From: an uncultured Tolumonas sp.
Lineage (GTDB): Bacteria; Pseudomonadota; Gammaproteobacteria; Enterobacterales; Aeromonadaceae
NCBI RefSeq assembly: GCF_963556105.2
Contig: NZ_OY829945.1
Location: 260,501 to 324,500, forward strand
Direction: 5' to 3'
DNA length: 64,000 bases
Under the pieces are notes generated by a model. The model made no database searches, was not told where the DNA came from, and worked only from the letters and a program-made list of their open reading frames with translations. Of the stretch, positions 1-64,000 are shown piece after piece (positions within the stretch are counted from its first letter, which is position 1; each line of letters opens with the position of its first letter). Position numbers and translations under genes: made by a program.

Positions 1-13
1 TAAAACTCACTGC

Positions 14-53
14 CCCCTCTGCAACACATGAGTTGGCGCTCGTTGCAGGGGGG
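14..53. other. Stem-loop upstream of srlD
   Basis: Bases 14-25 pair with 42-53 in a 12-bp stem containing one G-U pair, with a 16-base loop. No T-run follows, so it is not a classical terminator. The window opens with TAA, probably the stop of the preceding sorbitol PTS gene (inference), so the hairpin would lie inside the polycistronic mRNA between a PTS gene and srlD. There it could act as an mRNA processing or stabilising element. Confidence 0.5.
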
Positions 54-80
54 AGCGAGACTAGCAATTAGGAGATTAAC

Positions 81-857
81 ATGTCAAAAGTGGCATTGGT
101 AGTTGGCGGTGGCCGTAACCTGGGTGCGTTCCTGAGCAGCGGCTTAGCCGATGCCGGATACAAGGTAGCGGTCGCCGATCTGGATGGTGTCAGTGCAGAA
201 GAATCTGCGGCCACCATTGCTGAACAGTTTGGCCAAGAGAATGTCATGGCTGTGCAAGCGAATTCCACCGATGAAGTAGATGTAGAACGTATGGTCGGTG
301 CGGTGGCAGAACGTTTTGGCCGCATCGACCTGCTGGTTTACAACGCCGGTGTGGCGCAGGCGGCGAAGATTGATGCATTCTCACTGGATGCGTGGAAACG
401 CTCCATCGACGTCAATCTGACCGGCTATTTCCTCTGTGCGCGTGCGGTTTCCAAAGTCATGATCAAACAAAACAGTGGCCGCATCATTCAAATCAACTCC
501 AAATCCGGTAAAGTCGGCTCAAAACACAATTCCGGTTATTCCGCGGCTAAGTTTGGTGGCGTTGGCTTAACCCAGTCACTGGCGTTAGATCTGGCGGAAC
601 ACAACATTACCGTGCATTCCCTGATGTTGGGTAATCTGCTGAAAAGCCCGATGTTCCAATCGCTGTTGCCACAATATGCGAAGAAATTAGGTATTCCGGA
701 AGATCAGGTGGAACAGACCTATATCGATAAAGTGCCATTGAAACGCGGCTGTGATTATCAAGACGTATTAAATGTACTGAAGTTTTACGCCAGTGATGAA
801 GCCAGCTATTGCACCGGCCAAATGATCAATATCACTGGCGGTCAGGTGATGTTCTAA
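81..857 (+). CDS. srlD: Sorbitol-6-phosphate 2-dehydrogenase SrlD
   Basis: Short-chain dehydrogenase that oxidises sorbitol 6-phosphate, delivered by the sorbitol PTS, to fructose 6-phosphate with NAD+ in the cytoplasm. The 258 residues match the roughly 259-residue E. coli SrlD closely, including a nearly identical block around the active site. Visible motifs are the glycine-rich nucleotide loop GGGRNLG (residues 9-15), NAG (88-90), catalytic Ser140, and Tyr153/Lys157 in YSAAK. The protein ends in GGQVMF like E. coli SrlD. The start follows an AGGAG ribosome site at 71-75. It is followed by srlM and srlR as in the srl (gut) operon; the PTS genes should lie just outside the left edge. Confidence 0.97.
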   Translation: MSKVALVVGGGRNLGAFLSSGLADAGYKVAVADLDGVSAEESAATIAEQFGQENVMAVQANSTDEVDVERMVGAVAERFGRIDLLVYNAGVAQAAKIDAFSLDAWKRSIDVNLTGYFLCARAVSKVMIKQNSGRIIQINSKSGKVGSKHNSGYSAAKFGGVGLTQSLALDLAEHNITVHSLMLGNLLKSPMFQSLLPQYAKKLGIPEDQVEQTYIDKVPLKRGCDYQDVLNVLKFYASDEASYCTGQMINITGGQVMF

Positions 858-919
858 GTTTGATTACGTTCAGGGTAAATAGGGTCCTGGTTTAGCTCCT
901 GAGGATGCCTGTTATGTTT

Positions 920-945
920 GGCAGTGTTTTTACACTGCCTTTTTT
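920..945 (+). terminator. Intrinsic terminator between srlD and srlM
   Basis: A 7-bp perfect stem (GGCAGTG at 920-926, CACTGCC at 933-939) with a 6-base loop is followed by a run of six T (940-945). It lies inside what is normally one operon, so it probably lowers expression of the activator and repressor genes srlM and srlR relative to the enzymes. Confidence 0.75.
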
Positions 946-963
946 CCAGATACGAGGTGAAAA

Positions 964-1320
964 ATGGATGCAACTTATGCGTTGATAATTTGTGCAGGTT
1001 TTGCCTGGGCATTGCAAATCGCCACTGGTTTTTTGCAGATGCGTGCCTTTAATCGCATGCTACAAAACATGAGTTTGAAAGGCACAGTGAAAATTGGCAA
1101 AACATCGTCACGTTGGAAACCAAAAACCTTAGTCGTGTTAGCACATGATGCTAATGGCCTGATTGTTGATGCCAGTATCATGAAAGGTGTGACTATTTTT
1201 GCGCGTCCGACGCCATTATCTGCCTTGATCCATGCGCGAATTCCCTTATCTGATCGCATGAGTTCTGGGCTGGAACCCTCGGTACGTGAAGCGGTATCTT
1301 GCGCGCTGTCAACAAAATGA
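964..1320 (+). CDS. srlM: Glucitol operon activator SrlM (GutM)
   Basis: GutM-family protein of 118 residues (E. coli about 119). It has a hydrophobic N-terminal segment (about residues 5-23), an SS.W/F.PK motif near residue 50 and the family block MKGVTIFARP (about residues 75-84). In E. coli it is an accessory activator of the sorbitol operon acting together with the repressor SrlR; its biochemical mode is poorly known. The ATG follows a GAGGTG ribosome site. It lies downstream of an intrinsic terminator and 79 bases before srlR. Confidence 0.92.
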   Translation: MDATYALIICAGFAWALQIATGFLQMRAFNRMLQNMSLKGTVKIGKTSSRWKPKTLVVLAHDANGLIVDASIMKGVTIFARPTPLSALIHARIPLSDRMSSGLEPSVREAVSCALSTK

Positions 1321-1399
1321 TAATGAAATTATTTTAATTCTTTCGTTTTGAAAATCTCCATGTATCTTATTCGTAATAGATTGGCATAGAGAGTCTGAT

Positions 1400-2164
1400 A
1401 TGAGCGTTGAAGTTCGTCGGGAAATGTTAGTACGTTATCTGCGTGAACAGGGCAGAACGTCAGTCAATGATCTGGCAAACCACTTTAATATTACTGGCGC
1501 CACCATCCGCAGCGACCTGCGACAGTTAGAGCTGGCTCACCTAGTGACACGCCGTTATGGCGGCGCCGAAGCGATTTCTCAGCCAGTTGCAGAAGACCGT
1601 ACTATCGATGAAAAAACCGCGCTCAATCAAAGTATCAAACAGCGGATCGGTGCCAAAGCTGCCTCGCTGGTGCACGATGGCGAATCTATTATCTTAGATA
1701 ACGGCAGCACCACACTGCAGATGGTGCCGTGGTTGGTTGAGCGGGTGGCGTTGACGGTGATGACCAACAGCCTGCATATCATGAATGAAGCTGTGGCCCG
1801 CGACAGCAACATGAATTTGCTGATGCCGGGCGGCACGTACCGTAAACGTTCCGCTTCCTTTCATGGTGGCTTGGCTGAACAGGCGTTCCGTGCTTTTACC
1901 TTTGATAAGCTATTTATCGGTGCCGATGGTTTTGATATTGAACAGGGCACTACCACCTTTATTGAAGCGTATCAGGTGAGTCAGGCCATGTGTCAGGCTG
2001 CGAAACAAATCATCGTAGTCACAGACTCCAGTAAATTTGGCCGCAAGACCCCGAACGTTGTGGTGCCAATCGACAAGATAGACATCGTGATCACCGACCA
2101 CGGCATCAGTGAAGCGGATCAAACCACACTGGAGCAGCGTGGCATCCAAGTGTTGCTAGTTTAA
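1400..2164 (+). CDS. srlR: DeoR-family repressor of the sorbitol operon SrlR (GutR)
   Basis: DeoR-type sugar-phosphate-responsive repressor of 254 residues. The N-terminal winged helix (about residues 1-57, with TGATIRSDLRQLE and RRYGGA) binds DNA. The C-terminal isomerase-like sensor domain contains LDNGSTT (about 98-104), MTNSLHI and TDSSKFGRK. The long collinear similarity to E. coli SrlR, plus its position after srlD-srlM, supports the name. No gutQ follows; the next gene is lysP, so the operon probably ends here. Confidence 0.95.
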   Translation: MSVEVRREMLVRYLREQGRTSVNDLANHFNITGATIRSDLRQLELAHLVTRRYGGAEAISQPVAEDRTIDEKTALNQSIKQRIGAKAASLVHDGESIILDNGSTTLQMVPWLVERVALTVMTNSLHIMNEAVARDSNMNLLMPGGTYRKRSASFHGGLAEQAFRAFTFDKLFIGADGFDIEQGTTTFIEAYQVSQAMCQAAKQIIVVTDSSKFGRKTPNVVVPIDKIDIVITDHGISEADQTTLEQRGIQVLLV

Positions 2165-2211
2165 CGCTCATTTCCTCGTTCTCAAAAATAGCAGTTTCAA
2201 TAGTTATGCAG

Positions 2212-2233
2212 CCACCATTGAGTAAAATGGTGG
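2212..2233. terminator. Hairpin after srlR, possible weak terminator
   Basis: An 8-bp perfect inverted repeat, CCACCATT (2212-2219) and AATGGTGG (2226-2233), with a 6-base loop lies 47 bases after the srlR stop. Only TT follows the stem, so intrinsic termination would be weak. Confidence 0.4.
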
Positions 2234-2451
2234 TTAATGCAGATATACTGCTATTTCATTCATCAACCCCGAAATTTTATTTTAATAAACTAAATATTGC
2301 TGGTTTTTTATACCAAAAGTTTGATCTTTTCCTCTAAAAAAAACTTGCCAAAACCCGGTTTGCTGCGTATTTCTAGCGGCCTTTTAAGCTGCTGTGTGAA
2401 AAAAACACAGTAAGCGGGGAAAACAGCGAAAACAGAAGAAAGGAAAGGGTT
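2234..2451 (+). promoter_or_regulatory. AT-rich leader region of lysP
   Basis: About 220 AT-rich bases precede lysP and must contain its promoter. A small hairpin is visible (CTGTGT at 2392-2397, ACACAG at 2405-2410), and an AAAGGAAAGG ribosome site lies just before the ATG. I searched for the lysine riboswitch core and did not recognise it. No promoter can be assigned with confidence. Confidence 0.35.
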
Positions 2452-3906
2452 ATGACAACCTCTGCACACACGTCGGGCCTGCAACGGAAATTGCAGCCGC
2501 GGCATCTCAGCATGATCGCCATTGGTGGTTCGATCGGTACGGGGTTATTTGTTGCCTCTGGTGCAACGATTGCCAATGCCGGGCCGGGTGGCGCGCTGTT
2601 AGCGTATTTGTTAATTGGCTTGATGGTCTATTTCCTGATGACCAGTTTGGGCGAAATGGCTGCCTTTATGCCCGTTTCCGGTTCATTTGCATCGTATGGC
2701 AGCCACTTTGTTGATCCGGCCTTTGGTTTTGCACAGGGGTGGAACTATTGGTACAACTGGGCGATCACTGTGGCGGTCGAGTTAGCCGCTTCCGCCATCA
2801 TCATGAAATATTGGTTTCCAGAGGTGCCGGGTTATATCTGGAGCGCGGGCTTTCTGGCGATCATCGTGGCGTTGAATGGCTTTACCGTAAAAGGCTTTGG
2901 TGAAGCGGAATTCTGGTGTTCGCTGATCAAAGTCGTGACCGTCATTGCCTTCATCGGTATCGGTATGCTGATGGTATTTGGCATCATGCACGGTGATTCG
3001 CATCCGGGCTGGAGCAATCTCAGCACGGGTGATGCGCCATTTGTCGGTGGTTTCCCCGCGTTACTGAGTGTGGCCATGATCGCCGGGTTCTCGTTTCAAG
3101 GGACAGAGCTTATCGGTGTGGCGGCGGGCGAATCTGAAAATCCGGGTAAAAACATTCCACGCGCGGTACGGCAGGTGTTCTGGCGTATTTTGCTGTTTTA
3201 TGTGTTTGCGATCTTCATTATTGGCGTGTTGCTGCCGTATAACGATCCGCAATTGCTGAAAAATGATGTCACGGATATCAGTGCCAGCCCGTTCACATTG
3301 GTGTTCGATAGGGCCGGTCTGGTGTTAGCGGCGGCGGTAATGAACAGCGTTATTTTGACAGCGATCCTCTCTGCGGGTAATTCAGGCATGTACGCCTCCA
3401 CACGCATGCTTTACACCATGGCCTGTAACGGCATGGCGCCGAAATGGCTGGCCGGTTTGAGCCGCAACGGTGTACCGGTGAATGCATTAATCGCGACCAC
3501 GCTGGTGGCCATGTTGTGTTTCCTGACTTCGCTGTTTGGTGATCAGGCCGTCTATATGTGGCTGATGAGTGCGTCTGGTATGAGCGGATTTATCGCTTGG
3601 CTGGGCATTGCCGTTTGTCATTACCGCTTCCGTAAAGGTTATCTGTTACAAGGTGGGGAATTACACCACTTGCCTTACCGTGCCTTGTTTTTCCCGTTTG
3701 GCCCGCTGTTGGCATTCCTATTGTGTCTGCTGGTGACATTAGGGCAGGATTACACCGCCTTTACTGCTGATGCGATAGATTGGAAAGGGGCTGCGGCGAC
3801 CTACATCGGTATTCCGATCTTCTTTATGTTGTGGCTGGGTTATAAGCTGAAAAACAAGACGCGTTTTGTACGCTATCAGGATATGCAGTTCCCGCAAAAG
3901 GATTAA
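2452..3906 (+). CDS. lysP: Lysine-specific permease LysP
   Basis: APC-superfamily proton/lysine symporter in the inner membrane with about 12 transmembrane helices and 484 residues (E. coli LysP 489). The N-terminal signature GGSIGTGLFVASG (about residues 24-36) is the unwound TM1 substrate-binding region. Other LysP-like blocks are FSFQGTELIG, RAVRQVFWRILLFYVFAI and ILSAGNSGMYASTRMLY. Similarity to E. coli LysP runs over the whole length, including the C-terminal FVRY..M.FPQ. It stands alone, convergent with the lasso cluster and separated from it by a hairpin. Confidence 0.93.
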   Translation: MTTSAHTSGLQRKLQPRHLSMIAIGGSIGTGLFVASGATIANAGPGGALLAYLLIGLMVYFLMTSLGEMAAFMPVSGSFASYGSHFVDPAFGFAQGWNYWYNWAITVAVELAASAIIMKYWFPEVPGYIWSAGFLAIIVALNGFTVKGFGEAEFWCSLIKVVTVIAFIGIGMLMVFGIMHGDSHPGWSNLSTGDAPFVGGFPALLSVAMIAGFSFQGTELIGVAAGESENPGKNIPRAVRQVFWRILLFYVFAIFIIGVLLPYNDPQLLKNDVTDISASPFTLVFDRAGLVLAAAVMNSVILTAILSAGNSGMYASTRMLYTMACNGMAPKWLAGLSRNGVPVNALIATTLVAMLCFLTSLFGDQAVYMWLMSASGMSGFIAWLGIAVCHYRFRKGYLLQGGELHHLPYRALFFPFGPLLAFLLCLLVTLGQDYTAFTADAIDWKGAAATYIGIPIFFMLWLGYKLKNKTRFVRYQDMQFPQKD

Positions 3907-3913
3907 CTTAATC

Positions 3914-3944
3914 TATGGCATAGCAACATTGTTGATATGCCATA
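3914..3944. terminator. Hairpin between convergent lysP and the sulfotransferase gene
   Basis: TATGGCATA (3914-3922) pairs with TATGCCATA (3936-3944), and inside it CAAC (3924-3927) pairs with GTTG (3931-3934) around a three-base loop. The result is 13 pairs with one internal mismatch. It fills almost the whole 38-base gap between two converging genes, which suggests a bidirectional terminator, although the flanking T-runs are short. Confidence 0.5.
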
Positions 3945-4796
3945 TTAGTTATAACCAAGCTGCATCATGACTGATTGGCAACCAATTATTAGTTTATCTT
4001 GCAGTTCTGGTGCTATTTCTGTCTTGCCGCTACCTACAACACCTTTCCTGAAAAATGGTGCGGTACTTTTATCCAGTCGCTCCCGAAACCCCGAGTTCAT
4101 TTCTTGTTTTTGTAAATTCTTAAAGCTGCTTTGTTCAATTGCGATCTGTAATTGCTCTTTTGAGAAAAATAAACCTAATGCAGAAAACAATTGAGTAAAT
4201 TGGATGAGTGGATCTTTTCGCAAATCTTCATAGCGCACACGATGCACCGGAAAAGGAATATCTTTATTCATCCAGCTCAAGGTATGCGTATTCCATGAGC
4301 CATGATCTTCGGGTAAACGGCGTTTATCTTTTGCGGCTTTAAGCTGAGTTTTAATGAGCTGATCGGGTGTCAACATGGCGGTTAATCCCTCTTCATGCGT
4401 CAGACCAAAATGTTTGCTGTAAGATGGTAAAACATCAAGTGGGTGGCGCACGATGTGGATTGCAGCTTTAACTCGCTCGGAAGGAAATATGTATTCACCA
4501 TCTTGGTTTTTGCGCAACATATCGTGCGTTTTAAGAAATACAGTGTCAGTTTCATTCTCAAGGGCGAGGCGATAAAAATCGGGAAGGAAACAGTCCGTTG
4601 ACTCTCGACTTAGGTCACTGGCTTCCCATGGCATGAATTGATCAAATGAGAGGCGCTTGTCGGTCTTGAATCCGCCAACAATAATTTCGTTGATAGATAC
4701 AGGTGCTTTTTCCGGATACAGCAAGTTGGACAATAAGATCCGCAACCAAGTATTGCCAGATTTTGGGTAGCTAGCTAATAAGATCATGTTATTCAT
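3945..4796 (-). CDS. PAPS-dependent sulfotransferase in the lasso-peptide cluster
   Basis: Cytosolic-type sulfotransferase, 283 residues. The 5'-phosphosulfate loop is YPKSGNTWLR (10-19). KTHD (89-92) carries the likely catalytic His91. The 3'-phosphate-binding segment is VRHPLD..PSYS (116-127, Arg117 and Ser125). RYED is at 188-191 and the C-terminal RKG.VG loop at 250-255. All elements for PAPS binding and sulfuryl transfer are present. The start overlaps the kinase stop by 8 bases, so it is last in a cyclase-kinase-sulfotransferase operon. By context the acceptor should be the lasso peptide. The predicted core has no Tyr, so a Ser hydroxyl or the phosphate added by the kinase are the candidates (inference). 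Confidence 0.85.
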   Translation of the reverse strand: MNNMILLASYPKSGNTWLRILLSNLLYPEKAPVSINEIIVGGFKTDKRLSFDQFMPWEASDLSRESTDCFLPDFYRLALENETDTVFLKTHDMLRKNQDGEYIFPSERVKAAIHIVRHPLDVLPSYSKHFGLTHEEGLTAMLTPDQLIKTQLKAAKDKRRLPEDHGSWNTHTLSWMNKDIPFPVHRVRYEDLRKDPLIQFTQLFSALGLFFSKEQLQIAIEQSSFKNLQKQEMNSGFRERLDKSTAPFFRKGVVGSGKTEIAPELQDKLIIGCQSVMMQLGYN

Positions 4797-5637
4797 GGCA
4801 AAAATGCGCCTCTATTAATTCAGCGACAGTTTGTGGTGACATCGTTGTATCAATCACTAAACGGTGCACGGGGAAATGGTGAGCAATGTGAGCAGCAAAC
4901 TTGAAATGCACGGCAGCCTTATTTAATCCGCTAATTAATGGCGGCCGAAATGTATGCAAACGGGTTAATCCAAATACCTCTCCACCAGTCACTGAATGCC
5001 ACCCAGATGTGATAACTTCTTCGTCTTTCCTCGGCCGAACTAATTCCACAATTGAACGTACCGGTAATGCATCCTGACAACTTGGCGCAGGCCAGAGTAG
5101 TTTATTTTTCAAGCCAACCGAAAGGCTTAGTTTGGGAGCATCAACGGCCAATTTTTCACAACTATCGGGCCATAAGCGAATCGATTGGCTGGCCGGGTGC
5201 ACAACCAACTGATTGTTCTCTAAGGTTAACCGACTGATATCGTCATTCAGCAATGACCATCCATTTTGGCATAAGGCGGCTGCGGTTGTGGACTTACCCG
5301 TACCAGAATGGGCGCAGACCAGAATTGCGCTATCCCAGCCCTTTTTAGTGAGTGCCGCAGCATGCAGCGGCAATTCATTACGCTGTAAGCTAAGTGCGGC
5401 ATAGGGGGTTGAGAGCAAGAAGTGTTGTAGCACCAGCGGGTCTATACCTTCATTAAGCGGGAATATCTCAACACTTGTGCCATTTTGAACATTAAATTCA
5501 GCAATAGAAGGAATACGTATCCACATCGCATTTTCTTTCATCTGCCAATGGGTTTGCTCGTGACGTAATGGGCCTGATAGGGGGTGGCTTTGTGAGATTA
5601 CGTTTATCTCACAATCATGAAAAGGTAACGTAAACAC
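4789..5637 (-). CDS. HPr-kinase-like lasso peptide kinase
   Basis: Kinase of the HPrK-related family found in paeninodin-type lasso clusters, where it phosphorylates the side chain of the C-terminal Ser of the precursor. With the start chosen here (282 residues) it shows LPLHAAAL with His92, a Walker A loop AHSGTGKST (109-117) and an LLNDD motif (about 129-133) typical of the HPrK fold. The start is a GTG at 5637 with AAGGAA six bases upstream, 10 bases after the cyclase stop. An ATG at 5709 would give 306 residues but overlaps the cyclase by 62 bases and has no clear ribosome site. The precursor in this cluster ends in Ser, as this enzyme class requires. Confidence 0.85.
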   Translation of the reverse strand: MFTLPFHDCEINVISQSHPLSGPLRHEQTHWQMKENAMWIRIPSIAEFNVQNGTSVEIFPLNEGIDPLVLQHFLLSTPYAALSLQRNELPLHAAALTKKGWDSAILVCAHSGTGKSTTAAALCQNGWSLLNDDISRLTLENNQLVVHPASQSIRLWPDSCEKLAVDAPKLSLSVGLKNKLLWPAPSCQDALPVRSIVELVRPRKDEEVITSGWHSVTGGEVFGLTRLHTFRPPLISGLNKAAVHFKFAAHIAHHFPVHRLVIDTTMSPQTVAELIEAHFCHE

Positions 5638-5647
5638 AATAAATTCC

Positions 5648-7561
5648 TTAATCGCTGAGCGTTGCTTGCCAATGTTGCTGTGCATTTTCAATAAACAGGC
5701 AGATATCAAATAAGCGGTGTAGCGAACTCGCCGTCAAGCGTACCCCGAGTCTGGAGGTTGCTTCTGAAAGCGAAGCATCAATGGCCTTGATATCAAAAAG
5801 TTGTTGAATGGCGTTGTTTTCTCGTAAGCGCTGCCATGTTGACAGATAGTGGGCTTTATCTCGGATGATCCAATAGCCCTCATCGGGTGCTTGTTCGCCG
5901 CGTCGAGTGCGCCAACGAATGCTGTCGGGCACGAAACCTTCGCCCAGTAAACGTGCTTGCAAACGTTCAAAACCAAGACCTACAAACGCCTCGGGCGGGT
6001 AAGTGAGCAACTGCTCGATGAGGGCGCGATCGGCAAATGGGTCGGTCATCAGCACCCCAAACTGTTGCAAAAAATCAGGTTTATAAACGGGTGTTTCGCT
6101 TAATAAAAAAGCGCAGCGATCAGCCCATGCTAACGGTGGTTTGCTTGGCCACCTGAAATCAATCTTTTCGCGCCACTGCTTGGAGAGCCAAGAAGGCATC
6201 AATCCATTCGGAATAGTATTTTCTGACTGTGATTGGCGTTTTAATAATGGGGTTAAACCACTCATATGCGACAGTTGCTTGGCCAAATGAGTCATTGAAC
6301 ACGGTGTTTGTGCGGCCAGATGTTGCAACGCCCACCGCCAATGCCCTTGAGGTAAGAGTCGTGCTAGGCCACCATTGCCAGCATAACTCAGAGAAGCATT
6401 ACCTTTTCCGCCGGTTAATATAATGCGTTGCGATTGTACCGCCGCAGAAGTGGCAATTTCTTGTAACCACCAACAATTGGCTGTGTTGCGAACGGGTGTC
6501 CAACTGGTGAGATGCTGGGCAGATAAATGATCGAGTACACAGGAATGGTGGTTTTGAATACGCACATGCCGAATATTCGGATGCAATGCGGCTAACTCTT
6601 CCGTTAATGCCCACTCATCGCCATCCCAGTTTGGGCGTTGATAGAGGTTCTCTGCATTCGTTGAGGCGGGTGAAGAGGTGTAACTGACCAGTGTTTTCTC
6701 TTCATCAGCCAAAAAACGGGCGGCATAGGCGGTCGCCAGCGAAGAGTCCAACCCACCCGATAAAGTGCTGCCAACAGCTTGATTGGAGCGTAGCAATGAT
6801 TTCACTGCTGCTTCAAAGGTTGGTTTTAGTGCGGCCGCGTAATCTCTTGGCTCGCGGAGATAAACCGAATGCTGTTCGGGGGGCTGCCACCAGCGCGCTA
6901 GGGTTTGTTTGCCGCTATGTTCAAAAGACAGCATATGCCCCGCGGGCACATGCTGAATACCTTGCCACGGGTCGGCTTCGGGAAAACGAGCCGTGAGCAT
7001 GGTTAATAAGGCCGCGGAGTTGATTGTTCTGAGGGCGGGAATCTGGGTGAGCAGCGATGCACGTAGTGTGCTGACGACTAAATTGTCGCCATCTTGATAG
7101 TAATAAAGATGAGTATGCGAAAGATGGTCAACGGCAATGTGTAATGTTTGAGAGCTGATGTGCCAAGCGATGAGGGCAAAGTCACCGTAGATTCGGTTTA
7201 GCCCCGCTTTTCCCCATTGATACCATGCATGTGCCACTATCTCCGTATCGCTCACATCATCATTGTTAAGGCCTAATTGTGAGATCAACGCTGCACGATT
7301 ATCTAATCTGGCAAACCCAGCAATTACCCAATCACCCATCACATAGGGCGCATGTTCGAAACGATCTTCCGGCAATAACGGATGAGGCGAACTGACCAAA
7401 TAAGTGTGTTGTTCGGCAGAATGCCATTGTCGAATGGTGCGCTGCGATTGCAGTGATGCGTTTAATGCATGGCATTCGAGCGATGATAAGGGGGTTGATT
7501 TACGATGGGCAAAAACCAGCATACGATGTTCCGTTATCCGTAACTGCTCGCAGTATATCAT
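5648..7561 (-). CDS. Lasso peptide cyclase, asparagine-synthetase-like
   Basis: Lasso macrolactam synthetase (C protein), 637 residues. The N-terminal part resembles an asparagine synthetase glutaminase domain (ARLDNR at 84-89, GDFA at 126-129) but lacks the Cys2 nucleophile, as lasso cyclases do. The C-terminal synthetase domain has the ATP pyrophosphatase loop SGGLDSS (268-274). The enzyme adenylates the side-chain carboxylate of the core Asp and closes an amide with the new N-terminus after leader removal. First gene of a leftward operon with the kinase and sulfotransferase, divergent from the PqqD/ABC operon; both promoters must share the 78-base gap. Confidence 0.92.
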   Translation of the reverse strand: MIYCEQLRITEHRMLVFAHRKSTPLSSLECHALNASLQSQRTIRQWHSAEQHTYLVSSPHPLLPEDRFEHAPYVMGDWVIAGFARLDNRAALISQLGLNNDDVSDTEIVAHAWYQWGKAGLNRIYGDFALIAWHISSQTLHIAVDHLSHTHLYYYQDGDNLVVSTLRASLLTQIPALRTINSAALLTMLTARFPEADPWQGIQHVPAGHMLSFEHSGKQTLARWWQPPEQHSVYLREPRDYAAALKPTFEAAVKSLLRSNQAVGSTLSGGLDSSLATAYAARFLADEEKTLVSYTSSPASTNAENLYQRPNWDGDEWALTEELAALHPNIRHVRIQNHHSCVLDHLSAQHLTSWTPVRNTANCWWLQEIATSAAVQSQRIILTGGKGNASLSYAGNGGLARLLPQGHWRWALQHLAAQTPCSMTHLAKQLSHMSGLTPLLKRQSQSENTIPNGLMPSWLSKQWREKIDFRWPSKPPLAWADRCAFLLSETPVYKPDFLQQFGVLMTDPFADRALIEQLLTYPPEAFVGLGFERLQARLLGEGFVPDSIRWRTRRGEQAPDEGYWIIRDKAHYLSTWQRLRENNAIQQLFDIKAIDASLSEATSRLGVRLTASSLHRLFDICLFIENAQQHWQATLSD

Positions 7562-7639
7562 TGTTACTTGTGATAAATTTGTGGCTAAGTTGTAAATTTA
7601 ACGACTCAAACCGTGTTTTATAACGAGAGGGAAAAGACT

Positions 7640-7903
7640 ATGTTGATCATGCGAAATCCGGATGTCCCTTCAACTGAAATGAATGGTGAACATGTGGTGA
7701 TGGACCTTACGTCAGGTAAATATTTCAGTTTACAAGGAACGGCGGGCGTTATCTGGCAGATGTTGATTGCACCGCAAACAGAATTGGAATTGATAGCTCA
7801 GTTAGCAAAACAATATGAGATTGATGAAGCAACGTGCCAAAATGATACGCGTCCATTTCTCGATCAATTACAAGCAAAAGGCTTAATTGTTCAACGTGAT
7901 TAG
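7640..7903 (+). CDS. PqqD-like leader-recognition protein (lasso B1)
   Basis: Small (87 residues) PqqD-family RiPP recognition element. It shows the usual VVMDLTSGKYFSLQGTAGVIW core (about residues 25-45), a winged-helix fold that binds the precursor leader and presents it to the peptidase and cyclase. The ATG at 7640 is chosen because it follows a GAGAGGGA site by seven bases; an upstream in-frame GTG at 7613 lacks one. It overlaps the ABC gene by 17 bases or fewer. In split-B lasso systems it acts together with the transglutaminase-fold protein encoded at 9652-10134. Confidence 0.9.
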   Translation: MLIMRNPDVPSTEMNGEHVVMDLTSGKYFSLQGTAGVIWQMLIAPQTELELIAQLAKQYEIDEATCQNDTRPFLDQLQAKGLIVQRD

Positions 7904-9701
7904 CTTATTTCGGCAACTAGGCATTTGGGGGGGGAATACCCGTTGGGGAACTCGGCAAGTTTTTGCTGTGGCACCGAAACAGGCGACCTGTTGGTTGATC
8001 GTGTTATTTATTAACGCCGGTTTGCCTTTTGCTTTTTTGGCATTGTTACATCGCTTTTTACAAGCGCTGGAATATAAGCAAACCGAACAACACCTGTTGC
8101 CATTACTGTTTGTACTGGTGTCGATGTTGCTGCTCATGCCGCTGATGCAGCAAGCTAAATTATGGCTACACAGTCGTTTGGCTGAAAATCTGCAAGCAAC
8201 ACTGCAAGATCGTATGCATCAGGTTATTTTGTCATTGCCGTATGGTGAATTTGAACAAGCACGCACACACGATCGCATTCACCAAGTGAAAGCCAATATC
8301 GTGACGCAACCGATGTTGTTATTAGAGCACACCGGTTTGTTATTACAATCTGGCTTATTTTTAGTGGCGATGGCCAGTTCATTTGTGATTTGGCGGCCAG
8401 AACTTTTGGTCAGCTTGGGCGGCGCGTCTGTCGTTATGTTATTACTCGGAGGCTATCAATCATACCGACGTGTGCTCTCTCAACGACAATTAACACGCTT
8501 ACAACGAGAGGTCTTTTACCATAGCCATGTAATGACCGATCGTCAGTTTGCTGCCGATGTGCGTCTGTTTGGGTTGTCTGATTTTTTCCGTCAGCGTTTT
8601 TTAAACGCGCAACAAGCAGTGCATCAACTGCAACGCAGTTTAGATATAGAGCAGTGGTATTTTGCGATTGGCTCATCGATCTTATTAGTTGCGGGGCTCT
8701 TAGGATGTGGCTATCTGCTCTATCTCGATTGGCTAACAGGCCATCTTTCATTGTCGGATATTGTCATTGCAGTGCAGTCGCTATGGTTGGCGAGTCGGAT
8801 GTTGGGACAATTAGTTGAAAGCGCGATTAAAGTCACCCGAGCGGGTCTCTTTCTTGGCGAGGTGCGTGCATTTTTGACCACCTTCGCGCTAAAAGAAAAG
8901 ATACCATCAGTGCACTCTACAGTTGATGCATGCCATCAGGCGGAACCACCATGTAGTGATCATGCATTGCCCGCCATCGAGTGTCGGCAGGTCTGTTTCA
9001 GCTATCACCACAATCAAACAAAAGCGGTGGATCACTTAGATTTAACCATCCCGCATGGGCAGATCTGCTCCATTATGGGGAATAACGGTGCCGGTAAATC
9101 GAGTTTGTTAAAATTATTAGCGGGATTATATCAACCCGATGAGGGGCAAATTCTCTTATCTGGTAAGAATATAACGCTGCTGACTGAAGAAGAACGGCTG
9201 ACCCAGATCACCTGCATGATGCAAGATGCCGCTCACTTTCAAGCCTCTTTCGCCGAGAATGTTAGTGTTGGTGAGCAAATCGATATCTCTCGATTTTTAG
9301 CTGCCATCCAAACGGCGGGGGCCGATGAAGTTGCCGATAAGTTGCCAGAGCGAGAACACGCATTGCTGGGGCGATTATTTAAAGGCACCGAATTAAGTGG
9401 TGGTGAATGGCAACGGGTGACGTTGGCTCGATCATTATACCGTCAGGCTTCGGTGGTGTTGCTCGATGAACCCACCAGTGCACTTGATGGCTGGTCGGAA
9501 CAAGATTGGTTTGCGCGGCTGCGTGCTTGGGCCAATGGGCGAACAGTGGTGGTGGTTACGCATCGTGTTACGACTGCGATGCAGGCGGATATGATCCACA
9601 TTATGCAAGAAGGGAAGATCGTAGAAAGTGGCGACCATCAACAATTAATTGCTATGAATGGTCTATATCAAGCGGCGTGGTCTCATCAGGGAGATTCGTA
9701 G
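7887..9701 (+). CDS. ABC transporter, lasso peptide exporter (D protein)
   Basis: Fused permease-ATPase half transporter, 604 residues. An N-terminal membrane domain with about six helices (to about residue 330) is followed by the nucleotide-binding domain: Walker A GNNGAGKSS (398-406), signature LSGGE (503-507), Walker B/DEPTSALD (from 527) and a THR H-loop. It resembles MsbA/McjD-type exporters, so export of the mature lasso peptide and self-protection are likely. The start is uncertain: TTG at 7887 or GTG at 7896, both inside the PqqD gene. Its 3' end overlaps the convergent peptidase gene by 50 bases. Confidence 0.9.
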   Translation: MFNVISLFRQLGIWGGNTRWGTRQVFAVAPKQATCWLIVLFINAGLPFAFLALLHRFLQALEYKQTEQHLLPLLFVLVSMLLLMPLMQQAKLWLHSRLAENLQATLQDRMHQVILSLPYGEFEQARTHDRIHQVKANIVTQPMLLLEHTGLLLQSGLFLVAMASSFVIWRPELLVSLGGASVVMLLLGGYQSYRRVLSQRQLTRLQREVFYHSHVMTDRQFAADVRLFGLSDFFRQRFLNAQQAVHQLQRSLDIEQWYFAIGSSILLVAGLLGCGYLLYLDWLTGHLSLSDIVIAVQSLWLASRMLGQLVESAIKVTRAGLFLGEVRAFLTTFALKEKIPSVHSTVDACHQAEPPCSDHALPAIECRQVCFSYHHNQTKAVDHLDLTIPHGQICSIMGNNGAGKSSLLKLLAGLYQPDEGQILLSGKNITLLTEEERLTQITCMMQDAAHFQASFAENVSVGEQIDISRFLAAIQTAGADEVADKLPEREHALLGRLFKGTELSGGEWQRVTLARSLYRQASVVLLDEPTSALDGWSEQDWFARLRAWANGRTVVVVTHRVTTAMQADMIHIMQEGKIVESGDHQQLIAMNGLYQAAWSHQGDS

Positions 9702-10134
9702 ATCCTCGTGGATAAGTCGCAATAATCTGATAATCGTCAACTGGCCCACCCAATACCACTTCTCTTTCAATCGAGACCCATGCATGGGCGGCAAAGGTGT
9801 TTTGCTGGTCGCGTTTCACTCCGATAAATAAGGTGTGCGCTCTTTGTTGCCGCGTTAAAAACACACTCAGTGTTAATGCTTGCTCTAAGCACAGCGCTCG
9901 CCACCACACGAGTGCGGCGATTTGCTGAATGCGTTTTATTATTTGTTTAATGTCTGTTTGGTTGCGAGAGGTAATGCTCGCGTCAAAAGGCGAAAACTGA
10001 AATAACCGTTGAGAGGGTTGGTATTTGGTTTTTAAGCGCATTTTGGCCAGCAGCAGTGTTATGACAATGATCTGATATTGTTCTGCTCTGGGTAAGCAAA
10101 GAAAACGCCATAACCGAGTTAAAAATCGCCGCAT
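9652..10134 (-). CDS. Lasso leader peptidase, transglutaminase fold (B2)
   Basis: Small (160 residues) transglutaminase-like cysteine protease of the lasso B2 type, which cuts the leader from the core. The catalytic Cys82 sits in RALCLEQAL and His117 in FAAHAWV, followed by the family GGPVDDY segment, whose Asp residues may complete the triad. It lies 15 bases downstream of the nucleotidyltransferase-like gene in a leftward operon. It needs the PqqD-like protein for leader binding, which is encoded in a different transcription unit. Confidence 0.88.
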   Translation of the reverse strand: MRRFLTRLWRFLCLPRAEQYQIIVITLLLAKMRLKTKYQPSQRLFQFSPFDASITSRNQTDIKQIIKRIQQIAALVWWRALCLEQALTLSVFLTRQQRAHTLFIGVKRDQQNTFAAHAWVSIEREVVLGGPVDDYQIIATYPRGSTNLPDETTPLDIDHS

Positions 10135-10149
10135 AAATTAACTCCCCTG

Positions 10150-11323
10150 TTAATTGCTATGTAATTGAGTGCGAGTTCGATGCCAGCGAAATACGAGTCT
10201 TGGTAGTCGCAACCACGGGTACAGCCACTGTTGATTTGCTTTAAGTTGCAGTTCTTCAATGTCATTTGATGCATACAAGCAACGGGTTAGCCAAGAGGAG
10301 AACTGTTCTTTCATGCGATAGCGCTGATGTAAACAACGCTGATAGCGTAAGATGCGTAAACGGTGTGATAGCGGAAATTTGCCTGTAATTTCAGGGTAGT
10401 TGCCATCGGCTAAAAAACGTATTGCTTCATTCGCCAAAAATTGCGCTTGCTTGGTTACGGTCAAATTTAAACTGCTTATTTCTGGCAGCGGGAATTCAGG
10501 CAATAGCCATGTAATCAGTAATAGCACCTGCACAACCTGATCATGCATGTTGAGTTTTTGCATGAGCGGCAGGCTTTCTTGCCAGATAGCAGGGTTGCGT
10601 TCACTGATGGTCAGAATGTCGCCGAGCCATTTTAGCCGAAACCAATGGTGCCGCGCGCCATGTGAAATCAGGTAGAGGAATTCCGCTGGCGACACCGTTG
10701 TTGCTGGGAACGGATGTTTCCACAGCGGTTCGAGCGACGGCGAATGCACGGTTTCGATACGCCAATGCAACTCGACAATGACGCGATTGTTGGGGTGTTG
10801 AAACGTCAGATGCCAGAAATGCCGCTCAATTAACCGATGTTGTGTTGGGTCGAGTGCAAACGCCTCTTCCAGCACAAAGCTGAGCGAGAGTAGTAATGCG
10901 GCGGCGGCCCATAACTCGTTCCGTGTCACTAACAGGTCGAGATCTTTGCTGTGCCGATAGGCAGGGGTCATGGTAAATGCGCTGGCTTAATGCAGGCCCT
11001 TTCAGCAGTGATAACCCAATATTCGCTGCCTGAAACGCCTGTGTAATGCGCTTGGCTTCTGCCATCAGTTGCAGTTGGGTTAAAGTTTGCCGCTGCGCTT
11101 TTTGCTGCAATTTTGGCCAGAATGCTCCGAGCAATCGAGCGCCTGTGTCATTATCAATGATGCGGGCCGCGAGCCCCCATAAACGGTGATCTTGAATGGC
11201 TTGCCAGTTTGTGGCTGGTGAACTGGCCAGTGCCAGCAACTCGTTGAGCTTGGTCTGCTGTTGCTGAGGGTGAATGCTTTGCCAGCAGCAAAGGGTGGCC
11301 AATTGTAATGCCGTTGTGGTCAT
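10150..11323 (-). pseudogene. Nucleotidyltransferase-family protein, frameshifted (lasso accessory)
   Basis: Two overlapping reading frames form one protein of about 390 residues of the uncharacterised nucleotidyltransferase family often found in lasso clusters. The first frame (from 11323) gives LLKGPALSQRIYHDP; the second (to 10150) continues with AYRHSKDLDLLV. Joined, these give the family's KGPAL...R..DLDLL nucleotidyltransferase core. Removing one base from the four-G run at 10964-10967 restores the frame exactly. It is either a real one-base insertion that inactivates the gene or a homopolymer read error. The role in lasso clusters is unproven; tailoring of the phosphorylated peptide is a possibility. 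It is first in the operon with the leader peptidase, divergent from the precursor. Confidence 0.8.
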
Positions 11324-11355
11324 ATAGGTGCACCATGAATTTCATTAACATCGAT

Positions 11356-11382
11356 ATTACAATTTTTGCAGAAAAGTGTAAT
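11356..11382. promoter_or_regulatory. Inverted repeat in the precursor/nucleotidyltransferase divergent promoter region
   Basis: ATTACA (11356-11361) and TGTAAT (11377-11382) form an inverted repeat with half-sites 21 bases apart, about two helical turns. It lies in the 118-base gap between the divergent precursor gene and the accessory operon. It could be an operator, but six-base half-sites can occur by chance. Confidence 0.25.
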
Positions 11383-11441
11383 AGTGAACTGAGTTCGGCA
11401 GAACGATGGCTGATAAACAACGCACGAAGCAAGGAGAGAAA

Positions 11442-11588
11442 ATGAATACTCAGCAGCAAGAGATTAACGTTATTCAGCACGAAAACCAATGGCAAGCACC
11501 TACTCTGGTCGAGTTGGGTGAAATTAGCAATGAAACCCAATTTTCCGGTGGTCACGGTGGCGATTTTTCCGGTATGGCGGTGTCATAA
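11442..11588 (+). CDS. Lasso peptide precursor
   Basis: A 48-residue precursor starting at ATG 11442 behind AAGGAGAG; a longer in-frame ATG at 11406 has no ribosome site. The leader fits the lasso recognition rule with aromatic Trp17, Pro20, Leu22, Gly26 and Thr32: W-x2-P-x-L-x3-G-x5-T. With Thr at position -2, cleavage after Gln33 leaves the core FSGGHGGDFSGMAVS. Asp is at core position 8 (Asp41), giving an eight-residue Phe1-Asp8 macrolactam and a seven-residue tail. The core ends in Ser, the residue phosphorylated by paeninodin-type kinases. No Gly at core position 1 is unusual but tolerated in some lassos. It is monocistronic, and its stop directly abuts the convergent ohrR stop. Confidence 0.88.
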   Translation: MNTQQQEINVIQHENQWQAPTLVELGEISNETQFSGGHGGDFSGMAVS

Positions 11589-12041
11589 CTAGTCATTGTT
11601 CTCATGCAACTGCTGTTGTACCTGCTCACAGTGGGTCTTCAGCACTTGCAGTTGACTATCGGTGATCTGAAGCTGGTCGCGCATTCTTAACGGAATGTTT
11701 GCGGCCTGTTTTTTTAACGCTTTGCCTTGTTTTGTCAGCGTTAAAATACGCACGCGTTCATCCTGCTCACTGTGTTCCCGCCGTACTAATCCTTTCGCTT
11801 CCAACCGTTTCAGCAGTGGCGTGAGAGTGCCGGAATCCAGAAACAGCTGCTCTCCCAGCTGCTTCACACTGATGCCGTCTTGCTGCCATAACACCAGCAT
11901 CACCAGATATTGCGGATACGTCAGGTCGAGTTGCTCCAGTAAGGGGCGATAAGCGCGCACAATGGCATTGCTGGCGCTGTAGAGCGCAAAACAAAGCTGG
12001 TTATCCAGTAATAACAGATCAGACGATTTTTCAGCGGTCAT
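11589..12041 (-). CDS. ohrR: OhrR-type MarR regulator, organic peroxide sensor
   Basis: MarR-family repressor of 150 residues. The N-terminal LLLDNQLCFALYSAS carries the conserved peroxide-sensing Cys17, and LTYPQYLVMLVLW plus the winged helix (DSGTLTPLLKRLE, RRE....DER) are typical of OhrR. Oxidation of the Cys by organic hydroperoxides releases it from DNA, usually derepressing ohr. No ohr gene is in the window, so the target lies elsewhere or it regulates a neighbour. The stop codon directly abuts that of the lasso precursor on the other strand. Confidence 0.85.
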   Translation of the reverse strand: MTAEKSSDLLLLDNQLCFALYSASNAIVRAYRPLLEQLDLTYPQYLVMLVLWQQDGISVKQLGEQLFLDSGTLTPLLKRLEAKGLVRREHSEQDERVRILTLTKQGKALKKQAANIPLRMRDQLQITDSQLQVLKTHCEQVQQQLHENND

Positions 12042-12046
12042 AATGA

Positions 12047-12058
12047 ATTGTGCGCAAT
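12047..12058. promoter_or_regulatory. Possible OhrR self-operator
   Basis: The 12-base near-palindrome ATTGTGCGCAAT lies just upstream of the ohrR start (12041). OhrR proteins commonly repress their own gene by binding an AT-flanked dyad. The assignment rests only on position and symmetry. Confidence 0.25.
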
Positions 12059-12123
12059 GGGTTTATAAGGATTATATGTAACTTTTAGCTATTGCATACA
12101 GAAGAGGGAAGTAAGAATGGCAG

Positions 12124-12154
12124 AAAATAAAAACGGCCGGCAAATGCCGGCCGT
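12124..12154 (-). terminator. Intrinsic terminator of metNIQ
   Basis: On the minus strand a 10-bp GC-rich stem (12154-12145 with 12142-12133) is followed by TTTTATTTT. It starts 25 bases after the metQ stop. Confidence 0.9.
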
Positions 12155-12178
12155 TGTGTGTAGTAAGCGAAGGTAAAA

Positions 12179-12976
12179 TTACCAGCCTTTTACTACGCCA
12201 CCGTTAAACAGTTCAGTGGCTTTCTTGAACACCGCTTCATCTTGGTAAGATTTCACGAAGTTCTTCACTTTTTCGTCGTTCTGGTTGTTTTCACGCGCCA
12301 CGATCAGGTTCACGTAAGGTGAGTCTTTGTCTTCGACAAACAGACCGTCACGGGTTGGCTGCAGGTTAACCTGAGAGGCATACACGGTGTTGATGATCGC
12401 CAGATCCACATCTTCCAGTGCGCGTGGCAGCTGAGCGGCTTCCAGTTCAACAATCTTCACTTTTTTCTGATTTTCAACGATATCCAGAACAGTCGCAGTC
12501 AGACCAGAACCATCTTTCAGTTTCAGCAGACCCTGTTTTTGCAGCAGCAGCAGTGAACGGCCCAGATTGGTTGGATCGTTAGGTACGGCGATCTGTGAAC
12601 CTTCTTTCAGCTCGCTGATGTTTTTGATTTTCTTAGAGTAGCCTGCGATTGGATACACGAAGGTGTTACCCACGGCTACCAGTTTGAAACCACGATCTTT
12701 GATCTGTGAATCCAGATATGGTTTGTGCTGGAAGGCGTTCACGTCAATGCTGCCATCGTTCAGTGCTACGTTAGGTGTCGCGAAATCGCTGAACTGTACA
12801 ATTTCCACTTCCAGACCAAATTTCTCTTTGGCGATTTTAGCGGCTTCTTCGGCAACCTGGGTTTCGGCGCCAGCAATGGCACCTACTTTCAGGTGATTAT
12901 CTTTTTTCTCGCCACAACCCGTTAATGCGATCCCGATAATGGCGGCACTTAAAATCGCTTTGCTGAATAAATTCAT
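12179..12976 (-). CDS. metQ: Methionine-binding lipoprotein MetQ
   Basis: Substrate-binding lipoprotein of the MetNIQ methionine importer, 265 residues, NlpA/MetQ family. The signal peptide ends in the lipobox LTGC with Cys21 as lipidated residue. The mature domain shows the family blocks LKVGAIAGAE, NAFQHKPYL (about 80-88) and AVPNDPTNLGRSLLLLQ (about 130-146). It is last in the leftward metN-metI-metQ operon and is followed by a strong terminator. Confidence 0.96.
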   Translation of the reverse strand: MNLFSKAILSAAIIGIALTGCGEKKDNHLKVGAIAGAETQVAEEAAKIAKEKFGLEVEIVQFSDFATPNVALNDGSIDVNAFQHKPYLDSQIKDRGFKLVAVGNTFVYPIAGYSKKIKNISELKEGSQIAVPNDPTNLGRSLLLLQKQGLLKLKDGSGLTATVLDIVENQKKVKIVELEAAQLPRALEDVDLAIINTVYASQVNLQPTRDGLFVEDKDSPYVNLIVARENNQNDEKVKNFVKSYQDEAVFKKATELFNGGVVKGW

Positions 12977-13048
12977 GGTTTACTCCTTGTTTTCATGATG
13001 ACTGCGCCACCATCGGCAACAGCGTGTTTACTTTTCCAGTATTCGTTG

Positions 13049-13702
13049 TTAGCGGTGATCAACGCGTTTGACTAAGCGTTCACCAATGCTTTGGATCAGT
13101 TGTACCAAAATAACCAAGATAGCGACGGTGATCAGCATGATGGCTGGGTCAAAGCGCTGGTAACCATAACGGATACCGACATCGCCCAAACCACCGCCAC
13201 CGATGGCACCGGCCATCGCCGAGTAGTTCACCAGTGCAACCAGCGTGATCACGATGGCATTCAGAATGCCTGGCAGCGCTTCCGGTAACATCACTTTACG
13301 AATGATCTGACGGTGTGTGGCACCCATCGCTTGTGCGGCTTCAATCAGCCCCGCTGGGATCTCCATCAATGCGCCTTCCACCAATCGCGCCAGAAACGGG
13401 ATCGCACCAATGGCGAGTGGTACAATTGCCGCGTTAGTGCCGATACTGGTGCCGATGATCAATCGGGTCAGTGGAATAATGGCCACCAGCAAGATAATGA
13501 ACGGAACAGAACGGCCCACGTTCACAATGCTACCTAACACCTTGTTAAAGAGGGGGTGTGCGGCAATTTGCCCCGGTTTAGTGATATGCAGGGCAATCCC
13601 TAATGGCACGCCTAAAATGGTGCCGAACAGCGCAGAAGCGAAGACCATCCACAGCGTTTCACCCAGCGCCAGTAATAACAACTCATGCATGCTGGTGAAC
13701 AT
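13049..13702 (-). CDS. metI: Methionine ABC transporter permease MetI
   Basis: Inner-membrane permease of MetNIQ with about five transmembrane helices and the EAA coupling loop ([25 protein letters not shown], about residues 128-152). The ATG at 13702 gives 217 residues, the same length as E. coli MetI, and has GAGG about 12 bases upstream; a TTG at 13723 would add seven residues. Its start overlaps the metN 3' end, consistent with translational coupling. Confidence 0.94.
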
Positions 13703-14726
13703 AGCCCAATACCTCGACATCAATTTGTTGTTGCTTCAGGTAATCAATCGTTACCTGTTGTGCGTTTGCATCACCTAACAGTTCCACCAACAGGAAACCA
13801 AACCGGGAATGCCCGATCTGCTCAATGCTGGCACTTAAGATATTCACATCAATACCAAACTGGCGGCTGGCGTGTGAAATGGCCGGCGTATCAATGCTGT
13901 TGCCAGTGAAACCTAGACGCAGCAGTGGGATCAGGCCCTCTGCTGGGGCTTTTTGTAAGCGCTCGCGATACGGCGCCGGGATCTCCAGATGCAGACTGGA
14001 ACGGACAAACTCTTTCGCCAGCGGCGCCTGCGCATGCGCAAAGAACCAGCCGACCTCGCCCTGTTCAATGATGCTGCCCTGATCGAGCAGAGCCACCGAA
14101 TCACAGATGCTTTTCACCACGCCCATCTCATGCGTGATCAGCAAAATAGTGATGCCCAGTTTCTGGTTGATCTCTTTCAGCAATGCCAGAATCGACTGTG
14201 TTGTCTGTGGATCAAGCGCAGAAGTCGCCTCATCACACAGCAATACCTTCGGTGCCGGGCCTAACGCACGGGCAATGGCCACGCGTTGTTTTTGCCCTCC
14301 CGACAGTTGTGACGGGTAAGCTTTGGCTCGGTGGCTTAAACCAACCAGCTCCAGCAATTCGGTCACGCGAGCCGTAATTTTCTCTTTTGGCCAGTTGGCC
14401 AGCTCTAACGGCAACGCAACGTTCTCAAACACGTTACGGGAAGAGAGCAGATTAAAATGCTGGAAGATCATACCGATATTGCGGCGTGCCAGCGTCAGCG
14501 CCTGCTCGTCCAGCGCAGTAAGATCGACACCATCGACTTCCACACGGCCCTGTGTGGGACGTTCCAGCAGATTGACACAGCGGATCAGGGTACTTTTACC
14601 TGCTCCTGATGCACCAATGACACCGACGATCTGGCCGGCGGGAACATCGAGTTCTATACCTTTCAAAGCGTAAAAGGCGCCTTTTCCTTCGCCATACACT
14701 TTTGACAGGGAAGATAACTTAATCAT
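13683..14726 (-). CDS. metN: Methionine ABC transporter ATPase MetN
   Basis: ATPase of the high-affinity methionine importer, 347 residues (E. coli 343). It has Walker A GASGAGKS (38-45), signature LSGGQKQR, Walker [12 protein letters not shown], and a C-terminal NIL (ACT-like) domain from about residue 265. The NIL domain binds methionine and inhibits transport when internal methionine is high. First gene of metNIQ, preceded by a sigma70-like promoter and MetJ boxes, so MetJ/SAM repression is expected. Confidence 0.96.
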
Positions 14727-14812
14727 AAGGGAACCGTTATTTACTCAAATATCCACCATTAATTGGTGGTCATAGAAATTCAGACTGAATCGCGATGTAT
14801 TCTCAGGCGATC

Positions 14813-14841
14813 ATGCTACGAGTCATCCTGGTGCATGTCAA
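14813..14841 (-). promoter_or_regulatory. metN: Sigma70 promoter of metNIQ
   Basis: On the minus strand a perfect -35 TTGACA (14841-14836) is followed after 17 bases by TAGCAT (14818-14813) as -10. Transcription would start about 80 bases before metN. The untranslated leader contains a small hairpin (CCACCA 14753-14758 with TGGTGG 14764-14769). Confidence 0.75.
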
Positions 14842-14842
14842 C

Positions 14843-14866
14843 GGACATTTGGATGTTTAGACGTCT
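14843..14866. promoter_or_regulatory. MetJ operator (met boxes) upstream of metNIQ
   Basis: A perfect consensus met box AGACGTCT lies at 14859-14866. It is preceded in register by two 8-base units at 14851-14858 and 14843-14850, each matching 5 of 8 consensus positions. MetJ-SAM binds such tandem boxes cooperatively. The array lies directly upstream of the -35 hexamer. Confidence 0.8.
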
Positions 14867-14910
14867 AAAATTAGAAATCATTATGCGAAAAACAGATATA
14901 GGCGGTGATA

Positions 14911-14945
14911 AAACAAAAATAGCACCGTCTGCGATAACAGACGGT
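14911..14945 (-). terminator. Intrinsic terminator of the DUF2157 gene
   Basis: On the minus strand an 8-bp stem (ACCGTCTG at 14945-14938 with CAGACGGT at 14931-14924) with a six-base loop is followed by TATTTTTGTTTT, directly after the gene's stop. Confidence 0.88.
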
Positions 14946-14957
14946 ACCGGATGATAT

Positions 14958-15995
14958 TTAACGCCGTTGTGCCAGCAACTCTCGCCAAGCCGCTGGCAGA
15001 TGACGTTGTAGCTGGTGCTGGATTTTAGCTTCATGGCGCTGCCAGAGCAGACCTAACCAGATAATACCTAAGCCAATCAGTGACAGTACAAAAGGGAAAA
15101 CCAAACTATCCTGGAACAGATCCCACGCCAAATAACCGAGATAACCGGCCACACCCATGCCGCCAAAGATGGCAAATACCCGGCGGCCAATCATGCCACC
15201 GACGGTGATCAGTAACAGATTGATCAGGCAATAGAGAAATTTGTTCAGTTCGCTATCGGAATGCTGCATCGATAGCCCTCCCCAGAACGCCATGAGACCG
15301 AACAGGTAGATCCACCAGGCAAAATCGAGCGTATGCCGTGTGCGCAGATCGATGTAAAACGCCAGCGCCAGCATCAGTAAGCCCACGACCATGGAAACCA
15401 TTTCCCGGCGATGCCAACTGTAATCCTCATCGTGGAATAAGAAGGGGGTCAGATCCATGCTCAGATACCACAACACCACGGCTAGCGGCATCACCATGAA
15501 GGGGAGCCGGTAACGCCAGAGTAAAATGGCACCAAACAGTAAGGTACCAAGTTCCATCATCAGCCAGCGCCAGTCGATGTAACGATGGAAATCGCGGTAT
15601 TCGGTATGTGACGCATCCCAGTAGCCCAATTTGGCCTGCAGGCCATAAATAGCCAGCGGCACCATAGTAACGGCTAATGCGGCCAGTAGACCGGCTGGAA
15701 TGGGTTGGCGTTGTTGCCACAATAGCCAATCAGCCACCAGACAAGCGGCGACACCATAACCACAGGCAATCAGGAAAATACCGATGCCGCCAAAAGCATT
15801 CCAGCCCAGCGTCATAAACAGACTCATCGCGGCAATGGCAATCAAACCACCCAAATAGAATAAAATGTGTGTGGCTCGAAAAGAGGCACTGTCTGGCGGT
15901 AAAGATTGCAAATAGTTCCATAATGGAGAGACTTGCTCCGGCGTCAACAAACCCTGCTGACTGGCTTGTTCCAAATGCCGCTGTTTAAGTTCCAT
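14958..15995 (-). CDS. DUF2157 integral membrane protein
   Basis: Predicted inner-membrane protein of 345 residues. A short soluble N-terminus (about 40 residues, with a predicted helix-turn segment GLLTPEQVSPLWNYL) is followed by about nine hydrophobic segments and a basic C-terminal tail. It matches the general layout of DUF2157 proteins, whose function is unknown. The ATG at 15995 has a GGAGGG site five bases upstream and is preferred over the ATG at 16028. It is divergent from the MSHA locus and has its own terminator. Confidence 0.75.
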   Translation of the reverse strand: MELKQRHLEQASQQGLLTPEQVSPLWNYLQSLPPDSASFRATHILFYLGGLIAIAAMSLFMTLGWNAFGGIGIFLIACGYGVAACLVADWLLWQQRQPIPAGLLAALAVTMVPLAIYGLQAKLGYWDASHTEYRDFHRYIDWRWLMMELGTLLFGAILLWRYRLPFMVMPLAVVLWYLSMDLTPFLFHDEDYSWHRREMVSMVVGLLMLALAFYIDLRTRHTLDFAWWIYLFGLMAFWGGLSMQHSDSELNKFLYCLINLLLITVGGMIGRRVFAIFGGMGVAGYLGYLAWDLFQDSLVFPFVLSLIGLGIIWLGLLWQRHEAKIQHQLQRHLPAAWRELLAQRR

Positions 15996-16156
15996 GGCGT
16001 CCCTCCGGGAGGCTGAAAAATGCATCAAGGGCCGAGATAACGTGACCCTGCCGTGATAAGCTGACGTAAGGTTTCTTCACCTTTATAAATAGCATGTTAC
16101 ACTCGGTAATCTCTATTTTTTGATCTGTATTTGATAAGCAATGGACTGGTTGTGAC

Positions 16157-17041
16157 ATGAAAGGATCTTCACTGTTTCGGCGTCGCACGAAAACTGTCAC
16201 TACGGTCAGCGTCATGCTGCTGCCTGATCATCTATTTCTGGCCATTGCCGGTGAGCCCCCAGTGTTTGTTCGTCAGCCTATCCCATTAGGCGAATCCTGG
16301 CCCGTGGTGCTGGCGGCGTTATTCCGCGAAAAGAGAATTCTCAACACTAAAGTCCGGGTCGTATTAGATAGCAGCCAATATCAGCAGTTGTCGATAGAAC
16401 GCCCCGATGTACCGGCAGAGGAACTACCGGGCGCTTTACCTTGGGCGATCAAAGACTTTACCAGCGAACCGGTGACGCAACTTGCCGTTGATTATTATGA
16501 TAGCGTAACGAATCCGCAGGCACGTCCGCGATTGCAAGTTGTGTGTACGCCAAAAAGCCGTATTCAAGAGTGGCAGAAAGCCCTGCAATCAGTGGCAGAG
16601 CTGGAATCGGTGCTGATTGATGAACTCGCACTGACCGCGTTATTTGGTGAAAAAGCCAAAGTGGAAGTGTTGTTATATCAGTTGGCTGAGCGCGATTTAT
16701 TACTGCTGGCTGTCTATAAAGGCCAACTGTGTTTTAGCCGTGTGTTACGTGGTTTTATGCCGTTAGTTCAACTTCCGTCAGAGCAATGGCCTGCCGCCTT
16801 ACTCGATAACTTGATGCTGGAAATGCAGCGTTCTTTTGATTATCTGGTTAGTCAGTTAAAACTACCGGAAGTGGCGAATATCAATGTAGCCATTAACACG
16901 CTCGATTCCGCCGAGTTGTTATTACAGACACTCAATCGCTATTTTGGTGTGCCGACTCAACTGATGAAAATCGCGGCTAAAGAATCGAATATGGAATTTC
17001 TGCCGGTGTATGGTGCCTTGCTGGAGAGCCAACCGGTATGA
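16157..17041 (+). CDS. mshI: MSHA biogenesis protein MshI (PilM-like)
   Basis: First gene of the MSHA pilus locus, 294 residues. MshI is a PilM-like actin-fold protein on the cytoplasmic side of the pilus assembly platform. Supporting blocks are LPWAIKDF near residue 95 and LDNLMLEMQRSFDYLVSQL near 218-236, with a hydrophilic, TM-free sequence. The ATG has no obvious ribosome site. The stop overlaps the next gene by four bases (ATGA). Unlike Vibrio, no mshH precedes it. Confidence 0.88.
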   Translation: MKGSSLFRRRTKTVTTVSVMLLPDHLFLAIAGEPPVFVRQPIPLGESWPVVLAALFREKRILNTKVRVVLDSSQYQQLSIERPDVPAEELPGALPWAIKDFTSEPVTQLAVDYYDSVTNPQARPRLQVVCTPKSRIQEWQKALQSVAELESVLIDELALTALFGEKAKVEVLLYQLAERDLLLLAVYKGQLCFSRVLRGFMPLVQLPSEQWPAALLDNLMLEMQRSFDYLVSQLKLPEVANINVAINTLDSAELLLQTLNRYFGVPTQLMKIAAKESNMEFLPVYGALLESQPV

Positions 17042-17652
17042 AAAAACGCATCAATCTGTATTTACCGGAATTACATCCTAAACGTCAGTATTTGAGTTTG
17101 TCGCAAATCGCTTTGGCTTGGGGATGTTTGCTGGGGTTGTTATTACTGATCGGTGGTATCGTGCAGATCCTGCTGCAGCAAAGTGTGCATCAGCAGCAAA
17201 CATTACAACAGCAAATAAGCGAATTAGATGCGCAGAGCACAACGTTGAATGCACAATTACAACAACGTCATCCGGATGGTGCTTTAGCACGGGAGTTGAC
17301 GTTGCGCCAAGAAGAACTCCGCAGTAAACAGCAATTACAAACATATTTGAATCAAATCGGTGCGCTGCAAAACGAAGGTTTTTCCGCCTGGCTATATGAT
17401 CTGGCACAAGCGCGTTCACCGGGCATTGCACTGCAGTCATTCGATATTGAAAATAACCAATTACGTTTGCAGGGTGAAGCGGCCAGTAACGATGCTGTGC
17501 CGGCGTGGCTGAGTCATTTTGGTGATTATCCTAAATTACGTGATCGCACATTTTCGGCCTTACAGGTGCAACGCCAGAAATCGGGCGCATTGCAGTTTCA
17601 GTTAGAAAGCAAAGAGAACACCACCTCGGCAGCAGCGGGGACAGCTCCATGA
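17038..17652 (+). CDS. PilN-like MSHA assembly protein
   Basis: 204 residues with the PilN layout: short cytoplasmic N-terminus (MKKRINLYLPEL), one transmembrane helix (about 21-48), a Gln-rich coiled coil (about 50-105) and a periplasmic domain. The RINLYLPE start resembles the PilN INLLP motif that contacts PilM-like proteins, here MshI. In some genomes this part is annotated as a second MshI. Overlaps both neighbours by four bases. Confidence 0.85.
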   Translation: MKKRINLYLPELHPKRQYLSLSQIALAWGCLLGLLLLIGGIVQILLQQSVHQQQTLQQQISELDAQSTTLNAQLQQRHPDGALARELTLRQEELRSKQQLQTYLNQIGALQNEGFSAWLYDLAQARSPGIALQSFDIENNQLRLQGEAASNDAVPAWLSHFGDYPKLRDRTFSALQVQRQKSGALQFQLESKENTTSAAAGTAP

Positions 17653-18293
17653 TTCGAACCACATGGCAACGCTGGTCGGAAAAAACGGCTCAGTTAAGCA
17701 CCCGCGAGCGGTTGTTAATGTTATTAGTCGGTTGGGTGATTTTGGGGTTCCCATTTTATTCTTGGTGGTTAGAACCTACGCTGTTGCATTGGCAACAGAC
17801 TAAGCAGCAGATCCGTGAGCAGACGGCACAACAACAGCAAACCACCGCGGCATTGGAAGTATTGAAGGCCCGGTTGCAGCAAGATCCTAATCTGGCTGTG
17901 CGTACGGAATTACAAGCCACGAACAGCCAATTACTGCAGCTGGATGCCTTTCTGGAAACCCAGACCGGCGGCTTGATTCCGGCGGCGCGGATGGCGCAGA
18001 CATTGCAACAAATGTTAGTACGTTCCGGAAAATTGCAATTACAGTCGTTAACGTCACTAAAACCAACGCCGTTATTGCCAGAAAAATCCGCGGTTAACTA
18101 TTACCGGCATGGGGTAAAACTGGTACTGCAAGGGCGCTATACGGATATCTATGCCTATCTGCATGCGCTGGAAGGGTTACCACAACATTTTTACTGGCAA
18201 ACGTTGCACTATCAAGTGGGGTTATACCCACAGGGTACGGTGGAAGTGATCTTATACACATTGGGTGACAGTAAGGAGTTTATCCGTGGTTGA
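17649..18293 (+). CDS. mshJ: MSHA biogenesis protein MshJ (PilO-like)
   Basis: 214 residues: N-terminal cytoplasmic stretch, one transmembrane helix (about 23-41), a coiled coil (about 47-90) and a small periplasmic ferredoxin-like domain, as in PilO/GspM proteins. It should pair with the PilN-like protein in the inner-membrane alignment complex that links the motor to the secretin. Translationally coupled to mshK. Confidence 0.88.
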   Translation: MIRTTWQRWSEKTAQLSTRERLLMLLVGWVILGFPFYSWWLEPTLLHWQQTKQQIREQTAQQQQTTAALEVLKARLQQDPNLAVRTELQATNSQLLQLDAFLETQTGGLIPAARMAQTLQQMLVRSGKLQLQSLTSLKPTPLLPEKSAVNYYRHGVKLVLQGRYTDIYAYLHALEGLPQHFYWQTLHYQVGLYPQGTVEVILYTLGDSKEFIRG

Positions 18294-18633
18294 GTTAGTG
18301 TCACGGTATTCATTACTGCGTTGTGTTTTGCTGCTCGGCTTGGTGTTGAGTGGCATAGTCCGAGCTGATGAATTACCCGATCCTACGCAGCCGTTAACGA
18401 CGGTTTCGGCGGCTAATTCGACGCTGACAACAGCCAGTCAGTTACCCGTATTACAAAGCATTATTTATGGCCCTCAGCAACGTAAAGCGGTGCTGGATGG
18501 GCATGCCTGTCATGAAGGAACGCTAGTTGGGCGTTATCGTGTACAGGCAATCTATGCTGATCGCGTAGTGGTGGAGGCTGATGGAGTTCGGCACACACTG
18601 CGTTTGTTTTCTCATAAAGTCAGGTATGAATAA
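18286..18633 (+). CDS. mshK: MSHA biogenesis protein MshK (PilP-like)
   Basis: About 115 residues with a signal peptide (cleavage near IVRA/DELP) and a small periplasmic domain beginning with the pilotin-like LPDPTQPL segment. MshK corresponds to PilP/GspC-type connectors between the inner-membrane complex and the secretin. The GTG at 18286 is chosen because AAGGAG lies seven bases upstream; it overlaps the mshJ stop. Confidence 0.85.
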   Translation: MVELVSRYSLLRCVLLLGLVLSGIVRADELPDPTQPLTTVSAANSTLTTASQLPVLQSIIYGPQQRKAVLDGHACHEGTLVGRYRVQAIYADRVVVEADGVRHTLRLFSHKVRYE

Positions 18634-18636
18634 CGG

Positions 18637-20295
18637 ATGCTGAAATTAACATCGTTGACATTGGCACTGCTGCTGGCCGGATGCGTGAGCTATAACCATC
18701 CTGAGCCAAAAGAAGCAAAGCAGACGTTACGCCAGGTACAACAAGAACAAAACGCATTACAAGTACCGGATGAAGTGCAGGCTGATCTTGCGCCTTCAGC
18801 TTTTCCGACCACCACTGCTGCGCCAGTTGTCAATGAGCGGCGTTTCCGCGTGTCGGCCAAGGACGTTTCGGCCCCGGAATTTTTTGCGTCATTAATGCAA
18901 GATGATCGCTACAGCGTGGCGGTACACCCGGGTGTCAGCGGTTTAATTACGCTGGATTTGCGGGAAGTCACGCTGCCGGAAGTGTTGCAAACCGTAGCTG
19001 AAATGTATGGTTTTGATATTCGCCGGGTCGGTAACATTTATCATGTGTACCCTGCGGAGCTGAAAACCGAAACCTTCAGTGTTAACTATCTGATGATGAC
19101 CCGTGACGGGCAGTCCCGCACAGCGGTGAATACCGGTGCTATTTCCCAGTCGAAAAATAATGGTTCTACTTCAACCGGTTCCAGCGGTAGTAATAACAAC
19201 ACCAACTATAACAGTTCCGGTACAAATAGTAGTTCCTCGACCAATGGCACTCAGATCGACACTGATACACGCTCCGATCTCTGGGTTGAGTTACAAAAAG
19301 CCCTGATCGGTCTAATAGGAAATGGTGAAGGCCGTGTGGTGGTGACCAACCCACAAGCTGGGTTAGTGACGATCAAAGCCATGCCGAGTGAACTAAAAGC
19401 GGTGCGGGAATTTTTACAAACCTCCGAGCAGCATCTGAAACGTCAGGTCATTCTGGAAACTAAAATTCTGGAAGTGAAACTGAGCGAAGGTTATGAACAG
19501 GGGGTGCAGTGGGATAAGTTTAATATCTGGAATGGTAAAGCGCTGATGACCGCATCATCACAAGTCACTATGCCCACGACCAGTAATACTATCGCCACGG
19601 CATTAGGTGGTGGTGCCAGCTTTACCTTGTCGGAAGGGAACTTCAATACGGTTGTGAATTTGCTGAAAACACAGGGTGATGTAAATACTTTATCCAGCCC
19701 GCGAGTAACGGCGACTAATAATCAAAAAGCGGTAATTAAAGTGGGTAACGATGAATATTTCGTCACCGGTATATCATCGACTACCCAGTCGAACACCACC
19801 AGTTCTTCGACTAGCCCGGATATCGAACTGACACCGTTTTTCTCTGGCATCGCATTGGATGTCACACCGCAAATTGATGATGACAATAACGTGTTGTTGC
19901 ATGTGCATCCATCAGTCATTGATATCACCGAACAACAGAAGAAAATTGATTTGAGTGGCTTGAACGGAAGCTCGACGGCAACCAGCAGTACGGTGACCTT
20001 GCCGATGGCGTTTAGCAATATTCGTGAGTCCGATACCGTGGTGCAGGCAAAATCCGGTGACATCATTGTCATTGGTGGTTTGATGCGCACCAATAAAGAA
20101 CAACAGGTGAGCAAGGTGCCTTGGTTGGGGGATTTACCGGGCGTGGGCGAATTGTTTACCAACAAAAAAGATGTCACCAGCAAAACAGAATTGGTGATCA
20201 TGATGAAACCACAGGTGGTGAATGCGGATACTTGGCAACAACAGTTACAACGTTCCGAGCAGTTGCTGGAAAAATGGTATCCAACCCAGAGGTAA
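18637..20295 (+). CDS. mshL: MSHA outer-membrane secretin MshL
   Basis: Secretin lipoprotein of 552 residues. It has a lipobox LLAGC with Cys16, an N-terminal STN/N0-type domain (about 75-140), a Ser/Asn/Thr-rich low-complexity loop (about 178-205), N-domain repeats and the C-terminal secretin barrel with VVTNPQAGLVTI, LSSPRVTATNNQKAVIKVG and SGDIIVIGGLM...VPWLGDLPGVGELF. It forms the gated pore for pilus passage through the outer membrane. Only three bases separate its stop from mshM. Confidence 0.95.
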   Translation: MLKLTSLTLALLLAGCVSYNHPEPKEAKQTLRQVQQEQNALQVPDEVQADLAPSAFPTTTAAPVVNERRFRVSAKDVSAPEFFASLMQDDRYSVAVHPGVSGLITLDLREVTLPEVLQTVAEMYGFDIRRVGNIYHVYPAELKTETFSVNYLMMTRDGQSRTAVNTGAISQSKNNGSTSTGSSGSNNNTNYNSSGTNSSSSTNGTQIDTDTRSDLWVELQKALIGLIGNGEGRVVVTNPQAGLVTIKAMPSELKAVREFLQTSEQHLKRQVILETKILEVKLSEGYEQGVQWDKFNIWNGKALMTASSQVTMPTTSNTIATALGGGASFTLSEGNFNTVVNLLKTQGDVNTLSSPRVTATNNQKAVIKVGNDEYFVTGISSTTQSNTTSSSTSPDIELTPFFSGIALDVTPQIDDDNNVLLHVHPSVIDITEQQKKIDLSGLNGSSTATSSTVTLPMAFSNIRESDTVVQAKSGDIIVIGGLMRTNKEQQVSKVPWLGDLPGVGELFTNKKDVTSKTELVIMMKPQVVNADTWQQQLQRSEQLLEKWYPTQR

Positions 20296-20298
20296 CCC

Positions 20299-21186
20299 GT
20301 GTATCAGACGCATTTTGGCCTGACTGAAACACCATTTGGTTTAACACCAAATACCGGTTTTTATTATGGTCTGCCTCCGCATGAAGAGGCATTACAAGTG
20401 TTGCGGGTGGCGTTAACCAGCGGTGAAGGCTTTATCAAAGTCACTGGTGAGGTGGGCACCGGTAAAACGTTATTACTGCGTAAATTTTTGAATGAATTGC
20501 CGGAAGATTACCAGGCAGCTTATCTGCCTAATCCGTGCCTGGAGGCTGAAGAGTTACGGCAAGCATTAGCAACAGAACTCGGTTTGGCACCTGGTACCGA
20601 TACACTGAGCCTAACCGATGCGATCCACCATCGATTGGTCGAGTTACGCCAGCAAGGCAAACAGATCGTATTATTGCTGGATGAAGCGCAGGCTTTATCT
20701 GACAAGGCGCTGGAAGCGATCCGCCTGTTTGGTAATTTAGAAACTGAATCGAGCAAACTACTGCAAGTGATTTTATTTGGTCAACCTGAGTTAGATCAGC
20801 GGCTGGCACAAGCTCATTTACGCCAGTTGCGCCAGCGTATTTCATTTTCTTATCGTTTACGCCCGCTATTGCCAGCAGAAACCAGTGCGTATCTGGCCTA
20901 CCGATTACAGGTTTCTGGTTATCGGGGTATGCCGCTGTTTAGTGGATTCACTGCGCGCCTGTTATGGCAAGCCAGTCGTGGAATTCCTCGTTTGATCAAT
21001 ATCTTAGCGCATAAGTGCCTAATGCAAGCGTATGGCCGGCATCAGATGCAGATCGGCGTGCGTGATGTATTTCGCGCCGCTCAGGATACCGAAGATGCGT
21101 CACCACCGGTGGCCTGGTTAGGCTGGGGGGCGGTGCTGATTTTAGCTGCGGTCGTGTTAGCAGGAATTGGGAGCCGGTTAGTATGA
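20299..21186 (+). CDS. mshM: MSHA ATPase MshM (ExeA-like)
   Basis: 295-residue AAA ATPase of the ExeA/GspA type. It starts YQTHFGLTETPFGLTPN, with Walker A GEVGTGKT (50-57), Walker B VLLLDEAQ (about 117-124) and a C-terminal transmembrane helix (about 272-292). ExeA-like proteins help insert or organise the secretin through peptidoglycan. GTG start at 20299; overlaps mshN by four bases. Confidence 0.92.
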   Translation: MYQTHFGLTETPFGLTPNTGFYYGLPPHEEALQVLRVALTSGEGFIKVTGEVGTGKTLLLRKFLNELPEDYQAAYLPNPCLEAEELRQALATELGLAPGTDTLSLTDAIHHRLVELRQQGKQIVLLLDEAQALSDKALEAIRLFGNLETESSKLLQVILFGQPELDQRLAQAHLRQLRQRISFSYRLRPLLPAETSAYLAYRLQVSGYRGMPLFSGFTARLLWQASRGIPRLINILAHKCLMQAYGRHQMQIGVRDVFRAAQDTEDASPPVAWLGWGAVLILAAVVLAGIGSRLV

Positions 21187-22325
21187 GTCTGATTAACCGT
21201 ATGCTGAAAGATCTGGATGCACAGCCAGCCAAAGCAGATATCGCACCAATCTACCGTCCAGCGGCTCGACGTTTGCCGGGATGGTATTGGTGGATTTTAT
21301 TATTATTGCCACTGTCATTATGGTTGTGGTGGCAGCCATTGCAGCAACGCTTACATCCTGCTGCGAGCACCACAAAAAAAATACAAACAGAACCGGTACC
21401 AGCCACTGCGGTGATTTCATCCGTTGTACCGCAGGCTACTTCATCTGCTTCTATCGCTGTGACTGCAAGTACGGCCAGTGTGGCGGCCCCCGTGGTTATT
21501 GCCGAACCGATAGCAAAAGCGCCGGAAACGAAGATTGTAAAAAAATCAGTAACACCGCAAACCGCAACTGGTCAGCAGAAATCAAAAAACACTCAGAAAG
21601 CGATCACCAAGCCGGAACAGGACGCGGCGCCGGTAGAGCCTAATCCAACGGAGACGGCGGAAAGCAGTGAGCCGTCAGCGATGTATGGCGCAGAGCCAAC
21701 GACAGAAGCTGAACCATTGGGGGAGATGCATGTTGAAGAACAAAAACTCTCTCCTGGCGAAATAGCGACACTCGAGCGGCGTAAATATCAGCAAGCGATC
21801 GCACGCCGGGATAATGCGGCAGCACAACAGGCACTGTTACAGGTGCTGGCGAATGATCCGTTGGACTATAACAGCCGCAAACAACTGGCGGCCTTGTATT
21901 ATGGTGAAAATCAATTAAGTGCCGCCCGAGATGTGTTGCAGCAAGGTATTACATTGATGCCGACCAATGCCGATCTGCGTTTACTGGCAGCCAGAGTGGC
22001 ACAGGCCATGGGAGATAAACAGGCCGCGTTGCAATCACTGGTGGCCATCTCACCCTCGGTGGTCAATAACCTCGATTTCTATGCTATGCGCGCCGCCTTG
22101 GCACAACAGCTGGGGCAAACCGCAGAGGCGGGTTATTCCTATCTGGCACTGACCCGCACGCAGCCAAATATTGGCCGTTGGTGGTTGGGTTTAGCCATCA
22201 GTCAAGACCAACGTGGTCTGCTGAATGATGCCAAACAAGCCTATCGTCGCGCATTAATGGATAACCAGCTGAGCGCAGCTTCCCGCCGGTTTGCCCAACA
22301 ACGCATTCAACATCTGGAGCCGTGA
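21183..22325 (+). CDS. mshN: MSHA biogenesis protein MshN (TPR)
   Basis: 380 residues: short N-terminus with MSLINRMLKDLDA, one transmembrane helix (about 31-50), a long Ala/Pro/Thr-rich linker (about 60-180) and three to five TPR-like repeats in the C-terminal half (from about 200). The topology places the TPR domain in the periplasm, where it may assist secretin assembly with MshM, by analogy to the ExeA/ExeB pairing. Confidence 0.88.
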   Translation: MSLINRMLKDLDAQPAKADIAPIYRPAARRLPGWYWWILLLLPLSLWLWWQPLQQRLHPAASTTKKIQTEPVPATAVISSVVPQATSSASIAVTASTASVAAPVVIAEPIAKAPETKIVKKSVTPQTATGQQKSKNTQKAITKPEQDAAPVEPNPTETAESSEPSAMYGAEPTTEAEPLGEMHVEEQKLSPGEIATLERRKYQQAIARRDNAAAQQALLQVLANDPLDYNSRKQLAALYYGENQLSAARDVLQQGITLMPTNADLRLLAARVAQAMGDKQAALQSLVAISPSVVNNLDFYAMRAALAQQLGQTAEAGYSYLALTRTQPNIGRWWLGLAISQDQRGLLNDAKQAYRRALMDNQLSAASRRFAQQRIQHLEP

Positions 22326-22326
22326 T

Positions 22327-24033
22327 ATGACGCAACCTCGTTTACGTATGCGGCTTGGTGATCTGTTAGTGGCTGAACGTATTATCAGTGCGGAACAGCT
22401 AGAATTGGCGTTGCAGCAGCAGAAACAGCATGGCCGGAAATTGGGTGCCACGCTGATTGAGCTGGATTTCATCGGCGAAGAACAGCTGCTGATGTTTTTG
22501 GCGCAGCAGCTGGATATTCCTTTTTTTGACCTGACGAAACTGACTATTCAACCGCAGGCCGTGCAGTTGATCCCGGAAGCCTATGCCCGCCGTTATCGCG
22601 CGTTAGCGGTGCATATGACCGCTGATTCGGTGACGGTCGCACTCTCAGATCCGGCGGATTTAGCGGCGTTAGATGTCTTGGCGCAACGGATACAACCACG
22701 GCAGATCAAATTGGCGGTGGCCCGCGAAAGTCAGTTGCTGGAGTTTTTCGATAAACTCTACCGGCGGACCCGCGAAATCGAAACCTTTGCAGAACAGCTG
22801 CATAACGAGTTTGAATCATCGGCACTCGATTTTGGCCCGGTGGATGCGATCACCAATGAAAGTGATGCCACGGTTGTCAAATTGCTGCGTTCCTTGTTTG
22901 AAGATGCGGTGCAAATGCGGGCATCGGATATTCATATTGAGCCGGATGAAAAAGTGCTGCGCATTCGTCAGCGTATCGACGGCACGTTGCAGGAAAACGT
23001 ACTCAATGAAACGCGTATCGCGCAGGCATTAGTCTTGCGCCTTAAACTGGTCGCCGGTTTGGATATTTCCGAAAAACGTCTGCCACAAGATGGGCGCTTT
23101 AATATCAAAGTGCGCGGCCATGATATTGATGTCCGTATGTCGACCATGCCGGTACAACACGGTGAATCGGTGGTTATGCGTCTGCTGGATCAATCGGCCG
23201 GGTTACTGACGCTGGAACAAACTGGTATGCCGCCGGATATCCTGACCCGGTTTCGCCAGCAGTTACAGCGTCCACACGGCATGATCTTGGTTACTGGCCC
23301 GACCGGTAGTGGTAAAACCACTACCCTGTATGGTGCGTTGTCAGAATTAAATTTACCGGGCAGCAAAATTATCACTGTGGAAGATCCGGTGGAATATCGC
23401 TTACCGCGTATCAATCAGGTGCAAGTTAATCCCAAAATCGGTCTCACATTCTCGGCGGTGCTACGTGCTACCTTGCGGCAAGATCCGGACATCCTGCTGG
23501 TGGGGGAAATGCGTGATGATGAAACTGTCGAGATCGGTCTGCGTGGCGCACTAACCGGCCATTTAGTGTTAAGTACGTTGCATACTAATGATGCCATCAC
23601 CAGTGCTTTGCGCCTGATCGACATGAAAGCGCCTGGTTATCTGGTGGCCAGCGGTTTACGTGCGATCGTCGCACAACGTTTGGTGCGGCGGATCTGTCAT
23701 AAATGTTCACAGCCTTATCAACCCGATGATGGCGAGCACAGTTGGCTGGAGCACTTATCCGGTGTTAACACCCGTTTGATGCAATTTAAAAAGGGTTCTG
23801 GTTGTCACAACTGTAACTTCACCGGTTATCAAGGCCGGATCGGTGTCTATGAATTATTGGAACTGGATCTGCCGATGATGGATGCCTTGCGCAGCAATGA
23901 CGCTGAAAGTTTTGCCCGTGCCGCGCGGGAAAGTAAAAATTACCGCCCGTTAGTGAATGTCGCGCTGGATTATGCCGGGCAGGGGATCACCTCATTAGAT
24001 GAAGTATTACGCCTTGCTGAAGTGGTGATCTAA
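22327..24033 (+). CDS. mshE: MSHA pilus extension ATPase MshE
   Basis: 568-residue GspE/PilB-type motor. The N-terminus carries two tandem MshEN units: the first starts RLGDLL (about residue 8) with ALQQQ, the second starts KLGATLIE (about residue 38) with FLAQQ. These match the RLG..L...L..Q motif that binds cyclic di-GMP in MshE. The ATPase has Walker A GPTGSGKT (324-331), Asp and Walker B boxes, and a zinc tetracysteine (CHKC about 457-460, CHNC about 493-496). Pilus extension is therefore predicted to respond to c-di-GMP. Start at 22327, directly after the mshN stop. Confidence 0.95.
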   Translation: MTQPRLRMRLGDLLVAERIISAEQLELALQQQKQHGRKLGATLIELDFIGEEQLLMFLAQQLDIPFFDLTKLTIQPQAVQLIPEAYARRYRALAVHMTADSVTVALSDPADLAALDVLAQRIQPRQIKLAVARESQLLEFFDKLYRRTREIETFAEQLHNEFESSALDFGPVDAITNESDATVVKLLRSLFEDAVQMRASDIHIEPDEKVLRIRQRIDGTLQENVLNETRIAQALVLRLKLVAGLDISEKRLPQDGRFNIKVRGHDIDVRMSTMPVQHGESVVMRLLDQSAGLLTLEQTGMPPDILTRFRQQLQRPHGMILVTGPTGSGKTTTLYGALSELNLPGSKIITVEDPVEYRLPRINQVQVNPKIGLTFSAVLRATLRQDPDILLVGEMRDDETVEIGLRGALTGHLVLSTLHTNDAITSALRLIDMKAPGYLVASGLRAIVAQRLVRRICHKCSQPYQPDDGEHSWLEHLSGVNTRLMQFKKGSGCHNCNFTGYQGRIGVYELLELDLPMMDALRSNDAESFARAARESKNYRPLVNVALDYAGQGITSLDEVLRLAEVVI

Positions 24034-24035
24034 GT

Positions 24036-25262
24036 ATGCCGCATTATCATTTCAAAGGGCGTGATAATCAGGGTAACGCCGTCAGTGGCGAGCTGGATGG
24101 TGTCAACGAAATGGCCGTCGCAGAACAGCTGATGCGGCGCGGCATCATGCCCACCGCCCTGACCGAGCAGAAAGCAAAATCAGCCGGTATCACGCTGAAC
24201 TGGTCGTTGTCTTTCTCCAAACGTATCTCTCTGGAAGAGCTGGTGATGTTCACGCGTCAGATGTACGCGCTGACGAAAGCTGGTATTCCTATTTTGCGTG
24301 CTATTCACGGGCTGGAAGAAAATGCGCGGGGTGATGTGTTACGTCGTGCCTTAGCCACTTTAAAAGAAGATTTAGGCAACGGTAAACCAATTTCAGTATC
24401 CATGCAGGCACACCCTGATGTCTTCAGCAGCCTGTTTGTCGCCATCATTCATGTCGGTGAAAATACCGGTAAGCTGGAAGAGGCTTTTTTACAGCTGACC
24501 CGCTATTTTGAGCTGGAGATGGAAACCCGCAAACGCATCAAAACCGCACTACGCTATCCGGGTTTTGTACTGATCGCGTTAGCGATCGCCATGACCGTAC
24601 TCAACATCTTTGTTATTCCGACCTTTGCCAATATCTTTGCCCGTTTTGGTGCCGAATTGCCTTGGGCCACCAAAGTATTACTGGCGACATCACATTTTTT
24701 TGTTAGCTATTGGCCAGCTTTGCTCGCCGGAACCGGATTGACTGTGTTTGCTGTGCGTCGCTGGTTAAAAACAGCAACCGGCATGCTGTTCTGGCATCGT
24801 CATCAACTGCGTTTACCTATCGTTGGTTCGATATTAAAACGGGCGTTGATGGCGCGTTTTTGCCGCAGTTTCGCAATGATGTTACGTTCCGGCATTCCAA
24901 TCAATCAGGCGCTGAGTATGGTGGCTGATGCGGTCGATAATGTGTATATCGGTCAGCATGTACGTGAAATGCGCAGCGGTGTCGAGCGCGGTGAAAGCTT
25001 ATTGCGTATTACAACGAACAGTCATTTATTCACCGGTTTGGTGATCCAAATGATTGCGGTCGGCGAAGAAACCGGCATGGTCGATCAGATGATCCAGGAG
25101 GCAGCGGAATATTATGAACGGGAAGTGGACTACGATTTAAAAACACTGACCGCGAAAATTGAACCGATCTTGATCGTAATCGTTGCCATTATGGTGCTGA
25201 TCCTGGCGTTGGGTATCTTTACTCCGATGTGGGACATGATGCGCGTATTTAAAGGAAAATAA
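24036..25262 (+). CDS. mshG: MSHA platform protein MshG (GspF/PilC-like)
   Basis: 408-residue inner-membrane platform protein with two GspF domains. It has the family signature LVMFTRQMYALTKAGIPILRA (about residues 68-88), repeated as ARFCRSFAMMLRSGIPINQAL (about 270-290), and three transmembrane helices (about 170-190, 220-240 and near the C-terminus). It couples the MshE motor to pilin extraction. Confidence 0.95.
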   Translation: MPHYHFKGRDNQGNAVSGELDGVNEMAVAEQLMRRGIMPTALTEQKAKSAGITLNWSLSFSKRISLEELVMFTRQMYALTKAGIPILRAIHGLEENARGDVLRRALATLKEDLGNGKPISVSMQAHPDVFSSLFVAIIHVGENTGKLEEAFLQLTRYFELEMETRKRIKTALRYPGFVLIALAIAMTVLNIFVIPTFANIFARFGAELPWATKVLLATSHFFVSYWPALLAGTGLTVFAVRRWLKTATGMLFWHRHQLRLPIVGSILKRALMARFCRSFAMMLRSGIPINQALSMVADAVDNVYIGQHVREMRSGVERGESLLRITTNSHLFTGLVIQMIAVGEETGMVDQMIQEAAEYYEREVDYDLKTLTAKIEPILIVIVAIMVLILALGIFTPMWDMMRVFKGK

Positions 25263-25709
25263 ATGACCCTTTCGGACAATGCTGAATCGCAAATGTTGGC
25301 CTTGTTCCGAATGCTGGTGGTCATAGTGGTGATCAGTTTGCTGGCTGCGAGCTTGTTGTATTTTGCGCATCAACGTCAGCAAGAAGCCTCCGAAGTCGCA
25401 CTGAAATTAAGAGCTCAATTATGGCGTGAGCGGTTGCCGCTACTCCAGCAGCAATGGGGAATGCAACATAAGCCAACAAACTGGATAATCGATGGTTACC
25501 AATTGCAAATGCAGCCATCCGGTTGGCCATTGATTACTAAAAAAGAAGATTGTCTGATGTTATGGAAAATCATACTGGCCGAAGAACCCAAACCATTGGT
25601 GCAAAAGGTTGTTCAACAGGCACATGGTTGCCGTTATGCAACTGAAACCGCGGTGCTGGATTATGATTTCCAACAACAATTAGTGCAGTTTTCTGCGATC
25701 GAGAATTAA
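25263..25709 (+). CDS. mshF: MSHA biogenesis protein MshF
   Basis: 148 residues with an N-terminal transmembrane helix (about 12-35) and a small periplasmic domain containing two Cys (about 94 and 118). MshF has no known activity. It is assigned by position between mshG and the pilin genes and by size. Its ATG directly follows the mshG stop; a 123-base gap separates it from mshA. Confidence 0.8.
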   Translation: MTLSDNAESQMLALFRMLVVIVVISLLAASLLYFAHQRQQEASEVALKLRAQLWRERLPLLQQQWGMQHKPTNWIIDGYQLQMQPSGWPLITKKEDCLMLWKIILAEEPKPLVQKVVQQAHGCRYATETAVLDYDFQQQLVQFSAIEN

Positions 25710-25832
25710 TTTTGCGAATACTCACTTGTGTAATGATTTACGCATAAGATACAGTTAATTACCATGATATTAAGCCTGCATTATCTTCGCTGGCAAAATG
25801 AAATAACCAACAACTTATAGACAGGAAAAAGT

Positions 25833-26330
25833 ATGAAACGTAGTGCAGGTTTTACGCTGATTGAGCTGATCATTGTCATTGTAATTCTGGGGATTCTGGC
25901 AGCAACTGCCGCACCGAAATTTATGAATTTGCAGAGTGATGCTCGTAAGTCAACAGTATCTTCATTAAGTGGGGCGGTTAAATCGGCCGCATCTATGGCT
26001 TATTCTAAAGCCATTATTGCTGGAAAAGATAAAGTAACAGCATCTACATCAATATCTATTTCCGGCGCTACAGGAGGCGCGACTACAGTTCTATATGGCT
26101 ATCCAACTGCTGATGCTACAGGTATTGCGACCCTTATAGATATTTCTTCATCCGCTACAGGGGCTAGTGCAGATTGGGGGGCAGCTGCTACAACTACTGC
26201 ATATATCTTATGGCCAACGGGCATCGCAACAACGGCTGCTGATGCTCTGACTGCAAAATGCTATGTGCAATATACCCCTGCAACATCAACTACGGCTGCA
26301 GTCACTACAAATGATACAACCGGTTGCTAA
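25833..26330 (+). CDS. mshA: MSHA major pilin MshA
   Basis: Type IV prepilin of 165 residues: leader MKRSAG cut before Phe7, then [24 protein letters not shown] with Glu at mature position 5. The body is Ala/Thr/Ser-rich, with two Cys near the C-terminus (AKCYVQY and final Cys165) for the pilin disulfide loop. A separate 5' region and GGAAAAAG ribosome site suggest strong independent expression, as expected for the major subunit. Only one pilin of this type is present (no separate mshB), so it could also be called MshB/A. Confidence 0.9.
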
Positions 26331-26342
26331 TTGTAAGTATCT

Positions 26343-26729
26343 ATGATCAGCTATCGGGGTTTCACTCTGATTGAACTCGTACTGGTCATAATCTTAATCG
26401 GGGTGCTGGCAGTAACTGCTGCGCCCCGTTTTTTTACCGCTTCCGGTTATGATCAGGTCGCGGCCCGCGATCAATTGATCCAGCTATTACGCCAAGCGCA
26501 GCTGCAAACCATGAACAACAGTGCAGAATGTCAGGTTGTTCATTTCGGCAATAACCAGTCCTGGATCCCTACTAATACCGCACAATGTTCAGTGCTGACC
26601 AGCAATGAACAATTAATTTCCTTTGATGTCTGGGGGCGACCAGCGACATCGGTGACCAATGTGACATTGACTGGCGAAACCACGATGAAGGTTTGTATTG
26701 AAGCCGAAGGTTACATTCATGCGTGTTAG
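26343..26729 (+). CDS. mshC: MSHA minor pilin MshC
   Basis: Type IV minor prepilin, 128 residues, leader MISYRG before FTLIELVLVIILIGVLAVTAAPRF (Glu at +5). The C-terminal part has Cys pairs (CQVV, AQCSV, KVCIEAEGYIHAC). MshC-type subunits initiate pilus assembly. The stop overlaps the mshD start by 11 bases. Confidence 0.88.
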   Translation: MISYRGFTLIELVLVIILIGVLAVTAAPRFFTASGYDQVAARDQLIQLLRQAQLQTMNNSAECQVVHFGNNQSWIPTNTAQCSVLTSNEQLISFDVWGRPATSVTNVTLTGETTMKVCIEAEGYIHAC

Positions 26730-27312
26730 TCGACGCATCTCTTTTGGTTTTACTTTGCTGGAGCTGGTGGCCGGCATTGCGTTGTTTGCTGTCGTACTGT
26801 TACTCATTACTGGCGCTTTTTTGCCGATGATTAATAAACAAACCCAGCCCATTTATCAGGTCCGCGCGGCTGAGCTGGCACAAGCGATGTTGCAGGAAGC
26901 GTTGGCGCGTTCGTATGATGAAAACTCAGATCGCACCGGTAAAACTGATGCCGGGAAATATCAGTATTGTGGCAGCATTGATCCGGCTAACAACTTAACT
27001 GAAACCAGTGCAGCTTTAGGTAGTTGTTCCACTACGCTGGGGGCTGAGAGTGGTGAAACCTATACCACTTTTGATGATGTTGATGATTTTAACCTTTACT
27101 GTAACGCCCCCATCACTGGCAGTGCTTTCGCGCAGCTGCAAGGGCTGGATACTTCATTGTATGAGAATTACAGCATCAAAGTCTGTGTGGAAAATGCACC
27201 GGAACTACTGGGATTAACCGCTCGCAATGATGTCGCGAAAAAAGTCACTGTGACAGTAACTACACCTGCCAGTGAGGCGATCCCGTTTACCAGCTACCGG
27301 AGTAACTATTGA
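26719..27312 (+). CDS. mshD: MSHA minor pilin MshD
   Basis: Prepilin-like protein of about 197 residues: ten-residue leader ending in Gly before FTLLELVAGIALFAVVLLLI. The ATG at 26719 has GAAGG nine bases upstream. A PulJ/GspI-like minor pilin, assigned by order in the locus. It shares TGATG with mshO. Confidence 0.87.
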   Translation: MRVSRRISFGFTLLELVAGIALFAVVLLLITGAFLPMINKQTQPIYQVRAAELAQAMLQEALARSYDENSDRTGKTDAGKYQYCGSIDPANNLTETSAALGSCSTTLGAESGETYTTFDDVDDFNLYCNAPITGSAFAQLQGLDTSLYENYSIKVCVENAPELLGLTARNDVAKKVTVTVTTPASEAIPFTSYRSNY

Positions 27313-28142
27313 TGCGTTATCGAGGGTTTACGCTGGTTGAATTGGTAGTGGTGATTGTTTTACTGGGCATTATCGGCACTATTTCATCTCGTTTTATTGG
27401 CCAAACAGTACAACTGTATAGCGACAGTGCCATTCAGCAGCAACGGATTGCCGAAGCCCGGTTTGTATTGGAACGCCTGAGTCGGGAAATTGCCGGTGTT
27501 CATCCTTTCAGTTTGCGTGACCCGTTTGCTAATAATGCAACATATCAAGGTAAGTGCATTGAATACATTCGAATTTCTGCGGTCAGCGCTTATCTGGGAT
27601 CGGCGACGGCCAGTGCTGCACTGAGCGTGATTGAAAATCCGAATGACGTGTTACAAACAGGCACTGTATCCGCACTCTCTGTCGCTCGACGGGTCTCGGT
27701 GCATTCACAAGATGCCACCGACCTTTATTCCTCTGCAGATAACAATAGCGTCAAAGCAATCACTGCTTTTTCAGCGTTAAATAACACGGCGACTTTTTCG
27801 GCTGCATTCAGTTCTGATTCAACAGGTAAACGCTATACCGTGCTGGATAAGAATGGCCCTGTGAGCTGGTGTATGTTTAATAATCAGCTTTATCGTTATG
27901 CAAATTACAATACAAATTATGGTACAGCAAAAACCGTTGATTGGTTTATCGCACAAGCGACAGCGGGTTCCGCTTACAGTAGTTTAATGGCGGAACATGT
28001 TAGCAGCAGTAGTTTGTTTAAAGTGACCGCGCCGACGTTGTCACACAACGCAGCGCTCGATCTGTCGTTACAGCTCACCACCGACAGTGATGGGAATAAA
28101 CTGATCCTGAACCGGCGTATGCAGGTGAATTATGTCCCCTGA
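27312..28142 (+). CDS. mshO: MSHA minor pilin MshO
   Basis: Prepilin-like protein of 276 residues: leader MRYRG before FTLVELVVVIVLLGIIGTISSRF, then a long periplasmic domain, similar in layout to PilW/GspJ. It begins within the mshD stop and overlaps mshP by 11 bases, so the minor pilins are translationally coupled. Confidence 0.87.
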   Translation: MRYRGFTLVELVVVIVLLGIIGTISSRFIGQTVQLYSDSAIQQQRIAEARFVLERLSREIAGVHPFSLRDPFANNATYQGKCIEYIRISAVSAYLGSATASAALSVIENPNDVLQTGTVSALSVARRVSVHSQDATDLYSSADNNSVKAITAFSALNNTATFSAAFSSDSTGKRYTVLDKNGPVSWCMFNNQLYRYANYNTNYGTAKTVDWFIAQATAGSAYSSLMAEHVSSSSLFKVTAPTLSHNAALDLSLQLTTDSDGNKLILNRRMQVNYVP

Positions 28143-28587
28143 TCGCAACTCATCGAATATCCCCTTTGTTAAGTCACAGCAGGGGTCAATGCTGGTGATG
28201 GCAGTTTTTATTATTGTTATCTTCGGCTTGTTAGCCTCGGCATTGAGTAGCATTCTGAGTTCCTCGCAAGATACGGTGAGTTATGAAGTTTTAGGTGTTA
28301 GGGCTCAGGCTACGGCGAATGCTGGTCTGGAAGCTGGGTTATATCGTGTTTTGCGCAACTCTGTTGCCTGTAATGTCATACCTGCAGCCAGTACACCTCT
28401 TACCGTCACCATTGATAATACCGCTGTTGGGCTCGCACAATGCAATGTGAGCGTGACTTGTAACCAACGTCCGGCAATCAATGGCAGCACAGCTACATAT
28501 TATATTTTAAACAGTACTGGCACTTGTGTTGCTGGGAATAACAAACTTACCGCGACACGAAACCTGAAAGCTGAGGTACAGAAATGA
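28132..28587 (+). CDS. mshP: MSHA biogenesis protein MshP (PilX-like)
   Basis: 151 residues with an N-terminal hydrophobic helix (about 18-45) preceded by QQGSMLVM, resembling the PilX/GspK N-terminus, which departs from the strict pilin motif. The small C-terminal domain carries four Cys. Assigned by locus order. Confidence 0.83.
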   Translation: MSPDRNSSNIPFVKSQQGSMLVMAVFIIVIFGLLASALSSILSSSQDTVSYEVLGVRAQATANAGLEAGLYRVLRNSVACNVIPAASTPLTVTIDNTAVGLAQCNVSVTCNQRPAINGSTATYYILNSTGTCVAGNNKLTATRNLKAEVQK

Positions 28588-31500
28588 CAAAGGCGAGCTG
28601 GATGCGTTATGCAGTGCTGTTATTTTGCTGCCTGATAAGTCATCTGGTGTGGGCTGATGTGGTGCTGGTTGGGAATATGAATATTGGTGATAACAGTACC
28701 AATGCAATAAATCCGACCTCTTTGGTGGTGCAAAGTAACAGTATTTATACACCAGGAGCCCATCCTATTCATTTCACTCTATCGCAATCGGGTGTGGTGA
28801 CACAGCTGAAGGCAAATAACTTATCTGGTTACCTGTATGGCGTTAATTTCGCGGTTTGGAATAGCTCAGGTCAGGTGGTTATCAGTCAAACAGCTACCGA
28901 TGCGCAACCAAGTCTGATTAGTGGGTCGTGGTCTTTAGCTGCGGGTGATTATCGCATGGCGGTGTGGGGGCAATGCATCAAAGAGAGCAACAACGCGGTA
29001 TTGTCTTATTCTTCTTGTTTAAGTACTAATAAACAGCAGGAATGGGATGATATCAGTTTTACCAATATCACTTTGGTCGGTATAAATTCATCATCAGCTA
29101 ATTTTATGCAACGACTGCATCTTGGCGATAATACCGATGCTACCCGCTGGTATCCGCCATCACCCTCTGTCAATGTGTCTGTTTCAGACGCTGCCAGTGG
29201 TTCAGCAATTAATTCAACTTCAACAGGTGCTTCAGTAACCTATTCATTTGCAATTACTACCGATACGACATTAACTAAACTGGCTTTGTTTCAAATGAGC
29301 GACTGGCAAACGGCCGGTGCCTCGCGAATTCAGTTACGGCAGAAAAACAGTAGCACTTATCTTTGGCAATATTCGTTTACCGCGAATGGTGATTTACCTT
29401 TGCAGCCTAATCTCACCCTGTCTCCCGGTAATTATGAAGTCGTGGTTAGCACCGATTATTCACACGGGTATGACTCAGATGATATTGACTGGGATGACTT
29501 GGTCATTTCATTGCAACCTGTTGCCGTTGATCAGGCTTGTGCGGCGTTATTTCCTGACCCAATACAAGGTCGCAATTCTGCCGGTTATATCGATTTTGGT
29601 GGCGGCTATAATACTGGCCCTGCAGGGCTGGTATATGGCACCAATGGCGGCAAGATCGGTTATTCATCGATTCGGAATGTGAATACTGTCAGCACTACAA
29701 ATGGGAATTGTGATGGTCTGGTCTGTGTATTTGATGCTTATGCTAAATCGTTAGCATTAAATTCGAACCCGTTCCCGACATCGGGCACGAAATCCATCAC
29801 TGTTGATTACAGTTATCCCAATTACACCCGAACGTTAACCAGTGCTGATGGTTCCTCCTTTGGTAATGTGACTTTGTATAGCGATACATATCTAAATATT
29901 ACCAATCCGGGTATCACAATAAAGAATTTAACACTTAACAGTGGGGTTACCACCGTTTATCTGGCGGCAGGGGAATATTGGATCGATAACTTGAGCATTA
30001 ACAGTGGTGCTCAAATAATTTTAAATGGCGAAGTCCGATTGCATGTTAAAACGCTGACCATGCAAAGCAGCAGTTATTTGAACTCACCCAAAGGTGTCAG
30101 TACCCCCACAATGTTTCAAGGAGGTGATCCATCTAAATTATTATTGATCATGTACGGACCACTGACACTGGGTAACAATGCAATTATTTCGGGCATGATT
30201 TACCGTTCTGATTACAATGCGGGCGGAACCGATATTACGATGGCGTCGACGTCCTATATCTTCGGCCGAGTCAATGCCAACAGTATTTCCATGACATGGG
30301 GCTCTACCATTTACGGTGCCAATCAGCAGTGTCCAGCATTGCCCGCTACCTCTTCTGTTAATCATTACGAAATTCGCTATCCATCAAGCCAAATCACCTG
30401 TGAACCTGCTGCGATAACTATTAATGCCTGTACCAACACAGACACCAGTTCATGCACAAAAGATACAACGGCCAGTTCATCGGTTACTCTGTCTGCTCCT
30501 ACGTCCGGCTGGAGCCGTAATCCGGTCACATTAACAAACGGCTCTGGAACGGTGTCTCTTAACCACTATGCAGTTGGCAATGTGACGCTGGGGCTAAACG
30601 TTACACCGTATACCTGTTTTAAAAACGGGGTGGCAGACAGTTCTTGTCAGTTACCGTTCGTTTCTTCGGCATTTTCGTTTGATTTTCCGACCTTTTATGC
30701 TGGAAGTAACAGCGGTAACGTGACATTAAAAGCTGTGCAGGCTTCTACCAGTAATCCAGCTGTCTGCACAAGCTTATTTGCCAATAAGACCCAGAATGTC
30801 AGCTTTGCCAGTCAATATATTTTACCTAGCAGCGGGACGTTATTACCGACGTTAAATGGGGCATCCCTCAACAGTAATACCGCAGCGGTAACACTACCGC
30901 TAGCTTTCGACAGTACGGGGGCCGCATCACTGAATCTTGCCTATAACGATGCAGGGGTGTTGGGGATCACAGCTCAAACGACAATAAATGATACAGTGGC
31001 GGGTACATTATCCGTTTCTGGTTCTGATAATGTAGCGGTATTGCCGGCCAAGATTTTACTGAGCGCAGCAGGTCAGACTGCCTGCACCGGGAGTTCTGAT
31101 ACGGACTATGCCGCTTGTGCAGTCTATAAAACAGTTGGACAGCCGTTTACTTTGTCAGCCAAGGCCGGTTATCTGAGCGGTTCAACTTGGAACACCACGG
31201 CTAATTTTTCCACCTCGCATCTGGCTGCCAGCGCATTACCATTAGTGCAGCATCAATTGGTGGCACCATCAACGGGAACATTACCCGCCCTGGCCGCAAC
31301 CAACCTGAGCTTTAGCGCAGGAACGGCTTCTGCATCACTCACTGAGAGTGATGTGGGAGTCTATCAGTATGGTGTAACAGATTTTGTACCTTATTCGGCT
31401 TATCAGAACGAATCACCACAAAAAACAGTCGCATTAAGCTGGAGTGACCCGGTTGGTCGTTTTATTCCTGCAAAATTACAGGCTACCGCTGTCACGCAAG

Positions 31501-32417
31501 GAACCTTAACCACCGATACTTGCAGTAATAATGCTGTTAATGCCGCACTAGGTTATACCGGGCAGGCCCTGCGGTTTGCGACCATGCCTACGCTAAGTGT
31601 GACCGCGTTAGGCAGTGATGGCTCAACGGTTATGAAAAATTATCAGGGGGTTTTTGCAAAAATCACTTCAGCTATACCGAGTGGTTCCGGTGCTTTTACC
31701 GCCAATTTACTACCCAAAAATAATGTGAATAGTTTGACGAGCTTAGCCACATGGTCAGCTGGTAGCTGGTCCACATTAACGAATGCTTATAATCTGTTAT
31801 ACAGCTTTGGTGCGGACAACCGTTTTACATTTACGAAAACGAATACCAATCAGGTCGCGCCTTTTGAAACATCAATGACCATTTCTGAACTGGCAGACAG
31901 TGATGGCGTCGCCGCATCATCATTGCCTCTGAATCTATGGCCTGTGGCGCCAGATACCAGCGCATTTAAAGTTTATAGTGGTCGCCTGACGCTAGACAGT
32001 GTAAATGGGGCAGAAAATAATAGCTTGGCATTACCTTTTTATATGCAGTATTGGAATGGTTCTGCATACACCATTAATAATGTGGATAACTGCACCAGTT
32101 TGACTGGCAATGCTTTGCAAATGAATAATCTGACCAGCTGGACTGGTATCCCGTTACGAGTCGCCAGTGCCACAAACGGTGTTGCAACCACGACGGCCTC
32201 GCTTTCCCCGGCTAAAGTGTCATCAGGTGCTGGCGCTATCAGTTTCACGGCGCCGAATGCTTCCGGTTGGGTCGATATTGCGGCGACCGTATCTTTGCCT
32301 GATTGGATGAAAGATTTTACCCTTCCGTCAGGGCTCTCACCTGCCCGTGCCAGCTTTGGTTATTATCACGGGAATGACCGATTAATTTATCGGCGCGAGG
32401 TGTTTGGCGGTCAATAA
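28584..32417 (+). CDS. mshQ: MSHA biogenesis protein MshQ, large exported protein
   Basis: 1277 residues: signal peptide (cleavage near VWA/DVV) and several beta-rich Thr/Ser/Asn-rich regions. A central segment (about 320-600) resembles polymer-forming or lectin-like beta folds; the C-terminal half resembles the DUF6701 region typical of MshQ (ending LIYRREVFGGQ). Cys pairs in the middle suggest disulfides. The protein is thought to be an extracellular, PilY1-like or adhesive part of the MSHA system, but its role is not established. Last gene of the locus. Confidence 0.87.
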   Translation: MTKASWMRYAVLLFCCLISHLVWADVVLVGNMNIGDNSTNAINPTSLVVQSNSIYTPGAHPIHFTLSQSGVVTQLKANNLSGYLYGVNFAVWNSSGQVVISQTATDAQPSLISGSWSLAAGDYRMAVWGQCIKESNNAVLSYSSCLSTNKQQEWDDISFTNITLVGINSSSANFMQRLHLGDNTDATRWYPPSPSVNVSVSDAASGSAINSTSTGASVTYSFAITTDTTLTKLALFQMSDWQTAGASRIQLRQKNSSTYLWQYSFTANGDLPLQPNLTLSPGNYEVVVSTDYSHGYDSDDIDWDDLVISLQPVAVDQACAALFPDPIQGRNSAGYIDFGGGYNTGPAGLVYGTNGGKIGYSSIRNVNTVSTTNGNCDGLVCVFDAYAKSLALNSNPFPTSGTKSITVDYSYPNYTRTLTSADGSSFGNVTLYSDTYLNITNPGITIKNLTLNSGVTTVYLAAGEYWIDNLSINSGAQIILNGEVRLHVKTLTMQSSSYLNSPKGVSTPTMFQGGDPSKLLLIMYGPLTLGNNAIISGMIYRSDYNAGGTDITMASTSYIFGRVNANSISMTWGSTIYGANQQCPALPATSSVNHYEIRYPSSQITCEPAAITINACTNTDTSSCTKDTTASSSVTLSAPTSGWSRNPVTLTNGSGTVSLNHYAVGNVTLGLNVTPYTCFKNGVADSSCQLPFVSSAFSFDFPTFYAGSNSGNVTLKAVQASTSNPAVCTSLFANKTQNVSFASQYILPSSGTLLPTLNGASLNSNTAAVTLPLAFDSTGAASLNLAYNDAGVLGITAQTTINDTVAGTLSVSGSDNVAVLPAKILLSAAGQTACTGSSDTDYAACAVYKTVGQPFTLSAKAGYLSGSTWNTTANFSTSHLAASALPLVQHQLVAPSTGTLPALAATNLSFSAGTASASLTESDVGVYQYGVTDFVPYSAYQNESPQKTVALSWSDPVGRFIPAKLQATAVTQGTLTTDTCSNNAVNAALGYTGQALRFATMPTLSVTALGSDGSTVMKNYQGVFAKITSAIPSGSGAFTANLLPKNNVNSLTSLATWSAGSWSTLTNAYNLLYSFGADNRFTFTKTNTNQVAPFETSMTISELADSDGVAASSLPLNLWPVAPDTSAFKVYSGRLTLDSVNGAENNSLALPFYMQYWNGSAYTINNVDNCTSLTGNALQMNNLTSWTGIPLRVASATNGVATTTASLSPAKVSSGAGAISFTAPNASGWVDIAATVSLPDWMKDFTLPSGLSPARASFGYYHGNDRLIYRREVFGGQ

Positions 32418-32522
32418 CGACTTTAATGAGTAAAGCTGGTTATGATCTGTCGATCTGATGAGCCAGAAGCTTGCTGATTGGGGCGGGGATTGGTAAAGTG
32501 GGGCGTTTTTCGCATCCCGTAA

Positions 32523-33587
<1,065 letters not shown>

Positions 33588-33598
33588 CTGATCTTATC

Positions 33599-33619
33599 GG
33601 GCTACCTTTACGGTAGCCC
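33599..33619. other. Hairpin between mreB and mreC
   Basis: GGGCTACC (33599-33606) pairs with GGTAGCCC (33612-33619) around a five-base loop. An outer pair TATCGG/CCGATA (33595-33600, 33624-33629) is an alternative. No T-run follows. It probably reduces mreC expression relative to mreB or stabilises the upstream mRNA. Confidence 0.5.
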
Positions 33620-33634
33620 CGAGCCGATAGCATC

Positions 33635-34733
33635 ATGCGTACTATTTTCGGCAGGGGGCCATCCCTGCAACTCCGGTTATTTATTACTGTGCTGCTGTCT
33701 TTGGCGGGCATCGTTGCTGATGCCCGTTTTCATCTGTTTGACAGTGTCCGTCTGTATATCAATACCTTTGCCAGCCCGATGTTGCATTTGGCCAGTGTAC
33801 CGCGCGATGTTGTCGAAGGCGCCAGTCTGCAACTGCGTTCCCGCAGTGAACTCATTACCGAAAATCAGCAACTGCAACAGCAGTTATTTCTGCTGCGCAG
33901 CGATCTGTTACGTATGGCCGAGTTGAGTCAGGAAAACCGTCGTTTACGCGAGTTACTCGGTTCCCCCGTGACGCAGGATTCCCGCAAGTTAGTGGCTCGG
34001 ATCCTGTCGGTCGACTCTGATCCATTTGTCTATCAGGTGGTGATTGATAAAGGTATCGAACATCACGTTTATGAAGGGCAACCCGTCGTTAATGATCAAG
34101 GGGTGATTGGTCAGGTGGTTAGTGTTGGGAAAACCTCCAGTCGTGTACTCTTGATCACCGATGTCAGTCACGCCTTACCAGTGCGTGTATTGCGTAATGA
34201 TCTACGTGCCATTGCTTCCGGTACCGGTAATATCAATGAATTAACGCTGAAAAACCTGCCGAAAAATGTCGATATTCAGGATGGTGATATTCTGGTGACT
34301 TCCGGCATGGGCGGGCATTTCCCGGAGGGTTATCCGGTGGCTAAAGTGGTGCGGGTCGCCAATGAAGAACAAAGCCCATTTGCGGAAATTAAAGCAGAAC
34401 CGCTGGCGACATTAGATCGTTTACGGTATGTCCTGTTGCTGTGGGAAGATGCAAAGGCCATGGGGCCATTGGCTGTTATGAAGCCCGTCATCGGTAAATT
34501 CTACTGCGTCTGCGGCGGCATCAACCGATGCTGAAAAAAATAAAAACGCGGTTCCCGAACGCCATCCAACCACTGCTCCAGTTACGAAGTCAGTGGAAAA
34601 AGTTGAGAAAAAAACGGGTACTACAACGCATAAATCCGGTGTTAATAAAACGACTCACCCAAACACCAATAAAATTAAATCGTCGACCACCATGGCAACA
34701 ACGAATGTGAAACATCAGGAGCGCAGCCAGTGA
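33635..34733 (+). CDS. mreC: Rod-shape protein MreC, apparent frameshift near the C-terminus
   Basis: MreC elongasome scaffold: short N-terminus, one transmembrane helix (about 9-27), coiled coil (about 60-110) and the periplasmic beta domain with VVNDQGVIGQVV and VTSGMGGHFPEGYPVA. As written the frame stops at 34534 (299 residues). Deleting one base of the AA at 34481-34482 opens a Ser/Thr/Lys-rich tail that runs to a TGA at 34731-34733. That stop overlaps the mreD GTG start, the usual mreC/mreD coupling. The tail is therefore probably the real C-terminus and the stop at 34534 an artefact or a recent mutation. Confidence 0.88.
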
Positions 34734-35221
34734 GTAACTCATTGACCGGGCACGGTAAAGGTTCCATTTATTTAACCCTGATGGTGGCTATTGTACTGAC
34801 GATGGTGCCGTTACCTGCTGCTATCGATATGTTCCGCCCGGATTGGGTGGCGTTGGTGGTGTTGTATTGGGTCATTGCCCTGCCACATCAGATGAACGTG
34901 GTCAGTGCCTGGATTGTTGGCCTGCTCATGGACATCATGCTGGGCTCCACATTAGGCATTCATGCGCTGGGTATGGCGGTGATCTCGTATGCAGCGACAT
35001 CGCAATACCAGAAGATCCGTAACTATTCGGTGTGGCAACAAGCGTTAGTGATGGGATCATTGGTCTTTATCGGGCAATTGCTGATTTTTTGGGTTGAACA
35101 TTTGTTTGCCTCCCCACGTCTGAATACCCGTTTTGTCTGGGCCTCTCTGAGTTCCACCTTGCTCTGGCCATCTGTGTATCTCTTTTTGCGGTATATCCGC
35201 CGTCGTTTCAACATCAGGTAA
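34730..35221 (+). CDS. mreD: Rod-shape membrane protein MreD
   Basis: 163 residues (E. coli MreD 162), with five to six transmembrane helices and typical blocks FRPDWVALVVLYWVIALP and VGLLMDIMLGSTLGIHAL. GTG start overlapping the frame-corrected mreC stop (GTGA). It completes the MreBCD complex. Five bases before maf. Confidence 0.95.
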   Translation: MSNSLTGHGKGSIYLTLMVAIVLTMVPLPAAIDMFRPDWVALVVLYWVIALPHQMNVVSAWIVGLLMDIMLGSTLGIHALGMAVISYAATSQYQKIRNYSVWQQALVMGSLVFIGQLLIFWVEHLFASPRLNTRFVWASLSSTLLWPSVYLFLRYIRRRFNIR

Positions 35222-35226
35222 TCCAT

Positions 35227-35806
35227 ATGTCAGCCAGCATTGCGCTTTATCTGGCGTCTGCATCTCCCCGTCGTCGAGAGTTATTAGCTCTGCTGGACTA
35301 TCCGTTTGCGGTGTTGTCAGTGGACGTGGCAGAACAACGCCAGCCACAAGAACTACCGGAAGTGTATGTGCAACGACTGGCTCGGGAAAAATCGCAAGCG
35401 GGTTGGCTTGCGTGCCAAGGCGAGAAACCGGTGTTGGGTGCCGATACAATCGTGGTTTTTCAACAAGAAGTGCTGGAAAAACCACGAGATTTCGCCGATG
35501 CTCAACGTATATTGCAGTTACTGTCCGGTAATACACATACTGTTATGACGGCAGTGGCCCTTTCTTCGCAACATGGCTGTGAAGTGATACTGGTTAATTC
35601 ACAAGTGACATTTCGTGAACTGAGTCAGGACGACATCGACCGTTATTGGCAAAGCGGAGAACCAGCGGATTAAAGCCGGTGCTTATGGTATTCAGGGCAT
35701 TGGCGGAAAATTTGTCTGCCACCTGAACGGCAGTTATTCCGCTGTGGTAGGGTTGCCGCTGTTGGAAACGGATCAGTTACTGCATAAATATTGTCGCCAT
35801 TCATGA
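35227..35806 (+). pseudogene. maf: Maf-like nucleoside triphosphate pyrophosphatase (YhdE type), frameshifted
   Basis: Maf/YhdE family, which hydrolyses non-canonical or modified dTTP/UTP-type nucleotides. The N-terminal LYLASASPRRRELL (7-20) and VLGADTIV (about 71-78) motifs are intact. The frame stops at 35673 after SGEPAD. Removing one T at 35671 joins it to [15 protein letters not shown]...[14 protein letters not shown], which completes the family, with a TGA at 35804-35806. The perfect continuation argues for a single-base insertion in a low-quality region rather than old decay. Gene order mreD-maf-rng matches E. coli. Confidence 0.87.
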
Positions 35807-35829
35807 CTTCAGATTACTAAGGCTGAACT

Positions 35830-37302
35830 ATGTCCACCGAATTGCTGGTCAACGTAACACCGTCAGAAACCCGGGTTGCCCTGGTCGATCACGGTATGTT
35901 GCAGGAAGTGCACATCGAGCGTCAGGCTAAACGCGGTAGTCGTTGGTAATATTTACAAAGTAAGGTCAGCCGGGTTTTACCGGGTATGCAGGCTGCATTT
36001 GTCGATATTGGTATGGATAAAGCCGCTTTTCTGCATGCTTCCGATATCGTGCCACATACTGAATGCGTTGATGTTAAAGAAAAAGAACACTTTCAGGCCG
36101 GCAATATCGCGGAACTCGTCCGTCAAGGTCAGGACATTATGGTGCAGGTAGTAAAAAGACCCCTATGGGCACCAAAGGCGCCCGCCTGACTACCGATATC
36201 ACTTTGCCATCACGTTATCTGGTATTTATGCCGGGCAGTGCGCATGTCGGTGTATCACAACGCATTGATAGCGAAGAAGAACGTGAACGTTTAAAACAGA
36301 TCGTCAGCAAAAATGTGGATGAACTGGGCGGCTTTATTGTGCGTACTGCCGCCGAAGGCGTGGGCGAAAAAGAGCTGGAACAAGACACCATCTTCTTAAA
36401 ACGACTCTGGCGTAAAGTGCTGGAGCGCCGGTCAGAAATATCCGACTTGTCATGTGTTGTATGCGGAATGGAGTTTAGCCTTCCGTATTTTGCGCGATTT
36501 TGTTGGTGACGAGCTGGATAAGATCCGTGTCGATTCGCGCCAGACGTATGAACAGATCTGCCACTTTACCGATGAATTCGTGCCAGAGATGAGTGCGAAA
36601 CTGGATTATTACTCCGGTGAGTCGCCGATCTTTGATTTGTACGATGTCGAAAATTGAAATTCAGCGTGCACTAGAGCGTAAAGTGGAGCTGAAATCCGGT
36701 GGTTATCTGATCATCGATCAAACCGAAGCCATGACCACCATCGACATCAATACCGGTGCCTTTGTCGGTCATCGGAATCTGGAAGAGACCATCTTTAACA
36801 CCAACGTCGAAGCAACAGCAGCGATTGCGCGCCAACTGCGTTTACGCAACCTTGGTGGCATTATCATTATCGATTTCATCGATATGCAAAGCGAAGATCA
36901 TCGTCGGCGAGTATTACAAAGTCTGGAACAGGCGTTGGCCAAAGATCGCGCGAAGACCGGTGTGAATGGTTTCTCACAGCTGGGTTTAGTCGAGATGACC
37001 CGCAAGCGCACCCGTGAAAGTCTGGAACATGTGTTGTGTTCTCAATGCCCGGAATGTAATGGGCGTGGCCGTGTTAAAACCGTGGAGTCGGTCTGTACGA
37101 AATTCTGCGTGAGATCCTGCGTGTTAACCGTGCTTATGATGCTGATCAGTTTGTGGTGTATGCCTCGCCGGCGGTTGCGGAAGCATTACGTGGCGATGAA
37201 TCGCACAGTCTGGCTGAGTTGGAAGTCTTTATTAGCAAACAAGTTAAGGTACAGGCCGAACCTTTATATAGCCAGGAACAATTTGACGTGGTGATGATGT
37301 AA
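35830..37302 (+). pseudogene. rng: Ribonuclease G (RNase G, CafA), interrupted by about seven frameshifts
   Basis: The reading frames together spell an RNase G of about 489 residues that follows E. coli Rng throughout: MSTELLVNVTPSETRVAL, RLTTDITLPSRYLVFMPG, ENEIQRALERKVELKSGGYL, DFIDM, and the zinc-linker CSQCPEC and C-terminal QEQFDVVMM. To read it one must drop or add single bases near 35939, 35960, 36152-36156, 36161-36164, 36429, 36655 and 37092. The protein sequence between the breaks shows no other decay. RNase G matures 16S rRNA 5' ends and degrades some mRNAs. The indel cluster suggests sequence errors; if real, the gene is dead. Confidence 0.88.
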
Positions 37303-40300
37303 GTGCGTTGGCGTGGCATAGTGCGTGGAAGCGCCATTTTACTGGCCGGTGTTTTTGCGGTATTGGCTGTGCTGGTTACGGCGCTGCGTTTTGGGCTTCC
37401 TGATTTACAGTCGCACCGTGACTGGTTATTGCGCCAGTTCCTGCCAGCGGGTGTAACGGCATCGGTAGAACATCTTGGTTGGCACTGGCAAAATTACGGT
37501 CTGCAATTAGAGCTGGATGATGTTTCCGTCGAGCAACGCGGCGCTACATCAGTGAACCTGCAGGCAAAAAAAGTACAACTACACTGCAATCCATTTCTAC
37601 AATTCTGGAAAACGCATGGCTGCCTAGCGCAATTACAAGCCGATCAGCTGCAACTGACCATTCAACTGCCTAAATCAGAACAAACAGTTAACTCGCCATT
37701 ACCGGCCTTGAATGACTACTTACCCTTATTGCTGGAACAACTACAGCAAATCAGCGTGACCAATAGTCAGATCAGGCTGTCTCGTCAGCAGCAATTGTTG
37801 GCGGAAATTCATATCGAACAACTGTATACCGATAATAGTGCCGGACAACACCGGTTGTATGCCCGCACCGCATTAGCCCAACAAGCGCTGGTGGTACCGT
37901 TGTTACTGCAGGCCGAATTACAAGGTGCGGCTACAGTTGAAAATTTGGCAGGCCATATTTATCTGGCGACAGAATCGCAGGTTGCAAAACAGTTGGGTGC
38001 TTTATTGCCGGCGCCGTTAGCGGCGAATGTGCAATCCATTCATGGTGCGTTAGCTTTTCAGTTGTGGTTAGAGCGCACACCAGGGCAATGGCAAAGCGCG
38101 TTGTTGCAATTGGGTTTAAACCGGCTGGGTTGGCAACAGGCAGAAAAAACGCATAGCTTAGAATTACAAGGTGGCGAGCTGATCTGGCAGCGTCAGCCGG
38201 ATGGTTGGCAATTACGCAGCCAAGGGTTACAGCTGCACAGCGAAAACCAGCCATGGCGTGATTGGCAGTTACAACTCGATAAACATGCGATGCAATATGC
38301 CGGACAGATGGATCCGCTCCAGCTGAGTGAGTTAACCCCCTTGGCTGGCTTATTCTTGCCGATGGATTCTGTTGCCTCGGAAGCATTGCGAACACTGGCG
38401 CCACAAGGGCAACTAAATGAGCTGCGTTTTTCTCGTGATGCGAAGCATGACAACTGGTTGTTTACTGGCCAGTTGCAACAAATGCAGTGGCAACGTTGGA
38501 AAATGGTGCCGGGGTTACATCAAATTGATGCGGCTTTTAGTCTGTCACCCAAAGGCATTGCGTTGTCACTCCAGCAATTGGAGCCGCAAAACTGGGATCT
38601 GCAGCCGTATTTTGAAAAGCCCTGGCCCGTGCATGCTTTTTCGGCGGACCTGAATTGGCAAATGCAAGATGGCAGTTGGGCGCTAACAGCCGATCAGGTG
38701 CAGCTAAATACGGATGTGGTGAACACCACGACGCAATTTCGTTTAAGCCAAGATGCCGCGCAGCCGTTGTTTTTGGCGCTGGATAGCCGTGTCGATTTGC
38801 AAGATGCCAGTCAGGCGCATTTCTATTTCCCGCATGGTGCCATGGGTGAGCCGGTTATTGATTACCTGACCAAAGCCTTACAGGGCGGACAAGCGAAGAA
38901 TGCGAAGATCCTGTGGCATGGTTCCTTCCACGATTTTCCTTTTGCCGAACACAATGGCGTATTTCAGGCTTGGGTGCCGTTGCGCAATGCCACGTTCCAG
39001 TTTGGTGACGGGTGGCAACCATTACACCAAATGGCGTTAGATTTGCTGTTTGAAAATGATCGACTGGATATGCAAAGCGACCATGCCCTGCTGGGTGAAG
39101 CGAGTACTCCACGTCTGCATGCCTGGTTCCCGAAACTGGCACCGGGTGCTCATTTGTTTATTGATGCCGATATTGCCGGCACGGGCGAAGCAGTCAGCGA
39201 TTATCTGTATCGTTCACCCTTGCAGGAATCGGTTGGCGCTGCTTTGCGTGCCGTACAGATCCAAAAGCCGCTGACTGGTGCCTTGCAGTTAGATATCCCA
39301 TTAGATGGGGGCGCCGTTAAGGTTAATGGCGACGTCAAACTGGCTGGCAACAGCCTGTATATTCCAAGCTTGGATCTGCCGCTGGAACAACTGCAAGGTG
39401 ATTTAACTTTTGATGACAATAAGACCGGCAGCAATGGCTTACAGGCTTCGTTGTGGGGGCAACCGCTGCAAATACAATACGCCGGTGAGCAAAAGGAAAA
39501 AGAGTATCAGGTTAAATTAGGTCTGAATGGTGAATGGGCTAACCAGCGCGATAAAGTGTTGCCAAGTTTAGCCCATCAAACTTTGCAGGGAAAAGCGAAC
39601 TGGCAAGGTGCTTTGGATCTGCATTTGTATAATGGCGGGCATTATTTCTACGATGCCCAACTCAGTAGCCCGCTCAGTGCATTGGCGCTGGAGCTGCCGG
39701 CACCGTATAACAAACCGGCTGGACGGAATTGGCCGTTACAGGTCAAGGTCACCGGCAATCAAGAAAGCAGTGTGATCACAGGTTCATTGAATCATGAATG
39801 GCAACTGCAAGCCGATTGGGTGCCGGAGCAAAAACAATTCCGCCGTTTCTGGTTGGATAATCAGGTCATTGAGCGCAGTGCCGGGCCGCGTTTACCTTTC
39901 TCGGTTAGTACTATTTTAAGTGAAGCTGATGTGTCAGCCTGGCTGGATTGGTGGCAACGCTGGCCGAGCAATGGCCAACAAGCGGTTAACCAACTCTTTC
40001 CTGCGATTGGTGCCATTGATGTGCGGGTCGATAAATTACATCTCGCCGATCAATTGTGGCGTGATGTTCGCCTCAGCATGAGCCCGGATCGCAATGGCAG
40101 CAAGATCTGGCTGGAAAGCAGTAAGGCACAGGGTTTGATCCAATTGCCAGCGAGCAAAGAGAAGCCGATCCAGATTGATATGGCCCGATTATATTGGGCG
40201 GACAGTGGTGATGAACAACCGCCGGCAGCCCCCATGAGCCTGACCACGCAACAAGCGTGGCTGGCGCGGTGGCCAAATTTACGTTTTAGCTGTCAGGATT

Positions 40301-41121
40301 GCCGTTATGGTGGCAATACGCTGGGGCAGATCAGCGGTCATTTGTATCCGGTTAAACAGGGCGGCGAAGTTCGCGATCTGCACTGGCAGGTGGCGAACTC
40401 TCAATTTGATGGTCAGGCCAGTTGGCTGATCCAAGATAACCAGCCTCGCAGCACCTTACAAGGTAAATTTGTTAGCAATAATACCGAGTTATTTTTAGGG
40501 CATTTTGGTTTTGACCCGGGTCTGACCGGCACCAAAAGCCAGCTGGATCTAGATTTATCCTGGCCTGGAGCATTACCACAGCCCCATTTTGCGACCTTAA
40601 ACGGTGAAATCAAAATGGAAACCGGCGAGGGTATTTTGCGGGAAGTGAAAAATACCAGCGGTAATCGGTTGTTATCTCTGTTTTCGTTAGATGCCATTGT
40701 GCGTCGTATCAGCCTCGATTTCCGCGATATCTTTGGTGAAGGTCTCTATTTCAAAAAAATGAGCTTCAGCAGCAAACTGGATCGGGGTGTGCTGCGTAAT
40801 GATGATCTGTTGCTGCAAAGTAATTCCGGTGATCTGCGCGGGCATGGTATTGTCGATTTAGGGCAAAAACAGATCGATTATCAGGTGACGTTTTCACCGA
40901 CGTTAACCGGCGGTTTTGGTGTTGCCACGGCGTTTGCCATTACGCCGATCACCGGTATTGCCGTATTAGCGGCCACCACGATTTTGCAGCCGGTGTTTGA
41001 TGTGATCACCCAAGTGAGTTATTCCGTCAAAGGTGATATTGCCAAGCCCAAAATTACCGAGCTGGGTCGAAAACAAGAGAAGGTTAAATTGCCGGCGCCA
41101 GTAACCAAGGAGAGCAAGTGA
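37303..41121 (+). CDS. yhdP: AsmA-like inter-membrane lipid transport protein YhdP
   Basis: 1272 residues (E. coli YhdP about 1266): N-terminal transmembrane anchor (about 9-30), a long periplasmic beta-groove repeat region of the DUF3971 type and a C-terminal AsmA_2 segment with FSLDAIVRRISLDFRDIFGEG. YhdP bridges inner and outer membranes and, with TamB and YdbH, moves phospholipid to the outer membrane. The GTG start directly follows the rng stop, as in the E. coli mre-rng-yhdP-tldD order. The gene is intact, in contrast to the region just before it. Confidence 0.93.
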   Translation: MRWRGIVRGSAILLAGVFAVLAVLVTALRFGLPDLQSHRDWLLRQFLPAGVTASVEHLGWHWQNYGLQLELDDVSVEQRGATSVNLQAKKVQLHCNPFLQFWKTHGCLAQLQADQLQLTIQLPKSEQTVNSPLPALNDYLPLLLEQLQQISVTNSQIRLSRQQQLLAEIHIEQLYTDNSAGQHRLYARTALAQQALVVPLLLQAELQGAATVENLAGHIYLATESQVAKQLGALLPAPLAANVQSIHGALAFQLWLERTPGQWQSALLQLGLNRLGWQQAEKTHSLELQGGELIWQRQPDGWQLRSQGLQLHSENQPWRDWQLQLDKHAMQYAGQMDPLQLSELTPLAGLFLPMDSVASEALRTLAPQGQLNELRFSRDAKHDNWLFTGQLQQMQWQRWKMVPGLHQIDAAFSLSPKGIALSLQQLEPQNWDLQPYFEKPWPVHAFSADLNWQMQDGSWALTADQVQLNTDVVNTTTQFRLSQDAAQPLFLALDSRVDLQDASQAHFYFPHGAMGEPVIDYLTKALQGGQAKNAKILWHGSFHDFPFAEHNGVFQAWVPLRNATFQFGDGWQPLHQMALDLLFENDRLDMQSDHALLGEASTPRLHAWFPKLAPGAHLFIDADIAGTGEAVSDYLYRSPLQESVGAALRAVQIQKPLTGALQLDIPLDGGAVKVNGDVKLAGNSLYIPSLDLPLEQLQGDLTFDDNKTGSNGLQASLWGQPLQIQYAGEQKEKEYQVKLGLNGEWANQRDKVLPSLAHQTLQGKANWQGALDLHLYNGGHYFYDAQLSSPLSALALELPAPYNKPAGRNWPLQVKVTGNQESSVITGSLNHEWQLQADWVPEQKQFRRFWLDNQVIERSAGPRLPFSVSTILSEADVSAWLDWWQRWPSNGQQAVNQLFPAIGAIDVRVDKLHLADQLWRDVRLSMSPDRNGSKIWLESSKAQGLIQLPASKEKPIQIDMARLYWADSGDEQPPAAPMSLTTQQAWLARWPNLRFSCQDCRYGGNTLGQISGHLYPVKQGGEVRDLHWQVANSQFDGQASWLIQDNQPRSTLQGKFVSNNTELFLGHFGFDPGLTGTKSQLDLDLSWPGALPQPHFATLNGEIKMETGEGILREVKNTSGNRLLSLFSLDAIVRRISLDFRDIFGEGLYFKKMSFSSKLDRGVLRNDDLLLQSNSGDLRGHGIVDLGQKQIDYQVTFSPTLTGGFGVATAFAITPITGIAVLAATTILQPVFDVITQVSYSVKGDIAKPKITELGRKQEKVKLPAPVTKESK

Positions 41122-41942
41122 TGCAGTTGGTCGCACTACAAATTAATGCTCAGGCCGATTGGTTGCAAAATCGAGCCCAAATTGCCACCTTGTTGCAACG
41201 TTTGCCTGTTGAGCGCCCGTGTCTGGTGTTATTACCGGAAAACTTCGCGTGTATGGGAGCACCACACGATTATCAACAACTTGCGGAACCGTTAGGTTCC
41301 GGTCGTGTGCAGCGCCAGCTGAGCGAGTGGGCAAAAGAGTTTGGTATCTGGCTGGTGGCGGGGTCATTACCGACTTTGTTACCCCAGCAAAACCGGGTAC
41401 ACACTACATCGCTGGTGTTTAATCCGCAGGGTGAACTGGCCGGTTTTTATCACAAATTACATCTGTTTGATGTTGATGTCGCTGATGCGCGTGGTCGCTA
41501 CCGTGAATCGGATGCCTTTATGGCCGGCCATGAAACCTGCGTGGTGGCATCCCCGTTTGGTGGACTCGGGCTCAGCATCTGTTATGACGTGCGTTTTCCT
41601 GAGCTGTATAAGCGACTGCGTCAGCAGGGTGCCGATGTGTTATTAGTGCCGGCCGCTTTTACTAAAGTGACCGGGCAAGCGCATTGGCTGCCATTATTAC
41701 AAGCACGGGCAATTGAAAATCAATGTTATGTCGTGGCGGCAAACCAATGTGGTAGCCACGATGGCAACCGTGAAACGTGGGGCCACTCAGTGATCATCGA
41801 CCCGTGGGGTGAAATATTGGCCCAGCAAGGTTATCAACCAGGCTTGATCGCTGCCTCGCTCGATCGACAAAAAATCGAACATATCCGCAATACAATGCCG
41901 GTGCAGCTGCATGCCAGACTGACTCCGGTCTGGAGAGAATAA
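41121..41942 (+). CDS. Nitrilase-family amidase (Nit, deaminated glutathione amidase type)
   Basis: Carbon-nitrogen hydrolase of 273 residues with the full catalytic triad Glu40 (LLPENF), Lys112 (FYHKLHLFD) and Cys154 ([10 protein letters not shown]). The [13 protein letters not shown] block is typical of Nit1-like enzymes that repair deaminated glutathione and of omega-amidases. ATG at 41121 follows AAGGAGAG and overlaps the yhdP stop. It sits between yhdP and tldD, as in several Vibrio/Aeromonas relatives. Substrate inferred only from family. Confidence 0.9.
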
Positions 41943-41946
41943 TTCA

Positions 41947-43392
41947 ATGTTGTTACCGCAAGTCAGTGAACGATTGTTAGCAGCGCATGGTCTGGATCAG
42001 GATATTCTGGCGCAACAACTACGCCAGTTGATGAGTCATCAGATTGATTTCGGCGATTTCTATTTCCAGAGCGGTGTTCATGAATCATGGATGCTGGAAG
42101 ACGGTATTGTTAAAGATGGCAGCTATAACATCGAACAAGGTGTCGGTGTGCGCGCAATCAGTGGTGAGAAAACCGGGTTTGCCTATTCCGATGAACTCAG
42201 CCTAAACGCGTTACAACAAGCCGTGATCGCAGCCCGTGGTGTTGCGAGCAATGGCGGGGATGCCAAAGTGAAGATCTGGCAACCGGCACAACCGCTAGCG
42301 CGTTATCTGGCGTTAGATCCGTTACCGGGTTTACCTCAGCAGCACAAAATTACGCTCTTGGAAGAGTTGGATACTTTTGCCCGCTCGCTGGACCCAGCGG
42401 TCACGCAAGTGATGGCATCACTATCTGGTGTGTATGAAGAAGTCTTGATTGCCGCGACTGATGGCACCTTGGTGGCGGATATTCGCCCGTTGGTGCGTCT
42501 CAGCATTACCGTATTGGCGGAGCGCAATGGCCGTCGGGAACGCGGTAGCAGTGGTGGCGGTGGCCGTTGTGGCTACGATTATTTCTTTGAACTGGAACAG
42601 GGTGAAACACGCGCGCATGGTTACGCCCGTGAGGCGGTGCGTCAGGCTTTAGTCAATCTGGAAGCTATCGATGCCCCTGCTGGCATGATGCCGGTGGTGC
42701 TTGGTGCGGGCTGGCCGGGTGTGTTGCTGCATGAAGCTGTAGGGCATGGTCTGGAAGGCGACTTCAACCGTAAAGGCTCATCCGCGTTCAGCGGTAAGAT
42801 CGGTCAACAAGTGGCGTCAAAGCATTGCACGATTGTCGATGATGGTACGCTGGCTGGGCGCCGTGGTTCATTGAGCGTCGATGATGAAGGTACACCAACG
42901 CAATACAACGTATTGATTGAAAACGGCATTCTGAAAGGTTACATGCAGGATAAACTAAATGCCCGCTTGATGGGGGTTGCTCCAACCGGGAATGGTCGTC
43001 GGGAATCTTACGCTGCGTTGCCGATGCCACGTATGACCAATACCTACATGCTGGCCGGTGAACACGATCCGCAAGCGATCATTGCTTCCGTGAAAAAAGG
43101 CATTTATGCGCCAAACTTTGGTGGCGGCCAGGTGGATATCACCTCCGGCAAGTTTGTATTTTCGGCCTCAGAAGCTTATCTGATCGAAAATGGCAAAATC
43201 ACCGCCCCGATCAAAGGCGCGACGCTGATTGGCAATGGCCCGGAAGCGATGAAACAAGTCTCAATGGTGGGTAACGATCTGGCGCTGGATAAAGGCGTTG
43301 GTGTGTGTGGTAAAGATGGTCAGAGTGTGCCGGTCGGGGTTGGTCAGCCAACGCTGAAACTGGATGAACTGACGGTCGGTGGTACGCAATAA
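41947..43392 (+). CDS. tldD: Metalloprotease TldD
   Basis: 481 residues with the HExxxH zinc motif HEAVGH (262-267) and the TldD C-terminal domain. TldD forms a heterodimer with PmbA (TldE), encoded about 0.7 kb downstream, that degrades unfolded peptides and processes some modified peptides such as microcin B17 and the CcdA antitoxin. Here it belongs to the housekeeping yhdP cluster and is not tied to the lasso genes. Confidence 0.97.
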
Positions 43393-43400
43393 CCCCAAAG

Positions 43401-43430
43401 AAAAAGGCGTGAAGATTCACGCCTTTTTTT
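43401..43430. terminator. Bidirectional terminator between tldD and yjgA
   Basis: A-run (43401-43405), stem GGCGTGA (43406-43412) with TCACGCC (43417-43423), four-base loop, then seven T (43424-43430). It works for tldD on the plus strand and yjgA on the minus strand. Confidence 0.92.
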
Positions 43431-43458
43431 ATCTCGCTCTCATCGGTTCAGAACGCGA

Positions 43459-43983
43459 TTACAGCTGTTCTTCCATGTGTTCACGCAGATATTTGAACAG
43501 TTCACGAAATGCTGCCGGTGGATGGTTCGCGGCTTGTTCTTTCTTCACGCGACTCACCAATTGGCGCAGTTTCTGACGTTCCAACGTATGGCATTCCCCG
43601 ATCACCGCGTTGATTGCATCATCACCATCAGCAATCAATTTATCGCGCCACTGTTCCAGTTTATGCAAACGCGCATTGGTGCTGTTATTACGGCTGTGGA
43701 TCTGATCCAGCACGGCTTTAATTTCGGTAATATCACGGTTACGCATCATTTTACCGACAAACTGCAGGTGGCGGCGCAGTGCTTCGTGTTTACCTTTTAG
43801 CTTATGCCCCATGGCAATGGCGTCGATAAGATCTTCATCCAGTGGCACACGCTCCAGCTCAGCAGGCTTTAAGTTGACCAGCTCTTCGCCCAGTTTTTGC
43901 AACGCAGCGGCTTCACGTTTCAGACCTGTCTTGCTGACGTAATCGTCATCCGACTCATCGTGGGTTGGTTTTTGATGATTCAT
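43459..43983 (-). CDS. yjgA: Ribosome-associated protein YjgA (DarP)
   Basis: 174-residue, highly charged protein of the YjgA/DarP family, which associates with late 50S precursors and promotes peptidyl transferase centre maturation. Blocks include ELVNLKPAELERVPLDEDL and RRHLQFVGKMMR. The ATG at 43983 follows AAGGAAGAG; an upstream ATG at 44070 is less likely. Divergent from pmbA, the common arrangement in this group. Confidence 0.93.
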   Translation of the reverse strand: MNHQKPTHDESDDDYVSKTGLKREAAALQKLGEELVNLKPAELERVPLDEDLIDAIAMGHKLKGKHEALRRHLQFVGKMMRNRDITEIKAVLDQIHSRNNSTNARLHKLEQWRDKLIADGDDAINAVIGECHTLERQKLRQLVSRVKKEQAANHPPAAFRELFKYLREHMEEQL

Positions 43984-44068
43984 GGTGTCACTCTTCCTTA
44001 ATTCCTCCCTTATATGGTAACAGGTATCTGTGATAGCCTGTGAAAAAATGCAGCAAGGCCAGGCCGAC

Positions 44069-45412
44069 ATGAATTCTCAGGAACAAATTTTACAAGAACA
44101 ACACAAACTCGAACGTGTCGTGAGTGATGCGTTACAGATCGCTCAGGAGTTGGGTGCCGATACCGCGGAAATTTCTATCAGCAAACAAACCGGTATCTCC
44201 ATTAACACCCGTGGCGGTGAAGTCGAAAATATCGAATTTAATAAAGATGGTGCCCTTGGTATCGCGATCTATCGGGATGGCCGTAAAGGCTCGTCATCCA
44301 CTGCGGATCTGAGCGTCAGCGCCATTCGTCGTTGTATCGAAGCGGCACTGGAGATTTCGCGTTATACCGCCGTTGACCCTTGTGCCGGGCTGGCCGATCG
44401 TGACCTGATGGCATGGGACGCACCCGATCTGGATCTGCTGTATCCGGTCGCGCTGGAGCCACAATACGGTATCGAACTGGCGTGTCGTTGCGAACAGCAT
44501 GCGCTGTCATTAGATAAACGCATCAAACAGTCAGATAACGGCAGTTTTTCCAGCCACCATGGCATCAAGGTGTATGGCAACACGCATGGTTTTGTGAAGG
44601 GGTATGCCGCCAGCCGTCATTCCCTGAGCTGTGTGCTGATCGGTGAGCAAGACGGCGATATGCAGCGTGACTACAGTTACAGCACGGCGCGAGAGTTGTG
44701 TGATCTGTGGACACCAGAGCGTATCGCCGAAGATGCGGTGTGCCGAACGGTGTCGCATTTGGGGGGCCGTAAGATCGCGACGACCGAAGTGCCCGTGTTG
44801 TTTCTGCCGGAAGCAGCAAACAGCCTGTTTGGTCACCTGGTGTCGGCGATCAGTGGCGGCAACCTATACCGTAAATCAACCTTCCTGTTGGATAGCCTGG
44901 GGCAACAACTGTTCCCGGATTGGTTCCAGATCAATGAATTTGCTCATCTGCCGAAAGGGCTGGCGAGTTCGCCATTTGATGGCGAAGGTGTGCGCACGCA
45001 AGATCGTTCCATCATCGAAAATGGTGTACTGCAAACTTATCTGCTGACTGCGTATTCGGCGCGGAAACTGGGTCTGCAATCGACCGGTCATGCTGGTGGT
45101 ATCCATAACTGGCGGGTTGATGGACAAGGTCAGAGTCTGGATACGCTGATGCAACAGATGGGCACTGGCTTAGTGGTTAGTGAACTGATGGGGCAGGGTG
45201 TGAACATCGTTACTGGCGACTATTCGCGCGGGGCGAGCGGATTCTGGGTGGAAAACGGGCAGATTGCTTATCCGGTGGAAGAGATCACCATTGCCGGCAA
45301 TCTGAAAGATATGTTCCGTCAAATTGTGGCGGTGGGGAATGATATTGATCCGCGCTGCAGTTTACAGAGTGGTTCGGTGCTGATTGAACGCATGAAAATT
45401 GCGGGGAATTAA
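44069..45412 (+). CDS. pmbA: Metalloprotease subunit PmbA (TldE)
   Basis: About 447 residues, similar over its length to E. coli PmbA (450), including [43 protein letters not shown] and the final MKIAGN. It is the partner of TldD and lacks the zinc motif itself. The ATG at 44069 gives the usual length, with AAGG upstream; in-frame ATGs at 44048 and 44030 are possible. Confidence 0.95.
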
Positions 45413-45422
45413 GCAGAAATGA

Positions 45423-45445
45423 CAGACGGCCGCATAGGCCGTCTG
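45423..45445. terminator. Hairpin between convergent pmbA and yeeX
   Basis: CAGACGGCC (45423-45431) and GGCCGTCTG (45437-45445) make a 9-bp perfect GC-rich stem with a five-base loop, in the 46-base gap between converging genes. T-runs are poor on both sides, so it may be only a weak terminator. Confidence 0.5.
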
Positions 45446-45458
45446 CTAAACCAAGCGA

Positions 45459-45803
45459 TTACTCGGCAGTGCCTTCTTTACGGAAGGTACGTGGGAAATT
45501 ACGCAGCTGTTTGCTGGCTTCACGACGTTGTTTCGACAGCTCAGCGCCGACGATGGTCAGGTCATCCACGCGATCTTCATAATCACCCTTCATGTTGTGG
45601 ATGATTTCCAGAATGTCGTCGTAGCTCATGCCTGGTTTCAGGTATTCGGTCAGGTTAGCCAACAGTGCAACACGTTTCTGGTTGTCACGGATTTTGCGGG
45701 CATTGTCTTCGATTTCACGGGTCATCTTGTTTTTCAGACGAGCCACGCGTACGAATTCCAGAATGTTATTCATTTCGTTGTTTTGCATTGTGTTATCCAC
45801 CAT
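45459..45803 (-). CDS. yeeX: DUF496 family protein YeeX
   Basis: 114 residues of the conserved DUF496 (UPF0265) family; E. coli YeeX is 109. The middle block IRDNQKRV and [26 protein letters not shown] is diagnostic. Highly charged, mostly helical and soluble. Function is unknown. Confidence 0.92.
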
Positions 45804-45869
45804 TCTCAGCTTGTTGATTCTTCTCTGACCACTGGTTATTGGCTGTGGTTTGTTCTCATCCTGCCATGT

Positions 45870-46199
45870 TTAAGGCACAAGAGCCAGATCCTGATTTAGT
45901 AAATCGGCCAATTCAATAATATCCATACTCCGAGTCCGCCTTCCAGCAAATATTGCCAGTGGAATTCGCGATGCCACAGTCCGGCGAAAAAAAAATCCGC
46001 CGGCCAGCGCGATGGCCGCCAATGGGTAATAAATCAGCTCACCCATTTGATCAAACAGCGACAGCATCAGTAACCGCAAGGATGTTGGCAGCCAAATCCC
46101 CAGCCAGCCGAGCACGATAATCGCAGGCACAATGCCTAAAGCCAGCGAACTTAGACGTAGTTTCGGAGTCAATGGCATACGCCAGCGCGACAGTGACAT
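45870..46199 (-). CDS. Small membrane protein, probable C-terminal frameshift
   Basis: As written 109 residues, no family recognised. Two clear hydrophobic segments (about 16-36 and 56-72). After GGFFF the frame turns into charged, low-quality sequence. Removing one base of the nine-A run at 45987-45995 instead gives AGLWHREFHWQYLLEG and a third hydrophobic segment ending LLNWPIY, with a stop at 45896-45898 (about 100 residues). This reads as a natural three-helix membrane protein. It lies four bases downstream of rep and is probably co-transcribed with it. Confidence 0.6.
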   Translation of the reverse strand: MSLSRWRMPLTPKLRLSSLALGIVPAIIVLGWLGIWLPTSLRLLMLSLFDQMGELIYYPLAAIALAGGFFFRRTVASRIPLAIFAGRRTRSMDIIELADLLNQDLALVP

Positions 46200-46203
46200 G
46201 GCT

Positions 46204-48228
46204 TTATCCTTTCGCTTTCAGCATGGCGCGTAAATTGGCGATCCCGGTTTTGCCTTTCTCTTGTCGTTGTTCGGCACTGGCGGGCTCCTTGCGTAATTCC
46301 CACTGCAGATCATCTTGTGGCAGTTCCAGCAGGAAACGGCTGGGTTCCGGGTTCATCGTGGAACCAAACTGGCGGCGCTCTTTGCATAACACAAAACTGA
46401 GTTCAGTCTGTGCGCGGGTAATGCCTACGTATGCCAAACGGCGTTCTTCGTCGATATTGTCTTCATCAATGCTGACCTGATGCGGTAGCAGGCCCTCTTC
46501 CATGCCGATCATAAACACATACGGAAATTCCAGCCCTTTTGAGGCATGCAAGGTCATCAGTTGCACCTGATCGAGCTCTTCATCGCCTTCGTTGCGCTCC
46601 AGCATATCGCGCAGGGTAAAACGCGCCACCGCTTCGCTTAAGCTCAGTGCCGGTTCGTCTTGCTGTGGATCGCCGGCCAGCATGTCGGTCAGCCAGCGAT
46701 ATAAGGTTGATACGTTTTGCATGCGCATTTCCGCAGCTTTCGGGCTCGGTGATGTTTCATATAACCAGGCTTCATAGTGAATGTCTTTGATGAGATCACG
46801 CACCACCTCTTCGCTGTTACCGCGTTCGGCATTGTCACTCATGCGGCATAACCATTCGCAAAAATGGCGCAGCGCCTGTAAGCCTCGGCCATGCAGATGT
46901 TGCTCTAAGCCAATCTCAAAACTGGCAGCATAGAGACTTTTGCCGCGCTGATTGGCGTACTGGCCGAGTTTTTCCAGCGTGGTGGGGCCGATTTCGCGTT
47001 TTGGCAAGTTCACCACACGCAGGAAGGCGTTGTCATCATCAGGGTTCACCAGCAGACGCAGGTAAGCCATGATGTCTTTGATTTCCGTACGCGAGAAAAA
47101 CGAGGTGCCACCGCTGATTTTGTACGGAATGCGGTTTTGCATCAGGATCTTTTCCAGCAAGCGCGATTGATGATTACCGCGATACAAAATGGCGTAATCC
47201 TTCCAGCTGGTGCGGTTCATGAAACGATGCCCCATGATTTCCGCAGCGACCTTTTCCGCTTCATGATCTTCATTTTTTGCAGTCAGCACCCGCACTGGCA
47301 TACCGTAATCCAACTCGGAAAACAGCTGTTTATCAAACACGTGCGGGTTATTGGCGATCAAGATGTTGGCACACTTCAAGATGCGGCCTTTCGAGCGGTA
47401 GTTTTGCTCCAGCTTGATTACACGCAGATTGCTGAAATCTTCCTGCAGTCGCACCAGATTTTGTGGTTGTGCGCCGCGCCAGGAGTAGATCGATTGGTCA
47501 TCATCACCTACCACAGTAAAACGGGCGCGTGCGCCAACCAGCAACTTCACCAGCTCATACTGACTGGTGTTGGTGTCTTGATATTCATCGACCAGCAGAT
47601 AGCGAATACGGCTTTGCCAGTGTTCCCGTACTTCCTGATTGGTTTTCAAGAGCAGTGTCGGTAGCAAAATCAGATCATCAAAATCCAGCGCATTGTAGGC
47701 ACTCATCTGCCGCTGATAGCGGTCATACCATTTCGCAAATTTTTGTTCATCCGGCGTGTGCGCGCGTTTCAGTGCTTGCGCGGGCAGAACCAGATCATTT
47801 TTATAGCGCGAGATAGCCTGCACTAATTGTTGTAACAATTCCTTGTCACCCTGTATCTCTAGCTCGGTCAGCTCTTTGAGCAGACTCATCTGATCGGCAT
47901 CATCAAACAGGGAAAAATTGGCTTTCAGTTGCAGATGCTGATGTTCCCGGCGGATCAGATCCAGCCCGAGAGAATGGAAGGTGGAAACCGTCAGGCCACG
48001 CGCCTCTTTACGACCGAGTGTCTGTGCGACACGTTCTTTCATCTCTTTGGCGGCTTTATTGGTAAAGGTGACCGCAAAAATATGCCGTGCCTGATAACCG
48101 CATTCGCGGATCAGGTAAGCAATTTTTGAAGTAATGACCCGGGTTTTGCCACTACCGGCACCGGCCAAGACCAGGCAGGGCCCGGATACATACTGCATTG
48201 CATCCAGTTGTCGGGGGTTGAGTTTCAT
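46204..48228 (-). CDS. rep: ATP-dependent DNA helicase Rep
   Basis: UvrD/Rep superfamily 1A helicase, 674 residues (E. coli Rep 673). Walker A AGAGSGKT (22-29), motif II DEYQDTN, motif [17 protein letters not shown], motif IV QNYRS, motif [17 protein letters not shown] and motif VI VGITRAQ are all present. A 3'-5' helicase that helps the replisome clear protein roadblocks. The N-terminus [11 protein letters not shown]... and the length distinguish it from UvrD (about 720). Confidence 0.96.
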
Positions 48229-48307
48229 ACCTTGTCACCATTACCACATTGCGTCGGACGAGCAGTATAGCAAAACAGAGGAAAGATACCTTGTAGGAGG
48301 CAGGTCG

Positions 48308-48727
48308 ATGGCTTATGTAAATTCAGGAATCGAGGTGAAAAGTGCACACTATGATTGGAAGATCATCATAGTGATTGCGCTATTTTTAGCGCTGGTAATC
48401 GTCTTGGTGGCGTTGAAACTGGTTTATCCGAATTTTGAACCGGCAAAATTACTAGCTGGGGGAGCCCCATTAGCATCTGCCAGTGCAGAACCGATGAAAA
48501 ATACACGACCCACCATGGCGACAAAGCCAGTCGCCAAGGTCTCTAACCCAGTTACGCCACAGCCGCAAATAAAACCAACATCTCCCGTTGCACCGCAGCC
48601 TCCGATAGTACGTCCTGTCACGGTGGTGAGCACCAAAATACAACCATTGAGTTCGGCACATAATACGGGTGCGACATCCGCCATCGTTTGTTCCGCCGAA
48701 GATCGCGAAGCACAGCTTTGCCAGTAA
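48308..48727 (+). CDS. Membrane-anchored proline-rich protein of unknown function
   Basis: 139 residues: short N-terminus, one transmembrane helix (about 20-42), a Pro/Thr/Ala-rich periplasmic linker and a C-terminal tail CSAEDREAQLCQ. No family recognised. The ATG at 48308 follows a strong AGGAGG by seven bases. The tail closely resembles that of the next protein (CTMEDRAIGLCQ), so the two probably work together or share a disulfide-closed recognition tail. The 43-base gap and same strand suggest an operon. Confidence 0.7.
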   Translation: MAYVNSGIEVKSAHYDWKIIIVIALFLALVIVLVALKLVYPNFEPAKLLAGGAPLASASAEPMKNTRPTMATKPVAKVSNPVTPQPQIKPTSPVAPQPPIVRPVTVVSTKIQPLSSAHNTGATSAIVCSAEDREAQLCQ

Positions 48728-48770
48728 CGCATCACTAAAAATTACTAAACAGGGATTGAAGAGGTCGTAA

Positions 48771-49895
48771 ATGATGAACATTGTTTCGGGTGCGAGGAAG
48801 AGTCTTGGTCTGTTAGCTTTGTGTTATATCAGCAATGCGGCGGCGTTAGCCAGTAATGCCATCGTCACCGGAAATCAGAGTGATACCTATTACCGGATTG
48901 GCGAGGATCTCAAACAATATGCTATGCCGGAATTACGTAATCTGAGCTCCAAAGGGGCGGTGGATAATATTAAGGCATTGAGTAAAACGACCGGGGTTTC
49001 TTTTGCCATCGTGCAATCAGATGTGTATCAGACTTACGTTAATCTTGAAAACAATGATCCCGATCCTGCCGTCAGGCAATGGGCCTCGGATTTGTTGCAC
49101 TCGTTACGGGTAATTGCACCCTTGTATAACGAGGAAGTTTATTTCATTGTCCATAAAGATTCGCCGATGCAAGAGTTACAAGATATTCAGGATAAACGCT
49201 TAGCGATCGGCCCTGATGGCAGTGGTACCAATCTGACGGCTAAAAATATCTACTACAAGTTGTTTGGCAAAGCACCGGTAGTGGTAAAACCGTTTATTGA
49301 AAATGGGGTTTTAGGCGCTGATGAAGGAACCAAATATAACCGCTCTGCACTTTGGCATTTAGCTCACCCTGATGCGGGTTCGGAAGAACGGAAAGTGGAT
49401 GTCGTGGTCTTGATTGGCGGGCAGCCACTGCCACTCTTACAGCGGCTCGGTAAAGATTACAAACTGCTGGCGACGAACATCAAAAATGATGCCACTGAGG
49501 CGCTGTTGAAAGATTACAGCATCGGTTTTGCTGATCAGAAAAATTATCCCTTCTTACCCAAACACATGCCCGTGATGATGGTGCAATCATATCTGGTTAC
49601 CGCACAATTTCGGGATAAGCAACGCAACGATTTTGTTAAAAAACTTGCCGGTTCGCTGTGTCAGAACTTCGATAAACTGCAAGAGCATGGCCATGAAAAG
49701 TGGAAGTCGCTGGTCTGGTCGCCCGTAAATCCAAGATTACCGTCGCTGCTTTCCGGCTGGAGTTACTCTTCAGTTACCAAACCGATCTTGGAATCTTGTT
49801 TGCCGAAAGGCACTGTTTCATCTTCTATCACTGCAACTAACGCCTCGCCTCTGCCCTGCACCATGGAAGACCGTGCGATTGGTTTGTGCCAGTAA
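48771..49895 (+). CDS. TAXI-family (TRAP-type) periplasmic binding protein, orphan
   Basis: 374 residues: signal peptide (cleavage near ALA/SNAIV) followed by a TAXI/NMT1-like two-lobe binding fold with VTGNQSDTYYRIGEDL near the N-terminus, FAIVQSDVYQTYV, and LAIGPDGSGTNLTAKNIY (about 144-161). TAXI proteins feed TRAP membrane permeases, but no TRAP permease is nearby, so the protein may have a sensory or other role. The C-terminal tail CTMEDRAIGLCQ repeats the motif of the upstream small protein. Followed by a strong terminator. Confidence 0.78.
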   Translation: MMNIVSGARKSLGLLALCYISNAAALASNAIVTGNQSDTYYRIGEDLKQYAMPELRNLSSKGAVDNIKALSKTTGVSFAIVQSDVYQTYVNLENNDPDPAVRQWASDLLHSLRVIAPLYNEEVYFIVHKDSPMQELQDIQDKRLAIGPDGSGTNLTAKNIYYKLFGKAPVVVKPFIENGVLGADEGTKYNRSALWHLAHPDAGSEERKVDVVVLIGGQPLPLLQRLGKDYKLLATNIKNDATEALLKDYSIGFADQKNYPFLPKHMPVMMVQSYLVTAQFRDKQRNDFVKKLAGSLCQNFDKLQEHGHEKWKSLVWSPVNPRLPSLLSGWSYSSVTKPILESCLPKGTVSSSITATNASPLPCTMEDRAIGLCQ

Positions 49896-49910
49896 TTACC
49901 GCGCTTATAA

Positions 49911-49939
49911 AAACCATCTGGTTTCCCCAGATGGTTTTT
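49911..49939 (+). terminator. Intrinsic terminator after the TAXI gene
   Basis: CCATCTGG (49914-49921) pairs with CCAGATGG (49927-49934), five-base loop, followed by five T (49935-49939) and preceded by A-run 49909-49913. It can act in both directions. Confidence 0.9.
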
Positions 49940-50001
49940 GCATCACGAATCTGACAGATTGAGCTATCATAGCCGCCCTTGTACACGGGTGATTTGATGT
50001 T

Positions 50002-51228
50002 ATGACTTCGTTTGATGTGCAGCAGGTTCGGGAACAATTTCCGATCCTGTCGCAACAAATTAATGGCCATCCGCTGGTCTATCTAGATAGCGCTGCGACA
50101 GCACACAAACCGGAGTGTGTGTTACAAGCAATGCTCGATTTTTACCGTACCGATAATGCCAATGTGCACCGCAGCGCACATACGCTGGCTGGTCGAGCCA
50201 CGCAGAAATTTGAGCAAGCGCGGCAACGTGTTGCTGATTTTTTGCACGCACAATATTGCGATGAAATTATCTGGACGCGTGGCACGACCGAAGCAATCAA
50301 TCTGGTGGCGCAAAGCTGGGGCCGACAAACACTGCAAGCCGGCGACGAAGTGCTGGTATCGGCGATGGAACATCATGCCAACCTGGTGACCTGGCAGCAG
50401 ATCACGAAACAAACCGGCGCGCAATTACGCATCATTCCACTACTGGTCAATGGTGAATTAGATCTACAGGCATATCAGGCCATGCTGTCATCGAATACCA
50501 AAATGGTGGCACTGGTGCATGTTTCCAATGTATTGGGCACCGTGAATCCGGTGGCGGAAGTCGTTCGTCTGGCAAAACAGGTGGGTGCTTTAACGTTGAT
50601 CGATGGCGCCCAGGCTGTGGCACATGCACCGGTCGATGTGCAGGCCTTAGGTTGCGATTTTTATGCTTTTTCCGGGCATAAAGTATATGGCCCAACCGGT
50701 ATCGGTGTGTTGTATGGTCGTCGGGAAATATTAGCCCAACTGCCGCCCTGGCAATTTGGCGGCGAGATGATTAAGCAGGTTTCTTACACGGAGAGTGAAT
50801 TTAACCTGCCGCCTTTGCGTTTTGAAGCGGGTACTCCCGCCATTGCGGAAGCCGTGGGGTTGTCGGCAGCACTTGATTTTGTGTGTCAGCAACAGGCTGC
50901 TGGTGCGGAAACCTATCAGCAGCAACTCTTGCAGCAGTTAATGACGGGTTTGCAGCAAATCAACGGGGTTACCATCGTTGGGCAACCCAAGCAGCGGCAG
51001 GGGGTAGTTTCGATCGTGTTAGATCAGACACATCACCACGATGTTTGTCAGTTATTAGATGCGCAAGGCATTGCCGTGCGAAGCGGGCATCATTGTGCCA
51101 TGCCGTTGCTGAATAGCTTAGGGTTGGCCGGCACATTGCGGATCTCATTGGGCGTCTATAATAATAAAACCGAGATCGATCTCTTTTTGCTGGCGCTGTA
51201 TCAGGCGATGGAGTTGTTAAATGACTGA
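50002..51228 (+). CDS. csdA: Cysteine desulfurase CsdA
   Basis: Class-V PLP aminotransferase-fold cysteine desulfurase, 408 residues (E. coli CsdA 401). PLP Lys227 is in FSGHKVYGPTG and active Cys365 in RSGHHCAMPLL. It removes sulfur from cysteine and passes it to CsdE, encoded next with an 8-base overlap. Together with TcdA (CsdL), encoded at 52498-53277, it supports cyclisation of t6A in tRNA. The neighbouring csdE makes CsdA rather than SufS the right name. Confidence 0.95.
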   Translation: MTSFDVQQVREQFPILSQQINGHPLVYLDSAATAHKPECVLQAMLDFYRTDNANVHRSAHTLAGRATQKFEQARQRVADFLHAQYCDEIIWTRGTTEAINLVAQSWGRQTLQAGDEVLVSAMEHHANLVTWQQITKQTGAQLRIIPLLVNGELDLQAYQAMLSSNTKMVALVHVSNVLGTVNPVAEVVRLAKQVGALTLIDGAQAVAHAPVDVQALGCDFYAFSGHKVYGPTGIGVLYGRREILAQLPPWQFGGEMIKQVSYTESEFNLPPLRFEAGTPAIAEAVGLSAALDFVCQQQAAGAETYQQQLLQQLMTGLQQINGVTIVGQPKQRQGVVSIVLDQTHHHDVCQLLDAQGIAVRSGHHCAMPLLNSLGLAGTLRISLGVYNNKTEIDLFLLALYQAMELLND

Positions 51229-51679
51229 TTGGATTGAATTTACGACGCAATATCCGGTGGGCGCAGATACCGAATTAGACGAACAGCATATTCGCCAGCT
51301 ACTGGCCGGCGCCAAGAGTTGGGATGAGCGTTATCGGCAGTTATTACAACTGACCAAGCAGGTTCCTGCTATGCCGGTAAAATGGCGTCATCCGGATAAT
51401 GAAGTGAGTGGTTGTGAGAGTCGGGTGTGGCTGTTACCCTATACAGACGAATCAGGCCAATGTCATTTTGCTGTGGATAGTGAGTCTCGCATCGTAAAAG
51501 CGCTGCTGATCACACTTTTAGCAGCGGTTAATCATCAGCCTGCTGACAAGATCCGGTTGATCCAAGTAGCATCGTACTTTGATGAGCTAGGATTTGCTCA
51601 GCATATAACGCCATCCAGAACAAATGGACTTCAGGCTGTGTGGAAAAAAATGAGTGATTTTTGTGCAGTCTTTGCATAG
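51221..51679 (+). CDS. csdE: Sulfur acceptor protein CsdE
   Basis: 152-residue SufE-family protein. Acceptor Cys65 lies in the conserved NEVSGCESRVW. Its ATG overlaps the csdA stop by eight bases. It accepts persulfide from CsdA and interacts with TcdA. Confidence 0.94.
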   Translation: MTDWIEFTTQYPVGADTELDEQHIRQLLAGAKSWDERYRQLLQLTKQVPAMPVKWRHPDNEVSGCESRVWLLPYTDESGQCHFAVDSESRIVKALLITLLAAVNHQPADKIRLIQVASYFDELGFAQHITPSRTNGLQAVWKKMSDFCAVFA

Positions 51680-51699
51680 AATTACTACGATGAGCACAT

Positions 51700-51725
51700 T
51701 AATCGGGATTCCGATTAGGTATAAT
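51700..51725 (+). promoter_or_regulatory. Dyad operator and -10 box upstream of the EAL-like gene
   Basis: A perfect dyad TAATCGG-GATT-CCGATTA (51700-51717) ends two bases before a consensus TATAAT (51720-51725). The dyad fills the -35/spacer region, and no good -35 is visible. This is the layout of a repressor- or activator-controlled promoter for the gene starting at 51758. The regulator is unknown. Confidence 0.6.
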
Positions 51726-51757
51726 GATTACCTGATGATTTAGGGTGGAGGAACCGC

Positions 51758-52429
51758 ATGCTAGACGGATTACCTGCCGTACTGAACAAAGCCTCGTTAC
51801 GCTTCGTGGCACAGCCCATTTTTCGACAGAAAGGTGAGTTGTATGGTCATGAAATGATGTTGTTGCATAAACAACATAAAGACCCGGCTATGTTTATGAA
51901 AATCGTAAACCACATGGGTTTGCGTCAGAATCTGGATCTTGAAGTATGCCGTATGGCAGAGCCAGTACTGCGCACTCACCGACTGACAGGTTGCTGCTGT
52001 ATTAACTTGTTTGCCGATTCACTGCAGGAAGAAGAAGTCATTGAAGCTTTGTTAATGTTATCTGATCCGAGCGCTAATCGCTGGGTGATGGTTAACGTGA
52101 TGCAGCTTGATGCCAGCAACAAGCAGTCCAGTTTGTCTGAAACGATCGCAGATCTAAGACAATGTGGCGTGCGTTTCTGTTTTGACGTTAAGTTATTGAT
52201 GCAAATTACGGCAATGTCATTGCCGGTAGACATGTTACGAATGGATATTCGTCATGTACCGGAAGATCAATGGGCGCGTTGGATTTCTTTTGCAGAAAGT
52301 AATTGTGTACCGATGTTGGCTGCAGGTGTAGATGATGAAGCTCACCGTGAAATTTTAAGCCAATTAGGTATCGATTTCCTGCAAGGTAAAATCTTTGCCG
52401 ATATGGTGTTGCTGAACCAGAACGCTTAA
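51758..52429 (+). CDS. Degenerate EAL-domain protein
   Basis: 223 residues aligned with the EAL phosphodiesterase fold: YGHEMML in place of G.EAL.R (about 28-34), INLFADSL (about 85-92), the strand LRMDIRHV, and the C-terminal LGIDFLQGKIFA. Several metal and catalytic residues are missing. The EAL motif is altered, the DDFGTG-type segment is replaced by CFDVKLL, and AEGVE reads AAGVD. It is probably an enzymatically inactive sensor or protein-binding module. ATG follows GGAGG. It stands between csdE and tcdA but has its own promoter with a dyad operator and its own terminator. Confidence 0.75.
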   Translation: MLDGLPAVLNKASLRFVAQPIFRQKGELYGHEMMLLHKQHKDPAMFMKIVNHMGLRQNLDLEVCRMAEPVLRTHRLTGCCCINLFADSLQEEEVIEALLMLSDPSANRWVMVNVMQLDASNKQSSLSETIADLRQCGVRFCFDVKLLMQITAMSLPVDMLRMDIRHVPEDQWARWISFAESNCVPMLAAGVDDEAHREILSQLGIDFLQGKIFADMVLLNQNA

Positions 52430-52460
52430 ATATCAACACTATCGTAGTGTGAATCTAGAA

Positions 52461-52499
52461 AGACCACAAAGACAATCAGGATGTCTTTGTGGTCTTTTT
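52461..52499. terminator. Long terminator hairpin between the EAL-like gene and tcdA
   Basis: A 14-bp perfect stem (52461-52474 with 52482-52495) with a seven-base loop is followed by TTTTT (52495-52499). It lies between converging genes and ends at the tcdA stop, so it probably serves both strands. Confidence 0.92.
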
Positions 52500-53277
52500 A
52501 TTTGGCGGCTAATTTTTGCAAGACGTATGAGACGGCGACAAAACCAAACGTTGCTGTTACCACTGTGGTGGCACCAAAACCAGAAGCACAATCCATTTTC
52601 AGATTACCGTCACTGCTGGCTTTGGCGCTGCAAGTGCCGCCAGCCCCATCCGGGTAAGTCAGTTGTTCGGTAGAATAGACACACGGAATAGCAAATTTTT
52701 TCTTCGGATCACGGGTAAAACCAAAGCGACGGCGCAATTCGGCACGCACTTTAGCCGCCAGCGGATCTTGGGTGGTACGGGAAAGATCTTCGATGGCGAT
52801 CTTGGTGGGATCTTTCTGACCACCGGCGCCGCCTGTTGTGATCAGGGCGATTTTGTGTCGTTTACAATGTGCTAATAACGCTACTTTGGCTCGAATGCTG
52901 TCTATGGCATCGACGACAAAGTCAAAACGACTATCAATATACTCAGTGAGATTTTCTTCGGTAATAAAGTCATCAATAATATTGATCTGACAATCAGGGT
53001 TGATCAGACGGATACGTTCCGCCATCACTTCGGTCTTTTGTTTACCGACGTTGCCTTGTAATGCATGGATCTGCCGATTGGTATTGGTAATGCAGACGTC
53101 ATCCATATCGATCAATGTCAGCTGACCAATACCAGAACGTGCTAACGCCTCTGCCGCCCAAGAGCCGACACCACCGATGCCGATCACACAAATATGACTT
53201 TGTTGAAAGCGTGATAATGCTGTTTCACCATATAAGCGAGCAATACCACCAAAACGCTGAGAATAATCTGACTGCAT
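52498..53277 (-). CDS. tcdA: tRNA threonylcarbamoyladenosine dehydratase TcdA (CsdL)
   Basis: E1-like ThiF/MoeB-fold enzyme of 259 residues. The ATP-binding GIGGVGSWAAEALARSGIG (33-51), IDMDDV (about 56-61) and N..RQ motifs are followed by a C-terminal TATFGFVAVSYVLQKL helix for membrane association. It cyclises t6A to ct6A in tRNAs that read ANN codons, with sulfur-transfer help from CsdA/CsdE. Those genes lie just upstream, in the opposite orientation. A 204-base gap precedes the next operon. Confidence 0.95.
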   Translation of the reverse strand: MQSDYSQRFGGIARLYGETALSRFQQSHICVIGIGGVGSWAAEALARSGIGQLTLIDMDDVCITNTNRQIHALQGNVGKQKTEVMAERIRLINPDCQINIIDDFITEENLTEYIDSRFDFVVDAIDSIRAKVALLAHCKRHKIALITTGGAGGQKDPTKIAIEDLSRTTQDPLAAKVRAELRRRFGFTRDPKKKFAIPCVYSTEQLTYPDGAGGTCSAKASSDGNLKMDCASGFGATTVVTATFGFVAVSYVLQKLAAK

Positions 53278-53481
53278 ATTAAATGTTCATACCAATATGA
53301 GATTTTAAGGATTATATCAGCTTTGTTCGTTAGGCTGCGTTGCTCCGATCGTGGCTGATTGTACTTTTTGTTACCTGTCTGCAGCTCATAGCTGTTTTGT
53401 CATTCCGTGAGATCAGGCACAATAATGCTAATTTGGTGCTTTTATTGCTTTAGCGCCATCCCGACGTATCAGGAATAAGAA

Positions 53482-54255
53482 ATGACCTTTGTACACGCTG
53501 ATGTTTCAGAACAACAACCAGCAGTAACTATTGTGATCCCTGCAAAAAATGAAGCAGAGAATATTCGCCCCCTCATTAATGAGATCCGGGCTGCTATGGA
53601 TGGTGCATTTGATTACGAACTGATCTATGTCGATGATGGCAGCACTGATCAGACGTTCAATATTCTGAAAACAATCCGTGATGAAGGATTTAAGCGCTTA
53701 ACGGTGATCCGTCATCAACAATCGGTTGGCCAGAGCTTTTCTGTGTTAAACGGCGCGCGTCATGGTGTTGGTGAATGGTTGGTGGTGTTAGATGCCGATG
53801 GGCAAAATGACCCAGCGGATATTCCAGGGATGTTACGCGCCTTACAAGCTGCCTATGCGGCTGATCCGAAAAAAGTGGGCATTATTGGACATCGCGTTAA
53901 CCGTCGTGATGATTGGGTAAAACGCCTGTCATCAAAATTGGCGAACGGTTTTCGTGACTGGATGTTACAAGATGGTATTCCCGATACCGGTTGTGGTCTG
54001 AAAGCAACTCGTCGTGAATGGTATGTACAGTTACCCGCGTTTAACCATATGCATCGTTATGTACCGGCGTTGATCCAAAGTATGGGTGGAGAGATGTTGG
54101 TGCATCCAGTTGGCCATCGCCCGCGTATGGCAGGCGTATCTAATTACGGCGTCTGGAATCGTTTGTGGGTGGGTTTAGTTGATGTGTTTGGGGTGCGTTG
54201 GTTGCAGCGTCGAGCTAAACGGATCGTGATCCAGGAGATCCTGAATGGGTGCTGA
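53482..54255 (+). CDS. Polyprenyl-phosphate glycosyltransferase, GT2 (DPM1/RgtE-like)
   Basis: 257-residue GT-A enzyme of the dolichol-phosphate mannose synthase type: VTIVIPAKNEAENI (about 15-28), VDDGSTDQT (50-58) and the metal motif LDADGQNDP (103-111). No membrane anchor is present. Such enzymes move a sugar from a nucleotide to undecaprenyl phosphate. By context the donor is probably a UDP-uronic acid supplied by the epimerase encoded at 56338, giving a lipid-linked sugar for the ArnT-like enzyme (inference). First of a four-gene operon; overlaps the next gene by 11 bases. Confidence 0.85.
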   Translation: MTFVHADVSEQQPAVTIVIPAKNEAENIRPLINEIRAAMDGAFDYELIYVDDGSTDQTFNILKTIRDEGFKRLTVIRHQQSVGQSFSVLNGARHGVGEWLVVLDADGQNDPADIPGMLRALQAAYAADPKKVGIIGHRVNRRDDWVKRLSSKLANGFRDWMLQDGIPDTGCGLKATRREWYVQLPAFNHMHRYVPALIQSMGGEMLVHPVGHRPRMAGVSNYGVWNRLWVGLVDVFGVRWLQRRAKRIVIQEILNGC

Positions 54256-54586
54256 TTGGCTGAATCTTCCCATTTCCTGGCTGGAATGGACCGGTGTGCA
54301 TATCACGGCTTGGAAAATTATTGGTTATACCGGTGCATTGATGTTCGGTGGTCGCTGGCTGGTGCAGTTTGTCGCATCGAAACGGGCCGGTAAGCCAGTG
54401 ATCCCGCGCTTATTCTGGTATATGAGCGTGGTTGGTAGTTTGATGACACTGAGTTATTTTATGTTTTCCGCTAAACAAGATTCGGTTGGCGTACTGCAAA
54501 ATATCTTTCCTGCCTTTACGGCTCTCTACAGTCTGTATCTGGATGTAAAGCATCGCGGCTGGCATCGGGATAAAGCCTCGCATTAA
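54245..54586 (+). CDS. LAB_N domain membrane protein
   Basis: 113 residues of the small membrane family named after the N-terminal domain of some lipid A disaccharide synthases (LAB_N). Three hydrophobic segments, with the motif GGRWLVQFVASKRAGKPVIPRLFWYMSVVGSLM. These proteins recur beside GT2 and ArnT-like genes; a role as a subunit or flippase-like helper is unproven. Translationally coupled to the GT2 gene. Confidence 0.85.
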   Translation: MGADWLNLPISWLEWTGVHITAWKIIGYTGALMFGGRWLVQFVASKRAGKPVIPRLFWYMSVVGSLMTLSYFMFSAKQDSVGVLQNIFPAFTALYSLYLDVKHRGWHRDKASH

Positions 54587-54609
54587 CAGCGAAGCGTATA
54601 GGATCAAGT

Positions 54610-56325
54610 ATGATAACGGATCGTTTAACTCTTCAGGGTTGGCAAAGTGATCGGCTGAATCTGTGGTTTCTGCTGGGATTAGGTTTACTGGTGCTGGGGG
54701 CTGGTTTGGGGTTGCGTGACCCATGGCCTGCCGATGAACCGCGTTTTGCCTTAGTTGCCAAACAGATGGTGGAATCAGGCCAGTGGCTATTTCCCTTTCG
54801 TGGCGGTGAAATTTATCCGGACAAACCACCGATGTTTATGTGGGGCATTGCGCTGGGTTATCTGATCACCGGCTCAATGCGCGTGGCTTTTTTGCTGCCA
54901 TCCTTGCTGGCTGGCCTGGGCTGTGTCGCGCTGGTTTATGATATTGCCCGCCGGATCTGGGATCGGGCCACTGCGTTTCGTGCTGGTTTGTTATTACTGT
55001 TTACGGTGCAATTCACTGTGCAGGCAAAACAGGCGCAGATTGATGAATTGGTCACTTTTTTCATTACGCTCGGTGGTTATGGTTTTCTACGCTTTTTATT
55101 AACCGGCGGCGGCTGGCGCTGGTATTACTTGGGCTGGTTTGCTGCTGGCCTTGGTATTATTACCAAAGGTGTCGGTATTATCGCTGCGCTGATGCTGCTC
55201 CCTGCCTTGTGGACCCATCGTGAACAAATCAAACAAGCTTCGCGAGCGCAATGGCTGAAGGGGTTGGCTGGGCCACTGTTTTTGCTGGCTGCGTGTGCGT
55301 TGTGGGTAGTCCCCATGTTACTGGCGGTACAGCATAATCCAATTCCTGAATATTTAGCGTACCGGAATAATATTCTATTCCACCAAACCGTCACGCGTTA
55401 TGCCAATGCCTGGCATCATATTGCGCCATTTTGGTTTTATCTGGTCAATGTTATTCCGCCATTCTGGTTACCTTGGTCGTTGTTATTACCGTGGATGGCT
55501 TGGCAGAGCAAACGTGATATTCAGCAAGGGCAACGTCCGGTGATCCTGCTGGTGGGTTATCTGTTGCTGATCCTGTTGTTCTTTTCCGCGTCAGCCGGTA
55601 AACGCGGTGTCTATATTACCCCCGCGACCCCAGTGCTGGCGTTGCTGACGGCCTATTGGCTGCCTGAGTTGTTGGCTCGTCGATGGCCAGCGCGTCTGTT
55701 ATCCGGTTTAGCCTGGTTACTGAGCGGCTTGTTTCTAGTTGTCGGTATCGCCGTGCTGATCAAGCCGGCTTTGCTGGCGAAACTCGGTGACATGGAATCA
55801 CCATGGTTACTCGCCATTTCCTTAGGTGCGTCTGGTTTACTGGCTAATTGGCTGTTGCGTCGTCAACCGCTAACCGCGATTTTAGCGACATTGATGCTGC
55901 TTTGGATGCATTATGGTTTCTGGTCATTCCCGTTAATGAATCAGTTGCGGACACCGCAGGTGATCATGCAGCAGGTGAGTCAGCAATTAGCACCGGACGA
56001 TGAACTGTTACTAACTAATTTCCGTGAGCAGTTTCTACTGTTTGCTGATCGGCCGTTATATCATTTTGCCTATTTGCAAACTGATGAACCACAAGCCACC
56101 GATGCCGCAGTCTGGGTGCAAGCCTCTGCTCGTCGTTGGGTCTTAGGGCCAATCAATAATCTGAGCAAATGTTTTATTGCCGAGAAAGGTGTGAATTTAG
56201 GTCAGCGGCACGGCGATAACTGGTACTTATTTCAAGCAGATGCCATTTTGCCGGCTTGTCAGTCAGTACAGAGTTCTGGCGCACCGGTTTATTATTATGA
56301 ACCTAAATTAGTGCTCAATAAGTAA
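54610..56325 (+). CDS. ArnT-like lipid A/LPS glycosyltransferase (GT-C)
   Basis: 571-residue GT-C enzyme with about 12 transmembrane helices. The first periplasmic loop has WPADEPRFALVAKQM, with the acidic pair Asp42-Glu43, and YPDKPPMFMW, both characteristic of ArnT/PMT proteins. It should take a sugar from undecaprenyl phosphate and place it on an outer-leaflet acceptor such as lipid A. The absence of arnA/B genes and the adjacent UDP-glucuronate epimerase favour galacturonic acid over aminoarabinose (inference). Confidence 0.82.
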   Translation: MITDRLTLQGWQSDRLNLWFLLGLGLLVLGAGLGLRDPWPADEPRFALVAKQMVESGQWLFPFRGGEIYPDKPPMFMWGIALGYLITGSMRVAFLLPSLLAGLGCVALVYDIARRIWDRATAFRAGLLLLFTVQFTVQAKQAQIDELVTFFITLGGYGFLRFLLTGGGWRWYYLGWFAAGLGIITKGVGIIAALMLLPALWTHREQIKQASRAQWLKGLAGPLFLLAACALWVVPMLLAVQHNPIPEYLAYRNNILFHQTVTRYANAWHHIAPFWFYLVNVIPPFWLPWSLLLPWMAWQSKRDIQQGQRPVILLVGYLLLILLFFSASAGKRGVYITPATPVLALLTAYWLPELLARRWPARLLSGLAWLLSGLFLVVGIAVLIKPALLAKLGDMESPWLLAISLGASGLLANWLLRRQPLTAILATLMLLWMHYGFWSFPLMNQLRTPQVIMQQVSQQLAPDDELLLTNFREQFLLFADRPLYHFAYLQTDEPQATDAAVWVQASARRWVLGPINNLSKCFIAEKGVNLGQRHGDNWYLFQADAILPACQSVQSSGAPVYYYEPKLVLNK

Positions 56326-56337
56326 TAGGAAAATAAC

Positions 56338-57345
56338 ATGCATTATCTGGTGACCGGTGCGGCCGGTTTTATTGGTTTCCATGTCGCAGAGCGTCTATTG
56401 GCTGCAGGTCATCAGGTAACAGGTTTAGATAATCTGAATGATTATTATGATGTTAATCTGAAGCTCAGTCGGTTAGCGTTATTACAAATTAACCCTGCTT
56501 TCCGTTTTGTAAAAGGGGATTTAGCTGATCGCAATTTAATAGCTCAGTTGTTTGTGGACGGCCAATTTCAACGCGTGATCCACTTAGGCGCACAAGCTGG
56601 CGTACGTTATTCGCTGGATAACCCGCATGCATATGCCGATGCCAATTTAGTGGGGCATCTGAATATTCTCGAAGGTTGTCGCCAGCACAAGATAGAACAT
56701 CTGTTGTATGCCTCTTCCAGTTCAGTGTATGGGCTCAATCGTAAAACACCATTTTCAACCACCGATAGCGTAGATCATCCTGTCTCACTATATGCGGCGA
56801 CCAAAAAAGCGAATGAGCTGATGAGTCACAGTTATGCGCATCTGTATGGTTTGCCTTGTACCGGATTGCGTTTTTTCACTGTATATGGTCCGTGGGGCCG
56901 TCCCGATATGGCGTTGTTTAAGTTCACGAAAGCGATCTTGGCCGGGCAGCCGATTGATGTGTATAACTTCGGTGAGATGAAGCGAGATTTTACCTTTATT
57001 GACGATATCGCCGAGGCGATTATTCGTTTGGCGGATGTTATCCCAGAATCAAATCCAGCATGGACGGTAGAAACAGGTTCTCCGGCAGAAAGTTCAGCAC
57101 CATATCGGGTGTATAACATTGGTAATAGTCAGCCGGTCGAGCTGAAAACGTTTATTCATGAGCTGGAACTGGCATTAGGTATTCCGGCGAAAATGAATTT
57201 ATTGCCATTACAACCGGGCGATGTGCTGGAAACCAGTGCTGACACTTCAGCACTGGAAGCGGTAATCGGCTTTAAACCGCAGACGCCACTCGCCAGTGGT
57301 CTGGCCCGTTTTGTCGGCTGGTACAGAACCTTTTATTCTCAGTGA
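56338..57345 (+). CDS. UDP-glucuronate 4-epimerase-like SDR enzyme
   Basis: 335-residue extended SDR: TGAAGFIG (6-13), SSSS at 126-129, catalytic Tyr152 and Lys156 in YAATK, and the NAD-epimerase blocks LDNLNDYYD and FFTVYGPWGRPDMALF that characterise UDP-GlcA 4-epimerases. It would provide UDP-galacturonic acid. Last of the operon; its 3' end overlaps the convergent pqiC by seven bases. Confidence 0.88.
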   Translation: MHYLVTGAAGFIGFHVAERLLAAGHQVTGLDNLNDYYDVNLKLSRLALLQINPAFRFVKGDLADRNLIAQLFVDGQFQRVIHLGAQAGVRYSLDNPHAYADANLVGHLNILEGCRQHKIEHLLYASSSSVYGLNRKTPFSTTDSVDHPVSLYAATKKANELMSHSYAHLYGLPCTGLRFFTVYGPWGRPDMALFKFTKAILAGQPIDVYNFGEMKRDFTFIDDIAEAIIRLADVIPESNPAWTVETGSPAESSAPYRVYNIGNSQPVELKTFIHELELALGIPAKMNLLPLQPGDVLETSADTSALEAVIGFKPQTPLASGLARFVGWYRTFYSQ

Positions 57346-57926
57346 TCTCTCTTTTGCAGCAAAGGTTTTAGCTGCATCGCCAACTGGCTGGTAGTTTGTT
57401 GCCAGCCAGTACGCAGTTCACGTACTAGTGCCGGGTAACCATCCGCTGGCAATGGGTATTGCTGCTGGAATTGCCCGCTGTATTGCTGTTTTCCTGTCAT
57501 TAACGTCCATTCACCGCTGATCACCGCATGCCCATCGGCTTTGCCGTGAAAACCACGTACCTTGATTTGTAACTGGGCAATGTTTTGCATCGATGTTTGA
57601 CCGTTTTGCCATTGCCAGTCGGGTAACTGAGTTCTTAAATTCTGCAACAAAGCGCGAGTTAACTGTTTGTCCAATGCTTCAGCCCAGCGATGCTGAGTCG
57701 CCGTGGTGAGTTGGACATCATCTTGTTGATACACAATACCAATGCTGTTCAGATAATCAGCCAGTTCAACATCACTGACAGCCACCACCGGTTGTTGACT
57801 CGGTGTTTGAACATGGTTCTGCGCATCAGGCAGGGCAATAGCGTAATACTGCGGTGTCGAAGAACTACTGCTACAAGCGGATAAACCAAAAAATAAGAGG
57901 CCAATAAATAAAGAGCGCAGCATCAT
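57339..57926 (-). CDS. pqiC: Outer-membrane lipoprotein PqiC
   Basis: 195 residues with a lipobox LSAC (Cys18) and the ABC-type transport auxiliary (DUF330) domain: YYAIALP near the N-terminus, VSDVELADYLN. PqiC forms the outer-membrane ring of the Pqi tunnel. The start shares ATGA with the pqiB stop. Confidence 0.92.
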   Translation of the reverse strand: MMLRSLFIGLLFFGLSACSSSSSTPQYYAIALPDAQNHVQTPSQQPVVAVSDVELADYLNSIGIVYQQDDVQLTTATQHRWAEALDKQLTRALLQNLRTQLPDWQWQNGQTSMQNIAQLQIKVRGFHGKADGHAVISGEWTLMTGKQQYSGQFQQQYPLPADGYPALVRELRTGWQQTTSQLAMQLKPLLQKRDH

Positions 57927-59560
57927 TTGGCTTTCCTTGGTTCAGGGTCAGTGGCGGTATCAGGTTGGAATAGCAACGCATTTGGTTTTTCATTCAGCGT
58001 TCTGGCCATGGGCTGCACTTCTCGTAATACCCGATTCAGGGATTGAATGGAACGGTTCATTTCGCTATATGCCGGTGAGTTAGCGGATAATCCTTGCAAC
58101 GTTTGCTGCATTTCCGCCAACGTTTTTTTCAGCTCGGCAGGGAGTTGCTGGCTACTTTGCTGATTGGCAATCTTATCCATACTGGCGCTGACTTTTCTGA
58201 CATTGGCCATCGCGGCCTCGGTTTCTGTCAGCATGGTTTGCGCGCGCGTGAGCACATTTTCAATATCCAGCTGATTCAGTTTATTGAGTAACTGAACTAC
58301 TTGCTGTTCAATCCGTGCTAAGCCACCGGGTGCGGTTGGCAAGGTTGGGTATTTGGCCAGCATACCTAACCCGACCGTTTTAGGTAGATCCGGATAAAAG
58401 TTGAGATCCACATATAACGCGCCGGTCAATAAATTACCGGAACGCAGCGAGGCTCGCAGTCCTTGTTTGACGGCGGTAGCAAATTCATTCTCCCAGTTCG
58501 GTAGTTGATCTTTATCCATATCGGGGCGAATGCGGCCGGGTTCGATGCGGATCAACACGGGGATCTGGCGTGACCGGGCGGTCAGCAAGTCATTGCCCGG
58601 TGCAGAGAATGGCACGGCCAGTACGCTGCCGACCTGAATACCGCGGTATTCGACCGGTGCGCCAGGGTTAAGGCCACGTACCGATTCATCGAAGAGCAAA
58701 ATGTAGTCCACTTTATCCTGATAACGACGAATGGTGCTGCTGTCTTCATCGGCATACAGGCTGTAGGTACGATAAGTCTTGACCGGATCACCGAGTTCCC
58801 AACCGGGTGGAACACTGAAACTGACACCACCGGATAAAATAGTTTCCAGCGTGCCGGTTTTCACCTTGATACCATCGGTGGCGGCTTGCAATTGGATGCC
58901 ACGATTGAGCCAGAACCGGGTATTGGTGGTCACTAGCGCATCGTATGGTGCCTGAATGAACAGCTGATAACTCATCTGCCGAGTGTCAGATTTGAATTCA
59001 GCCTGCTCAACCCGGCCCACGGTAAAACCGCGGTACAGTACCGGATCGCCGATAGCGAGGGCGCTGTCTTGTTCACTACTGAGTTCGATACGTAAACCAG
59101 GGGCATTCGTCGGGGTGACTGGAGGCGTATCCAGTACGGTAAACTCCACTTTATGTTCTTTGCTTTTCCCAGGTTGCAGTTCCAAATAAGAACCGGACAG
59201 CAGTGTGTTGAGGCCGGAAATGCCGCTCTTGCCTACGCGGGGTTTGACCACCCAGAAACGGGTATCTTGCCGCAGCAAGGGTTCGGCTTCGACATTCATG
59301 CGGGCTGTGACGATAACATGCTTGAGATCGTCACCCAAACGTACAGTCTGCACTTTCCCGATTTCCACGCTGCGGGCTTTGATCGGAGTTTTGCCCGGCT
59401 CGATCCCTTCGGCATTGTCCAGTTCCAGCGTGATCAGCGGGCCTTGATTGTGCAACGTGGTGACTACCATCCACAAACCAATGCTGGCGGCAACGATAGG
59501 GATCAGCCAGATCGGTGACAGGCGTTGGAGTTTTTTGATTCTGGCGTGATTATTCGACAC
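57923..59560 (-). CDS. pqiB: MCE tunnel protein PqiB
   Basis: About 545 residues: one transmembrane helix near the N-terminus followed by three MCE (MlaD) domains, whose repeated motif reads GKTPIKARSVEIGKV, GDPVLYRGFTVGRV and GAPVEYRGIQVGSV, and a C-terminal coiled coil. It forms a periplasm-spanning lipid tunnel. The GTG at 59560 overlaps the pqiA stop and gives the E. coli length; GTG 59572 or ATG 59638 are alternatives. Confidence 0.93.
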   Translation of the reverse strand: MSNNHARIKKLQRLSPIWLIPIVAASIGLWMVVTTLHNQGPLITLELDNAEGIEPGKTPIKARSVEIGKVQTVRLGDDLKHVIVTARMNVEAEPLLRQDTRFWVVKPRVGKSGISGLNTLLSGSYLELQPGKSKEHKVEFTVLDTPPVTPTNAPGLRIELSSEQDSALAIGDPVLYRGFTVGRVEQAEFKSDTRQMSYQLFIQAPYDALVTTNTRFWLNRGIQLQAATDGIKVKTGTLETILSGGVSFSVPPGWELGDPVKTYRTYSLYADEDSSTIRRYQDKVDYILLFDESVRGLNPGAPVEYRGIQVGSVLAVPFSAPGNDLLTARSRQIPVLIRIEPGRIRPDMDKDQLPNWENEFATAVKQGLRASLRSGNLLTGALYVDLNFYPDLPKTVGLGMLAKYPTLPTAPGGLARIEQQVVQLLNKLNQLDIENVLTRAQTMLTETEAAMANVRKVSASMDKIANQQSSQQLPAELKKTLAEMQQTLQGLSANSPAYSEMNRSIQSLNRVLREVQPMARTLNEKPNALLFQPDTATDPEPRKAK

Positions 59561-60860
59561 GGTCTTGTTCACCCTCTGTTCCTTGTTGAGCCGCGACACT
59601 CGAGGTTGGTTCATTGTCCCACAATAATCGTGGGTCAAAACTCATGGCAGACAGCATGGTCAATACTACCACACCGGCAAATGCTAAAGCGGCCGACCCC
59701 GGATACACTGACATCAATTTACCCATGCGGATCAGCGCGACTAAGATAGCGACGACAAACACATCGACCATGGACCAACGGCCGATAAACTCGGTCAGTC
59801 GATAAAGGCGAGTGCGACCGCGCCGATGATGCGGGCGATGTGTATGAACGCTCCAGCATAACCAGCCAATCGCCAGCATTTTCACAATCGGCACTAATAC
59901 ACTGGCAATAAATATTACCAATGCGACCGGATAAGAACCCATATTCCACAATAACACCACACCACCAAGAATGGTGGAATAGGTTTGTTGCCCCAGGCTT
60001 TCGGTGACCATGATGGGCAGGATATTGGCTGGGATATAGAGGATCATGGCGGTAAATAACAAGGCCAACGTCCATTGCAAACTGTTTGGTTTGCGCGCAT
60101 GCAATACGCTTTGACAACGTGGACAACGGTGTGTTTTCAGTGAGACCAGTCCGTGGCAGGCATGACACAGAGTCAGATTTTGATCAATGGCTCTGCCGCT
60201 AAGTTGTGGGGCATTACGCAGGTGGATCGGGCCACTTTGCTGCCACCATAACCAGTCGCGGTCGATGACACTAAAAGCTTTTAACATCAGTAACGAAAAC
60301 AGCACATACGCCCAGAAGCTGTAGCCCAGTTCAATGTCAGCTAACGAAGCAATTTTAATCAGACTCACTAAGACACCAATCAGGAATACTTCCACCATAC
60401 ACCAGGGGATGAGGCGGAATAACCATAACGTATAGCGTTTACGCAAACGTTTACCGCGCCATTGGCCTAGACGCGAATAAATCAGACAAATCAATAACAA
60501 GCAAATCGCTGGCAGGATCTGCATAAACAAATAGACCGTCAAAGCCAGCGCCGGATGCTGTTCTTCCAGCAAGGTGGTCGCCGTTTGATACAGCGTCATG
60601 TCCTGATGCATGCCTTTAACGGCCATGCCAAGAAAAGGAAACAGATTACTGCACAGCAGCATGATGAGGGCGGCAATGCTATACACCAGCGGTTGTAAAC
60701 GGGCTTCGGCAGGCAGAGAGCTTAATTTATGCTCACAACGGGGGCAGACTGCTTGTTCCCCCGGTTGTAATGGCGGCACTAACATCAGCCAGTCGCACTC
60801 ATGGCAAGCGGTATATTGCACGGGAGAGGGAACATAGGTGCTGCGACGGCGGCGCTTCAT
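59550..60860 (-). CDS. pqiA: Inner-membrane protein PqiA
   Basis: 436 residues with two PqiA units, each a rubredoxin-like zinc ribbon (CHECD...CPRCEHKL about 19-46; CHACHG...CPRCQSVL about 231-251) followed by four transmembrane helices. Inner-membrane partner of PqiB/PqiC in lipid transport across the envelope, induced by redox-cycling agents in E. coli. Confidence 0.94.
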   Translation of the reverse strand: MKRRRRSTYVPSPVQYTACHECDWLMLVPPLQPGEQAVCPRCEHKLSSLPAEARLQPLVYSIAALIMLLCSNLFPFLGMAVKGMHQDMTLYQTATTLLEEQHPALALTVYLFMQILPAICLLLICLIYSRLGQWRGKRLRKRYTLWLFRLIPWCMVEVFLIGVLVSLIKIASLADIELGYSFWAYVLFSLLMLKAFSVIDRDWLWWQQSGPIHLRNAPQLSGRAIDQNLTLCHACHGLVSLKTHRCPRCQSVLHARKPNSLQWTLALLFTAMILYIPANILPIMVTESLGQQTYSTILGGVVLLWNMGSYPVALVIFIASVLVPIVKMLAIGWLCWSVHTHRPHHRRGRTRLYRLTEFIGRWSMVDVFVVAILVALIRMGKLMSVYPGSAALAFAGVVVLTMLSAMSFDPRLLWDNEPTSSVAAQQGTEGEQDRVE

Positions 60861-61015
60861 CGGCTCAGGGTTCGGTTATGTTAGAAAACAAGGTTAGTTT
60901 AGCGGTTGCCGGGCATGGCGGGAATCGTTATTCAAAACAATTCGTCATAAAAGCAGTGAAGGGCGGGTTTAAATTGCCAGTTCTTGAAGCATTATTTTTT
61001 GCGGAAGAAACTATA

Positions 61016-61038
61016 CTCATGATCCCGATAATCATGAG
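61016..61038. promoter_or_regulatory. Inverted repeat in the sbmC promoter/leader
   Basis: CTCATGAT (61016-61023) and ATCATGAG (61031-61038) form a perfect 8-bp inverted repeat with a seven-base spacer. It starts at a TATACT -10-like hexamer (61012-61017) and ends shortly before the sbmC ribosome site. It could be an operator or a leader hairpin. It does not look like a LexA box, although E. coli sbmC is SOS-controlled. Confidence 0.4.
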
Positions 61039-61055
61039 CATGAGGAGCACAAACC

Positions 61056-61508
61056 ATGGATGTAAAAATAATTCAACGAGTAGCACAACAAGTTGCTTTT
61101 ATTCGGATGATTGGCCCCTATGCCGAGGTTATCGGCCCTGGTTTTGAGCGGCTAATGGCTTGGAGTGACGCACAACAACTGCAGGGTGAATGGCTGACAT
61201 TGTATTGGGATAATCCGGATATTACACCGCCTGCCGAGTTGAAAACTGATGTGGCCATGACTGTACCCGAAGGGACGGCTGTGAGTGGTGATGTGCAACT
61301 GCAGGTTATTCCGGCGGGGGATTATGCCATCCGGCGTTGTCGTGTTGAGAATGATGATTTTGAAACGCCATGGCGAGCTTTCTTTACCGATTTGGCGCAA
61401 AGTGATTATCAGTTTGGAACGGGGGCTTGTTTTGAGCGTTATTTCAATAACGGTAAGCTAGACGGCTATTGGGATATCGAGATGGTGATTCCGGTGACAC
61501 GCAAATAA
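61056..61508 (+). CDS. sbmC: DNA gyrase inhibitor SbmC (GyrI)
   Basis: 150-residue GyrI-like small-molecule-binding domain protein. Collinear with E. coli SbmC (157), including GP...GFE.LM.W, YWDNPDITPPAELKTDVAMTVP, and CFE.Y.NNG..DGYWDIEM. SbmC protects gyrase from microcin B17 and other poisons. ATG follows GAGGAG. Shares its terminator with ilvC. Confidence 0.88.
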   Translation: MDVKIIQRVAQQVAFIRMIGPYAEVIGPGFERLMAWSDAQQLQGEWLTLYWDNPDITPPAELKTDVAMTVPEGTAVSGDVQLQVIPAGDYAIRRCRVENDDFETPWRAFFTDLAQSDYQFGTGACFERYFNNGKLDGYWDIEMVIPVTRK

Positions 61509-61530
61509 GCGTTCTACGTTCTAAACGAAA

Positions 61531-61556
61531 AAGCCCGACTTTAAGTCGGGCTTTGT
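61531..61556. terminator. Bidirectional terminator between sbmC and ilvC
   Basis: AAGCCCGACTT (61531-61541) and AAGTCGGGCTT (61543-61553) are nearly perfectly palindromic, with A-run upstream and TTTGTTT downstream, between two converging genes. Confidence 0.9.
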
Positions 61557-61575
61557 TTACGTAACCGCGCTGGAA

Positions 61576-63060
61576 TTAACCGCCAACTGCGATACGTTTC
61601 ATGTCTTTCATGTAGCCACGCAGCACTTTACCAACCTGCTCGATTGGGTGATTGCGAATGGTTTCGTTCACCTGAACCAGCACAACGTTGTCTACGCCGT
61701 TATCTTTTACAGACAGACCTTTACCGATCACGTCAGTGCCAACTTTCGGCATGATGTGTTCTTTCAGCAATGGTACGGCTGCGTTAGCGAACAGGTAGTT
61801 ACCGTATTCTGCGGTGTCAGAGATAACCACGTTCATTTCGTACAGACGTTTACGCGCGATGGTGTTCGCGATCAGTGGCAGTTCGTGCAGTGATTCGTAG
61901 TAAGCTGATTCAGCGATGATGCCTGATTCAGTCATAGTTTCGAATGCCAGTTCAACGCCTGCTTTGACCATAGCAACCATCAGGATACCGTTGTCGAAGT
62001 ACTCTTGTTCAGCGATCACGCCGTCGAATGCTGGTGCGTTTTCGAATGCAGATGCACCGGTCTCTTCACGCCATCTGAACAGGTCAGCGTCGTTGTTAGC
62101 CCAGTCAGCCATCATACCGCTGGAGAATGCGCCGCTGATGATATCGTCCTGATGTTTACGGAACAGCGCACGCATCAGCACTTTCATCTCTTCGGCCAGT
62201 TCAAACGCACGCAGTTTTGCTGGGTTTGACAGACGATCCATCATTGCAGTGATGCCGCCTTGTTTCAGTGCTTCGGTAACAGTTTCCCAACCGAATTGCA
62301 GCAGTTTACCTGCGTAGCCAGCATCGATGCCGTCAGCAACCATTTTTTCGTAGCACAGGATAGAACCCGCTTGCAGCATGCCACACAGAATGGTTTGTTC
62401 GCCCATCAGGTCAGACTTCACTTCTGCCACGAAAGAAGATTGCAGAACACCGGCACGGTGACCACCAGTTGCTGCCGCCCATGCTTTAGCAATCGCCAGA
62501 CCGTCGCCTTTTGGATCGTTTTCTGGGTGAACAGCGATCAGGGTTGGTACGCCGAAACCACGTTTGTATTCTTCACGTACTTCAGTGCCTGGGCATTTTG
62601 GTGCAACCATTACCACAGTGATGTCTTTACGGATCTGAGTGCCTTCTTCCACGATGTTGAAACCGTGAGAGTAACCCAGTGTTGCACCTTCTTTCATCAA
62701 CGGCATAACTGCTTTAACTACCGCAGTGTGCTGTTTGTCCGGAGTCAGGTTTACTACCAGATCAGCAGTCGGGATCAGGTCTTCGTAAGTGCCAACTTTG
62801 AAACCATTTTCAGACGCTTGTTTGAATGATTTACGTTTTTCAGCAATCGCTTCTGCGCGCAGAGCGTAGGAAACGTCCAAACCTGAATCACGCATGTTCA
62901 GACCTTGGTTCAGGCCTTGTGCGCCACAGCCAACGATCACGACTTTTTTGCCTTTCAGGAAATCGCATTCGCTGGCGAATTCGTCACGGTTCATGAAACG
63001 ACATTTGCCTAATTGTTCTAACTGCTGACGCAGGTTCAGGGTATTGAAGTAGTTAGCCAT
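61576..63060 (-). CDS. ilvC: Ketol-acid reductoisomerase IlvC
   Basis: Class II (long form) acetohydroxy-acid isomeroreductase, 494 residues from [20 protein letters not shown]. It catalyses the NADPH- and Mg-dependent second step of valine, leucine and isoleucine synthesis. NADPH-binding [17 protein letters not shown] (about 45-61) and the acidic metal site in the duplicated knotted domain are present. An in-frame ATG 24 codons upstream exists, but the MANYFN start is the family one. Divergent from its activator ilvY. Confidence 0.97.
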
Positions 63061-63143
63061 CTGGAATAGCTCCATGCTGAAATTAAGATTGCTGTGTAGG
63101 GTCTGATAACGGTCAGAGTCCGAAAACTGCATTACTATAAACG

Positions 63144-63158
63144 AGCAATGACATTGCT
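63144..63158. promoter_or_regulatory. Candidate IlvY operator 1
   Basis: Perfect dyad AGCAAT-GAC-ATTGCT in the ilvC-ilvY divergent region, nearer ilvC. In E. coli IlvY binds tandem dyads with TTGC/GCAA half-sites between these genes; this site fits in position and half-site. Confidence 0.55.
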
Positions 63159-63185
63159 GGAAATGATATATTTAGAACTAAATAT

Positions 63186-63200
63186 TGCGTTTTTTGCAAC
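63186..63200. promoter_or_regulatory. Candidate IlvY operator 2
   Basis: TTGC (63186-63189) and GCAA (63197-63200) with a seven-base spacer lie 14 bases before the ilvY start, four helical turns from the first dyad (centre to centre 42 bases). The location suits autorepression of ilvY by IlvY. Confidence 0.5.
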
Positions 63201-63213
63201 GTGGAGTAAGTCA

Positions 63214-64000
63214 TGGATTTCCGTACCTTATCGTTATTTACCCATTTGGCGCATACGCTGCATTTTGCCAATACGGCCAATCAGATGGCGGTCAGCCCGT
63301 CGACATTAAGCCGGAGCATGCAACGACTGGAGCAGGAAACCGGCTGTGCATTGTTTGAACGGGATAACCGCAGCGTGGTGTTAACCAACGAAGGCAAACG
63401 CCTGTTAGGTTTTGCCGAACGCTGGCTGCAGGAGTGGCAAGATCTGCGTGATGATTTGCGCCATCCGCGCGAAGCGCTGCAAGGGCGGATCCGTGTTTTT
63501 TGCTCCGTTACGGCCAGTTATTTTCTGCTACCGGAAGTGTTGGGTCGTTTTCGCCATCGTTATCCGCAACTGGAATTAAAACTGGAGACCGGCGATGCGG
63601 CATTGGCTGTCGATAAAGTGTTGCAGGAAGAAACAGATATCGCCATTGCCGCACGCCCCGATGCTTTACCTGCGCGTTTGCAATATTGCCTGTTACAGCG
63701 AGTGCCGTTGGTGTTTATTGCCCCCCGCAATAGCACCAATGTCAGTCAGTGGTTAAAAGATGGTGAACCGGACTGGTCGCAGGTACCGTTGATCGTGTCG
63801 CAGCAGGGGCTGGCGCGAAAACGCTGTGACCAATGGTTTCGTAATAAAGGTATTAGCCCGAATATCTATGCCGAAGTCGCGGGTAATGAAGCGATCGTCA
63901 GCATGGTGACGCTGGATTGTGGTATCGGTCTGGTACCGGAAGCGGTGATTGAACACAGTACGTTTGGCTCTCAGGTGCGGGTCATTCAGCCCGTACCCGC
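63214..64000 (+). CDS. ilvY: LysR-type activator IlvY (3' end outside window)
   Basis: The first 262 codons are open to the window edge. The N-terminal HTH (MDFRTLSLFTHLAHTLHFANTA..., with SPSTLSRSMQRLEQETGC and LFERDNRSVVLT) and the LysR effector domain follow the E. coli IlvY sequence. It activates ilvC in response to acetolactate and acetohydroxybutyrate. ATG at 63214 follows GTGGAG. About 30 residues should remain beyond the edge. Confidence 0.93.

Follow-up and report, generated by a model that had tools for sequence, protein, structure and literature searches.

A complete lasso-peptide cluster has been identified at positions 3945-11588 of the window (the whole 64,000-nucleotide stretch of DNA analysed here), in which the gene of a PAPS-dependent sulfotransferase, ST, is placed directly behind that of an HprK-like kinase, K. 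The same arrangement recurs in all of the listed loci that encode a full-length ST of this kind, and what had been a curiosity thereby becomes a pair of enzymes amenable to experiment. With a probability of about 60%, the cassette would produce a small lasso peptide with a C-terminus tailored twice; K would phosphorylate the C-terminal Ser and ST would sulfate the same region of the product of K. Sulfated, probably phosphorylated lasso peptides are the concrete prediction of this reading. What is demonstrated here are the genes, their order, the conserved catalytic residues, the folds and the K-ST linkage across genomes; the substrate, the order of the steps, the acceptor and the product are inferred.

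Gene content, precursor and enzymes

Profile searches and reading of the open reading frames revealed eight genes in four strand blocks: ST, K and C (minus strand); B1 and D (plus); B2 and N (minus); A (plus). All genes named in the initial annotation are located where it had placed them, in the same four blocks. The features are as follows:

3907..11588, no strand: whole cassette, with a permease gene on one side and an OhrR gene on the other (empty-site comparison)
3945..4796, minus strand: ST, PAPS-dependent sulfotransferase, 283 aa, final gene of the C-K-ST unit (PF00685, 85.7 bits, cut-off 22)
4789..5709, minus strand: K, HprK-like lasso-peptide kinase, 306 aa, start TTG at 5709 or ATG at codon 9 (weak HprK-related profile matches, modelled fold, motif)
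5648..7561, minus strand: C, lasso macrolactam synthetase (asparagine synthetase-like), 637 aa (Asn_synthase PF00733, 63.5 bits, cut-off 21)
about 7640..7903, plus strand, ORF opening at 7613: B1, PqqD-like leader-binding protein (RRE) (PF05402 PqqD, 71.7 bits, cut-off 23.4)
7887..9701, plus strand: D, ABC exporter, 604 aa (ABC_tran, 108.5 bits)
9652..10134, minus strand: B2, transglutaminase-fold leader peptidase, 160 aa (lasso_biosyn_B2 NF033537, 67.1 bits, cut-off 33)
10150..11323, minus strand: N, nucleotidyltransferase-fold protein (NTP_transf_5), in two frames in the present assembly (two profile matches)
11442..11588, plus strand, alternative upstream ATG at 11406: A, lasso precursor with leader MNTQQQEINVIQHENQWQAPTLVELGEISNETQ and core FSGGHGGDFSGMAVS (leader/core rules)

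The combination of C, B2 and B1 by which a lasso cluster is recognized is present. B2 exceeds its NCBIfam cut-off; C and B1 exceed those of Pfam, yet stay under the lasso cut-offs of NCBIfam (168.6 bits against 525 for C with the lasso cyclase model NF033535, 69.4 against 80 for B1 with lasso_PqqD_Bac). The K and ST genes overlap, as first annotated, by a measured 8 nt, and the overlap of C with K may reach 62 nt. Two congeners show the same eight genes in collinear arrangement, and the site between the same flanking genes is empty in 4/4 other congeners tested, taken from the eight congeners lacking K; for these two reasons the cluster is regarded as more than a chance assembly. ST falls inside the inserted cassette, and the K-ST gap between matched ends is -5 in all three congeners.

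The precursor shows the characteristic features of its class, as had been proposed; (i) a W-x-x-P-x-L leader; (ii) Thr-Gln before the core, with Thr at -2; (iii) Asp8 in the core. The two congeners are similar in this respect. By curated profiles, A stays under the cut-offs of the known precursor families (benenodin 13.8 vs 33, subterisin 13.8 vs 27, lasso_leader_L3 15.4 vs 19 bits), and no NCBIfam cut-off is attained. The ring predicted from the sequence of FSGGHGGDFSGMAVS is Phe1-Asp8, and the calculated mass of the macrolactam, 1393.572 Da, reproduces the 1393.57 given earlier for the unmodified lasso. The core of 15 residues contains no Tyr, no Thr and three Ser only (Ser2, Ser10, Ser15). 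Among the three congeners the leaders are 58-76% identical; the cores are very dissimilar (7-14% identity when aligned from the N-terminus, 13-36% from the C-terminus) except that all end in Ser, the sole hydroxyl position common to them.

By sequence, K matches HprK weakly, with 41.5 bits against the curated cut-off of 200 for HprK_rel_A (TIGR04352, HprK-related kinase A) and 20 bits against 33.3 for Hpr_kinase_C. The best fold matches of its structure model (pLDDT 87.7) are HprK and PEPCK, the TM-score to HprK being about 0.6 by target length and 0.34-0.37 by query length. K shares 25-26% identity with the two Bacillota kinases to which it was compared by alignment, and its relatives in the K-ST loci keep the P-loop Lys and the first Asp in 31/31 cases. 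The His-Lys-Asp-Asp catalytic motif described for lasso-peptide kinases in a passage of PMC9266682 is present as His116, Lys139, Asp156 and Asp157. Together with the Ser-ending cores of the three congeners, this motif fits a lasso kinase of the C-terminal-Ser type, and the C-terminal phosphorylation suggested by the initial annotation stands as a probable activity of K. One kinase of this type phosphorylates core Ser3, according to PMC10368454; the window core also offers Ser2 and Ser10 to a kinase, which was counted against the C-terminal reading in view of that case.

The kinase tree comprises 126 rows, 124 of them different. L044, which belongs to the species of L015, and L058, which comes from the record of L017, were omitted from it, as were kinase matches below 690 nt or with E >=1e-10; L129 and L141 of the second survey described below overlap in one genome, doubling one kinase. 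In the viral contigs searched no relative of K was found, and weak relatives are present in 12 plasmid records, of which 9/12 were looked into.

ST lies above the Pfam cut-off and retains Lys12, His91, Arg117 and Ser125, conserved in 31/31 K-adjacent sulfotransferases, which we take to be the PAPS-site and catalytic residues. Structure comparison assigns it to the SULT/Teg12 type of fold. It is the sole PF00685 match in the genome, and the genome also encodes an APS kinase, therefore a route to PAPS is available. The mreB gene is 79% identical to its E. coli counterpart, from which the organism is taken to be a gammaproteobacterium. We infer that the lasso peptide would be sulfated by ST at some site.

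Recurrence of the kinase-sulfotransferase pair

The initial annotation had stated that its proposal should be abandoned if the sulfotransferase did not accompany lasso kinases in other genomes. In two surveys it does accompany them, and the proposal is partly supported. The first survey, anchored on K, kept 80 loci as a sample of at least 113 confirmed; the second, anchored on B2, comprises 59 loci, 31 with K and 28 without, the place of the window itself being omitted from 60. Only K-adjacent sulfotransferases served as seeds of the ST profile, which thereby favours such enzymes. Among the matches listed, full-length ST of the window kind occurs in 31 loci, with K immediately upstream in the same orientation in 31/31 (24/24 + 7/7) and a gap between matched ends of -5 to 76 bp. 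Five of these loci (L012, L045, L050, L111, L113) contain two kinases, and ST adjoins one of them. The K-ST loci that could be placed by name belong to Pseudomonadota or Bacteroidota; in the Bacillota loci of survey 1 (80 of at least 113 loci, flanking DNA examined) ST of the window kind was found in 0/18, with a profile that may miss other kinds. The idea that the pair is unique to the present genome is rejected, as it recurs in both surveys.

In survey 1, ST of the window kind is present in 18/80 loci (of at least 113 confirmed), each time directly behind K. Being anchored on K, this survey can show adjacency, not dependence on K. The 80 loci include L044 and L058, neither with ST, and two pairs sharing a genome (L051 with L056, L062 with L073). 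In survey 2, ST of the window kind occurs in 7/31 loci with K vs 0/28 without (Fisher p 0.011). Because many of these loci come from one genus (g121) with kinases lacking ST, a second Fisher test counted each genus and state once, giving p 0.026. Partial matches in L104 (without K), L111 and L143 (both with K) represent ST-like genes of different kinds that do not adjoin K, and they were kept out of the main count; on inspection, L143 encodes a full-length sulfotransferase of another kind, L104 and L111 fused proteins. With them included, the counts are 8/31 vs 1/28 (p 0.027).

A C-terminal Ser is found in 30/33 hand-picked candidate peptides, which come from 27/31 of the K-ST loci listed, and Tyr is absent from 21/33. 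L047 and L113 are K-ST loci that lack a C-terminal Ser, the last residue being Asn in L047, Val and Pro in L113. Among Bacillota kinase loci that have no ST, a C-terminal Ser is as general (14/15 rule-picked cores), so this feature speaks for K, not for ST. In 15 less similar loci, the distances of K and ST correlate no better (r 0.62) than those of K and the cyclase (r 0.67), which indicates co-inheritance; a special co-evolution of K and ST beyond that of K and C is unsupported. The K-ST pair of Tistrella (L014) has no cyclase or B2 within the 16.6 kb read; its assignment outside lasso biology is weakened by two lasso-like precursors nearby.

Proposed pathway and alternative readings

In the double tailoring preferred here, B1 would bind the W-x-x-P-x-L leader and K would phosphorylate Ser15 of the precursor. 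Being translated together with K, ST would use PAPS to place a sulfo group on the C-terminal region of the product of K, where a hydroxyl in the short tail is the most likely acceptor. B2 would cleave after Thr-Gln, C would close the Phe1-Asp8 ring and D would export the product, while N, where intact, would put a further group on the phosphate. With neither Tyr nor Thr and three Ser only in the core, the sulfation site should be resolvable by three substitutions.

It is unlikely that ST acts on an ordinary core Ser or Thr (Tyr in other species) independently of K, with the two genes being neighbours merely for joint expression. Suitable acceptors are frequent; a further tail Ser, Thr or Tyr is present in 25/27 candidate cores with assignable ring acceptor and tail, and cores ending in Tyr-Gly-Ser (L026, L038, L067, L140) could be Tyr-sulfated. 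However, full-length ST of the window kind is found in 0/28 K-free lasso loci, the protein of L104 being a fused one of another kind, and the last position is the only hydroxyl that the three congeners share.

In a quite unlikely sub-case of the double tailoring, ST would sulfate the phosphate that K has attached to the C-terminal Ser, and the peptide would end in a sulfo-phosphate (mixed anhydride) cap. PAPS itself is a sulfo-phosphate anhydride, and sulfotransferases, in their reverse reaction, place sulfate on the 5'-phosphate of PAP. The genetic linkage of ST to K, the shared terminal Ser of the congeners and the two Tistrella candidate cores (L014), which have no other tail hydroxyl, are consistent with such a cap. 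On the other side, we know of no precedent for a sulfo-phosphate in a peptide, anhydrides of such kind are labile, and the further hydroxyl in 25/27 tails makes another acceptor usually available. Equally improbable is a module of two enzymes, K and ST, for capping the C-terminus, where the phosphate added by K would be the acceptor of ST, or required for it, and the product would carry a terminal sulfo-phospho-serine.

The addition of a sugar to the C-terminal phosphate by N, like PsmN of pseudomycoidin, followed by sulfation of that sugar by ST, is very unlikely. Sulfotransferases of this family often act on sugars. N is present in the window and forms a single open frame in both relatives, L010 and L011, and hexose addition dependent on a homologue is on record in a section of the review PMC8498205. 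However, N is found in 8/18 ST loci vs 42/62 loci without ST in survey 1 (80 of at least 113 loci, flanking DNA examined; Fisher p 0.098) and in 4/7 ST loci vs 22/24 other kinase loci in survey 2 (flanking DNA examined); given these counts, dependence of ST on N is unsupported. N is moreover broken in the present assembly: the nucleotidyltransferase-like gene of the initial annotation does exist, but its reading frame changes somewhere from 10826 to 10971, a break which had been missed and which divides it into halves at 10150-10971 (67 bits) and 10826-11323 (44.8 bits; NTP_transf_5 cut-off 31.2), and no intact NTP_transf_5 protein of the pseudomycoidin type is found in the window. The maf and rng genes of the same window are likewise split over frames, which looks like uncorrected indels in the assembly; N may be a pseudogene or may have been split by such indels.

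A role of ST as a mere passenger, or in the synthesis of a different small molecule, agrees with the lack of a known product and is nevertheless hardly credible in view of the 8-nt overlap with K, the constant gap of -5 in the congeners, the direct adjacency to K in distant taxa and the position inside the inserted cassette.

Comparison with known systems

Teg12, Teg14 and StaL are among the closest solved relatives of ST by profile (Teg12 E 1.1e-23), and Teg12 ranks 5 among the folds. They differ in serving glycopeptide biosynthesis, Teg12 having been solved with the teicoplanin aglycone, and we know of no link between them and a peptide kinase. RaxST is the enzyme that sulfates RaxX. In RaxX of Xanthomonas, too, a bacterial precursor is turned into a sulfated peptide, as described in a passage of PMC6637879; there the acceptor is Tyr, whereas the window core has none.

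A kinase and a sulfotransferase in lasso clusters are not new in themselves. HPr kinase and sulfotransferase genes, the same two kinds as in the window, were noted in some lasso clusters of anaerobes in 2014 and their role was called unclear, in a passage of PMC4289311 that does not state whether both occur in one cluster. According to section 8 of the review PMC8498205, some Firmicutes clusters begin with a sulfotransferase gene; the 18 Bacillota loci of survey 1 gave no ST of the window kind in the flanking DNA examined, with a profile that may overlook other kinds. In a Pontixanthobacter list within PMC10040529, B2, nucleotidyltransferase, sulfotransferases, PqqD and asparagine synthase have consecutive cluster numbers; unlike the window, that list names hypothetical proteins but no kinase, and it discusses no function. 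In searches of an open-access library no experimentally tested sulfated lasso peptide was found, and passages of PMC7533575, PMC12325987, PMC8776678 and PMC10978704 yielded nothing relevant.

The pseudomycoidin system (PsmK, PsmN) has in common with the window a kinase and a nucleotidyltransferase-like N, to which the window adds the sulfotransferase, with its own N broken by the frame change. Paeninodin-type clusters (PadeK, ThcoK, SyanK) likewise contain B1, B2, C, D and an HprK-like kinase with His-Lys-Asp-Asp, and a precursor that ends in Ser. In contrast to them, the genes of the window are arranged in another order, and a sulfotransferase is located directly behind the kinase.

Organization of the lasso cassette

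The lasso peptide genes proposed in the initial annotation are arranged in four strand blocks:

Within 3945-11588, reverse strand: PAPS sulfotransferase (ST), HprK-like kinase (K) and lasso cyclase (C), one block
Within 3945-11588, forward strand: leader binder (B1) and exporter (D), second block
Within 3945-11588, reverse strand: leader peptidase (B2) and nucleotidyltransferase-fold protein (N), third block
Within 3945-11588, forward strand: precursor (A), fourth block

The ST, the asparagine-synthetase-like cyclase, the PqqD-like B1, the ABC exporter and the NTP_transf_5 protein N are identified by Pfam / NCBIfam, and B2 scores above the lasso B2 cut-off, in agreement with the initial gene list. 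The kinase matches HprK models weakly by sequence, and its assignment is supported by an AlphaFold2 model (pLDDT 87.7) whose nearest solved folds are HprK and PEPCK. The ST model (pLDDT 89.8) has SULT1D1, SULT1A and Teg12 as fold matches, with TM-scores about 0.65. The family assignment of N also stands, but the gene is broken, its halves lying in different frames, and it is a single open frame in both congeners carrying the cassette. The housekeeping genes maf and rng (RNase G) at 35098-37302 are likewise split over frames (PF02545 matches in two, PF10150 in three), which suggests uncorrected indels in the assembly; an assembly indel is therefore suspected in N, a true mutation being possible. 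Elsewhere in the window, the inspected translations of a long gene run (16157-32417) resemble those of a biogenesis cluster for a type IV pilus (MSHA-type).

All 31 STs collected from K-ST loci share Lys12, Gly14, Thr16, Trp17, His91, Arg117, Ser125, Trp168, Arg188, Glu190, Glu232 and Phe249 (window numbering). His91 is presumably the catalytic base, and the ST loop is taken to be the PAPS site. The P-loop Gly-x-Gly-Lys-Ser and the first Asp are unchanged across the 31 kinases, 29 of which retain the His and 27 the second Asp. According to the available text of a mutant study, His-Lys-Asp-Asp is essential in lasso kinases (PMC9266682). An APS kinase is encoded in the window's genome (E 1.6e-70), so a PAPS route is likely in the host; ST is the sole PF00685 match in this genome.

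Within the family, three of the 75 genomes, including that of the window, hold a relative of K, and all three belong to the window's genus (3/11 genomes). Both congeners, G070 (L011) and G066 (L010), have all eight genes collinear with the window, with ST identities of 94% and 83%, respectively. In all four tested of the eight K-less congeners the flanking genes are directly adjacent: OhrR on one side, and on the other an amino-acid permease or, in genomes lacking it, DeoR. The cluster is thus a cassette with sharp borders at one site, with K and ST both inside.

Pairing of kinase and sulfotransferase

Two surveys bear on the pairing. The first scanned a single genome for each species, using ten aligned kinases (A1), and kept 80 of at least 113 confirmed loci, with gene profiles seeded from the first loci found. 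Among the matches listed, a cyclase or B2 is present in 73/80 loci and ST in 18 (13 Pseudomonadota, 3 of the 4 Bacteroidota and 2 unplaced), with ST in 0/18 Bacillota loci. Selection by K makes adjacency the sole informative feature of these loci. All 24 STs, drawn from survey 1, the window, its two congeners and three loci on plasmids, immediately follow a kinase gene of the same strand, the gap between matched ends being -5 to 41 bp.

The second survey was anchored on B2 instead of K and covered 398 genomes of the window's phylum, with B2 matches in 45 genomes at 60 places, 59 of them analysed. K is present in 31 loci and a full-length ST in seven, by a profile seeded with K-adjacent genes and hence tuned to that kind. 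K immediately precedes each of the seven (gap -5 to 76), and this kind is found in 0/28 loci without K (Fisher p 0.011; 0.026 when every combination of genus and state enters a single time). Other kinds of ST-like genes, away from K, occur at L104, where K is missing, and at the K-bearing loci L111 and L143; including them gives 8/31 loci with K vs 1/28 without (p 0.027). The neighbourhood search called for initially thus finds the two genes together, with the full-length STs of this kind behind K in both surveys. In L104:5180-6838 (552 aa) and L111:601-2217 (538 aa), the sulfotransferase-like stretch follows a different N-terminal part, near lasso B2 genes.

On a quick kinase tree (126 entries, 124 different), several long branches of which leave details unsure, the ST label changes 11 times vs about 28 in shuffles (0/500 as low), and at least three changes are forced by well-supported branches. 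The pair is therefore clustered on the tree, yet gained or lost several times. K and ST distances correlate with r 0.88 over 31 pairs and 0.62 over 17 less similar pairs; for the 15 of these 17 with a cyclase, K-C distances correlate as well (r 0.67 vs 0.62), so the correlation indicates co-inheritance only.

Precursors and candidate acceptor sites

The leader of A contains W-x-x-P-x-L, followed by Thr-Gln ahead of the predicted core FSGGHGGDFSGMAVS. Phe1-Asp8 closure would give a ring of eight residues; the mass calculated for the macrolactam, 1393.572, reproduces the 1393.57 initially given for the unmodified lasso. Leaders of the window and the two congeners are 58-76% identical pairwise. 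The congener cores, LNNNTHGNDTILSGS and NNIFPGADAPSNMS, match the window core at 13-14% of positions whether counted from the N- or the C-terminus (the latter count taking in the last Ser), and each other somewhat more, at 36% from the C-terminus. Tyr is absent from all three cores. Across the three congeners (window 11442-11588, L010, L011), leader and enzyme set are conserved and the cores vary widely.

Manual inspection of the 31 K-ST loci yielded candidate precursors in 27 and none convincing in L021, L031, L055 and L125. Among the 33 peptides, 30 end in Ser, the others being from L047 (Asn) and L113 (Val, Pro); 21 are without Tyr, and six have no Asp/Glu at position 7-9. Ring acceptor and tail are assignable in 27, and the tails of 25 of these contain an extra Ser, Thr or Tyr, the exceptions being the two Tistrella candidates (L014). 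A rule-based pick, covering 42/80 survey 1 loci, found a C-terminal Ser, among the matches listed, in 8/9 ST loci, 14/15 Bacillota loci without ST and 5/18 others without ST. Judging from these sequences, the C-terminal Ser accompanies kinases of K's kind, with or without ST. As nearly all cores picked in Bacillota loci without ST also end in Ser, this residue supports the site of K and alone does not give that of ST.

A need of ST for N is not supported in the flanks covered. N is present in 8/18 ST loci vs 42/62 without ST in survey 1 (among the matches listed; p 0.098), and in 4/7 ST loci vs 22/24 kinase loci without ST in survey 2.

The candidate cores of the K-ST loci L026, L038, L067 and L140 end in Tyr-Gly-Ser, so that these peptides, in contrast to that of the window, may be sulfated on Tyr. 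Near-identical candidate cores GPSTF(S/G)SGQAAHVS are encoded in L012:9040-9126 (Thalassobaculum plasmid) and L045:11060-11146 (Novosphingobium); they have no ring-closing Asp/Glu, though a cyclase gene is present. On a Tistrella mobilis plasmid (L014:6143-9598), K and ST share 4 nt and are accompanied by two lasso-like precursors and a gene of the nucleotidyltransferase family, with no cyclase or B2 found within the 16.6 kb read.

Proposed modification and related clusters

In the proposed mechanism, K would phosphorylate Ser15 of the window core and ST would act on the C-terminal region of the product. The acceptor of ST may be a tail hydroxyl, less probably the phosphate itself, and least probably a sugar on the phosphate. 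The first step is supported by relatives whose kinases, in the available passages, phosphorylate the C-terminal Ser of the precursor and not of the threaded peptide (PMC8498205, PMC9266682). Caution as to the site comes from excerpts on BsfK, which phosphorylates Ser3 in a lasso core (PMC10368454), and on LppK of linear phosphorylated peptides, which targets core Ser3 (PMC13381572).

In the part of the openly licensed literature searched, neither a tested sulfated lasso peptide nor a statement of strict K-ST adjacency was seen. The kind of cluster is already known, though uncharacterised. Some lasso clusters with HPr kinase and sulfotransferase genes were mentioned in 2014 (excerpt of PMC4289311), and Firmicutes lasso clusters with sulfotransferase genes are credited to a 2016 paper in a passage of a review (PMC8498205). 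A gene list from Pontixanthobacter, in the available portion of its source, places B2, nucleotidyltransferase, sulfotransferases, PqqD and asparagine synthase one after another and names no kinase (PMC10040529).
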